Positions 1 through 38,555 of a DNA stretch of 38,555 nucleotides are shown piece by piece. The stretch covers positions 1 through 38,555 of the forward strand of contig MEXP01000018.1 of the NCBI GenBank assembly GCA_001773725.1. The letters are read 5' to 3'. This stretch comes from Candidatus Amesbacteria bacterium RIFCSPLOWO2_01_FULL_49_25. GTDB lineage: Bacteria > Patescibacteriota > Microgenomatia > CAZETR01 > Amesbacteraceae. The notes below the pieces were generated by a model. That model ran no database searches, was not told the DNA's origin, and saw only the letters and a program-made list of their open reading frames with translations. Positions within the stretch are counted from its first letter, which is position 1. Every line of letters begins with the position of its first letter. Position numbers and translations under genes: made by a program.

Positions 1-94
1 CTGTACTGAAGAAATACTCTGATGTAAACTAATTCGCTGATACTTTAAGACTAACAAGTACATTCTCAAACTACCCAAAACCAAAAAAGTAAAT

Positions 95-454
95 TTGTCC
101 AATGGTCAAGTCAGATGGGAGAAAACCGAAACCGATTATTTGCCCGTTGCCGCCAGGATCGCCTGGTTCAGGAAGGATCATCCGGACTGGAGCATCATCA
201 CAAAATGTGCCCAGTTGGCGAATAAAACGGTGGTTATGAAAGCGATCATCAAGGATAAAGACGGAAGGATAATCGCAACCGCTCGAAAGCGCGAGACCGA
301 AATTGGTTTTCCCGACTACATAGAAAAGGCCGAGACGGGAGCAGTCGGTAGGGCATTAGCCATGTGCGGCTATGGAACTTTGCAAGCGCCAGAGTTTGAC
401 GAGTGTGAACGGCTGGCCGACGCGCCGGTTGAAAAAGCGAAAAGCAAGAACTGA
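95..454 (+). CDS. Rad52/single-strand-annealing-like small protein, possibly N-terminally damaged
   Basis: The 119-residue product has the pattern 'AWFRKDHPDW', a beta-rich middle, then 'EKAETGAVGRALAMCGYG' near residues 77-94. That last motif is shared by many phage and plasmid single-strand-annealing or Rad52-like proteins, so a role in recombination on single-stranded DNA is a family-level inference. The start is TTG with no clear Shine-Dalgarno, and the frame stays open upstream to a stop near position 22. The true N-terminus may therefore be lost or use a rare start. It heads a short collinear series of small genes on the same strand. It could instead be an uncharacterised protein with only local similarity. 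Confidence 0.6.
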   Translation: MSNGQVRWEKTETDYLPVAARIAWFRKDHPDWSIITKCAQLANKTVVMKAIIKDKDGRIIATARKRETEIGFPDYIEKAETGAVGRALAMCGYGTLQAPEFDECERLADAPVEKAKSKN

Positions 455-521
455 GTCTTGCAAGTGGCCTTGTGGCTGAAAGACTACAAGGCCACAAAGG
501 AGGACTTGGAAAAGCTACATT

Positions 522-746
522 ATGGGAGACAAAACGAGATTCTCGACGCCGATAGATAGGATTCTGGCTAATCACTCAGGCTGGTCGGGGGTTGATTGTA
601 AGACCTGCGGCAGAGTAACAACTAAAGCGCAGCTTGCTTACAGCATACGGTTTTTTAGAAAGCCTCTGTGCAGAAGTTGTCAGAGTCTAGAGTATTACCG
701 AGCAAGCACAACTCAACAAGAAGCACAAAAGTGGGAGAGGGGGTGA
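522..746 (+). CDS. Small Cys-rich (zinc-ribbon-like) protein
   Basis: This 74-residue protein has two CxxC pairs: 'CKTCG' near residues 26-30 and 'CRSC' near 50-53. That is the layout of a small zinc ribbon, which would make it a nucleic-acid or protein-binding accessory factor. An AAGGAGG sequence lies about 19 nt upstream of the ATG, farther than ideal. It follows the Rad52-like gene by 67 nt on the same strand and may be co-transcribed. I do not recognise the family; only metal binding is supported by sequence. Confidence 0.5.
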   Translation: MGDKTRFSTPIDRILANHSGWSGVDCKTCGRVTTKAQLAYSIRFFRKPLCRSCQSLEYYRASTTQQEAQKWERG

Positions 747-782
747 TATTTCTTGAGTAATGATTACCATCAATTGACCGTA

Positions 783-811
783 TTGAAGAAAGTCGCGTTG
801 GTGTGTTATTC
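783..811 (+). promoter_or_regulatory. Candidate promoter giving a nearly leaderless transcript
   Basis: A TTGAAG box (783-788) and a TTATTC box (806-811) are separated by 17 nt. The ATG of the next gene is at 821 and has no Shine-Dalgarno, so transcription would begin almost at the start codon. This is a pattern match only. Confidence 0.35.
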
Positions 812-820
812 TAATTCACT

Positions 821-1120
821 ATGGCAAAGGCAGACCCGAATGATCCAGTAAATAGGGGAATGTTGGACGAAGCGGTAGATACCCTCTTGGAAGGTATGGA
901 TAATTTGTATGAAAGGTTTAAGGGTGAGATGAATAGTTTGAGAAGCGAGATGAATACACGTTTTGACAATGTAGAATATCGATTAAGTAATGTAGAAGTC
1001 GAACTCTCTCATGTCAAAGACGAAGTAAACGGCTTGAAGGCCGACCTCTCAACTACCCCTTCACGCAAGGATTTTGAGGAATTGAAGGCCAGAGTTGATA
1101 AGCACCACCCGCTATCATAA
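821..1120 (+). CDS. Small coiled-coil protein
   Basis: This 99-residue protein is dominated by heptad-like helix from about residue 18 to 75, with repeats such as 'RFDNVEYRLSNVEVELSHVKDEVNGL'-type spacing of hydrophobic residues. The tail is 'ELKARVDKHHPLS'. Proteins of this build are common in phages and mobile elements as hypothetical coiled-coil oligomers. No catalytic or metal-binding motif is visible. There is no ribosome binding site before the ATG, but a candidate promoter sits just upstream. Function unknown. Confidence 0.55.
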   Translation: MAKADPNDPVNRGMLDEAVDTLLEGMDNLYERFKGEMNSLRSEMNTRFDNVEYRLSNVEVELSHVKDEVNGLKADLSTTPSRKDFEELKARVDKHHPLS

Positions 1121-1193
1121 AGGCTTCTGTTCTTCTTAATTTCTCGTTTGCCTATACTTTTTGCCGCTACCCCCGGGATTTTCTGACTGGCCT

Positions 1194-1847
1194 CTATCTG
1201 AAAGATGCAACTTTCCGGGTTACAAGTTGATGGTGTTTTTCTTCAAGCAATTGATCGAATGACATATCGCCTTTGAGCATGGTGCTAAAGTTACCTGGAC
1301 CGAACAGATAAATTAAACGGGCGTTAGTATAGTCTTGTACTTGCTTAATTGCGCCTGACGTAAACCCTGACATGGAAACCAGGATTCCTCGGACACTTAA
1401 GCGGTTCTCTATCTTACCGTAAAGCTCTCGGACTACTGCGCTCTCTATGTGCTTTTTCACCCATTTACACTCAACGAGGTAGTACTCCCGATTCTTGTGA
1501 ACAATCACGTCTATTTCTTCATGTGGAGTCCGTAAACTTTCTTCGCAAGACCAACCGTATAGTCCAACTACTTTCGCAAAGAGTTTTTGAAACTCCCGAC
1601 CCCGTGATTGCGGATTCAAGCTCCCTATTAAATCTAGCTCGTTTACCAGTTTTGTACGCATTCTATAATCTTGAACGGCCTCCGTGCCAAATTCAGTGGG
1701 CATGTAGGAGCCAGAACCAGCCAATCGCACATACCCCAAATTATCGAGGACTTTTAGATTTCGAACGATCATAGTAAGACTTAGATTGAGACTTTGGGCG
1801 AGTGGATAAACATTCGAGTCCGAAGACCATCGATTTTCGTCATACAC
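1194..1847 (-). CDS. Mrr-like PD-(D/E)XK nuclease, C-terminal part of a split gene
   Basis: Residues 1-60 form a winged-helix segment ('LAQSLNLSLTMIVRNLKVLDNLGYV'-type recognition helix). Residues 80-200 are a Mrr-cat/PD-(D/E)XK domain: 'GREFQKLF' at 83-90, E111/D113, then the E126-C-K128 signature followed by a conserved Trp. Mrr-family proteins are DNA-binding nucleases that often restrict modified DNA. The GTG start at 1847 has no Shine-Dalgarno. The same frame stays open upstream for about 17 further codons, reading 'HARTVLLNELVKVYDEN', a natural helix leading into the winged helix. That overlaps the previous gene and indicates that the two are halves of one protein separated by a -1 frameshift. 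Confidence 0.65.
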   Translation of the reverse strand: MYDENRWSSDSNVYPLAQSLNLSLTMIVRNLKVLDNLGYVRLAGSGSYMPTEFGTEAVQDYRMRTKLVNELDLIGSLNPQSRGREFQKLFAKVVGLYGWSCEESLRTPHEEIDVIVHKNREYYLVECKWVKKHIESAVVRELYGKIENRLSVRGILVSMSGFTSGAIKQVQDYTNARLIYLFGPGNFSTMLKGDMSFDQLLEEKHHQLVTRKVASFR

Positions 1848-1861
1848 CTTGACTAACTCAT

Positions 1862-2146
1862 TCAGGAGTACTGTCCTGGCGTGAATGTTTGTTGTTTTAA
1901 CTCTTCATCAACCAAACCCTTGTCTTCTGCATGAAGAACGCCTTGCGCTGTGATACTGTGTGTTGGTCCCGTTGTACGTATCCTGATGAATTCCTGTGCT
2001 TCCAGGTTGTCGATTATTTGCTGAAAAACAGGTTCGTTTATATTCAAGCGTTTGCGAATTTCAGTCAAATCTACCGGTTGATCATCTCCAAAAAAGGCCA
2101 AATACAGCTCTTGAAGGATAATCGATCCGATGTCAGTCTGGTTCAT
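1862..2146 (-). CDS. Winged-helix domain, N-terminal part of the split Mrr-like gene
   Basis: The 94-residue product is a winged-helix DNA-binding domain: 'LTEIRKRLNINEPVFQQIID' is the recognition helix and 'EFIRIRTTG..HSITAQGV' the wing. It stops at 1862. The downstream Mrr-type frame, one base back, continues naturally from the same place ('EELKQQ' here to 'ARTVLLNELV' there). The most economical reading is a single protein of roughly 300 residues, with tandem winged helices and a Mrr catalytic domain, now interrupted. If translated as is, it would be a small DNA-binding protein in an operon with the nuclease part. Confidence 0.55.
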   Translation of the reverse strand: MNQTDIGSIILQELYLAFFGDDQPVDLTEIRKRLNINEPVFQQIIDNLEAQEFIRIRTTGPTHSITAQGVLHAEDKGLVDEELKQQTFTPGQYS

Positions 2147-2167
2147 CTTTGCTCATTATTGGGTTAG

Positions 2168-2549
2168 ATGGCTAGCAGAAAGCAAGTCATAGTTTCAGTC
2201 TTGCCGCAATAGGACGGGCTTGACCGGCTGGAGATTCTGAATGATTACCAAATTCAAGTATAACAGCTCACAAGTTCGTCAAACCACCAAAACTGCGACC
2301 ATACTTAAAAGTGCGCGCGCAAAAAAGAAAGGGAATGGGCGGAAAATCTGTAGTTTGACGAACCTATATTTGTGGGAAATGCCGGATTTATGAATATGAG
2401 GGTGACTACAGAAGTAGGAAATAGAGGAAAAATATCGGTGAGAATCTGGTTATAGTAAAGCTATAATGTTGAAGGTATCATTACTTTTTTGGAATTATCC
2501 GGCCACACCAAGTAAATAAAACCGGAATCGATAAAGTAGGAGAAGGAAA
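2168..2549. other. Gene-free gap with an 11-bp inverted repeat
   Basis: No convincing gene is visible on either strand. The notable content is a perfect inverted pair, GTTCGTCAAAC at 2274-2284 and GTTTGACGAAC at 2353-2363, separated by 68 nt. The second arm recurs in front of the recombinase gene at 8414-8424. A regulator-binding or recombinase-binding role is inference. Confidence 0.4.
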
Positions 2550-2819
2550 ATGGACCCGGACATCGAATTTAAGTTTCAAGGCATTGGTTACACTGTTTCT
2601 TCGGAGGCTCTTGAACTCAAAAGGATTGTGCTACCTGATAGGCGAATTCTGAAGTTCCAATACTGGTTTGAATTTGATGATAGACCTCCTCAAATATTTG
2701 GTTTGCACGAGGTTCCCTTCTTAAACACAGTTGATTTGTCGTCCGAGCAAATTGCTCAACAGGTAAACGGTGCCCTCGCCAGTCAGATCCCAACCAAAGA
2801 AGGTGAAGAGAATTTCTAG
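2550..2819 (+). CDS. Hypothetical protein, 89 aa
   Basis: An excellent purine-rich ribosome binding site (AGGAGAAGG) lies a few bases before the ATG, so this is probably a real gene. The protein is acidic and probably beta-rich in its first half ('FKFQGIGYTVSSEALELKRIVL'-type alternation), with an acidic C-terminus 'KEGEENF'. No signal peptide, membrane segment, Cys cluster or catalytic motif is visible. It is not obviously in an operon with its neighbours. Function unknown. Confidence 0.5.
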   Translation: MDPDIEFKFQGIGYTVSSEALELKRIVLPDRRILKFQYWFEFDDRPPQIFGLHEVPFLNTVDLSSEQIAQQVNGALASQIPTKEGEENF

Positions 2820-3114
2820 TTACTTCATTTTTATAGTGATTTGGAGAGGTGGGCCTTTCACAAGATCCCATAGTTGATTTTTGCTTTCTGTTGTGCTAGT
2901 ATCCACAAATAATTGGACAAAGTCAGGCGAAAATGCAAGCCTGATTTTTGTTTAACTATCTGCACTTTAATATTTTGCGGAAAGTTTGCCTCCTTACACC
3001 TGAGTGGGCAGTACCTTGGGTACTTGGTCATCCTTAAGTATCCAAAGTGCTGTCCATTCAGCAAAAAGAATAAACAGTCAAGTTAGATGAAAGGATTTGG
3101 TTAAGGAGGCCAAT

Positions 3115-3858
3115 ATGTCCCATAACTCAGATGATAAAGTTACAACACTTCCGGATGGAAACGAGATTTTGATACGTCTTCGTGAAGTGGACGACGATCC
3201 AAATCTCGTCCACGACTTCTATCCGCGAATCGCCAAAAATGGCGGAATGAGAAAATCTGCTGCTGGCGTAGCATTAATGTTCATAACTACCATTCAGGAT
3301 TTGGTAAATGAAGGATACCCTCCTTCGCAAGGTAATAGCCTGCACGAACTGGTTCCACGATGGTTATATCGGTTGATAGACGACTCCAAGGTCTTGGAGG
3401 AAGCCAAAGAGTTCCATCGAATATCGTTGTATTGGCTTAAGACCATAGCCTCGCAAGAGAGGCAGGGTAACTGGATAACAAGGTTTATTAACAGGTTTTT
3501 CTGTAGAAGGATGGGATTAACCCCGGAGACTCTACCCGCCATTATGGCGGCAGCAGAGCAACCTTATATTTCCAATACTTCTGAATGGCATCTGGCGCGA
3601 AGAGTGGACCGTGGGATTCCGTTTCTTAACAGCTCTCGTTTAGCACTAGAAAACCTTGGTTTTAAAATTCTACGAAAAGCTGATAACCTTTTTTACGCTG
3701 TTCAACCTCCCAAGGGGTGGCAAAAGCAGACTGAGGGCAATCGGACAGTCATTGTAGACGAAAAAGGTTTGCAACGCATTGTGCAATATCACAAAGATAC
3801 GCTCTTTGACCCTGATGCTTATCTTTATATTTTCGACTACAACACCGGAATTCGTTGA
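3115..3858 (+). CDS. Hypothetical protein, 247 aa
   Basis: AAGGAGG lies directly before the ATG at 3115, which fixes the start; the frame extends 18 nt upstream to a TTG but lacks a site there. The N-terminal half is helical ('DDDPNLVHDFYPRIAKNGG', 'LHELVPRWLYRLIDD'). The C-terminal half has 'LALENLGFKI' and then a beta-hairpin-rich segment with 'PPKGWQKQTEGNRTVIVDEKG', a small domain style seen in many plasmid hypothetical proteins. No catalytic motif or membrane segment is seen. It is followed by a strong stem-loop/T-run element. I do not recognise the family. Confidence 0.6.
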   Translation: MSHNSDDKVTTLPDGNEILIRLREVDDDPNLVHDFYPRIAKNGGMRKSAAGVALMFITTIQDLVNEGYPPSQGNSLHELVPRWLYRLIDDSKVLEEAKEFHRISLYWLKTIASQERQGNWITRFINRFFCRRMGLTPETLPAIMAAAEQPYISNTSEWHLARRVDRGIPFLNSSRLALENLGFKILRKADNLFYAVQPPKGWQKQTEGNRTVIVDEKGLQRIVQYHKDTLFDPDAYLYIFDYNTGIR

Positions 3859-3878
3859 AATTTCCGCAAGTAAGTAAC

Positions 3879-3997
3879 AAAGCGCTGGAGCACAAAAGTG
3901 AAACAGGTTGGGGCGATTTGCGATAAGCGAATCGCTTTGTGTATTAAGCACACAAACCGCCCCAACATATTCTTCTATCCCAGCGCTTTTTTTTAAT
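3879..3997 (+). ncRNA. Nested multi-stem element with terminal T-run (terminator or structured RNA)
   Basis: Four perfect stems nest in 111 nt. The outer stem is AAAGCGCTGG (3879-3888) with CCAGCGCTTT (3980-3989). The second is GTTGGGGCG (3907-3915) with CGCCCCAAC (3958-3966). Two side-by-side hairpins lie inside: GCGAT/ATCGC (3920-3924/3931-3935) and TTTGTGT/ACACAAA (3936-3942/3950-3956). Eight T residues close the outer stem. It will act as a terminator for the preceding gene, but the internal three-way architecture is more than a terminator needs, so an independent structured RNA or a MITE-like repeat is possible. Confidence 0.6.
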
Positions 3998-4387
3998 CTA
4001 GAATATTCGTTCCCAATTTTATATTAAATTCTGCATGGAGTATTCTCTTGAGCATTTACCGATGACGCTGATCCTATACACACAATTTGAATACTATCGT
4101 CTTCCTGACCACCACCATGGCAAACGGCTTCATAGTAGCAGAACAGATTTATCAGATCCAGAAAAAACCATACTATAATATTGGTATCACGATCTTAGAA
4201 AATTATCAGTATAAAAAGTTGAATTTTCTTTCTTAAAGTTCGCATCTCCTCTTTACCATTTCAATCATCGATCTTAACAGAACTTGGTTTGGCGTTGATC
4301 CCACCACCAATGAAACATTGAAAATAGCTCCAAAACTTCTATTCTATTAGATCTCAGCGAATAAAGGGTTTACGGAGAAGTGCTGAA
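3998..4387. other. AT-rich gap before the NACHT-HEAT gene
   Basis: No coding frame with credible composition is visible. A TATAAT sequence near 4173 is the only promoter-like box I see, without a convincing -35 partner. The next gene has a good ribosome binding site (GGAGAAG near 4374). Confidence 0.4.
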
Positions 4388-7300
4388 ATGAGATTTTTAT
4401 GGAGAATTGTTACAAGCATTTATTTTTGGAGACTTGTAACAAGTGTTATCACTGCTGTCATATCTGGAATTCTAGGAAATTTCATATTTTCCTCAATATT
4501 TGAACCGACATCTTTTAGTTTACAAACACGTGCTATTATTATCATCTCCCTCTCATTAATCATAGCTTTTGTATTTTTCCAGTATATCTCGGAAAGGGGG
4601 ATTATTGCTATTGCTCTTCTGTGGTATCGCCGTTGCTATCTTTGGGAATTGGGTGGTAGAGAACAGACAAAGAGTTTTATTAAAGGCACCGTTTACGAAT
4701 TTATTAATCGTCCCCCTGCTAGGCAACTTATTAGCAGAAGGGCCTTAGACAAAGTTCGCAGTTTACTCGACTCTAAATGGCGCAATAATCAGTATGTTCA
4801 GGAACTTATTCAATTGAAAATTAAGGGGAGGGTGGTTTGGGCATTTGGCGAGCTGAGAGAAAAACTGCAAAACAACCAGGCGGGAAGCAGAGTTCTTATT
4901 TTAGGAGAATCGGGTTCAGGCAAAAGCACATTGCTCGAACAATTATCGCAAATTGCTGCATCGAATGCCTATTGGTTTTTCTGGAATAAAGATTGGAATG
5001 TATTTCCCATACTGGCCCGTTGCGAGATGTACCCCGGCGGTGATATACCCTCTTTCCTGCAGGAATCGCTTATTATTTCATCTCCAAAGCATAGTCAATT
5101 ACTTAGCGAAACAATTAACGACCTTCTATCAAATGGGACAGTCGTATTATTTGATGGAATAGACGATGCTCCTACAAGCAACTACGAGAGTCTGATTCAA
5201 AATCTTCAGATATTTATACAGAGCCATCCTAAAATCAATATCATAGTGACTAGCAAACCAGGTGGAAACTTCGCTGCTAAACTCGACCTTCCAATATACA
5301 TGATTCAACCATTACCTGATAGCAGTATCTGCACCCTTATTAGACAACTAAAGCCAGAAGCGCAAGCAGAAAGTGTTCTCGAAAAACTCGAGAGAACCGG
5401 CATGCTTGGACCTGATGGAATTGGCAGGAACCCCTTCTGGCTTAAAAACTTTCTCACATGCGGATTTACTCGCTATAAATGGTTCTCTATCCTGAGTTGC
5501 GCTGTTAAAAACCAGATAAACCGAGCGCTTTCAGAAAAAGCAAGAAAAATTAGTAGAGATTCATTAAGTTATGAAGCAGTAGCCGAATTGTTAGGATGGT
5601 TGGCGTTCACCATGATGGAGAGGCAAGTATCAACTATTCCAACGAGTGAGGTAAGAAAGCTCCTTATTCAAGAGAATCCAAACTTCAGGTACACATTGCT
5701 TTCGGATTACAACTTCGTACTTAAAAAAATCATAAATGAAGTTGCAGTTGATGCGTCCATTCTGATTAACGAGAATGAACTGGTATCGTTTCGGCATCGA
5801 CTAATAAGGGCATTCTTTGCTGCAGTGTATTTGAATAGCGGACAAGTAAATAATAGACTTTTAGAGTTCATAGAACTATACCATTGGTGGGAACCATTAA
5901 CACTCATGACCGGGCTACTGAGCCCCACAAAACTCATATCCTGGATTAGCCACCTTGAAGATTACGGAAAATCAGACACCAGGATCAGATATTTGGCTAT
6001 ATGCTGCTTGTCAGCTTGGAAAACCGGACACAAGGATTTAGAAAAAAATCTGTTGTTTTCTCTTTCAGAGATCATCGAAAGTCGCGAGAACGAGGAAATC
6101 CAACGGTCTGCAATAGCACATATTGCTCGTATTGGTGGTAGATATGTCATTGAATTATTGGCACGTGTCTTTGATCACCTTACTCTTACTGGCCGTATTT
6201 GGTTATATGAATTGATGGCTGAAATCCAGAATCCAGAAAGCATAAAACAATTCGTCAGAAGAGGTTTTGGGGACAGAGAGGCACTCGATGATGTAATGAG
6301 GATATTAATCAGAATATCGAATGATATTGTAGTTGATCAACTAATCGATGCTCTAAGAGATAATGATTGGCTTGTCAAAATGAATTCTGCCTACGCGCTT
6401 GGTGATATTAGAGAGAAGCGATCTGTCAAACCTCTTGTGGAAGTACTGGGTGATGATGAACCTAAGGTACGAGCCAGTGCGAGTGAAGCTCTTGGTCAAG
6501 TTGGAGATGAATCGGCAATACCATTTCTCATTAAGAGACTAAACGAAAGTGAACAAGAAGTGAGAGCCGCAGTAATTCATGCTCTGATTAGATTTGGTGA
6601 TAGATCGATTGAGCCACTCATCGAAGCCTTAAACGACAGACGGTCTATGGTTCGCATAAATGCTGCGAAAGCGCTGGAAGGAATTGGGGGAACAAGCATT
6701 ATTCAACCGCTCATTCAACTCCTAAAGGAAGACGAACATATTGATGTTCGAAGTGAAATAGCAATTATATTGGGAACTATTGGCGACACAATTGTTATTC
6801 AACCGCTTATCGACGCTCTACAAGATTCAGAAACAAATGTACAAAATTCTGCTGTCATGGCGTTAACCAACATTGGTGCGCCAACTGTACAGCCATTGAT
6901 TGCAGAGCTAAATAGCAATAATACCTCCGTTCGGATTGGTGCCATTAGGGTACTTGGTAACCTTAAACATCAGGATGCCATTGATCCGCTCACTCAATTG
7001 CTTGAACGGGAGGAGGAACAATATGAAACCCGATGCTTAGCCGCCACTAGTTTAGGCACGATCGGAGATAGCAAAGCGATTGGCGCTCTCCTCAATGCTC
7101 TTAAAAGTGAAATTCCTCCACTTAGGAGGAAAGCTGTCGAGGCATTGGTTATGATTGGTGAACCGAGTGTCGCTGCTTTATATGAATTGGCAGATAGAGA
7201 CCGGGACTGGAGGGTTCGATGGAGAGCAATAGAATCCCTCGGAAGAATCGGAGGCAAGGATCATCAGGAGATCCTAATTAAGTCACTTGGGGATCAAGAT

Positions 7301-8329
7301 GAAGAGGTTCGGCGCCATTCTGTCCAGTTACTTTCATCTATTGGAAACTCAAATACATCCGAGAGAATTATCAAGGCTTTAGAAGAAAAAAAACCTATCG
7401 ACTACAGGTATGCAATCGAAGCTCTGGGAAGGATAGGGGATGAAAAGGCCGTCAGGTTTCTACTTATAGTCTTTGAAGACGAACAAATGCGGGATTACTG
7501 GCCCAACATTGCTGTGGCTATGAGCCATTCCAGTCCTTATGTTACTGCTAGTCTACTAAAGAAGCTCACTGATCCAGACTTGGATGTATCCGTGAATGCA
7601 CTAGAAGCTTTGGGAAGATCTGGACAGAAAGAGGTGGTTTCACCGATTGTCAGATTTCTGGTAAAAGAAACACATTCATCAGCAAAGAGTGCTGCAATCG
7701 TTTCCCTTGGTCGTTTACGTGCAAGAGAAGCTGTACCCCATCTTATTGATGCCTTGAAAGGCAATGATACAAAGCTTCAGAAAGAAGCAGCAATAGCTTT
7801 AGGGGAAATCCAAGATGAACAAGCAATAAAGCCTCTGTTTGATATTTTGAAAGAAGATTTAAATCCTGGTGACAGGCCATTGCGCAAGGAAGTAGTTGAA
7901 GCTCTAGGTCGATTCAAAAAAGCACCGAGTAAGGCAATTATCGCACTAGCTGTACCTATCTTAAAAAATAGAGAGAATGAAGACCCAAAAGTTCGCCTAA
8001 GAGCTGCCCAGGTTCTTGGTTACTATCCTCAAGATGAAGCCATTCAAACGCTTATTTTTGCTTTAACTGACGATGGAATCGTACGCAAAGAGGCTCTTGA
8101 TGCTCTCGTTCGGATCGGTAAACCAGCAGTCCCTTTCTTAGTCATGTCTTTAGAAGATGAACGGCCAATCGTACGAGCCGAAGCCGCTAATGCTCTTGGC
8201 CGTATCCGTGATCCGTCGGCAGTTACACCACTTCAAGCCCTTCTTCAAGACAGCTATTTTGATGAATTAACCATAGAATTTCCAGTAAGAGAAGCAGCTA
8301 AAAGAGCTCTGGAAGGGTTTCCAATTTAA
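4388..8329 (+). CDS. Membrane-anchored STAND/NACHT-like NTPase with HEAT-repeat array
   Basis: This is a 1313-residue protein. Two hydrophobic segments (about residues 16-38 and 48-65) anchor the N-terminus. A STAND-type NTPase follows: Walker A GESGSGKST at 173-181, Walker B 'VVLFDGIDD' at 252-260 and sensor-like 'NIIVTSK' at 284-290. After a helical middle, residues about 650-1310 are some twenty HEAT/PBS-lyase-type repeats ('ALGDI..KRSVKPLVEVL', 'VRASASEALGQVGD'). Known bacterial NACHT/STAND proteins with repeat arrays act as phage sensors, with repeats for recognition, the NTPase as oligomerising switch and the N-terminus as effector. Here the N-terminal effector would be a membrane segment. 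The neighbouring restriction-modification and toxin genes support a defence role, which is inference. A scaffolding or signalling role is the alternative. The ribosome binding site is GGAGAAG before the ATG. Confidence 0.85.
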   Translation: MRFLWRIVTSIYFWRLVTSVITAVISGILGNFIFSSIFEPTSFSLQTRAIIIISLSLIIAFVFFQYISERGIIAIALLWYRRCYLWELGGREQTKSFIKGTVYEFINRPPARQLISRRALDKVRSLLDSKWRNNQYVQELIQLKIKGRVVWAFGELREKLQNNQAGSRVLILGESGSGKSTLLEQLSQIAASNAYWFFWNKDWNVFPILARCEMYPGGDIPSFLQESLIISSPKHSQLLSETINDLLSNGTVVLFDGIDDAPTSNYESLIQNLQIFIQSHPKINIIVTSKPGGNFAAKLDLPIYMIQPLPDSSICTLIRQLKPEAQAESVLEKLERTGMLGPDGIGRNPFWLKNFLTCGFTRYKWFSILSCAVKNQINRALSEKARKISRDSLSYEAVAELLGWLAFTMMERQVSTIPTSEVRKLLIQENPNFRYTLLSDYNFVLKKIINEVAVDASILINENELVSFRHRLIRAFFAAVYLNSGQVNNRLLEFIELYHWWEPLTLMTGLLSPTKLISWISHLEDYGKSDTRIRYLAICCLSAWKTGHKDLEKNLLFSLSEIIESRENEEIQRSAIAHIARIGGRYVIELLARVFDHLTLTGRIWLYELMAEIQNPESIKQFVRRGFGDREALDDVMRILIRISNDIVVDQLIDALRDNDWLVKMNSAYALGDIREKRSVKPLVEVLGDDEPKVRASASEALGQVGDESAIPFLIKRLNESEQEVRAAVIHALIRFGDRSIEPLIEALNDRRSMVRINAAKALEGIGGTSIIQPLIQLLKEDEHIDVRSEIAIILGTIGDTIVIQPLIDALQDSETNVQNSAVMALTNIGAPTVQPLIAELNSNNTSVRIGAIRVLGNLKHQDAIDPLTQLLEREEEQYETRCLAATSLGTIGDSKAIGALLNALKSEIPPLRRKAVEALVMIGEPSVAALYELADRDRDWRVRWRAIESLGRIGGKDHQEILIKSLGDQDEEVRRHSVQLLSSIGNSNTSERIIKALEEKKPIDYRYAIEALGRIGDEKAVRFLLIVFEDEQMRDYWPNIAVAMSHSSPYVTASLLKKLTDPDLDVSVNALEALGRSGQKEVVSPIVRFLVKETHSSAKSAAIVSLGRLRAREAVPHLIDALKGNDTKLQKEAAIALGEIQDEQAIKPLFDILKEDLNPGDRPLRKEVVEALGRFKKAPSKAIIALAVPILKNRENEDPKVRLRAAQVLGYYPQDEAIQTLIFALTDDGIVRKEALDALVRIGKPAVPFLVMSLEDERPIVRAEAANALGRIRDPSAVTPLQALLQDSYFDELTIEFPVREAAKRALEGFPI

Positions 8330-8413
8330 TAAATTTAGTTGTTGTGAGATTATCAACCAATGGAGGTCTAACTTTCCTTCCTTCAAGGCTTGACATTTGT
8401 ATTATAAAATGGA

Positions 8414-8431
8414 GTTTGACGAACAAAACCC
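8414..8431 (+). promoter_or_regulatory. GTTTGACGAAC-type element ahead of the recombinase gene
   Basis: GTTTGACGAACAAAACCC starts here. It shares GTTTGACGAAC with 2353-2363 (and inverted at 2274-2284), and GT.TGACG.A..AACCC with sites before parA (26169) and at 19341. Its place just upstream of the start suggests an operator or 5'-UTR site. No protein can be assigned to it from sequence. Confidence 0.4.
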
Positions 8432-8450
8432 GAAATGCTAGGATGGAAGT

Positions 8451-9329
8451 GTGGTGGAAATGACACTCAAACAAGCCGTAGAAGAATATAAAAACGTATA
8501 TATGCCGGCCAGAAATTTCTCTACCAGAACCAGGGTAGAGTATGCGAACGATATTGAAGACCTGACTTCGTTTGTGGAACAAAACGGCATCCACCGGGTA
8601 GGGATGATTACATTACCAACTGTAGAGAGATATCTAGCGGAACTGGACCGGCGGGGAATAGCCGGAGCAACAAGGAAACGGAAAGTTGTCTCGATCAGAT
8701 CATTCCTTACTTTTCTTTACCAGGACGGTTATATCGCAACCAACATCGGTAAACGCATAATTCCACCTCGGACAGATTTTAAAAATCCACGCTTTCTTAC
8801 AGAAAGGGAGTATAAGCGTTTGCTTGATGCTGCCTCTCAAAACCCACGGGATTTTGCCATAATCCAACTTTTACTTCAAACCGGTATAAAGCTTTCAGAG
8901 ATAACTCGGTTGAGTTTAAACGATGTTGAGCTGTCGGATACGAAATTGCCAGAACAGAAAGAAGGGGGGTATCTTCACATAATTGGGAGCGAACGGCAAA
9001 AAGAACGGACTATCCCTTTGAATAACAAAGCCTGTACTGCGCTTGGTGAATACGTAAAGAGAAGATCTCTTACAAAAAATAATATTCTTTTTATCAACAG
9101 ATTTGGGAAACGATTAAGTCCACGAGGAATAGAGAAGATTACGAGCAAATACTTTGATCAGACGGAAATAGAGGGGGCTACCGTACAATCTCTCCGGCAT
9201 ACATTCGGGATTCACCATGTAGCAAAAGGGACAAGCCTTAAAACCATACAAGCGATAATGGGGCATAAAGACCCGCGATCAACCGCAATATATGTTTCTC
9301 TCATCAGGGAGACAACATACGAGCTTTAA
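8451..9329 (+). CDS. Tyrosine recombinase with altered catalytic residues
   Basis: This is a 292-residue XerC/D-sized protein with a SAM-like N-terminal core-binding domain (residues 5-95) and a catalytic domain. Motifs: 'TGIKLSE' at 144-150 (normally TG.R.SE), beta-hairpin K184, 'QSLRHTF' at 246-252 (normally H.LRHT), 'GH' at 271-272 and Tyr281 in 'IYVSL'. Arg-I is thus Lys147 and the motif-II His is Gln246, while Arg249, His272 and Tyr281 remain. It may be a divergent enzyme, a weak one or a DNA-binding relic. The start is GTG with only a weak ribosome binding site. Its stop overlaps the stop of the convergent restriction-modification gene. Confidence 0.8.
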   Translation: MVEMTLKQAVEEYKNVYMPARNFSTRTRVEYANDIEDLTSFVEQNGIHRVGMITLPTVERYLAELDRRGIAGATRKRKVVSIRSFLTFLYQDGYIATNIGKRIIPPRTDFKNPRFLTEREYKRLLDAASQNPRDFAIIQLLLQTGIKLSEITRLSLNDVELSDTKLPEQKEGGYLHIIGSERQKERTIPLNNKACTALGEYVKRRSLTKNNILFINRFGKRLSPRGIEKITSKYFDQTEIEGATVQSLRHTFGIHHVAKGTSLKTIQAIMGHKDPRSTAIYVSLIRETTYEL

Positions 9330-12328
9330 ACCTTCCCTTCCACGATCTTTATCTCATCCTCCGTCAACCCATACAATTCATAGACTAGAGTATCAATTTG
9401 CCTATCTGTTGAAACGATCTCGCGTTTTACCAACTCTTGTTCCTGCGGCGTACGCGGATTACGCTTATGCAATTCCAACATTCGCTCCACAAGGGATACC
9501 ATCTTGTCGTACCTCGCTTTATCGGTGGGGTCAGAGAAGTTGATTTTTTTAACAGGGAAACCTTCTAGATACTGACCAAAGAAACGCAAATAAGTATCAC
9601 CTGTGCCTTCCAATCCTGCGCAAACGATTCTGAAATAGAAAAAACCTAGCTTTGAGTTTAATAATCCAAGCAGATACAAATCTCTTTTGGGAATGAAGTA
9701 AATGGTATTGGAACCGTAATGACCTTTTTCATCAAGAACAAACCGAGGAGTAGTAGCGATATCAGGGAAAATGATTTTTGGACTTTCAAAAAACTTTTTA
9801 TAAGCATACTGAGGCTGTTGCAGTTCATACCATTCCTGTCGTGTCACTCTTTTTATAAGTCTATCTTTGTAGCTATGCAGGTGTTTTTTTATAGCAGGAT
9901 ATTTTTCAATACTGACTCCATGATAGGTGTAGATCAAGTAGATATCTTTTGGCTCAAGGCTATAACGACGTATATCCCGACCATTCACGAATGGCTTTAT
10001 GATTTCTGCTGAGGTAGAGTAAGATGAAATTAATTGATTGCGGGTTTGTGAATCGATTACAAAAGCTTCCGTCAGGCCCGACTTCACACCCATAAAAATT
10101 TGTCCGTCACAATATTCAACTAAACGAGTGTTATCATCTTTGATTTTTGTCATCAAATCGTCAGTTTCTTGTGTTGAAAAACTCCAGATATTTTGAGTTA
10201 GAGCTGAAGGAGGAACTTCATAAGATGTTTCAATGATTGCTTCTTTTATAGGTAAGGATCCAGATTGTACTAATTTGAATTTCTCAATTTCAAGAGGTGG
10301 AGTGTAGATAATTGCTTTCTCCTCACTTTTCGTTTTACGAGACGAGATAATTACAATTGTGCGAACAGTTGCCCCTTTAAAAACTGGTAACCCTGCAAAG
10401 TCAACTACGCGCTCAATGGAGGCTGATTGCCTAATAAATTCTCGCAGAGGTTTTCCATAGTTTGCTCGCAAAAACTTATTCGACACAATCATTCCAAATC
10501 GACCTTTTTGGTTGAGAAGCTTATGTTCCTTTTCAATGAAATAAGCATACATATCAGAACGTTCATCATGAGAAACGTAGTTTCGCTTTAGATATGTTTT
10601 TAAATCCTTGAATTCTTCCATTCGAATATAAGGCGGATTCCCGATCACCACATCAAAACCGCCCTGTATGAACACCTGTGGAAAAGCTGTTTTCCAATCA
10701 AAAACGTTGACACGGTAGCGTTCTTCTTCGTCAATTAACATTGCCAGTTGTCGGCCTTCATAATAGTCAGGCCCAACCAGAGAATTTCCACATTGAATGT
10801 TCTTTCCTAAATCAGGCAAAACGCGTTCCTGAAAGAACGATAACTGCGAACCGATAGTTTCCTGATTCTCATTTTCAAGTACCTTCAAAAGCAAGGATAA
10901 TTTAGTTACTTCCACAGCTTGTGAGTCAATATCTACACCGAAGATATTGTTAAGTAGGATTTCTTTCTTCTTTGCAGTAGTGAGCCTCCAGCCATCCTTG
11001 ACTTGAAAGATGGCGGGGTTTTTACCTGTCGCAAACTTGTCAGGTTCATGGTGAAGATACCAATCCAGATGCCAATCTAATAAGTATTGAAATGCTCCCA
11101 ATGGAAAGGTCCCAGATCCACAAGCGGGGTCAAGTATTTTTACCTTTGCCGCTTCTTTTGGTGTTTTCCCCTCCAGTAGTTTGCCTACTGTGTTTTGTAC
11201 TATGTAATTCACTATATATGTGGGTGTGTAATAGACTCCACCAGCCTTACGAACTTCTGGCTTTTCTTCCACCTTTGCTTGATGTCCTGCCGTCAGTCGA
11301 ATGACTTTCCCGAGGAAACGCTCGTACACCTGACCTAAAATATCCGATGGAATTTCCCTGAATACATACGGGCTTTCGGGGTAATACAGGTTTTTGAGAA
11401 TATCATGTAAGGCCTTATCATCGATCTTCAAGCCAAGCGTCAATGAATCGGGGCCGCTAGATTGGTCTTTTTCATTCTTGAAATGGAACAAGCCAGAGTT
11501 ATAGCGCGCGTCTGCCCGTTGGAATAACTGACGAAGGTTTTCGTATATATTTCTAGCTGCTGAGATTTCTTTGAGTTGCTCATCACGTTCTATGCCGCGA
11601 TCTTCACAAATGCGTAGAAAGACGATGCGGTCAATTGTCATTTGCACTGCGTAGTTCAGTTCACGAGCTGTCAAATTAGGATTTCGTAAAGCCACATTCT
11701 TTGCCAGTAATTCTCGCCAACGTTCAATTTCAGCTAGGAACGCGTCATCTACTTCTGTTGTTCCCTTTTTACCTTTAATACCCTCAGCATAACTATCAAA
11801 TGAACCTTTTAAGACCGCTTCATGCGAAAAAATTGCAGCTATGGTGTCCCATTTGTCGATAAAATCTTTATACGAAAGTAAAAGAATTCGACCTGTTGAT
11901 GCTTTATCTCTTTTATCAGGCTTAACCCGGCAATCGTAAACTGCGAACTCTTCAAAATCTGTCAGAATTCCTAGAGGCAGCTTTGTGCTCCAGGCATATC
12001 GGCGCAACTGGAAGGCGGGGTGAATGTTGAACTCAATGTTGACTGCCGGCTTCTTGGCTTCTACAAAAAATTTACGTGTCCCGCCGATTCGAAAGGCATA
12101 ATCGGGGGCTTTGTTTGCCCCCTCAATTTCCAAAGAATCTTCATGAATGACTTCTTTATAGATTTCAGCATAACCTTGTCTATTCGCAACATCCCAACCA
12201 AGAGCTTCGAAAAAAGGATCTAAAAACTCACGCCGAAGTTGTGTCTCGTTATATCTTCCTAAACGGTATAAATTTCGGTTCTGCTCAAACCGCTCAACTA
12301 ATTGGTGGATGGTGTTTGGTGCGGGCAT
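9326..12328 (-). CDS. Type IIG restriction-modification enzyme (fused nuclease-methyltransferase)
   Basis: A single chain of about 1000 residues. The N-terminus has the 'LDPFFEALGWDV' segment of this family and a PD-(D/E)XK nuclease core ('APDYAF' followed by 'FFVEAKKP', i.e. D..E.K). An adenine-N6 methyltransferase follows, with motif I 'ILDPACGSGTF' about 400 residues in and motif IV 'NPPY' about 560 residues in. The last 300 residues are a TaqI/Eco57I-type target-recognition region ending in a helical tail. It should methylate and cleave DNA by itself. I prefer the start at 12328 ('MPAPNTIHQLVERF'); an in-frame ATG at 12352 adds eight residues but overlaps the end of a remnant frame. A near-consensus promoter lies at 12488-12516. 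Its stop overlaps that of the convergent recombinase. Confidence 0.9.
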   Translation of the reverse strand: MPAPNTIHQLVERFEQNRNLYRLGRYNETQLRREFLDPFFEALGWDVANRQGYAEIYKEVIHEDSLEIEGANKAPDYAFRIGGTRKFFVEAKKPAVNIEFNIHPAFQLRRYAWSTKLPLGILTDFEEFAVYDCRVKPDKRDKASTGRILLLSYKDFIDKWDTIAAIFSHEAVLKGSFDSYAEGIKGKKGTTEVDDAFLAEIERWRELLAKNVALRNPNLTARELNYAVQMTIDRIVFLRICEDRGIERDEQLKEISAARNIYENLRQLFQRADARYNSGLFHFKNEKDQSSGPDSLTLGLKIDDKALHDILKNLYYPESPYVFREIPSDILGQVYERFLGKVIRLTAGHQAKVEEKPEVRKAGGVYYTPTYIVNYIVQNTVGKLLEGKTPKEAAKVKILDPACGSGTFPLGAFQYLLDWHLDWYLHHEPDKFATGKNPAIFQVKDGWRLTTAKKKEILLNNIFGVDIDSQAVEVTKLSLLLKVLENENQETIGSQLSFFQERVLPDLGKNIQCGNSLVGPDYYEGRQLAMLIDEEERYRVNVFDWKTAFPQVFIQGGFDVVIGNPPYIRMEEFKDLKTYLKRNYVSHDERSDMYAYFIEKEHKLLNQKGRFGMIVSNKFLRANYGKPLREFIRQSASIERVVDFAGLPVFKGATVRTIVIISSRKTKSEEKAIIYTPPLEIEKFKLVQSGSLPIKEAIIETSYEVPPSALTQNIWSFSTQETDDLMTKIKDDNTRLVEYCDGQIFMGVKSGLTEAFVIDSQTRNQLISSYSTSAEIIKPFVNGRDIRRYSLEPKDIYLIYTYHGVSIEKYPAIKKHLHSYKDRLIKRVTRQEWYELQQPQYAYKKFFESPKIIFPDIATTPRFVLDEKGHYGSNTIYFIPKRDLYLLGLLNSKLGFFYFRIVCAGLEGTGDTYLRFFGQYLEGFPVKKINFSDPTDKARYDKMVSLVERMLELHKRNPRTPQEQELVKREIVSTDRQIDTLVYELYGLTEDEIKIVEGKV

Positions 12329-12332
12329 AAGA

Positions 12333-12416
12333 TTACTCGATGGCTTCTTCATAATCCTTAAGCACTTTATCCGAGAGACGGTAAAGACCCTCGTAGAAGC
12401 TGACCCGTAGCCTGCG
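12333..12416 (-). pseudogene. 3' remnant of a lost gene upstream of the type IIG gene
   Basis: In a frame different from the restriction gene, 27 codons read 'FYEGLYRLSDKVLKDYEEAI' plus a final residue and TAA, four bases before the preferred ATG of the restriction gene. The peptide has natural helix composition, and the stop-to-start spacing is that of an operon. Just upstream the frame is closed by a stop. I read it as the surviving tail of a gene once co-transcribed with the restriction enzyme. It is short, so chance is not excluded. Confidence 0.35.
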
Positions 12417-12487
12417 TTAAGCCTTATTTGCCGGACAGCTACTAAAATATATTCAATTATTACCTGTAGAATTCCAGATACAATTGT

Positions 12488-12516
12488 ATTATAGGACTTT
12501 GTCGAGAAAATGTCAG
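12488..12516 (-). promoter_or_regulatory. Near-consensus sigma-70-type promoter for the type IIG gene
   Basis: Reading the minus strand, CTGACA (12516-12511) and TATAAT (12493-12488) are separated by exactly 17 nt. Transcription would start near 12480 and reach the restriction gene after about 150 nt, running through the remnant frame. A 6-bp inverted repeat CCAAAC/GTTTGG (12521-12543) lies just upstream. Confidence 0.65.
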
Positions 12517-12567
12517 GTTACCAAACGATTTTAAAATGTTTGGACGGGAAAATTAAGGGGAAATTAA

Positions 12568-13035
12568 TTAATCTTTAGCAGATCGATAGTCTGCATGATT
12601 CGGAAGAGCTGATTTAATAAATTCGCCTGGGGAAAACGCCTGAACATCAAGATTTGCTTTATTCACCTCCAAAGCGAAACCTTTATCAAGCGTTAGAAGA
12701 AAAGGGGCATGAATCTCTAAGGCTGCGGCAACAACGTGCACATCTTTCTTATTCACCAGCTTTTCTAACCTGGCAAATTCTTCTCTATTTGGCAATGGAG
12801 CCAGAGAGAAGGGGACAATGGAAATTAGGTTGTACAACCTTTTTATTTCCTTGTCTCCAAGTTTTGACTGGATATTTTTCTGTGCTTCCAAAAGCACCGG
12901 CTGGGAAACGACTGCTTTTAGATAACCTCTGGCACAAACCGACAATAAAAAACCGGAGCCACCTGTAGGTGATCCGGCTGCGGCCACTAGGCACGATGAA
13001 TCGAAAAAAAGCAGAGTATCGCGGTCAATGCTCAT
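12568..13035 (-). CDS. PIN-domain toxin (VapC-like ribonuclease)
   Basis: A 155-residue PIN fold with the expected acidic positions: Asp12 in 'LLFFDSSCLV', a Glu in 'REEFARLEKL', Asp in 'NKKDVHVVAAALE' and Asp in 'LLTLDKGF'. PIN toxins are Mg-dependent RNases that cut tRNA or rRNA. The gene overlaps the upstream HTH gene by 4 bp (ATGA), the usual arrangement for a translationally coupled antitoxin-toxin pair. The ORF is slightly longer than a minimal VapC, with a C-terminal extension 'SALPNHADYRSAKD'. Role as toxin is inferred from fold and pairing. Confidence 0.8.
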   Translation of the reverse strand: MSIDRDTLLFFDSSCLVAAAGSPTGGSGFLLSVCARGYLKAVVSQPVLLEAQKNIQSKLGDKEIKRLYNLISIVPFSLAPLPNREEFARLEKLVNKKDVHVVAAALEIHAPFLLTLDKGFALEVNKANLDVQAFSPGEFIKSALPNHADYRSAKD

Positions 13036-13325
13036 TGGTTGGCTGATAAGAAGCGCTTAGCAATTTCTTGGGCTTCCTCATCAAGTTCATCAGCTCTAAT
13101 GAACTCAGCAACCTCTCTTCCGGTATATTCTCTAAGAGTTATATCCTCCCTTGTCCTTGTAGCCCATAAGAGAAGGTCTATGCTTCCTCTGGGAATGCGG
13201 TATGTGCGTCCAAGTTTTGACGCGACCAGTTTTCCTTGCCGGATATACCGATAGATGGTCTCTCTTTCCACCTGCAAGTATTCTGCCGCCTGCTCGGGGG
13301 TAAAAATTTCTCGTTTTTGTTCCAT
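13032..13325 (-). CDS. HTH-17/excisionase-type antitoxin
   Basis: This is a 97-residue protein. Residues 7-50 are a MerR/excisionase-like helix-turn-helix ('FTPEQAAEYLQVERETIYRY', then 'GKLVASKLGRTYRIPRGSID'). The C-terminal half ('TGREVAEFIRADELDEEAQEI') is acidic and helical, suited to binding and blocking the PIN partner. It is the first gene of the pair, overlaps the toxin by 4 bp and has a promoter with repeated half-sites directly upstream. It probably represses its own operon. A GAGGT ribosome binding site precedes the ATG. Confidence 0.8.
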   Translation of the reverse strand: MEQKREIFTPEQAAEYLQVERETIYRYIRQGKLVASKLGRTYRIPRGSIDLLLWATRTREDITLREYTGREVAEFIRADELDEEAQEIAKRFLSANQ

Positions 13326-13342
13326 AACATTACCTCAAGTCG

Positions 13343-13371
13343 ATTCTCTCAGACTTAAGACGACTTGTCAA
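13343..13371 (-). promoter_or_regulatory. Promoter and probable operator of the PIN/HTH pair
   Basis: On the minus strand TTGACA (13371-13366) and GAGAAT (13348-13343) are 17 nt apart. Around and between them the motif AGTC..TAAGT recurs (AGTCCTAAGT just upstream, AGTCGTCTTAAGTC in the spacer, GACTTGAG after the -10), as expected for autoregulation by an HTH antitoxin. Confidence 0.6.
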
Positions 13372-13590
13372 TACTTAGGACTACTTACTTTTTTATTAAG
13401 AGCCATTGTCACAAACTAAAAGTTCTACCAAGTCAGACTACGAGTTTGTAAAAACACTGTCACATTTGAAAGGGTATTGTTCCGAAACAACCCTAAAATA
13501 TTTGTGCGAAAATTAAACGTTTTCGTGTATCATACAGGTGTCAAAAATATACGCAGCTAGCTATATTTGTTGTCCATCCAGGTGGTCAAA

Positions 13591-14946
13591 ATGATTAACG
13601 CGGAAGAAGTTGTGAACAAAGCAGAAGAGTTGGGTGTTCACCCATATAACGTCCAACGGGATTACATTTTTGGTTGGGTTCTTATGGGCATCTATACAGC
13701 CAGCGATCTTGGCGCTCACCTGATTCTCAAAGGTGGTAATTGCTTTCGTAAAGCCTATTTCGAATTAGCGCGATACTCTCCGGACTTGGATTTTGCAACA
13801 CCCGAGAGGTTTACTGAAGATTATCTTTGTAATCAACTAAATCTGTTGTGTGAGTTTATTGAAACCAGAACCGGCGTCCGATTTGAGCGGGATCGAACAA
13901 GGGTTGAAGAAAAACAAAGCGCCGACAAGGCAAAGTTCATTCATGAAGCGAGACTTTACTTCCACGACTTTTTTGGTGAGGAGAGCCAGATCATTATCAG
14001 TATTCGAATGGATATAAGCGAGCTTGAAAAGATATTTCTACCTGTTCAATCGCGTAATCTTATTCACACATATTCAGATCTGTCTGCCTGCCAGTGCCAA
14101 GTTAAATGCCTTAAACTAGAGGAAGTGCTTGCGGGCAAGTTGAAATGTCTCCTTCAGCGGCGCCACTCAGCGGATTTATACGACTTTGTCAATGCAACAT
14201 TCATTTCCCCCTCCATCGATATAAATCAAGCCGAAATTGTTTCGACGTTTTTGAAAATGACAATCTTCGGCTCTGGACCCGGGATTGTAAAGGAACTTCT
14301 TACTAACCTCCCTTTCCAGGTAATACGCGCGCTTTGGGATAAATATGTGGTTTGTCCGCGAGCATCAATCATAGATTTTGATGGAGCTGTAGAGGGATTT
14401 AGAGGGGTTGTAAATACCTTGTTTGGCTCCCTGCAACGGGGATGGGGTGATATAGCTTTCTTTCCTGCTGATCTTCGAAATCCAATTATGGAGGCAGGCT
14501 ATTCTCTTACACTCCTACGAATAGTTTACGATGGAGTCGAGCGTGAGGTTGAACCATACTCACTAAAATATAAAATAAGGCGAGACGGTGTAGGCCGGGA
14601 GTATCTTTACGTTTTTGATCAGACAGGAGGGAGAGGATCGGGACCAGGAATTAAATCACTCGTTCACAATGGCATTCAAGCAATTTCAAACACAGATATC
14701 CAATTCGAACCACGCCACGAAGTTGAATTGTCTAAAGCGGGACAGTTCTTTCAGGAAAAATACTTTCATTCAGTACCGCGTAATCAAACCATACGAAGTA
14801 TTTACTCGAAAAGTTCTCATAACTACACAATTGAATGTCCAGTATGTGGCAAACGCTTTTATCGGGAAAAATACAGCTCAAAGTTAAATCCACATAAAGA
14901 CAAGTACGGCAACCGTTGTTATGGAAGGATCGGTTATTTTGTATAA
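13591..14946 (+). CDS. AbiEii-type nucleotidyltransferase fused to WYL-like and Cys/His modules
   Basis: From the ATG at 13591 (AGGTGG six bases upstream; an upstream in-frame start lacks a site) the protein has 451 residues. Residues 40-210 form the AbiEii/AbiGii nucleotidyltransferase fold: 'LKGGNCFRKAYF' and 'YSPDLDFAT' give the GG and D-x-D motifs, and 'LEEVLAGKLKCLLQRR..ADLYDF' is the family's later motif. Residues about 310-390 resemble a WYL-like beta module ('RIVYDGVEREVEPYSL'). The tail 'CPVCGKRFYREK' with 'HKDKYGNRC' looks metal-binding. AbiEii proteins are type IV toxin-antitoxin toxins that modify tRNA; no AbiEi antitoxin is adjacent. The extra domains might provide built-in control or nucleic-acid sensing. 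The NTase call is firm, the other two domains less so. Confidence 0.8.
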   Translation: MINAEEVVNKAEELGVHPYNVQRDYIFGWVLMGIYTASDLGAHLILKGGNCFRKAYFELARYSPDLDFATPERFTEDYLCNQLNLLCEFIETRTGVRFERDRTRVEEKQSADKAKFIHEARLYFHDFFGEESQIIISIRMDISELEKIFLPVQSRNLIHTYSDLSACQCQVKCLKLEEVLAGKLKCLLQRRHSADLYDFVNATFISPSIDINQAEIVSTFLKMTIFGSGPGIVKELLTNLPFQVIRALWDKYVVCPRASIIDFDGAVEGFRGVVNTLFGSLQRGWGDIAFFPADLRNPIMEAGYSLTLLRIVYDGVEREVEPYSLKYKIRRDGVGREYLYVFDQTGGRGSGPGIKSLVHNGIQAISNTDIQFEPRHEVELSKAGQFFQEKYFHSVPRNQTIRSIYSKSSHNYTIECPVCGKRFYREKYSSKLNPHKDKYGNRCYGRIGYFV

Positions 14947-15030
14947 GCCATCCTTTATTGAAGATGATCTGTTTCGAACTTATAACAAATATTTGATTTA
15001 CTTCTGTTATAGGGTATATGTAGGAACTTG

Positions 15031-15082
15031 TTAGGTTCAAAACTCCACACGTTTTTACAGTAAACCCCAGTCTTGAACCTAA
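15031..15082. other. 10-bp perfect inverted repeat in the gap before the next gene
   Basis: TTAGGTTCAA (15031-15040) and TTGAACCTAA (15073-15082) are perfect complements around a 32-nt loop. It sits in the 232-nt gap between two same-strand genes and has no T-run, so an operator or recombination site is as likely as a terminator. The rest of the gap holds a TATAAT-like box near 15160 and nothing else I can name. Confidence 0.4.
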
Positions 15083-15178
15083 TTTACAGTCGCAAAAGGG
15101 AGGTTGTGCGAACAATAAGTACATTATTCCCCTATCCGGGTGTAACTCCTTTTTATCTTATAATCTTAGGAAGCGCTT

Positions 15179-16231
15179 ATGCAAAGTAAATCTTCGAGAA
15201 GCTTATTACAAACGAGTCAGCATATGAATGCTCAAATACAGTCTAGGCTCGATAAACTGCGTACAGATTATGACCAAGTAAGAGGATATCCATTTGCTCA
15301 CTTTTTCTGTCCGATTCTATTCAGGGATGAAGATACTCCCCTTTGCAAAGCTCACATAGTAAATCGCTCCTTTTCTGACTCGTCTCGAAAATGGACGGTA
15401 CAACGAAAAGATGTCGATGAGTTCTATGGCTCAAATTTTGAAGCTGATTTTTCCTCCATCCAATACAAAGAAAGTCGATCGCTAGGAAAAACTCTTACTG
15501 ACAAGGCACTCTATAAAACATTTACCCCGAAGATTTCTATTGATGATAAGCCGGTGGATTACTTTATCGCTCGTGGCGACATCCCCGAACAATTTACTCC
15601 TGTCTTGTTTGAAAATGACGATGGCCATTCCGTTTTTCTGGGACTGAAGATTTCACCTGAAGAATATCAATCTTTAGTAGGACAGAAAATAGAAATCGAA
15701 ATTTCTAAAGATGTACGAATGCCATCTCTGGTGTCGCTAATCAAAACCGCACATCTCACTCTCTTTGAAATGATAGGTTATCGTTATGCATTTTCGGCAG
15801 CAGGGCATTTCACTGGTTGGGACATATTAGGTAAGTTTTATTGGCAGAATCATAATAAACCTAAGTCCGAAATTCTTGCAAATGCACAGCTCTTTTTTCG
15901 CGAATTTACCCATATGGCTAGGCCTATTCAATCGCAAAGCCCCGGCATCAAAGGAACAATCACCGATGGACTTCTTTTCTTGTGCAGAAGCACTAAGGGC
16001 TTTCCGTGGGCCTTCATAGTATTCGTCAAGACATCCCAGTTGTTACACGCTGTAATAATTCCCATATTGGACCAGGTTGATAATGCCGAAAGGTTCTATA
16101 ACTTTCTACGAAATGAAAATGAAATCCTCGAAGCAACACTTTGTCGATTCAATAAAGATCATTGGGAAATAAGTAAGGAGTCGACTAGATTACAGTGGCC
16201 TAAGAGCGGAATTTTATATCCAGATTTTTAA
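15179..16231 (+). CDS. Hypothetical protein, 350 aa, with HNH-like Cys/His segment
   Basis: TTAGGAAG lies seven bases before the ATG. Near residues 40-65 the protein has 'FCPILFRDEDTPLCKAHIVN', an arrangement of C..(E/D)..C..HI.N reminiscent of the first strand of HNH nucleases ('AHIV/HIIP'), followed by 'WTVQRKDVDEFYGS'. A full HNH motif with a second His/Asn pair is not evident. The remainder is a mixed alpha/beta protein without membrane segments, containing 'IEIEISKDVRMPSLVSLIKTAHLTLFEMIGYRYAF'-type helices. It lies in the defence-like block, so a nuclease or effector role is possible, but I would not assign one. Confidence 0.6.
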   Translation: MQSKSSRSLLQTSQHMNAQIQSRLDKLRTDYDQVRGYPFAHFFCPILFRDEDTPLCKAHIVNRSFSDSSRKWTVQRKDVDEFYGSNFEADFSSIQYKESRSLGKTLTDKALYKTFTPKISIDDKPVDYFIARGDIPEQFTPVLFENDDGHSVFLGLKISPEEYQSLVGQKIEIEISKDVRMPSLVSLIKTAHLTLFEMIGYRYAFSAAGHFTGWDILGKFYWQNHNKPKSEILANAQLFFREFTHMARPIQSQSPGIKGTITDGLLFLCRSTKGFPWAFIVFVKTSQLLHAVIIPILDQVDNAERFYNFLRNENEILEATLCRFNKDHWEISKESTRLQWPKSGILYPDF

Positions 16232-16233
16232 TC

Positions 16234-16431
16234 CTAGGAAGAATAGCAAGGTATAATCCTCTCCAATAGATCCCGGATAACTCTGTAAAGCCTGGTTCCC
16301 CACTCGCTTTGTCTTCCTAAGAGAAATCCGTTTTCATCTTTTTGGATAAACTGCACATGCCATTTACTTCCCTTTCTTTCGATGAGGACTATTCCTTTGG
16401 TTGCCAGTTGTTCTAAAGCCAATATTCGCAT
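16234..16431 (-). CDS. Small hypothetical protein, copy 1 of a duplicated ORF
   Basis: 65 residues. The first 57 are identical to those of the ORF at 19381-19572, because both lie in a 193-bp perfect direct repeat; the last eight differ. The conserved part ('LALEQLATKGIVLIERKGSK', 'WGTRLYRVIRDLLE') looks like a small winged-helix-like or beta-hairpin protein. There is no clear ribosome binding site before the ATG. It ends three bases after the stop of the convergent upstream gene. Perfect identity means the duplication is recent and does not prove coding. Confidence 0.4.
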   Translation of the reverse strand: MRILALEQLATKGIVLIERKGSKWHVQFIQKDENGFLLGRQSEWGTRLYRVIRDLLERIIPCYSS

Positions 16432-16452
16432 ATTATTTGGCTCAGTATAGAA
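16260..16452. repeat. 193-bp direct repeat, copy 1
   Basis: I see no mismatch to 19401-19593 over 193 bp. The repeat carries most of a small minus-strand ORF plus about 20 bp upstream of its start. The two copies bracket a small membrane-protein gene and the secreted subtilase gene. Confidence 0.9.
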
Positions 16453-16495
16453 GAAGTAAGGGATTTTTCAACAGGATGGGAAGTTGTGCCCCCCG

Positions 16496-16786
16496 CTAAA
16501 CAAATAAGCTGATTATTATTACTAGTAGAATAATAATTAATGCGCTCCACCCCACGAAAGTTAATAGAAATTTTGTCCAGGCTATTCGTTTAGTATTTTT
16601 CTTTCTTTCGAGTGTAACTAGAGTCGCAAATACTGATACGAGAACAACATAAAAGATAAGCAGAAGAAAATAAAATGAATAGGAAAACTCATAATATGCA
16701 TTTATAGAACCAATAATTAATCCAATTGAAAGAGCAAGTGTAAATAGCAGAGGATATTTTAATAATTTTAACGTGTTTATTTTCAC
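16496..16786 (-). CDS. Small integral membrane protein
   Basis: From the GTG at 16786 the protein has 96 residues and three hydrophobic segments: 'LLKYPLLFTLALSIGLIIG', 'FYFLLLIFYVVLVSVFATLV' and 'WSALIIILLVIIISLFV'. A short basic loop ('LERKKNTKRIAW') separates the last two. The frame can be extended to a TTG at 16849, but that start falls inside a stem-loop that looks like the terminator of the upstream subtilase gene, so the shorter form is preferred. No function is evident. It lies between the two 193-bp repeats. Confidence 0.5.
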   Translation of the reverse strand: MKINTLKLLKYPLLFTLALSIGLIIGSINAYYEFSYSFYFLLLIFYVVLVSVFATLVTLERKKNTKRIAWTKFLLTFVGWSALIIILLVIIISLFV

Positions 16787-16844
16787 AAAGGGATTATTAA
16801 TAGAATAATGGAAAAAGAGTTTATGTTCAAGAGAAATACAAAAT

Positions 16845-16870
16845 AGCAAGGAGTCCTTTTCCTCCCTGCT
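16845..16870 (-). terminator. Probable terminator of the subtilase gene
   Basis: AGCA-GGAG (16845-16853) pairs with CTCC-TGCT (16862-16870) with one mismatch and an 8-nt loop. On the minus strand the stem is followed by ATTTTGTATTT, a moderately T-rich tail. It lies about 60 nt past the subtilase stop. Confidence 0.45.
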
Positions 16871-16926
16871 ATTAGGTCTTTTACTAAAGTTTGCTAAGTT
16901 TCTCTCTGCTCTTTATGGATTTAGTA

Positions 16927-19038
16927 TCACCTTTGCATAGCTGCTAGAACAGCGACTTTTGCGTTTATTATCCCTGCTCCAGCGGAACCATCGGGGAGAG
17001 TAGCAAAATCTGTAGCAGTATCAGTAATAATAAACTTAATATCAGCAGGTTGGAGAGTTGAGTTAGCCGATAACATCAACGCCACAACTCCAGTTACGTG
17101 AGGAGCAGCCATCGAAGTTCCCTGATTCTCAGCATAGCTACCGTCCAAACCTAGGCTTAGAATACAATCGTCCTCCCCACCTAGACAAGAGGTTCCCGCA
17201 CCACCTGGTGCAGCTATGGTGATGAATGCACCAGTAGTCGAGTAGGGAGCTAAAGTATCACTTGGAGTTGATGCAGTCACGGCGATGACGTTATTGTATA
17301 TGGCTGCAAACGCTGCGGGGTATTTATACCTCTCCTTTTGATATTCAGGTGAGGCAGCAACAATTACTACTCCATGTTCAGCGGCATACTCTACAGCAAG
17401 CCTAAGCTCACCTCTACAACTTGGTTTGTCCGGATTACAAAAAGTAAAAGCTTTCTTTCCAAGGGTTAAATTAACATCATACGGAACACCGGTACTGATA
17501 CTTATCACCTCGTCACCATTGTCCACCGCTTCCCTAATCAAGAACGCGATATCATATGCATGTTGCAAAATAGTGTCACGGTTCAATGCTCTTTTAACCA
17601 AATTTAAGGGTTGATCGCTATACTTATAAATACTTAATCTGGCATGAGGGTGTATACCAGCAATCCCTATACCATTATTGGGAATTGCTGCAATAATTCC
17701 CGCTATATGCGTTCCATGCCCATTGATATCATTTGCATTATCTCCAACTAATGTAGCGGTTCTGTATATACGTCCTGCCAATTCAGGATGGTCTAAATCT
17801 GCACCTGTATCTATTATTCCTATGGTAACCGGAAAGGGAAAGCAACCAGGAAATTGATTAAGAGCCCCTGCAAGATCAATCCTTCTCATGTTCCATTGCT
17901 GGGGCCATTGGGGGTCTGTTGGCTCACAGGTTGGCAAGAGAGTGGGAGTCGGCGTTGGAGTAGGTGTTGGAGTCGGAGGTGGTGTATCCTCTATCACCAC
18001 AACGGTGTTTGTGCTTGGGCTAGCCACGTAGACACGGTTTGTCGTCTGGTTAACAGCAACCCCGCCACCAGTAACTGGAAGAGGGTCACCTAGAAAAGTA
18101 TTGGTGGCGCCATCTAAGACATAGAGGCCGTTCATTGCGACATAGATATGGTTTAGGTCTGTATTGACTCCTATGCTCCCTACCAAGGAATTATACAAAA
18201 GCGGTATTGAGGCAACTGTTTCTTGAGTGTCCAAATTAATAACTGATAAAGGTAGATTGAGACGGATATTCGAGCCGACGTATAAGCGTCTGGATATTGG
18301 ATTTAGACCTAGAGCATAATCATTGCTCCCGCCTCCAACACCCGTTATTGCAGAGACCACAGTGTCCGTATTATCTATAACAACTACCATTGCATTATAG
18401 TCATGAACATAGACCTTACCGGTTGTCGGATCGACGACTACCTGGGTTGGGCTACAGTAGCTACCGCTTGTTCCTCTAACCGGATCGGTTGCAATGCCAC
18501 AGTTTATTGTAGAGACAATGGTATCGGTTGCCCCATCAATGACATCAACGTAAGGGCCATGTGAGCTGCCTGGGTGAACAGTCACATAAATTCGGTTCGT
18601 ACTTGGATTTATTCCTACACCAAAAGCATTAATATCAACAGGTATTTCAGCGACAACAGTATTTGTCTCACCGTTAATAACCGAGAGCGGGCTACCAGCG
18701 TTGTGATTAGCAACATAAATCCTATTGGTTAAAGGGTTCACGTCAATCCCTGATGGACCCGGACCAACAGGAACGGTTGCGATAACCGAGTTAGTATTGC
18801 CATCGATAACCGAAACTGTGTTATCGGAATAATTGGTTACATAGATACGATTTGTGTTTTCATTAACGGCAATTCCGTTGGGCCCAACCCCAACCGGTAT
18901 TGTGGCAATGATAGAAATGGAGGAAGCTGTTTGTGCGCTTGTGCCTGTCCTCGGACCCAGATTTAAGACCAATAAACTTAAAAGTATTAAAACGTAAAAT
19001 AGAAATGAAGCCCATTTGGGAAAGCGTTTGGCATGCAT
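16927..19038 (-). CDS. Secreted subtilisin-like serine protease with YVTN beta-propeller
   Basis: 703 residues. A Sec signal peptide lies at about residues 8-35 (basic start, then 'FLFYVLILLSLLVLN'). Residues 40-350 are YVTN-type propeller repeats ('VGVGPNGIAVNENTNRIYV', 'NPLTNRIYVAN'). A Thr-Pro linker near 352-366 leads to an S8 peptidase: Asp in 'IGIIDTGADLDHP' (about 410), His in 'NGHGTHIAG' (about 441) and Ser in 'NQGTSMAAPHVTG' (about 645). It should be an active extracellular endopeptidase; the propeller may bind cell-surface or substrate partners. GGAGG precedes the ATG by seven bases. This architecture is typical of Chloroflexota secreted proteins and looks like cargo rather than an element function. 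Confidence 0.92.
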   Translation of the reverse strand: MHAKRFPKWASFLFYVLILLSLLVLNLGPRTGTSAQTASSISIIATIPVGVGPNGIAVNENTNRIYVTNYSDNTVSVIDGNTNSVIATVPVGPGPSGIDVNPLTNRIYVANHNAGSPLSVINGETNTVVAEIPVDINAFGVGINPSTNRIYVTVHPGSSHGPYVDVIDGATDTIVSTINCGIATDPVRGTSGSYCSPTQVVVDPTTGKVYVHDYNAMVVVIDNTDTVVSAITGVGGGSNDYALGLNPISRRLYVGSNIRLNLPLSVINLDTQETVASIPLLYNSLVGSIGVNTDLNHIYVAMNGLYVLDGATNTFLGDPLPVTGGGVAVNQTTNRVYVASPSTNTVVVIEDTPPPTPTPTPTPTPTLLPTCEPTDPQWPQQWNMRRIDLAGALNQFPGCFPFPVTIGIIDTGADLDHPELAGRIYRTATLVGDNANDINGHGTHIAGIIAAIPNNGIGIAGIHPHARLSIYKYSDQPLNLVKRALNRDTILQHAYDIAFLIREAVDNGDEVISISTGVPYDVNLTLGKKAFTFCNPDKPSCRGELRLAVEYAAEHGVVIVAASPEYQKERYKYPAAFAAIYNNVIAVTASTPSDTLAPYSTTGAFITIAAPGGAGTSCLGGEDDCILSLGLDGSYAENQGTSMAAPHVTGVVALMLSANSTLQPADIKFIITDTATDFATLPDGSAGAGIINAKVAVLAAMQR

Positions 19039-19297
19039 GGCATTCCTCCCCTATCTGAAAAGAAGTGGTTTTTGTTCCCACCGGGGTACGATATTGGAGC
19101 ATGGATGAGGATGGGGGTAAATCTTTGACCGATTACTCTGATTATTATAGGTTAATTTACTTGCTAACGCAATAGTCGAAAGTCAGATTTGATCTGGACA
19201 ATATGTACCAAACCTCAAGTTTCATTTCTTGGACCATGAAGACCTGATTGAGCGGCAAAAAAGCTCTTTAGAGGAGAACACGTCAGGATTTTGACGG

Positions 19298-19372
19298 TTG
19301 ACTTTAATTCCAAAAATGACTACTCTAAATTCAATAAAAAGTGTGACGAAAAACCCAAAACTGGCTTCGTCG
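19298..19372 (+). promoter_or_regulatory. Second copy of the parA-type promoter/operator, with no plus-strand gene behind it
   Basis: TTGACT (19298-19303) and TACTCT (19321-19326) are 17 nt apart. They are followed by a stretch from 19325 that matches 26153-26201 almost base for base (CTAAATTCAATA, GTGTGACG, AACCCAA, TGGC, TTCGTCG). At 26.1 kb that module drives parA; here it points into a minus-strand ORF and the 193-bp repeat. Confidence 0.55.
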
Positions 19373-19380
19373 GTAATTCT

Positions 19381-19572
19381 CTACTCTGCAAGCGTTACCT
19401 TCTCCAATAGATCCCGGATAACTCTGTAAAGCCTGGTTCCCCACTCGCTTTGTCTTCCTAAGAGAAATCCGTTTTCATCTTTTTGGATAAACTGCACATG
19501 CCATTTACTTCCCTTTCTTTCGATGAGGACTATTCCTTTGGTTGCCAGTTGTTCTAAAGCCAATATTCGCAT
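19381..19572 (-). CDS. Small hypothetical protein, copy 2 of a duplicated ORF
   Basis: 63 residues; residues 1-57 are identical to the ORF at 16234-16431 and the tail here is 'KVTLAE'. It begins within the second 193-bp repeat and ends just outside it. Which copy is ancestral cannot be told: both tails are plausible. No motif is recognised. The parA-type promoter copy lies immediately beyond its stop, in the opposite direction. Confidence 0.4.
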   Translation of the reverse strand: MRILALEQLATKGIVLIERKGSKWHVQFIQKDENGFLLGRQSEWGTRLYRVIRDLLEKVTLAE

Positions 19573-19593
19573 ATTATTTGGCTCAGTATAGAA
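19401..19593. repeat. 193-bp direct repeat, copy 2
   Basis: Same orientation as 16260-16452 and without visible mismatch; the offset is 3141 bp. Weak similarity continues a little past the end (a GGTTTTTCAA-like patch in both). Confidence 0.9.
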
Positions 19594-19644
19594 AAGGGCG
19601 AAGGTTTTTCAATAGTTACAACGGTTTGGGAAATATAATGGTCT

Positions 19645-20367
19645 TTACTGCCCATAACTACTTTTTGGGTAAAGCGCAAATGTATTAAGTATTGGCAGTA
19701 AATGTTTTTCATCTTTTTTATCATACTGGAGCCATAAAAAGACATATTCCTCCTCGTTAAACCATTCGAGCCTCTCAGGGTCTGACTGCCAATCTACCGT
19801 AATTGGTATAAATAACCAAACATCAATACCACTTCCACCTTCACTATACTTTGGATCATTTCTCCAGGCAATCTCATACTTATATGCAAGAGCTGACTGA
19901 CTATCCGTAGCATTATCCCCGATCGTTGTTTGTATAGGACCTGTTACTTTATTTAGCTCGGGAGTTAGGTATCGACTCGTGGAAGATTCCCAATATCCAA
20001 CAATTTCGTTGAGAGCTTCTTGCTCATTTTTTAGATATCGTCCTGTTGGTGAAGTGGTGAGTTCTATAGACATTAATCCATATTTTGTTGCTTTATCATC
20101 AATTACGATTATGTCAGATTTTTCTGGCGGACCTTCATAACCTCCTGCTGAGCCTACCGTTTCCTTTGACGAATACTGAAAAGAGTAATTTGCAATTTGG
20201 TTCACATATGTGAGCGTTCCTAAAAATTGAGGAGTATCTTGCTTTGCTGTAGTACTTTTAGAAAATCCTTGATATTTTATCCCCCAATAAAACAAAAAAA
20301 CCAGGACTATTATTGTCAGTAATATTGATAACTGAGCAACTTTCGACAGCCTTCGCGGGGAATGCAT
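19645..20367 (-). CDS. Membrane-anchored extracytoplasmic protein, unknown function
   Basis: 240 residues. Residues 9-29 ('VAQLSILLTIIVLVFLFYWG') are a signal anchor after a basic N-terminus; the rest should lie outside the membrane. The soluble part resembles the PsbP/DUF-type small lipoprotein-like domains ('YSFQYSSKETVGSAGGYEGP', 'IVIDDKATKYGLMSIELT') of Gram-positive and Chloroflexota surface proteins, but the match is by style only. A perfect 10-bp inverted repeat abuts the ATG and may govern translation. No operon partner is evident. Confidence 0.65.
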   Translation of the reverse strand: MHSPRRLSKVAQLSILLTIIVLVFLFYWGIKYQGFSKSTTAKQDTPQFLGTLTYVNQIANYSFQYSSKETVGSAGGYEGPPEKSDIIVIDDKATKYGLMSIELTTSPTGRYLKNEQEALNEIVGYWESSTSRYLTPELNKVTGPIQTTIGDNATDSQSALAYKYEIAWRNDPKYSEGGSGIDVWLFIPITVDWQSDPERLEWFNEEEYVFLWLQYDKKDEKHLLPILNTFALYPKSSYGQ

Positions 20368-20393
20368 GAATTTATTCTCTCAGGAATAAATTC
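20368..20393 (-). promoter_or_regulatory. Perfect stem-loop abutting the start codon
   Basis: GAATTTATTC (20368-20377) and GAATAAATTC (20384-20393) form a perfect 10-bp stem with a 6-nt loop directly before the ATG at 20367. On the mRNA the GAGAG that would serve as ribosome binding site falls in the loop and stem. It could be a dyad operator or a translation-occluding hairpin. Confidence 0.5.
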
Positions 20394-20453
20394 AAGAATC
20401 AACTAATAACTTATAGTAAATTTACAGAAGCAGGAGCTCTATCTTACACAAAC

Positions 20454-22370
20454 TTAAGGTGAAGAAAAAACCAAAATCGCATTGGCTACAGGTCGTCCTC
20501 CACCAATTATACTTTGCAGATTTGCCGACTTGAACCAGACTTGAGTTGAGCCTCCACCATCGAGCTTAATAGCTTTCCACGCTCCTTCGGCAATCAGCAC
20601 AGCAGCAGCTTGATCCATTGTTTTGTCAATGTCTGATACCACCACGATGAGGTAGCGTCCGTCCTGTGTCATACCTACGGCTGTCCATTTAAAGCTCGTA
20701 TTGCAGTACCATGTAGAAAGTTTTTCATTCCGGCACGGCCTGACACTGTTTGTTCCGCCGATACGTTCACTATTGTCAACGAACAGAGGTCCTCCTCCAG
20801 CCGTGTTGTGGTAAGCACTGTTAGGGATCCAGTCATAGCATTTTTTGGCATTACACTCTGTCAACTTGCCAATACGCAGTGTATTAGACGTGGAGATCGA
20901 TAATGAGCTACGCTTCCACTCATTACCATCGTTATCGGCCTCAGGTGGGTAAGCGTAGCGCCCAGTATTCTGTACTTTAAGTATTTTTTCTAAAATGGTG
21001 AGAACGGACTTTCTGTGGACTATGTATTTAGCGAGATTGGCTTTACCAACGTCATTCCAATCCTGCAACCATCTTGAAAATTGTTCTTCGATATATTCCT
21101 CATCTAGGGTCTCTTCTTCAAGAAGCTCCCCCGTCTCATCTATGAACTTTTCCTCTATTTCTCTGTGAATTTCATGCAATTTAAGATCCAACTCTCGTTT
21201 GGAAAAATCAGGTGGAATCTTGTCCAGCTTTTCGGGATAGTTGGCTACTATATATCGGTATTCTGGAGCTTCCGAATTCGCGTAATTTTTGATCTCTTCT
21301 TCTTTTCGGACTTTGACTTCCTCGGTATAGGGTTGCAGGAAGGCTTTAGACGCAGCCAAAACATTTTCGGTGATCTCGCTCCACTTTAATTCCTCGGAAA
21401 ACAAGCTCCCGTCTTCTGACATCGTATCAAAGCCTGTTCTCTGCTGGTCTGCGTGCTTGTCAAGGTAATCTGAAGAGACGTATCCCGAGTAAACAAACGA
21501 GCCGTCATTTCCTGGTTTAGATAGCGTAGATTTTAAATTGGGAATGAGGTTGCTGACTTTCTCAGCCAGAACAACACGATGATCACCACAATAATAAACT
21601 TGGTGTTTCAGATCAGCGTGTGCATTTAACAGTAGATGGACAATGTCAAATTTTCTACCTTTGATCTCAATGGATTCGGATTTATTTTCAGAAACCAAAC
21701 TCTCATATAACCTTTCAAGAAGTATAGGGGCATCTTCCGAATCGTCAAAAACTTGTACCGATGGCATGTTTCCCAGGATAAAATATTCCAAACAATGCTC
21801 TACAATTCTTTGAGCGATTGATGTTGCACTCCGGGGAATATTTTCTTGATATAGAGTTTTAAATCCATCCAACCGGACGACCGTTCTGATCTCCGAATCG
21901 TCCGATATTTCAACCAGGCTATGGTCTCGAATCCCAGAAGGATTAGCGAGTGAAAAGACGAAAGTTCTTTGCCATGTTTTACCGCCATCCCGAAATGTGC
22001 TATCAATTTCAACTTTATCAAAGGCTTTTAACCAGAGGAATCTTCCTACTCCCTTTCCTCCTCTTTTCTGTTTATAAAGCGTATCCGATTCGTTAAAAGC
22101 TTCGTAATTGGGACCAGTAAATCCGATCCCATTGTCTGTTACCTCAAACCCAATTATTTGGCTGAGCACACGGGAATCATTTTCGTTTTCTTCATTCAGC
22201 ATAGACTTGCTCGAACGCAAGATTTTTACCTTTATAAAACCTTCATCAAGATTTTTTTCGGCATCTTCTATTGCGTCAATGGAGTTAATAATTGCCTCAA
22301 ACAGCGGAAGTAAACCCTTAGAATTTGGAAGCGTGATGTTTCTCACCCGCCCTATCACATTTGAATTCAC
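20454..22370 (-). CDS. Chimera: GHKL (HSP90/MutL-like) ATPase fused to the end of a phosphodiester glycosidase
   Basis: 638 residues from a GTG with a strong AAGGAGG site. Residues 1-200 carry the GHKL ATP-binding fold: N-box 'EAIINSIDAIEDA', 'FEVTDNGIGF' and 'KRGGKGVGRFLWLKAF'. Residues 200-473 continue as the matching helical/transducer region up to 'RKSVLTILEKILKVQNTGRY'. From about residue 474 the sequence changes to the C-terminal half of a phosphodiester glycosidase (NAGPA/DUF2233): 'IPNSAYHNTAGGGPLFVDN', 'KWTAVGMTQDGRYLIVVV', 'AWKAIKLDGGGSTQVWF' and 'RPVANAILVF'. The two families are unrelated: one is intracellular ATPase, the other usually exported hydrolase. The join (near 20945-20952) therefore looks like a recombination scar. 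The ATPase module may still fold; the glycosidase lacks its N-terminal half. The ATPase may originally have been a defence gene. Confidence 0.75.
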   Translation of the reverse strand: MNSNVIGRVRNITLPNSKGLLPLFEAIINSIDAIEDAEKNLDEGFIKVKILRSSKSMLNEENENDSRVLSQIIGFEVTDNGIGFTGPNYEAFNESDTLYKQKRGGKGVGRFLWLKAFDKVEIDSTFRDGGKTWQRTFVFSLANPSGIRDHSLVEISDDSEIRTVVRLDGFKTLYQENIPRSATSIAQRIVEHCLEYFILGNMPSVQVFDDSEDAPILLERLYESLVSENKSESIEIKGRKFDIVHLLLNAHADLKHQVYYCGDHRVVLAEKVSNLIPNLKSTLSKPGNDGSFVYSGYVSSDYLDKHADQQRTGFDTMSEDGSLFSEELKWSEITENVLAASKAFLQPYTEEVKVRKEEEIKNYANSEAPEYRYIVANYPEKLDKIPPDFSKRELDLKLHEIHREIEEKFIDETGELLEEETLDEEYIEEQFSRWLQDWNDVGKANLAKYIVHRKSVLTILEKILKVQNTGRYAYPPEADNDGNEWKRSSLSISTSNTLRIGKLTECNAKKCYDWIPNSAYHNTAGGGPLFVDNSERIGGTNSVRPCRNEKLSTWYCNTSFKWTAVGMTQDGRYLIVVVSDIDKTMDQAAAVLIAEGAWKAIKLDGGGSTQVWFKSANLQSIIGGGRPVANAILVFSSP

Positions 22371-22601
22371 ACAACACCTCCTTCGAAATCTTCAGGTCTA
22401 AAGGTTATTGATCGTGTTTAGAAGGTAATGTAAATGTATATGAAATTCCAGAATCTCACAAGTGATTTTTATCCTTGTTCTGCCCTCTTCGAACTTATCG
22501 TAGAACGGAGGTTGTGAAGAGTGGCCGATTTGTCTCCATTCTCCCCTCCTTTACCCTGTAGTACGAAACATAATACGTTGTATAAGGGTAAGCCCAGAAA
22601 G

Positions 22602-22630
22602 TTGACCGGCAATTGACTGCGAGTTATCCT
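22602..22630 (+). promoter_or_regulatory. Candidate promoter before the small membrane-protein gene
   Basis: TTGACC (22602-22607) and TATCCT (22625-22630) are 17 nt apart. The GTG start at 22638 would leave almost no leader. The remainder of the gap back to 22371 shows no gene. Confidence 0.35.
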
Positions 22631-22637
22631 GTATTAA

Positions 22638-22934
22638 GTGGCCCCAAAATCAATATCTCAATTCTTAAGACCAACGCCTTTTAGGATCATTTTAGCAATC
22701 CTAATATATACGCTCTTGGGTTACTTGTATATCTATGTTACTAGTACTTGCCAGGCCTTTGAGGTTCGGGGCCCTAATTTCAATGGCTGGATATTTCCGT
22801 GTGGAAATTACTCCCATTTGCTAAAAACTATCGCCACCAAAATGTGGCAGCTACGTTGGATTGTACGCATCATACAATTTGTCTCAGCATACATACTATC
22901 CTGCGTTATTACATGGTTTAGTTCTCGTAACTAG
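22638..22934 (+). CDS. Small membrane protein, two transmembrane segments
   Basis: 98 residues from a GTG. Hydrophobic stretches at about 17-34 ('FRIILAILIYTLLGYLYIYV') and 75-93 ('IIQFVSAYILSCVITWF') flank a short loop with two Cys residues ('CQAF', 'PCGNYSH'). No ribosome binding site is visible. It lies alone on the plus strand between two minus-strand genes and ends 34 nt before the next gene's stop. Function unknown; coding status moderate. Confidence 0.45.
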   Translation: MAPKSISQFLRPTPFRIILAILIYTLLGYLYIYVTSTCQAFEVRGPNFNGWIFPCGNYSHLLKTIATKMWQLRWIVRIIQFVSAYILSCVITWFSSRN

Positions 22935-22967
22935 ATATAAAGAATGACTTTCCAGAAGCTGGGGCTT

Positions 22968-25898
22968 TTAGTTGTTGCGAAGAATGACAGGCATGAAAAT
23001 CCCGCTTAGTACACTGAAGGTGTCATCAGAAATATCTTCACCGGTATTAACGCCATCTGTTACAAGAATCTTTATACGATATTGTGCCCCTGCAGGTAGG
23101 GCTGAAACATCCCAAAAATAACCGGTCGAAGTAAGATCCCTAATAATCATTTCCCATGTTGCTCCGTTATCGGTACTGAAAAGTACTGTATACGATAAAT
23201 TATCACCGTCTGCATCGCTGCCGGACCACTCAATTTCTGCTGAGCCAAATAGTCTTTCACCACCATCAGGAGAAAGGAGAGTAACACTTGGTGAGTTTGC
23301 ACTAACAACCTTTTGTCCCAAGGAAACACTATTATGCTTAATGACGATCCTTGTGGTGTCGGCAATATAAGGAATTGTGTATACAAAAGGTGATTCGCTC
23401 AATGGTCTACCTTCTGTTTCGAATACGACGTCAAAGTTTAGCTGATGTAAAACTCCACCATTTATATCTTGATATTCAAAAACATAGGGTCCTGATGGTA
23501 CAACACTTAATTCAGCCTCCGGCAAGACATACCAGTTATCAAGTGTCACGTTACCTCCGGTGTCGAATATTCCCAAAGCCAAAATAGCCGGTGTGGTTTC
23601 ATCAGGCATTGTAGCTACATTTGTGGCAGCTTTATGATCATTGATAAGCTTCGAATAATCCTCTCCATCAATCCAATACTCCACATCAGCAGCTCCCCCC
23701 ATAAAACAGTAGATATCGCGTTGTAAAGGAACTTGGATAGGAATTTTCTTGTCAACCCATAAGCCAGGAGAGGCAAATAACCCAATGCGGTCTGGAACAC
23801 CATCGCAGTTTTGATCATACTCCTCACATCCAATATCCAATTGGTAAGAATGACCAATTTCGTGTGCGACAGTTGAAGCGCTACTGAGATGCCCTGGTAC
23901 GCTTGCTTCAGCGATAACGAGTTCCCTCGCTAGAGGGTAAGCGATCCCTACAGCATTAGTCAAAACACCTGTGGTGTTTTGCGAGAACCATCCTGGCGGG
24001 ACCGTTGCTACAAAACGGTCGGCTGTAGGGTGTGCAATCCGCATATCACCGAGTTTATCAAAAGCCCAACGGCCCAATTCTGATATATCCAGTTTCCCAT
24101 CTCCACCTCGAAAGCGTGTAGTATTACCCCCTAGAATGGTAGAGATGCTCGGGGTGAATCGTTGTGCGGAAACCGGGTAAACACCCCTGAAAAAATCATT
24201 GGTGGTTTGGTAGTAAGTGTCGAAAATGGTGAGAGGCGTGTTGCCCCAATCCGTTCGGAAGTAATGGATGTATAGATCCGGAAATAGTATCCCAGACCAT
24301 TTCGTATCATACACAGGTACAGGAGACGGTGTAACTTCGTTATTCGTCTCATTGGTCTCAGTTATGTCTTCTAAATAGTCCACTTTTATAGATACTTGAA
24401 ATGTGCTGCTAGTAGGAGTAAACCTGTCACTGAAGAAATAAATTGCCTTTACAGTCTCATTAGGCCCAAAAGAAAGCGGATATATGGAATTATCGTTGCG
24501 CAGGGCGTGTTGTGGGTCCAGATTCGCCGCCTCAGCAACATAGAAGCGACTTGTGATATAACCACCAACACTAGCCCGAGCGGACACATTTCCTGCTGTC
24601 CCACTTCCACTTTTGCGAATTACAGCTTTGATTGCTGTTACCTTACCCCTGACAAGTTCCTGCCCCTCAAGGACTTGAACAGGTGATACGGAATCAATAG
24701 AAAGATCAAGGGGTAGGATTTCCTTATCATGAACAAATATATCTTCTACCCCATTTGTGTCGTGGTTCACAAGGTTTGAAGCTAAAGAAGTGAAGACAAT
24801 ATATCCACCATCAGTAGAGATGGATGGACTCAATGACAAATTATTGGCCTCGACGCCACTAGAGGAAATCGACACACGAGTGGTTTGGCTCGTTTGCCGG
24901 TCGTGAACGAAAACATCTGGACACGGCTCCGGGAAACCTTTGTCAAAAACGCAAATATTTGTGTCCCCACTCACCAGATTGTTAGCCTGAGACCAAAATG
25001 TCACATATCGCGCATCGGCTGAAAAGGCCCCACCAGCTGAGACATTATTGCCCTGAATACCGCTTGACGAAACCGACACACGAGTGGTTTGCCCTCCCTG
25101 CCGATCATGAATAAAAACATCCCAGACACCGTTTGTGTCACCGCTTACCAGGTTACTTGCCTCAGACGAAAACCCTATGAAACGCCCACCTGATGAGATA
25201 GTAGCATAATTAGATGACATTCCATTTGCTTCCGTTCCGTCAGAAGCTACTGACACACGGGTTGTCTCGCTTGTCTGCCGGTCGTGGACAAAGATGTCCA
25301 TGGCGTTATTTGTATCATTGCTTACCAAATTGCTTGCCTCCGATTGAAAGGCCACATAGCGGCCATCGGCCGAAATACTTGCACCTGTTGAGAAATCATT
25401 GCCCTGAATACCGCTTGACGAAATCGACACACGAGTGGTTTGGCCCGTTTGCCGGTCATGAATAAAAACATCATCAGTGTTATTAGTATCGCCATTCACA
25501 AGGTTTGAAGCCACGGAGGAGAAAACCACGTAGCGACCTTCAATGGAAATGATGGGATAGCCACTATAACCAGTATCAGAATGTGAATTCCCCTGTGTGC
25601 CATCAGAGGCGACTGAGACGCGGGTTGTCTCGCCTGTCTGCCGGTCGTGGAGAAATACGTCTTCCGAGTCGTTGGTGTCACTACCAACAAGATTTGAAGC
25701 ATAAGAACCGAAAACCACGTAGCGACCATCGGCAGAGATTGATGAGTTGAATGAAACGTCATTCCCCTGCGTGCCATCGGATGCAACACTCACCATCTCT
25801 GTCGTTCCGTTCGGAGCCGCCACACTAAACATAATTGCCCGTCCAAACGTTGAAAAGAGTACGATGATAATTATCTTCAGATAAACAGTTTTTTTCAT
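22968..25898 (-). CDS. Large secreted protein: PD40-type propeller, CARDB-like domain, HExxH metalloprotease-like domain
   Basis: 976 residues with a signal peptide ('YLKIIIIVLFSTFGRAIM'). Residues 35-390 hold six propeller repeats built on 'SADGRYVVF.S.ASNLV..DTN', 'DVF.HDRQTG.TTRVS' and 'GTQGN'. A CARDB-like adhesion domain follows ('TAIKAVIRKSGSGTAGNVSA'). Around residue 679 lies 'STVAHEIGHSYQL', an HExxH zinc site followed by a Cys/Asp-rich 'DQNCDGVPD' loop. The C-terminus is an Ig-like domain ending in 'FMPVILRNN', a tail style shared by many Chloroflexota exported proteins and possibly a sorting signal. It is probably an extracellular zinc peptidase or surface adhesin. GGAG precedes the ATG by seven bases. 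Confidence 0.85.
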   Translation of the reverse strand: MKKTVYLKIIIIVLFSTFGRAIMFSVAAPNGTTEMVSVASDGTQGNDVSFNSSISADGRYVVFGSYASNLVGSDTNDSEDVFLHDRQTGETTRVSVASDGTQGNSHSDTGYSGYPIISIEGRYVVFSSVASNLVNGDTNNTDDVFIHDRQTGQTTRVSISSSGIQGNDFSTGASISADGRYVAFQSEASNLVSNDTNNAMDIFVHDRQTSETTRVSVASDGTEANGMSSNYATISSGGRFIGFSSEASNLVSGDTNGVWDVFIHDRQGGQTTRVSVSSSGIQGNNVSAGGAFSADARYVTFWSQANNLVSGDTNICVFDKGFPEPCPDVFVHDRQTSQTTRVSISSSGVEANNLSLSPSISTDGGYIVFTSLASNLVNHDTNGVEDIFVHDKEILPLDLSIDSVSPVQVLEGQELVRGKVTAIKAVIRKSGSGTAGNVSARASVGGYITSRFYVAEAANLDPQHALRNDNSIYPLSFGPNETVKAIYFFSDRFTPTSSTFQVSIKVDYLEDITETNETNNEVTPSPVPVYDTKWSGILFPDLYIHYFRTDWGNTPLTIFDTYYQTTNDFFRGVYPVSAQRFTPSISTILGGNTTRFRGGDGKLDISELGRWAFDKLGDMRIAHPTADRFVATVPPGWFSQNTTGVLTNAVGIAYPLARELVIAEASVPGHLSSASTVAHEIGHSYQLDIGCEEYDQNCDGVPDRIGLFASPGLWVDKKIPIQVPLQRDIYCFMGGAADVEYWIDGEDYSKLINDHKAATNVATMPDETTPAILALGIFDTGGNVTLDNWYVLPEAELSVVPSGPYVFEYQDINGGVLHQLNFDVVFETEGRPLSESPFVYTIPYIADTTRIVIKHNSVSLGQKVVSANSPSVTLLSPDGGERLFGSAEIEWSGSDADGDNLSYTVLFSTDNGATWEMIIRDLTSTGYFWDVSALPAGAQYRIKILVTDGVNTGEDISDDTFSVLSGIFMPVILRNN

Positions 25899-26125
25899 CT
25901 CAAAACTCCGTTATTTAAGTCATTTACTGATTTTCTCCTAACTAAGAAATTTACCTCAATCATTCATTATTCGGGATTACATGATAGATACTGGCTGATA
26001 AGACACCAGTTTATTTAAAGACTATGCAGGATAGTTGAACTTTTCTTTATTATCGCGCAAATTGAACTCGATGGATAAATACTTTTTAAGAAATCGTCTC
26101 TCCCGGTTATCTCTCGAAATTGAAT

Positions 26126-26201
26126 TTGACAACTGATCCACAATTATCTATCCTAAATTCAATAGAAAGTGTGACGGAAAACCCAATATTGGCTTTCGTC
26201 G
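26126..26201 (+). promoter_or_regulatory. parA promoter with operator-like 5' leader
   Basis: TTGACA (26126-26131) and TATCCT (26149-26154) are 17 nt apart. Downstream, GTGTGACGGAAAACCC..GGCTTTCGTCG (26169-26201) forms an interrupted dyad (GACGgAAA with TTTcGTC) ending nine bases before the ATG. No ribosome binding site is evident. The same module recurs at 19298-19372. Autoregulation by the ParA/partner complex is the likely use. Confidence 0.65.
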
Positions 26202-26210
26202 CTACTTACC

Positions 26211-26963
26211 ATGATTATCGCAATTGCCTCACAAAAAGGCGGTGTTGGAAAAACCAGTACTGCTATCTCGCTTGCCGCAGGCCTGGCCCGCAAAGGAAAG
26301 AAAACGCTTCTAATCGATATTGATTCGCAAGCTAACTCCTCCAAAGTGCTTATGCCCAATTACCCGGAAGTACCGGTAGAAAAAACCATTTTTTCCACCG
26401 TACTTGATCGCAAACCCCTGGTAATCCATAAAACCAGTATCCCGAATTTGTCTTTGGTTCCCTCTCATATCCTACTTTCCAATACCGATATCGAATTGAC
26501 GACGGCAATCGACCACAGGGAAGCCCGCCTCAAGACCGAGCTTGACCCGATAGCAAACGAGTATGAACATGTTTTTATCGACTGCCCCCCTACTCTTTCC
26601 TGGCTGACCATAAATGCCCTCACAGCAGCAGATAAGGCAATCGTCATCGTATCCCCTGGTTATTTTGAACTCGATTCAATCGTCCAGATCAGCAAGACCA
26701 TCAAAGAGGTCAGGGGATATTTCAATCCAAACCTGGAGCTGTTGGGATTTCTCTTTACCATGTCGGATCCCACCATCAACACCTCCACATCGCTTCAGAT
26801 ATTGAGGCAAACCTATACCGACAAGGTTTTAAAAACCATCATTCCCCGAAATACCGATCTCCGGGACGCCCATTTCTCAAAGCAGGATATTTTCGCCTAT
26901 AACCCGAGAGCAAAGGCCGCGCTTGCCTACAATAAGCTCATACACGAGCTTTTCGATATATGA
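26211..26963 (+). CDS. parA: ParA-family partition ATPase
   Basis: 250 residues with the deviant Walker A KGGVGKT at 9-15, switch I 'DIDSQAN' at 36-42 and Walker B 'VFIDCPPTLSWL' near 118-129. There is no N-terminal HTH, so it is the small (type Ib/Soj-sized) form. ParA ATPases position plasmids, ICEs or chromosomes on the nucleoid together with a centromere-binding partner. The partner is the next gene, overlapping by 4 bp, and probable centromere tracts follow. GC-skewed codon use ('ATCGACTGCCCC') differs from the AT-richer cargo upstream, in line with an element backbone. The gene has a promoter/operator module just upstream. Confidence 0.92.
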   Translation: MIIAIASQKGGVGKTSTAISLAAGLARKGKKTLLIDIDSQANSSKVLMPNYPEVPVEKTIFSTVLDRKPLVIHKTSIPNLSLVPSHILLSNTDIELTTAIDHREARLKTELDPIANEYEHVFIDCPPTLSWLTINALTAADKAIVIVSPGYFELDSIVQISKTIKEVRGYFNPNLELLGFLFTMSDPTINTSTSLQILRQTYTDKVLKTIIPRNTDLRDAHFSKQDIFAYNPRAKAALAYNKLIHELFDI

Positions 26964-27397
26964 AAAAGAAACTGAATACTGAAAGCATCACCAACGAACT
27001 CGAAGGAGCGTCCTTGTTTTTTACAAAATCCACCACTCCCCCATCACTCCCAGAACCCGATAAACAAATATTTGAAAAATATATTAGCCCTACACCTGAC
27101 TCCCCCACTCTACCAAAGGATAAAACTCCGAACCTTCAATCGCAAAATGAAGAAAATCAAGATCAAAAACGTTCGAACGACCGAACGTTCGAACGACCGT
27201 CCGAACGAACAGAGAAACCGAAAAGAGAAAAAATTCGGCATACTTTTGACATTTACAAGGACCAGCTTATGGCTCTCCAAGTAATCCAGCTTGAAGCGGT
27301 CCAATCCGGCAAGAAGAAGCCCAAACTCGGGAGTATGGTTTCCAAGGGTATCGATCTTTTTATCAAACAATCAGCTTTTAAAAAGCAACGTGCCTAA
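26960..27397 (+). CDS. Small basic ParB-like (centromere-binding) partner of ParA
   Basis: 145 residues, overlapping parA by ATGA. The first 90 residues are low-complexity and charged, rich in Pro/Ser/Asn/Lys. The C-terminal 50 ('IRHTFDIYKDQLMALQVIQL', 'KPKLGSMVSKGIDLFIKQ') have the strand-helix-helix layout of a ribbon-helix-helix DNA-binding domain such as those of plasmid partition adaptors. The segment 'RSNDRTFERPSERTE' is encoded by a tandem 16-bp DNA repeat with CG every 4 bp, so a likely binding site lies inside the gene itself. It is not a canonical ParB with a CTPase domain. The partner role is inferred from position, size and fold. Confidence 0.7.
   Translation: MKKKLNTESITNELEGASLFFTKSTTPPSLPEPDKQIFEKYISPTPDSPTLPKDKTPNLQSQNEENQDQKRSNDRTFERPSERTEKPKREKIRHTFDIYKDQLMALQVIQLEAVQSGKKKPKLGSMVSKGIDLFIKQSAFKKQRA
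27168..27210. repeat. Intragenic tandem repeat, CG every 4 bp (probable partition site)
   Basis: AACGTTCGAACGACCG occurs twice in perfect tandem (27168-27183, 27184-27199) and is followed by TCCGAACGAAC. Ten CG dinucleotides fall at exact 4-bp spacing from 27170 to 27207. The tract lies inside the ParA-partner gene. Confidence 0.75.
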
Positions 27398-27399
27398 AA

Positions 27400-27443
27400 A
27401 CGAACGAACGTTCGAACGAACGTACGCACGAACGTACGGACGA
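27400..27443. repeat. Second CG-every-4-bp tract directly after the ParA-partner gene
   Basis: Eleven consecutive tetrads of the form NCGN (ACGA ACGA ACGT TCGA ACGA, then ACGT ACGC ACGA ACGT ACGG ACGA) begin three bases after the stop codon. The register is perfect across 44 bp. Together with the intragenic tract it is a strong candidate for the centromere or operator of the partition system. Confidence 0.75.
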
Positions 27444-27578
27444 ATTTGACAAGGATAACTCCATTGTTTACTGTGAAGTACCGGAGAAGAACGTTTGAGG
27501 TTGTACCGCTTATAAGAGCGATAAATACGGGATATTTTTGATCTTGACTTTCGCCTATTATTCGGTATAGCTTAAAGT

Positions 27579-27600
27579 CTGTCCGGTATGGACGGTTTTT
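27579..27600 (+). terminator. Probable terminator after the partition module
   Basis: CTGTCC (27579-27584) pairs with GGACGG (27590-27595), with one G-T pair and a 5-nt loop, followed by TTTTT. A TTGACT/TATAGC pair (27544-27549, 27566-27571, spacer 16) lies just before it, so it may alternatively be a 5' attenuator for the next transcript. Confidence 0.5.
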
Positions 27601-27606
27601 AAAAGC

Positions 27607-27845
27607 CCTGCCAGTTAGTAGGAGATGTCGTCTGCTAAATCCACCCAAAAGGTGTGTGGTCTACAAGTGCCACTACGACCTAGGAGCAATCCGAACCGAA
27701 TCGGCTGTCAGGCCGGCGCTGCCGGAGAAAAAAGAACGGCAGGATAGGGGAGACAAAAAAACGCCTCGGAAGGATCCAAGGCGCCGCATTTATCTATTTG
27801 TTGTTTTAATTCTTGGACAACCCATTTATTCCCAAGAATTTTTAA
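27607..27845 (+). ncRNA. Candidate structured non-coding RNA with terminator
   Basis: No credible protein is encoded here. CCTGCC (27607-27612) pairs with GGCAGG (27738-27743) and encloses several hairpins: CACC/GGTG, GTGG/CCAC around 27656-27673, CCGA/TCGG, and CCGGC/GCCGG. The stretch ends in AATTCTTGG (27808-27816) paired with CCAAGAATT (27832-27840) plus a short T-run. A second perfect hairpin AATTTGC/GCAAATT lies at 27852-27869. It matches no RNA family I can identify (not RNase P, tmRNA, SRP or 6S by their conserved cores). Confidence 0.4.
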
Positions 27846-27979
27846 ATAACGAATTTGCGTCAGCAAATTAAATATAGATTTTAGGGTGGGTGTGTGTCAA
27901 GACCTAAAGGGATGTGTCGCACAATTATGTACTCGGAAATTTGATTTTGCTTCCTTAAGGTTATATACTATCGGCCATT

Positions 27980-28459
27980 ATGGTAGAAGGAGAGCCAAAA
28001 CAACTACCTGAACAACTAAGATCTGAACAAGTCAAACACGAAATCCTTGAATATTTTGTTGGTGAAAAGGCAGATTCAGCAAAATTCACGGCTTTCTTTG
28101 ATTTCTATGAGGAAATGTGGCTTCGACATACACGCGATAGGGATATTGAAGATTTAGTAGATGCCACCAAGTTAAATCCTTCGCAAAGGCTCATTGCGGA
28201 AAGTAATTTACGCATCGACGAGATAAGGCTTGCACTCTTAGAGAATAAGATTGCAGACAACACTTCACAATTACCAAGATACAACGAGGCACTTAATTTT
28301 TTTGAGGGGATATCAGAGGATTTCCATATCGCGTATACAGAAGAAATTGGAGCTAAAAACCAAGGGGTAAGCGATCAACAACTGAGTCAATTAATAGGGG
28401 AGCGGTTTGTCATGGCTTGGCACTACGTCCGGAATACACTTCTAAAGAATTTAGAGTGA
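27980..28459 (+). CDS. Hypothetical all-helical protein, 159 aa
   Basis: The protein is acidic and predicted entirely helical ('RSEQVKHEILEYFVGEKADS', 'NPSQRLIAESNLRIDEIRLA'), with no Cys cluster, membrane segment or catalytic signature. No ribosome binding site is visible before the ATG. It is monocistronic and convergent with the next gene. I do not recognise it; helical proteins of this size in element backbones are sometimes adaptors or immunity factors, but nothing here shows that. Confidence 0.5.
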   Translation: MVEGEPKQLPEQLRSEQVKHEILEYFVGEKADSAKFTAFFDFYEEMWLRHTRDRDIEDLVDATKLNPSQRLIAESNLRIDEIRLALLENKIADNTSQLPRYNEALNFFEGISEDFHIAYTEEIGAKNQGVSDQQLSQLIGERFVMAWHYVRNTLLKNLE

Positions 28460-28513
28460 TTAGCAATTCGGAGAGGCTTGTTAGTAAAAAAAAGAGATTT
28501 TACCCAGAGGACT

Positions 28514-29680
28514 TCAAGGAAGAGCCATAATTTTAAAGTTATCGATTTTCATATTCCCCAAAAGAAATATAGCAACTTTTCCTTGAGTATATTTGGGATC
28601 AATGAAATCGTAACCGTTCTCGCTTGACCAATGGTTACCTTTGACAGAGATTACTAAGTGATCGCTTACCCGATTATATAAAGTGTCACCCCAGACATTG
28701 TTTGTTCCATCCTTTCTTTCCCCCCAGAAAGTTGCACAGCCATTAAACATTAATCCATACATATTGTTTAAATCTTTGATTCGAAGGCCGATTATGCTGA
28801 CGTTTCCATCAAAAGGACAGTCTATTTGAATTATATCTACTTCGACTCTGTAATCTTTCCAGGTTTCCTCACCGACTGACATCCATGCAAATCCGTCTCT
28901 TGCCCAAAGTTGTCCTTCACCAATCACCGGACGAGATCCCGTTATTTCCCATCGGTTAGATAATCCGCTATCGAAGTTATCCTCGAATAGGGGAACAGGA
29001 GTAGGGACTGATGTTTCAGTAGGAACTAAAGTGTTTGTTGCGGAAGGGACAATTGTATCTGTAGCCGTGGAAGGAATGGAAGTGTCGGTTGGGGAATGAA
29101 TAATGGTTGGAGCCTGAATCGTTGCCCGTACCGTTTGTAGCGCAAGAGCCGGCTCAACCGTATTTGTCGACAGAACCACGACTGCGGTTTCAGATGCTCC
29201 CTTGGATAAATCAGGAGTCTGGGTAACGGCATTTGAAAAAAGAGCCACAACCGCGGGACGGTTAGGCAAAAACCTCCTGATAAGTAAGATAGAAATAATA
29301 ATAAGGATTGCTGTTAAGATCCAAATCAACCTCCAATTGACTCTACGTTCTCCTAGACGTTCAGGGGCTATAGGAGTGGCTGTAGCATTATCTGGAGGCC
29401 ATAGACCTCGAACAATCATCTCCTCAGTTGTTACCTCCCGAAGTACTCCGCAGTACTTATTCTCCACTTCTTCCCACTTCTTTTCCCTGGAAAGTTCTCC
29501 TGAAATCCCCAGTTTGACGTAAGCTGAGTCTAAATGTTTATAAAAAGGCGTTTCTGAATATCCGCTACGCCTAATAACCAGGCGATTATTCCTGTCCCGT
29601 GGCTTGTAATACTTGCAACGAAAAAAGAGAACGCGCGCTTCTTCTTTTGATAAGGTTAATAACTTTTCCCGCTCATCCAT
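28514..29680 (-). CDS. Transmembrane protein: LuxR-like N-terminus, single TM, Thr/Ser stalk, LamG-like ectodomain
   Basis: 388 residues from the ATG at 29680 (an in-frame TTG adds four). Residues 5-60 ('LTLSKEEARVLFFRCKYYKP', later 'FYKHLDSAYVKLGI') resemble a divergent LuxR/GerE-type helix-turn-helix. A membrane segment follows ('WRLIWILTAILIIISILLI'), then a long Thr/Ser/Pro stalk. The C-terminal 160 residues form a concanavalin/LamG-like jelly roll ('FEDNFDSGLSNRWEI', 'YRVEVDIIQIDCPFDGNVS'). The layout suggests a one-protein surface sensor with a cytoplasmic DNA-binding end. The DNA-binding call is tentative; the TM and ectodomain are clear. Confidence 0.65.
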   Translation of the reverse strand: MDEREKLLTLSKEEARVLFFRCKYYKPRDRNNRLVIRRSGYSETPFYKHLDSAYVKLGISGELSREKKWEEVENKYCGVLREVTTEEMIVRGLWPPDNATATPIAPERLGERRVNWRLIWILTAILIIISILLIRRFLPNRPAVVALFSNAVTQTPDLSKGASETAVVVLSTNTVEPALALQTVRATIQAPTIIHSPTDTSIPSTATDTIVPSATNTLVPTETSVPTPVPLFEDNFDSGLSNRWEITGSRPVIGEGQLWARDGFAWMSVGEETWKDYRVEVDIIQIDCPFDGNVSIIGLRIKDLNNMYGLMFNGCATFWGERKDGTNNVWGDTLYNRVSDHLVISVKGNHWSSENGYDFIDPKYTQGKVAIFLLGNMKIDNFKIMALP

Positions 29681-29736
29681 CGAAGAACCCAAAGAGAAGT
29701 GCGAAGAAGTTAACTCGGTTTATCCTCATGCTCGAA

Positions 29737-29807
29737 CCTTATCGGCTTTATACCTCCTGCTGTAATCGTAAAGGGATGTCAGCAGGGCGGAGCATGCCCG
29801 GATAAGG
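29737..29807 (+). promoter_or_regulatory. Nested stem-loop leader of the element operon
   Basis: CCTTATC (29737-29743) pairs with GATAAGG (29801-29807) and encloses CCTGCTG/CAGCAGG (29756-29762/29780-29786). It ends 42 bases before the first ATG, which has a good AAAGGAG site. It may be an mRNA leader, an origin or an oriT-like structure. Confidence 0.5.
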
Positions 29808-29849
29808 AACCAACCAACAACTTCCTTAATAACTGAAAGGAGAAAAACA

Positions 29850-30332
29850 ATGTCAGTTCCAATCGATTTACAAGACCGTGTAATTGCCCTGGGAGACGAG
29901 CATCTATATAAGTTCAAACCGCTCCCGAATTGGGGCATGATCACCGAGGCCTTCTACCATGAAGACAATTACTACGAACCCATTGATTATTCCAAGCTCG
30001 CCTCAATTATACCCGCCAACTTCATGGCGAGGGTAAAGCTTCTTTTAGACAATGGGATCGAACCAATCGGATACATTATTCGACACGATCCAGAGAAAGA
30101 AAAAAAGGAAGAACCGAAAAGGAACATTCCTTTGGGAAAGATCGCCTTGGCAATCAGTGCGGTTATTTTGGCTCCGATTGTGCTTGTGGTTTCCTTTGCC
30201 GTGGTCATGATGCTGGCTATGCCTTTGTTAGCTCTAGCCGTTTTGGTTATCACGGGTGGCATGGTCGATCCTGAGTTGATTGCGGTACTTCCGGATGGAT
30301 CATGGATCTCTCTTGGCGAATACTACGCATAA
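29850..30332 (+). CDS. Membrane protein of the element operon, 160 aa
   Basis: An AAAGGAG site precedes the ATG. Residues 1-90 are soluble and include 'RVIALGDEHLYKFKPLPNWG' and 'IPANFMARVKLLLDNGIEPI'. A basic/acidic run 'PEKEKKEEPKR' is followed by a long hydrophobic stretch (about 95-140), enough for two transmembrane helices. The tail 'PELIAVLPDGSWISLGEYYA' is soluble. It is first in a collinear operon of plasmid/ICE genes and overlaps the next gene by 31 nt. A transfer-channel or membrane-anchor role is inference from position. Confidence 0.65.
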   Translation: MSVPIDLQDRVIALGDEHLYKFKPLPNWGMITEAFYHEDNYYEPIDYSKLASIIPANFMARVKLLLDNGIEPIGYIIRHDPEKEKKEEPKRNIPLGKIALAISAVILAPIVLVVSFAVVMMLAMPLLALAVLVITGGMVDPELIAVLPDGSWISLGEYYA

Positions 30333-30619
30333 AGGTGAAATACATCCTATCCGCGATTCGGCTAATTACACCATGGGTACTTCGGGTAATTTGGTACACC
30401 ATAACTGTGCTATTTGAAACATACCGTGATTGGTGGCTCGGAGTACCCAAATTGGTGAGACGGATAGCCGATTATTGGATGGAAAAGGCCGATGTCAAAT
30501 CGGGATATTCTGAGTACTTTTACTACGCCGTTTGCGTTGCCTCTCTTTTCACAATTATCCTCGGCTGGATTGTCGTTTCATACATAACGGTTTGGACCAT
30601 TAATTTTCTGATCCGTTAA
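30302..30619 (+). CDS. Small basic membrane protein, 105 aa
   Basis: It starts 31 nt inside the preceding gene. Hydrophobic segments lie at about 12-38 ('YILSAIRLITPWVLRVIWYT') and 75-103 ('YYAVCVASLFTIILGWIVVS'). The middle is basic and aromatic ('YRDWWLGVPKLVRRIADYWM'). Several such small hydrophobic proteins precede the coupling protein here, an arrangement usual for conjugative modules. No family is recognised. Confidence 0.6.
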   Translation: MDLSWRILRIKVKYILSAIRLITPWVLRVIWYTITVLFETYRDWWLGVPKLVRRIADYWMEKADVKSGYSEYFYYAVCVASLFTIILGWIVVSYITVWTINFLIR

Positions 30620-30677
30620 TCTTGACAGGAACTATGTTCACAATTGAACACTTCTATCACCCTTGGGAGGTACATGT

Positions 30678-31037
30678 ATGGGTTGTCTTGGCCGATTAAT
30701 CGGGCTAATCGCACATCTTACATTCACCGTTCTCGGCAGATTACTTGTGCTGTTTCTCCGGTTGCTTCAACATATCGTGGCCATCCTCATCGGATTACTA
30801 TTCAATCTTATGAGGTTATCACTTCAGGCCACTATCATAGGTCCAAAGCAATTCGTCGAACGTCGCGCCGCCGACTGGACCAGACAGCTTTTGATGACCG
30901 GTATGTCCAACGATCATTTCGACATCGCCCATCGTGTTTCCCGAATCATTGTCGGGGGCATGGTCGTGATGGGATGGGTGTTGATCGTTGCCGGGACCGT
31001 GTTGATCGTGGTAGCCATCGTGAGGATTGTGACTTAA
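30678..31037 (+). CDS. Small membrane protein, 119 aa
   Basis: GGGAGG seven bases before the ATG at 30678 fixes the start; the frame also offers a TTG 15 nt upstream. Residues 1-50 are strongly hydrophobic with spaced Arg residues ('FTVLGRLLVLFLRLLQHIVA'), and a second hydrophobic block closes the protein ('VGGMVVMGWVLIVAGTVLIV'). The central 'FVERRAADWTRQLLMTGMSN' is amphipathic. A 6-bp hairpin TGTTCA/TGAACA (30635-30650) lies in the gap before it. Function unknown. Confidence 0.6.
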   Translation: MGCLGRLIGLIAHLTFTVLGRLLVLFLRLLQHIVAILIGLLFNLMRLSLQATIIGPKQFVERRAADWTRQLLMTGMSNDHFDIAHRVSRIIVGGMVVMGWVLIVAGTVLIVVAIVRIVT

Positions 31038-31047
31038 TCGGCGTTGA

Positions 31048-31106
31048 AGGCTCCTATCCCCACACCGGGTGTGCAGCTTTGAGATAGCAGAACGTGAAGG
31101 GAGCCT
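31048..31106 (+). promoter_or_regulatory. Nested intercistronic stem-loop (AGGCTCC/GGAGCCT)
   Basis: AGGCTCC (31048-31054) pairs with GGAGCCT (31100-31106). Inside are CTATC/GATAG (31054-31058/31083-31087) and CACAC/GTGTG (31061-31065/31069-31073). A short T-run follows the outer arm, so partial termination or mRNA processing is plausible. Confidence 0.5.
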
Positions 31107-31144
31107 CATTTTTCAACCTTATAAGCTGGTATAGGTGAACCGAA

Positions 31145-31366
31145 ATGGACGAAAAAGGAAGTTTAATTACGAATTCGATTGAATGGGTGGACAAATTTAT
31201 GGCGCTTTTCACAGAGATCGTCTCCAGAAAGTACACGCTTCTTGAGATGTTTCTTCTGTGGATGTTGTTCACCATCGTCAATGCCTTCTTCTCTGTTACC
31301 GTAGCCCGAATCGCGCTGCTCTTGTTTGAGAGGATGGGGTATCACCCGGTGATGGTATTTCCATAA
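31145..31366 (+). CDS. Small membrane protein, 73 aa
   Basis: The first 28 residues are polar ('LITNSIEWVDKFMALFTEIV'), followed by one long hydrophobic helix ('LLEMFLLWMLFTIVNAFFSV', continuing to about residue 60). A weak AGGTG lies upstream of the ATG. It is in line with the other operon genes and separated from the next by a 9-bp stem-loop. No family recognised; its consistent strand and position support coding. Confidence 0.5.
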   Translation: MDEKGSLITNSIEWVDKFMALFTEIVSRKYTLLEMFLLWMLFTIVNAFFSVTVARIALLLFERMGYHPVMVFP

Positions 31367-31444
31367 AATCCCCCGCCTTTTCACCGATTTACTGAAATCA
31401 ATCTTCGGGTTGTATTCGGTTATTCCATTTGATAAAGTGGAGTC

Positions 31445-31477
31445 CGGGTGGAAACAGGGGGACAGCCATTCCACCCG
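31445..31477 (+). promoter_or_regulatory. Intercistronic 9-bp stem-loop before the replication-relaxation gene
   Basis: CGGGTGGAA (31445-31453) and TTCCACCCG (31469-31477) are perfect complements with a 15-nt loop, ending 24 bases before the ATG. There is no T-run, so mRNA processing or protein binding fits better than termination. Confidence 0.5.
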
Positions 31478-31501
31478 ATATAAACGAGGTTTAGCGGAAA
31501 A

Positions 31502-32230
31502 ATGGCACGTCATTCTATCATAACAAAAGATCAGATTTTAAAAACGGTAAAGCTCTTAAGATATGTGAGCCGGAGGCAATTGGCGGTGAAATTCACGGGG
31601 AAGAATGAGAGGATGAAAATCCTCGAGACGGCGCTTCCCGAGCTTGAGCGGGAAGGACGGCTGGTTGTCACCCGGCACGATGGGGAGAAAGTGTATTCGC
31701 CGACGAGGAAAAACCGCGTGATCGGCATGTCCATCGACCACGAGCTCGGTGCAACCGAAGGATTGATCCGTTTTTGGCGATGCCGCATGGAAGAAAGCGA
31801 AATTATTCCCGAAAATGCCTTTCGTGGATTTGCCATCGTCCCGGAATGGGGAATACGGTACTCCGATAACCGGGGAACGATGCTGCTTTACGAATTTTGC
31901 ACCCAGAATAACTTCAAGCACGGAGGCGTGATGAAAAGCAAGCTTACCCGGTACAGGAAGTATCTACCCGATATCGAAGCCAAAGCCAAGCGGGAGATCA
32001 CGGTTTTATTCGTCATCGACACCGACCGAGGGAGGGTGAAGGATTTTGTTCACTGGATGGATACGTTATTGGATGAGCCGATCATATCTGGTATCACCGG
32101 CGAAGCCCGGTATCCATTTTTCTTTACCGATTACCAGACATTTAAATCCGTGCCGATTGGGAACGCCTTGACAGCAAAAATTAATTTTTGGCACGACGGA
32201 AAGGAGTGGTCATTAACTAACCATGCTTAG
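31502..32230 (+). CDS. Replication-relaxation family protein
   Basis: 242 residues. The N-terminus is a winged helix ('TKDQILKTVKLLRYVSRRQL', 'LPELEREGRLVVTRHDGEKV'). It is followed by the family's alpha/beta core with 'HELGATEGLIRFW', 'WGIRYSDNRGTMLLYEFCTQ', a helix-rich 'KSKLTRYRKYLPDIE', and 'REITVLFVIDTDRGRVKDFV'. Replication-relaxation proteins are encoded by plasmids and ICEs, usually beside a coupling-protein/FtsK-like ATPase, as here. They are thought to act in plasmid replication or transfer initiation. Its last 8 nt overlap the next gene. Confidence 0.8.
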   Translation: MARHSIITKDQILKTVKLLRYVSRRQLAVKFTGKNERMKILETALPELEREGRLVVTRHDGEKVYSPTRKNRVIGMSIDHELGATEGLIRFWRCRMEESEIIPENAFRGFAIVPEWGIRYSDNRGTMLLYEFCTQNNFKHGGVMKSKLTRYRKYLPDIEAKAKREITVLFVIDTDRGRVKDFVHWMDTLLDEPIISGITGEARYPFFFTDYQTFKSVPIGNALTAKINFWHDGKEWSLTNHA

Positions 32231-33758
32231 ATTTCTTTTGGACCTTATTGCAAGCCTAATACTCAGAGGTGGCTGGATGATGCCGGAATTTGTCATCCGG
32301 CCACGTCGGTTTTTATACGAACCGGGGTTGGTCATGTCGACCGTGTTCGTGGGCCGGCAGGGCGTCGGCAAAACATTTTCTATGGCATTGGAGCTTTTGG
32401 AGCAGATCAAAGCCCATCCAGAGCAGTCGTTTTTCGTTTTCGATTGGTCGGGCGGGCTTATCAACGTACTTTTACTGTTGATCCATTCAGATACCATGAA
32501 AGACGGCATTGAGCCACGTCTTGTATATGACGCGATGGGCGGCAGGTCGATAAACGACCAGGTGTACGTCATGCCCATGCCTGAATTTTCGGAGGAGTTT
32601 GACCCCGAGAAACCCTGGCTGGAGCGGGTTGAGGATCAGGTTGATAGGGTACAGAGAACCTTTGAAGCGATTAATCCCAACCTTGTGGAGCGCAATCCCA
32701 CCATGGGCGGGCGCCCGATCAAAAGCCTGCTTCCAAATTTGCTTCTTTTGGCAAATGCCGTTACCGATGATGGTGGCAATGGCTGGCAATTAACCGAAGC
32801 GATCAAGCTGCTTAACCGTGATGTTCGGGAGCTCGCCCGCAAGCAATTCGGCGGTAAGGTTGGGAAAGCCCACGAATACTTTACCTTCCACTTTACCGGT
32901 AGGGAAAGAATCGACAGAGAATTGGCCCACGCTTTAGTGGATGTTCTGGATGTCATTAAATCACGGCGAATCCGTGCCCGGGTTGGTTACCCCAATCCAG
33001 GGTGGACACCCAAAGAGGCGATCCGCAATGGTCTTATCGTGCTATGCGACGGCTCAGGGTTAAACAATAACCACATGCAGAAGGACTACGCATTTTTGCA
33101 GCTTTTCCATCTAGTGCTGGATGAGATAAATAAGCGTGTCCCGTCCTCACCAGGATACTACCCGATAAATTGGGTGATGGATGAGGTATACACATTTACC
33201 GAAACCCCAAGTGTAGCGCGGATTTTGGCGCATCTGCCGTCGGAGTACCGAAGCCGCAAGTTGCAGCTATTTTTGGTGCTTCAATCGTTGAAACAGCTTG
33301 CCGGCGAGGAGAACGGCAAAAAGGGCTTGGAGGACGTTTTCTTCTCCTTCGGAAATATGGTGGTGTATTCGTTGCTCGATATCGACGATTGTTTCACCGT
33401 CGTCAAGAATTTTTTCCCGTTCAATCCTCAGACGGTCAAAGTTACTGCACGCCGCGAGGACCAGCACGACATCATGGAGAACAGAGACGAGCAGTTGGCG
33501 GTACAGGCATATCAGCTTCAACACCTGGCACAGAGGGAGTGCTATGTAAGGCGCTTCCAAGATGAAGCCAGGATGGACCGCATCGTTCACATCGGAAGGA
33601 CACGCGAAGTTCGGATCACCGCATCATACAAAGACGTCGAAGCTCTGAAAGACAAACTCATGCTCATGCGAGGCGTATCGCTTCAAAGAGCAGAGGAAAT
33701 GATCAACCAGCGAAAAATCTCAGTTCAAAAAGGGGCGAGAAGCCCGAAGTCAGTTTAA
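32223..33758 (+). CDS. VirD4/TraG-like type IV coupling protein (conjugative DNA-transfer ATPase)
   Basis: 511 residues. Walker A is 'VGRQGVGKTFS' (GRQGVGKT at 44-51) and Walker B with catalytic Glu is 'INWVMDEVYTF' (about 315-325). Later motifs such as 'LPSEYRSRKLQLFLVLQSLK' are typical of FtsK/VirD4-class motors that choose substrates for the transfer channel. The first 18 residues are weakly hydrophobic, so a classical two-TM anchor is missing; neighbouring small membrane proteins may anchor it. The start at 32223 overlaps the previous gene by 8 nt; an ATG at 32277 with AGAGGTGG is an alternative. No relaxase or VirB4 is seen in this window. Confidence 0.8.
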   Translation: MLRFLLDLIASLILRGGWMMPEFVIRPRRFLYEPGLVMSTVFVGRQGVGKTFSMALELLEQIKAHPEQSFFVFDWSGGLINVLLLLIHSDTMKDGIEPRLVYDAMGGRSINDQVYVMPMPEFSEEFDPEKPWLERVEDQVDRVQRTFEAINPNLVERNPTMGGRPIKSLLPNLLLLANAVTDDGGNGWQLTEAIKLLNRDVRELARKQFGGKVGKAHEYFTFHFTGRERIDRELAHALVDVLDVIKSRRIRARVGYPNPGWTPKEAIRNGLIVLCDGSGLNNNHMQKDYAFLQLFHLVLDEINKRVPSSPGYYPINWVMDEVYTFTETPSVARILAHLPSEYRSRKLQLFLVLQSLKQLAGEENGKKGLEDVFFSFGNMVVYSLLDIDDCFTVVKNFFPFNPQTVKVTARREDQHDIMENRDEQLAVQAYQLQHLAQRECYVRRFQDEARMDRIVHIGRTREVRITASYKDVEALKDKLMLMRGVSLQRAEEMINQRKISVQKGARSPKSV

Positions 33759-33825
33759 ATGCACCTTATCAATTGAGGCTTTTACGGGCTTGACCCGTTT
33801 AAGCAGGCCTAGGCCAGGAAAGGGG

Positions 33826-33996
33826 GTGGTGGTCGTGTACACCAAAAACCGTGGTTGCCCGATATGCAGGAACAATCTTTCGGCACTTATGCGCAGACAC
33901 GAAAACGGTAAGGACTGGGAAGTTTACGAGTGCAGAAATTGCGGTTCCGAGGTTTGGATCCTGCCTTTTAAAAGGATATTGGAAGGCAAACGGTAA
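33826..33996 (+). CDS. Small zinc-ribbon protein
   Basis: About 56 residues from a GTG near 33826 (AGGAAAGG just upstream; the exact GTG among several is uncertain). The CxxC pairs 'CPIC' and 'CRNC' lie about 26 residues apart in 'GCPICRNN' and 'YECRNCGSEVW', a classical zinc ribbon. Its stop overlaps the ATG of the primase gene (TAATG). An accessory role with the primase is inferred from coupling. Confidence 0.6.
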   Translation: MVVVYTKNRGCPICRNNLSALMRRHENGKDWEVYECRNCGSEVWILPFKRILEGKR

Positions 33997-34982
33997 TGAA
34001 AACACGGCCAGCATCTTCATTCTTGGCCTGGCCGTGGATTAACAAAACTATGAAAGAAAGACTAACACCCATCGAAAAAATAAATATAGCCAGCGAGTTT
34101 GCGAAGAACTTCGTCCAGCGATGGGATTTAAAAGCCATCCAGAGGAAGGACGGCAGTTATTTGTCCATCAAACACCCTTTGACCCATGATGATATTTTGG
34201 ATCATTTAAAAGGGGAGATTACTTTGGGTGCATACGTGCTAAATCCAGACAGCATGGCGCATTTTACCGTTATGGATGCAGACGATGAAACCAATTTTTC
34301 TGGTTTGATCGGCGTTTCGATGGTTTTAATGGCTCGAAAAATACCATCCTATATCGAAGAATCCCGTCGTGGTGGCCATCTATGGATGTTTTTTGATCCG
34401 ATGGACGGATGGAAAGCCCGATCATTGGGCAATACAATCGCTGAAAAATTCGGCGTCACCTGCGAGGTGTTTCCCAAGCAGGACAAATTGGGGGAGGGGC
34501 CTGGTTCTTTAATAAGGCTCCCATTTGGAGTGCATCAAAAAACCGGAAAAAGGTACGGTTTTATTGACCGTACTGGTAATCCTTTGGCTCCGACCCTTTT
34601 GGAGCAGCTAAAAATTTTGTCCTATCCTGAAAAAGTCCAATTGAGCGACGTTGAGTCGTATCTGCCAACGAAAAAACCGGTAAACCTACCCGGAAATTCA
34701 ATCCAGGAAGGTTCAGGAACTTCCTGGAGCCAGATCAAGGAGAAGATCAATATTAAGGACTTCATCGGTCAATACGTGGAGCTGAGGTCGTCTGGGGGCG
34801 GCGCAATGGGGAAGTGCCCATTCCACGATGACACCCACAACTCTTTTGGGGTAAATGAAAAAGGTAATTACTGGCACTGTTTTGCCGGCTGTGGTGGGGG
34901 ATCGGTTATAGACTTTTACATGAAGCTGAAAGGCGTTGACTTTAAAACCGCTGTTGAGGATTTAAGACAATGGACGAAATAA
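33996..34982 (+). CDS. AEP-type primase with C-terminal CHC2 zinc finger
   Basis: 328 residues. Residues 20-230 form an archaeo-eukaryotic primase (PrimPol/TOTE-type) domain: the metal-binding 'VMDADD' at 92-97, 'RRGGHLWMFFD' at 124-134 and 'LIRLPFGVHQKTGKRYGF' at 172-189. Residues 245-325 are a DnaG-type CHC2 finger: 'KCPFHDD' (C274, H277) and 'HCFAGCGGG' (C295, C299), ending in 'DFYMKLKGVDFKTAVEDL'. The zinc finger follows the catalytic domain, the reverse of DnaG. Such proteins prime replication of plasmids and ICEs. GGAAGG precedes the ATG; a second ATG at 34050 lies after a 9-bp stem-loop (34003-34036) and is a possible alternative start. Confidence 0.85.
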   Translation: MKTRPASSFLAWPWINKTMKERLTPIEKINIASEFAKNFVQRWDLKAIQRKDGSYLSIKHPLTHDDILDHLKGEITLGAYVLNPDSMAHFTVMDADDETNFSGLIGVSMVLMARKIPSYIEESRRGGHLWMFFDPMDGWKARSLGNTIAEKFGVTCEVFPKQDKLGEGPGSLIRLPFGVHQKTGKRYGFIDRTGNPLAPTLLEQLKILSYPEKVQLSDVESYLPTKKPVNLPGNSIQEGSGTSWSQIKEKINIKDFIGQYVELRSSGGGAMGKCPFHDDTHNSFGVNEKGNYWHCFAGCGGGSVIDFYMKLKGVDFKTAVEDLRQWTK

Positions 34983-35161
34983 TGACAATCCCAGAGGTGG
35001 CCAGATACCTCAAAATATCAAAAAGCAAAATCTACTACATGGTGCAGAAGAAACAGATACCACATATCCGCTTGGGAAGAAACGTGCGGATTAAGGGTTC
35101 CGAGCTTCTCAACTGGCTCGAAAAAATGAAAAGCGGCTATAGTTGGAAAATGGAGGATTAA
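34970..35161 (+). CDS. Excisionase-like HTH protein (AlpA/HTH-17 type)
   Basis: 63 residues: 'MTIPEVARYLKISKSKIYYM', then 'IPHIRLGRNVRIKGSELLNW', the standard winged helix of AlpA/Xis and HTH-17 proteins. It overlaps the primase end by 13 nt; a second ATG at 34982 sits at TAATG and is an alternative start. With an attP-like site and integrase about 500 bp downstream it is the best candidate for the recombination directionality factor. A transcriptional role is equally possible. Confidence 0.75.
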   Translation: MDEIMTIPEVARYLKISKSKIYYMVQKKQIPHIRLGRNVRIKGSELLNWLEKMKSGYSWKMED

Positions 35162-35165
35162 ACAA

Positions 35166-35342
35166 ATGAAAGGCAAACCCATTACCATACGGGATCTTGA
35201 GTATTATCAGAAAAATCCCCGTGAACTTTACGAGACTTGCGTAAAGCTCCTTGAAATTGCGACCAGACTTCAGGAACTTAAGCTCAAAAAAACTTTGTCG
35301 GAAGCAGAAAAAATTCTTCGAGAAACTTCACGCAAAGTATAA
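35166..35342 (+). CDS. Small helical protein, 58 aa, last gene of the operon
   Basis: ATG at 35166, stop TAA at 35340-35342. The product begins 'MKGKPITIRDLEYYQKNPRE' and continues through 'LYETCVKLLEIATRLQELKL' to 'LSEAEKILRETSRKV': basic, soluble and largely helical. It starts four bases after the excisionase-like stop, so coupling is likely, although the site before the ATG is only GGAGG at 35152-35156. Function unknown. Confidence 0.55.
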   Translation: MKGKPITIRDLEYYQKNPRELYETCVKLLEIATRLQELKLKKTLSEAEKILRETSRKV

Positions 35343-35391
35343 ATACCGGTCTTTTGCCGTCCCCAAAGGCGTTTTTGCCAACGGGTCTTAA

Positions 35392-35663
35392 CTGCTACAC
35401 ATTTGCTACTGTTTTAACAAAGAAATTGACAGGCACCGCCATATTTGGGGTGGCTTGCCTGTCAATTGCTATTTATTGCCATATATGGGAGTGACCCCGA
35501 GAGGACTCGAACCTCTAACCAATTGATTAAGAGGCTGGAGGCTTAAGCCTCCACTCCCCCAAATATGGCAAATAACTCCATTTAAACGGAAATTGGGGCA
35601 TATATAGCCCCAATATCTCCGCTCTTTCCAACTGTTTCTGTGTGTCTGCTACAGAATTGCTAC
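35392..35663. other. Probable attP: tRNA-Lys 3' half core with inverted repeats and arm-type sites
   Basis: CTGCTACACATTTGCTAC (35392-35409) and CTGCTACAGAATTGCTAC (35646-35663) match at 16 of 18 positions in direct orientation. They stand almost symmetrically around a tRNA fragment (35492-35533). That core is nested in inverted repeats GCCATAT/ATATGGC (35478-35484/35563-35569) and GGGAGTG/CACTCCC (35487-35493/35552-35558). A 16-bp palindrome GGAGGCTTAAGCCTCC (35537-35552) abuts the core, and TTGACAGGCA/TGCCTGTCAA (35426-35465) forms another dyad. This is the layout expected for a tyrosine-integrase attP. The right arm overlaps the end of the integrase gene. Confidence 0.65.
35492..35533 (-). 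tRNA. 3' half of tRNA-Lys(CUU), att core fragment (not a functional gene)
   Basis: On the minus strand: anticodon loop CTCTTAA (35533-35527), stem half TCAAT, five-base variable region TGGTT, T-arm AGAGG-TTCGAGT-CCTCT, acceptor half CGGGGTC and discriminator A. All segment lengths are canonical. The 5' acceptor, D-arm and 5' anticodon stem are absent; a palindrome is there instead. It is a fragment whose identity block ends in the anticodon loop, where many integrases cross over. Confidence 0.75.
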
Positions 35664-36757
35664 ATATTACCCATCAGTTGATCCATCTTGTCGGCAGCTT
35701 CCAATTGTAAACTGGGTATAACGTGGGAATAGGTGTCCAGGGTCAGACTGATTTGTGAATGCCCCAACCTTTCCTGGACTATTTTGGGATGAACGCCGGC
35801 AGCCAAGAGAAGCGAGGCGTGGGTATGTCTTAAATCGTGGAAGCGGATATTGGGTAGCCCCGTTTCTTTGATGGCACTTTTAAAATGCCTTACCAGATTC
35901 CTTGGGCTTATGGGTTTTCCAGAGGAAGTCGTAAAAATGAGCCCCTGATTCCTTTTCTGGATGTATAGGTAATCCGTCAGGATCGAGATTATTGACGAGG
36001 GAATTGAAACCGCCCGTTTTGAGCTTTCCGTTTTGGGTTCGGTCACAACCAAACCACCTTTCAATGCCTGGACAGCGTGTTTAACGTGGATCGTGCGATG
36101 GAGAATATCGACATCTTCAAAATAAATCCCCAGAACCTCGCCCTCACGCATACCCAGGTACACGCTCAAAAGGTAGATGACGAAAAACCTGTGGTCTTTT
36201 ACGGCATTCAGGAATTTTTTTACTTCCTCTATAGACCAGACTTCGGGAGCCTTTCGTTTAGGGTTAGGGTGATCCACCAGATCGGTGACGTTTCGATAGA
36301 CCAGCCCCAACCGGAGAGCCTGATTCAGGGCTTTGTGAAGAATTGAATGGATGAACTGGACAGTCCTTTTGGACAGTCCGGCATTTAGTTTGTCCGAATA
36401 AAACTTCTGGATGATTAAGGGGTTTAAAGCGGATAGTCTGTAATGGCCTAATCCTGGTTTTATATGTATCCTTATCAGGGATTCATAGCTTTCAAGAGTC
36501 TTCGGCCTAAGATTATGCCTGGCCACATCGTTGAAATAGCGGTCAATAAATTCGGAGACGGTCACTCTGTCATCTACGACCAGATTGCCTTGTTTCAGTT
36601 GATTAATTGAAGCTTGCAGCCATTCTCTGACGACCTGCTGGCTTTTGCTGCGTTTGCGTTTACGTGCGCCGTCAGGAAGCGATATTTCTGCTACCCAAGA
36701 GCCAGTTGAATTCTCTTTAAAAATACTACCTTCGTTATTCGATCTTCGCTTACTCAT
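35660..36757 (-). CDS. int: Tyrosine integrase of the element
   Basis: 365 residues. The N-terminus is an arm-type-DNA-binding AP2/SAMP-like module ('GSIFKENSTGSWVAEISL'), followed by a core-binding domain (65-160, 'TVSEFIDRYFNDVARHNLRP') and a catalytic domain with the complete set Arg204 ('LGMREGEV'), Lys242, His307-x-x-Arg310 ('HDLRHTHA'), His333 ('LGHS') and Tyr343 ('TYSHV'). AGGA lies seven bases before the ATG. The gene reads toward the tRNA fragment and its end lies within the right arm-type repeat. It should integrate and, with an excisionase, excise the element at a tRNA-Lys gene. Confidence 0.93.
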   Translation of the reverse strand: MSKRRSNNEGSIFKENSTGSWVAEISLPDGARKRKRSKSQQVVREWLQASINQLKQGNLVVDDRVTVSEFIDRYFNDVARHNLRPKTLESYESLIRIHIKPGLGHYRLSALNPLIIQKFYSDKLNAGLSKRTVQFIHSILHKALNQALRLGLVYRNVTDLVDHPNPKRKAPEVWSIEEVKKFLNAVKDHRFFVIYLLSVYLGMREGEVLGIYFEDVDILHRTIHVKHAVQALKGGLVVTEPKTESSKRAVSIPSSIISILTDYLYIQKRNQGLIFTTSSGKPISPRNLVRHFKSAIKETGLPNIRFHDLRHTHASLLLAAGVHPKIVQERLGHSQISLTLDTYSHVIPSLQLEAADKMDQLMGNM

Positions 36758-37185
36758 CGCCGACCGTCCTAAAAATCAATTCCTATCCGAGTAAGATCTA
36801 TCCTTCCAAACCGATATTTGTATCAATTTTATCACACATTGAACAAACGTTCTGGAAATAATGGACACAATATATTCAAACCACTACCACTTAAAGGCAT
36901 ATTTCTTCACAACGAAGACCTATCCAAAAACACCGGATAGTTGGCAAAAGTCTCGCAGCTGCTGTGTCTTATAATCGGCCCTCCATACGATTACCGAATA
37001 CCAATCTAATCCGGTGGGTCAAACCCGTAAAAACAAAAGCAAGGTCGATGTTGTGTTTCAACTAAATGGGAGGTATAAGAAATGAACCGGTATCATTGAT
37101 AATGTACTACAATTATCAGCGTTGTTCACGATTCTTTTTAAACTTCGCCTGGAGATAAACACTCTCGACGTAAAGAAGTGCACAA
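36758..37185. other. Gap between integrase and lipoprotein genes
   Basis: No gene of credible composition is seen. It contains a hairpin CTATCC/GGATAG (36920-36940). It also has a GGGAGG site followed by a five-codon frame (ATG at 37081 to TGA), which is probably chance. Confidence 0.35.
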
Positions 37186-37208
37186 ATGTTTCGCAAACTG
37201 TTTTTTTC

Positions 37209-38555
37209 TTGTTGACAGTATCCCAGATCACCGCTTGCAGTTCTTATGGAACAAACACTCCTGCTCCAGAACCGTCTAGCCAAACCTTCTCAGAAACTCT
37301 GATGCCTACCGCGACCTTAATGTACACGCCAACAGCCGCCCCAACACGTACATTTACACCCCCACCAACTGCTACCCCCATGCCCGAATCGTCTCCAACT
37401 CCTCTACCAACCTCCATCTCCGGGGAGTTTGAATTTCCATTTCAGCCGGGATCTATTCCTGTCGAACTGGTGACCGCCGGTCTTGGAGAGGTTATGTTCG
37501 GAATCGCCGAAAGCGCCGGTGGAGAAATCTCAACCGAAGGGATGAAGTCTCAGAATATTATTCCGTTGGTTAAAGACGGCAGCATTCTAAATGCCGTCTC
37601 GGGAAACGTTGTTTTTCTGCCGTTCCCGGAAAAAATGTTGACCGAAGATGGTCAGGAAGTTTCCTACTCGGTCGATCAATCCGGTCAAGGATGGGCAGCC
37701 TACATCGACACTAGCGGAAATCTTCTTCGGAAGATGATCACCCGGATACCGAATGCTGCCACGATTGTCGCAGGAGTGAGTTTTAACTCCTCCGATCGTG
37801 GTACGGTGTACGCCGTCAAACTCAGTGAGTCCGGAGAAGTCCAAGGAAAAGCCCGTCTGGTCTTTGACGCACAAACTACCCTCTCAGTCGTATTTGAGGC
37901 CGGCGAAGTCGCGATCGACGTCAACAACCAACCAGTAGCTCCTGATTATCAAACAGGAAACTGGGAGGTAGACTCACTTCAAAAATTATACAGCAGGTTG
38001 AATGCTGCAGGTTTGATTTTTCCTCCAGAAACAACTACCAGAATCACTCAGGAACACTATGGATTTGTATTCAGTCTTTCGACAGGAATACTTAAAAACA
38101 GTGGTTTAAAGTATATTCACATTCCCGATGATGTAGCGGACAAGATGTTTTTACAAACAATGGGAAGGTTTATGTACTTCCTGAGAGACTTCTATCCGGA
38201 GAGATACTCTGAGTTCTATGATCTTGCAGAAAAGATTAACAATGGCACAATCAACGTATATGGTGCTGAGTATACATTACACTCGGAGTTAGCCCAGAAA
38301 GAGTACGGTGAAGGACCAATTCCCATTAAATTTAACAACTCCGATATTTCCGGTTTAATCACGGGATTAGAGGTAAATTTGGTTAGCAAACAGGAGTTTA
38401 CTGATATAGTTATTCCTGTGTTAGACAGGAATGCGATTGTTTATTCAGCTAAAGCTCCATGGATTCACGAAAACTTTAGCGGAGATTCAGATTTCGCTGC
38501 TTTTATTAGCAGAGAGAGATTGATTATTTTCGCTTATAGTCATGGCACTTCCGGA
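37209..38555 (+). CDS. Lipoprotein with Thr/Pro stalk, truncated by the window end; probable frameshift at its start
   Basis: This frame is open to the last base. It reads a lipobox-bearing signal peptide ('FFLLTVSQITAC', Cys near 37236), a Thr/Pro/Ser stalk ('PTATLMYTPTAAPTRTFTPP'), then a soluble ectodomain ('SIPVELVTAGLGEVMFGIAE', 'VSYSVDQSGQGWAAYIDTSG') with no catalytic motif I recognise. Within the frame the only start is a TTG at 37209. One base out of frame, ATG at 37186 gives 'MFRKLFF' leading into a T7 tract; one extra T would join it to the signal peptide. The intact protein is therefore probably made by, or was disrupted through, a homopolymer slip. It is likely a surface lipoprotein cargo gene. 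Confidence 0.65.
   Translation, partial: MLTVSQITACSSYGTNTPAPEPSSQTFSETLMPTATLMYTPTAAPTRTFTPPPTATPMPESSPTPLPTSISGEFEFPFQPGSIPVELVTAGLGEVMFGIAESAGGEISTEGMKSQNIIPLVKDGSILNAVSGNVVFLPFPEKMLTEDGQEVSYSVDQSGQGWAAYIDTSGNLLRKMITRIPNAATIVAGVSFNSSDRGTVYAVKLSESGEVQGKARLVFDAQTTLSVVFEAGEVAIDVNNQPVAPDYQTGNWEVDSLQKLYSRLNAAGLIFPPETTTRITQEHYGFVFSLSTGILKNSGLKYIHIPDDVADKMFLQTMGRFMYFLRDFYPERYSEFYDLAEKINNGTINVYGAEYTLHSELAQKEYGEGPIPIKFNNSDISGLITGLEVNLVSKQEFTDIVIPVLDRNAIVYSAKAPWIHENFSGDSDFAAFISRERLIIFAYSHGTSG

Follow-up and report, generated by a model that had tools for sequence, protein, structure and literature searches.

Two repeat arrays in and behind a ParA-partner gene: a candidate centromere whose sequence follows the partner's predicted DNA-binding domain

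The window analysed here is a stretch of 38,555 bases, the first part of a 43,824-base contig. It contains a parA-like gene, preceded by a promoter-like site and followed directly, in the same operon, by the gene of a small partner protein (Table 1). The ParA product carries the deviant Walker A motif QKGGVGKT, and KGGVGKT is also present in the window's relative. The overlap of the partner's ATG with the parA stop recurs in nearly all relatives, where the length of intact partners ranges from about 100 to 200 aa.

Table 1. Features of the parA-partner locus and of the neighbouring element genes (positions in the window)
Feature	Position	Strand	Basis or remark
Promoter-like site upstream of parA, TTGACA-17-TATCCT	26126..26154	+	consensus scan only, 10/12 matches
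parA-like gene, 250 aa	26211..26963	+	Pfam AAA_31 8.5e-50; PHROG 164 'ParA-like partition protein' 1.4e-64
Partner gene, 145 aa	26960..27397	+	ORF; ATG overlaps parA stop (ATGA)
Conserved N-terminal segment KKxLxTxxITNELxGxSxFF	26960..27031	+	only part conserved across all partner types
Array A	27169..27208	.	ten contiguous NCGN tetramers within linker codons
C-terminal DNA-binding domain (predicted), beta-alpha-alpha layout	27230..27394	+	AlphaFold monomer, pLDDT about 80 here
Array B	27400..27443	.	eleven contiguous NCGN tetramers, first unit 3 bases past stop
Non-coding stretch after array B	27500..27790	+	fold z -1.7, no Rfam match
Primase-like gene (AEP-TOTE + DnaG zinc finger)	33996..34982	+	Pfam
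Tyrosine integrase	35660..36757	-	Pfam Phage_integrase

The partner protein matched no Pfam, NCBIfam or PHROG family, and it had no significant Foldseek match and no sequence match in the PDB. It lacks the HTH and CTPase domains of HTH-type ParB proteins, whose parS sites recur around the origin. Used as a query, the partner retrieved no plasmid relative and only two marginal, chance-level matches in the genomes of the relatives; ParA as a query found plasmid and phage relatives only at a distance, none of those listed exceeding about 42% identity. A helix is predicted at partner residues 8-14, and the N-terminal segment is the probable ParA contact by analogy with other RHH partners. In the predicted C-terminal domain an extended segment (residues 93-99) is followed by two helices (100-115 and 123-144), and the linker before it is modelled with low confidence. 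Weak Pfam matches to RHH_1 in four of ten relatives and to RHH_3 in two of the ten, together with this low-confidence monomer model, only suggest an RHH fold.

The original prediction, which proposed a novel centromere here, described two tracts with ten and eleven CG dinucleotides at 4-bp spacing, and direct reading and scripts confirmed both. In array A, ten CGs stand at exactly 4-bp spacing between 27170 and 27207, within codons of the partner gene; in array B, eleven run from 27401 to 27442. The perfect tandem 16-mer said to lie inside the coding sequence was recovered by TRF as AACGTTCGAACGACCG, 2.0 copies at 27168-27199, and the second tract does begin three bases past the stop (TAA, 27395-27397). 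The tetramers of the arrays are contiguous, with no spacers between units. Elsewhere in the whole window the longest CG run at this spacing is three, and in 400 Markov-1 versions of the window it never exceeded five. The pattern CG(N2CG)x6 has no other occurrence in the 958-kb genome, and CG(N2CG)x7 was absent from all 94 related genomes searched. Synonymous recoding of the partner gene with local codon usage gave a best CG run of nine and reached the run of array A in none of 20,000 trials, so the constraint acts on the DNA and not on the peptide. Since a 4-bp period is incompatible with the 3-bp codon period, the linker peptide RSNDRTFERPSERTE, correctly read beforehand and already then taken to be shaped by the tract, is a consequence of the DNA sequence rather than its cause. 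CG dinucleotides every 4 bp are not in themselves unusual in large collections, where many matches are simple repeats; a search of viral contigs for the pattern was uninformative, most matches being simple repeats or GC-rich contigs. What matters is the position of the arrays and the conservation of their register, not the bare pattern.

ParA alignment brought up about 24 further loci, whose ParA is 66-77% identical to that of the window, besides one IMG/VR contig. They come from Chloroflexota, Streptomyces, Patescibacteria and one archaeal bin. One locus (L162) was too short to use, and two were disrupted (L160, L161): these Streptomyces copies of ParA have a broken frame and no partner was found beside them, and we regard them as decaying elements. 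In the partners, the N-terminus around NELxGxSxFF is conserved, whereas several dissimilar types of C-terminal domain occur. In 21 of 24 loci no other stretch was as strongly 4-bp-periodic as the partner region, with array A in the linker codons and array B at or just past the stop. The repeated words themselves vary widely. L141 has long CG tracts like those of the window; the words of L155, L156 and the Streptomyces loci are CG-rich. Tetramers of AATC/AGCA/TGAT make up the arrays of L020 (AGCA/ATCA words are also among the variants of the loci), GTC/GAC tetramers those of L145 and L153, and CCGACCG tetramers those of Streptomyces loci. Units of 8 bp are present in L144, L146 and L148 (TCATGAAG-like) and in L188 (CCATGATA), and in L142 GTAC returns every 9 bp exactly, with six copies in the linker and, behind the stop, four plus three. 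Array A is short in L155 and L156, which have no clear array B, and L149 is weak and also has no clear array B. Among 76 distant ParA loci, mostly of 30-42% identity, a 4- or 8-bp signal behind parA was found in two, and a signal at any of seven periods on either side in six. The scan of homologues thus returned a 4- or 8-bp register at the same two places, whereas the CG word was mostly absent. In the window, CG at 4-bp steps is how a more general two-array architecture happens to be spelled; CG itself is not essential to it. An 8/4-bp repeat, AAGCCAGCAAGACAGTAAGCCAGT, also occurs in the partner linker codons of the IMG/VR contig 3300043640_000199 (L251:1082-1345), where ParA is 37% identical and the partner sequence is RHH-like; the arrangement may therefore extend beyond this clade.

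Each locus has its own word, shared by its two arrays. In the window, arrays A and B have a 23-point ungapped match in common, against a best of 15 elsewhere. Over 19 non-redundant loci the summed A-B score within loci was 343, versus 169.5 +/- 15.1 after permutation, with a maximum of 264 in 100,000 permutations (P<1e-5). A locus found later, and hence out-of-sample (L310), scored 13 versus at most 9 elsewhere. With array A as the query, a second copy was found at the stop in most loci, and, in the loci covered, nothing above background on the upstream side of parA.

The similarity of the words between loci was then set against that of the proteins. Motif similarity was taken between array A of one locus and array B of another, that is, at non-homologous positions, in 23 loci; similarity of the putative reader was taken as the identity of the C-terminal 62 residues of the partners. 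Corrected for ParA, motif and C-terminal domain gave a partial r of 0.58 (0 of 5,000 permutations; the loci are kin by descent, so the permutation values are strong but not exact), and motif and ParA, corrected for the C-terminal domain, gave 0.15. Where ParA was at least 85% identical and the C-terminal domain below 55%, motif similarity was 8.1, at chance, versus 18.3 where the same ParA threshold went with a C-terminal domain at least 75% identical. In these sequences, the array word tracks the C-terminal domain of the partner, not ParA. The centromere reading is supported in a modified form: it draws on the match of A and B within a locus and on the coupling of the word to this domain, and the CG word drops out of it.

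Two pairs of Streptomyces loci have conserved flanks around a replaced stretch. In L142 and L143, whose ParA proteins are 97% identical, DNA identity is 90% through parA and the first ~20 partner codons; the sequences are then unalignable or about 50% identical through the linker, the C-terminal domain, the stop and array B, and more than 90% identity is regained about 110-160 bases behind the stop. The pair L150/L151 behaves likewise, with less identity overall. As donor and recipient arrays have no sequence in common (GTAC at 9 bp in L142, CCGACCG in L143), the crossovers are placed outside the arrays, at about codons 1-20 and beyond array B. The parsimonious reading is that in both pairs one block, consisting of site A, reader and site B, was replaced. 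On the ParA tree, 10 changes of reader type were counted versus a minimum of 7, a count taken on a tree most of whose deep forks are weak, and the excess is in line with exchange. What is new in this system is that site and reader appear to be exchanged together.

We consider it likely, on the comparisons above, that the pair serves an integrative or mobile element as its type I (ParA) partition module and that both arrays are the partner's predicted binding sites. The best reading of the array pair is as a candidate centromere of an RHH-like type I system, partly dual-coded in the disordered linker of the partner. Dimers of the RHH-type partner would bind side by side on both arrays, one per ~8 bp (two 4-bp half-sites), so that each array could seat about five dimers, and the bound dimers would form the partition complex. 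The N-terminal segment (KK...NELxGxSxFF) would contact and stimulate ParA, which would move the excised or replicating element over the nucleoid. Binding of the partner may also repress transcription through the partner gene. Since site A occupies linker codons and site B follows the stop, the reader domain would lie between its own sites, so a single recombination event at the flanks would swap site and reader together and create a new segregation specificity without a mismatch. We lean towards the further proposal that the locus is a self-contained cassette of segregation specificity, in which the dual-coded linker array and the post-stop repeat enclose the reader and the block is swapped in one step, so that compatibility is reset and the ParA-contact end stays constant.

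The arrays could instead be operators only, the partner then regulating transcription, either of its own operon or of the gene behind array B, with no part in segregation. RHH partners commonly repress (PMC5016525, PMC9499535), and array B is intergenic in several loci; an autorepressor, however, would be expected to act at the promoter upstream of parA, where no array copies are found, and an array in mid-gene makes a poor operator. Contiguous arrays for about five dimers beside a conserved ParA fit a centromere better, and we hold an exclusively regulatory role to be unlikely; operator and centromere roles may go together. A binding protein other than the partner, for example a replication initiator acting on iterons or a recombinase, with the partner gene merely nearby, is decidedly improbable: replicons commonly carry iteron arrays, and a primase and integrases belong to the element, but the words track the partner's C-terminal domain and are swapped with it inside conserved flanks, which would be unexpected for a foreign site. 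Since the repeats flank a domain exchanged between lineages, they might also be recombination sites, or by-products, of the shuffling of the C-terminal domain that bind no protein. We give this very little weight, as the arrays of donor and recipient share no sequence, the crossovers fall outside them, and private words in strict registers need selection to persist. Functionless expansion of low-complexity tetranucleotides by slippage, the origin that the many simple repeats among CG-every-4-bp runs in public contigs would suggest, can practically be dismissed, because the outer letters vary around a constant core and register (NCGN, not (ACGA)n), both places are occupied in most of the clade versus two of the 76 distant loci, and the words are shared within loci far beyond permutation.

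Behind array B, a non-coding stretch of ~300 bases is strongly conserved among Streptomyces elements (L143:5190-5490) and has another form in the window and L141. It is possibly a structured RNA, a regulatory region or an origin. In the window it folds only mildly better than shuffles, which lends little to a hairpin or RNA role. A promoter directly behind array B (TTGACA at 27446) was discarded, its -10 being poor and the scan not reporting it. Array hairpins acting as minus-strand terminators, considered because of a scan score, are not the general explanation, and this reading was rejected because the arrays of other loci are not palindromic.

Other genes on the contig encode two tyrosine integrases and an AEP/DnaG-like primase, along with a restriction-modification enzyme and proteins of the NACHT-HEAT and AbiEii types; a possible VirD4-like gene is weak and below the cut-off. 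Homologous primases lie upstream of parA in L141, L149, L155 and L156, and integrase homologues lie near the pair in Streptomyces loci and L144. As relatives of the pair adjoin homologous primases or integrases, the pair is probably a backbone module of mobile or integrative elements. Beside an integrase is a defence-like island (4388-8329, 8451-9329, 9326-12352, 12568-13035, 13567-14946) with NACHT-HEAT, an Eco57I-type restriction-modification enzyme, a PIN protein and AbiEii. The same contig encodes large secreted-looking proteins (22968-25898, 20454-22370, 16927-19038), with CARDB, phosphodiester glycosidase NAGPA and NHL-subtilase features. No other relative of this ParA was found in the genome. 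Among 380 genomes of the host phylum, this ParA is present in one, the window's own, and the nearest relatives of the locus are mostly from Chloroflexota; the host assignment of the contig is therefore uncertain and may reflect a binning error. The argument is left intact by this, as it is based on the locus and its relatives. The parA-partner loci L144 and L146 are nearly identical; one belongs to a Patescibacteria bin and the other to the complete Pelolinea submarina chromosome (Chloroflexota), for which either a recent transfer or faulty binning would account.

A partition site and its reader have to evolve together, and it is an open problem how a new pair originates without an unfit intermediate. 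Recent natural exchanges, in which ParA is 97% identical and the reader and both sites are replaced, make the question directly testable by swapping one ~330-bp block. The locus also indicates that selection at the DNA level can write a disordered protein linker, which explains odd linkers such as that of the window's partner. Non-triplet registers in the linkers of ParA partners offer a route to the centromeres of uncharacterised elements.

A search confined to the open-access literature found no report of a repeat-array centromere that is dual-coded in a partner's linker or exchanged with the reader domain. The delta/omega/parS system of pSM19035 resembles the present one in combining ParA and a small RHH partner (here only predicted to be RHH) with contiguous short repeats; the occurrence of its repeats in both direct and inverted orientation and the N-terminal ParA contact are also counted as likenesses, and ParA activation by its RHH partner requires at least four contiguous repeats (PMC9499535). 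Its repeats, however, are 7-bp WATCACW units that overlap the promoters of copS, delta and omega, whereas here a 4/8-bp register lies in the partner codons and behind the stop, nothing lies upstream, and the word is locus-specific. The RHH (type Ib) centromeres described so far are found at the promoter, in front of the operon (PMC5016525); the arrays in and behind the partner gene do not have this classical position of centromere and operator. ParF/ParG/parH of TP228 shares a ParA-like ATPase, an RHH partner with a flexible N-terminus (again only predicted here) and tetramer boxes (PMC7308502), but the tetramers of parH are degenerate and broken by AT-rich spacers; the tetramers here adjoin one another without spacers and are in part dual-coded. 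In B. subtilis, parS-359 is a centromere site that lies in parB, the gene of the protein that binds it (PMC4442127); that is a single site for an HTH-type ParB, unlike the repeat array proposed for a non-HTH partner, the second array at the stop and the exchange of both arrays with the reader domain seen here. ParMRC of Clostridium perfringens differs in being a type II system with parC separate from parR, for which neither dual coding nor block exchange of a site with a DNA-binding domain is reported. It shares with the present loci the co-variation of centromere and reader specificities between families, and in C. perfringens plasmids these families determine incompatibility (PMC9426499).
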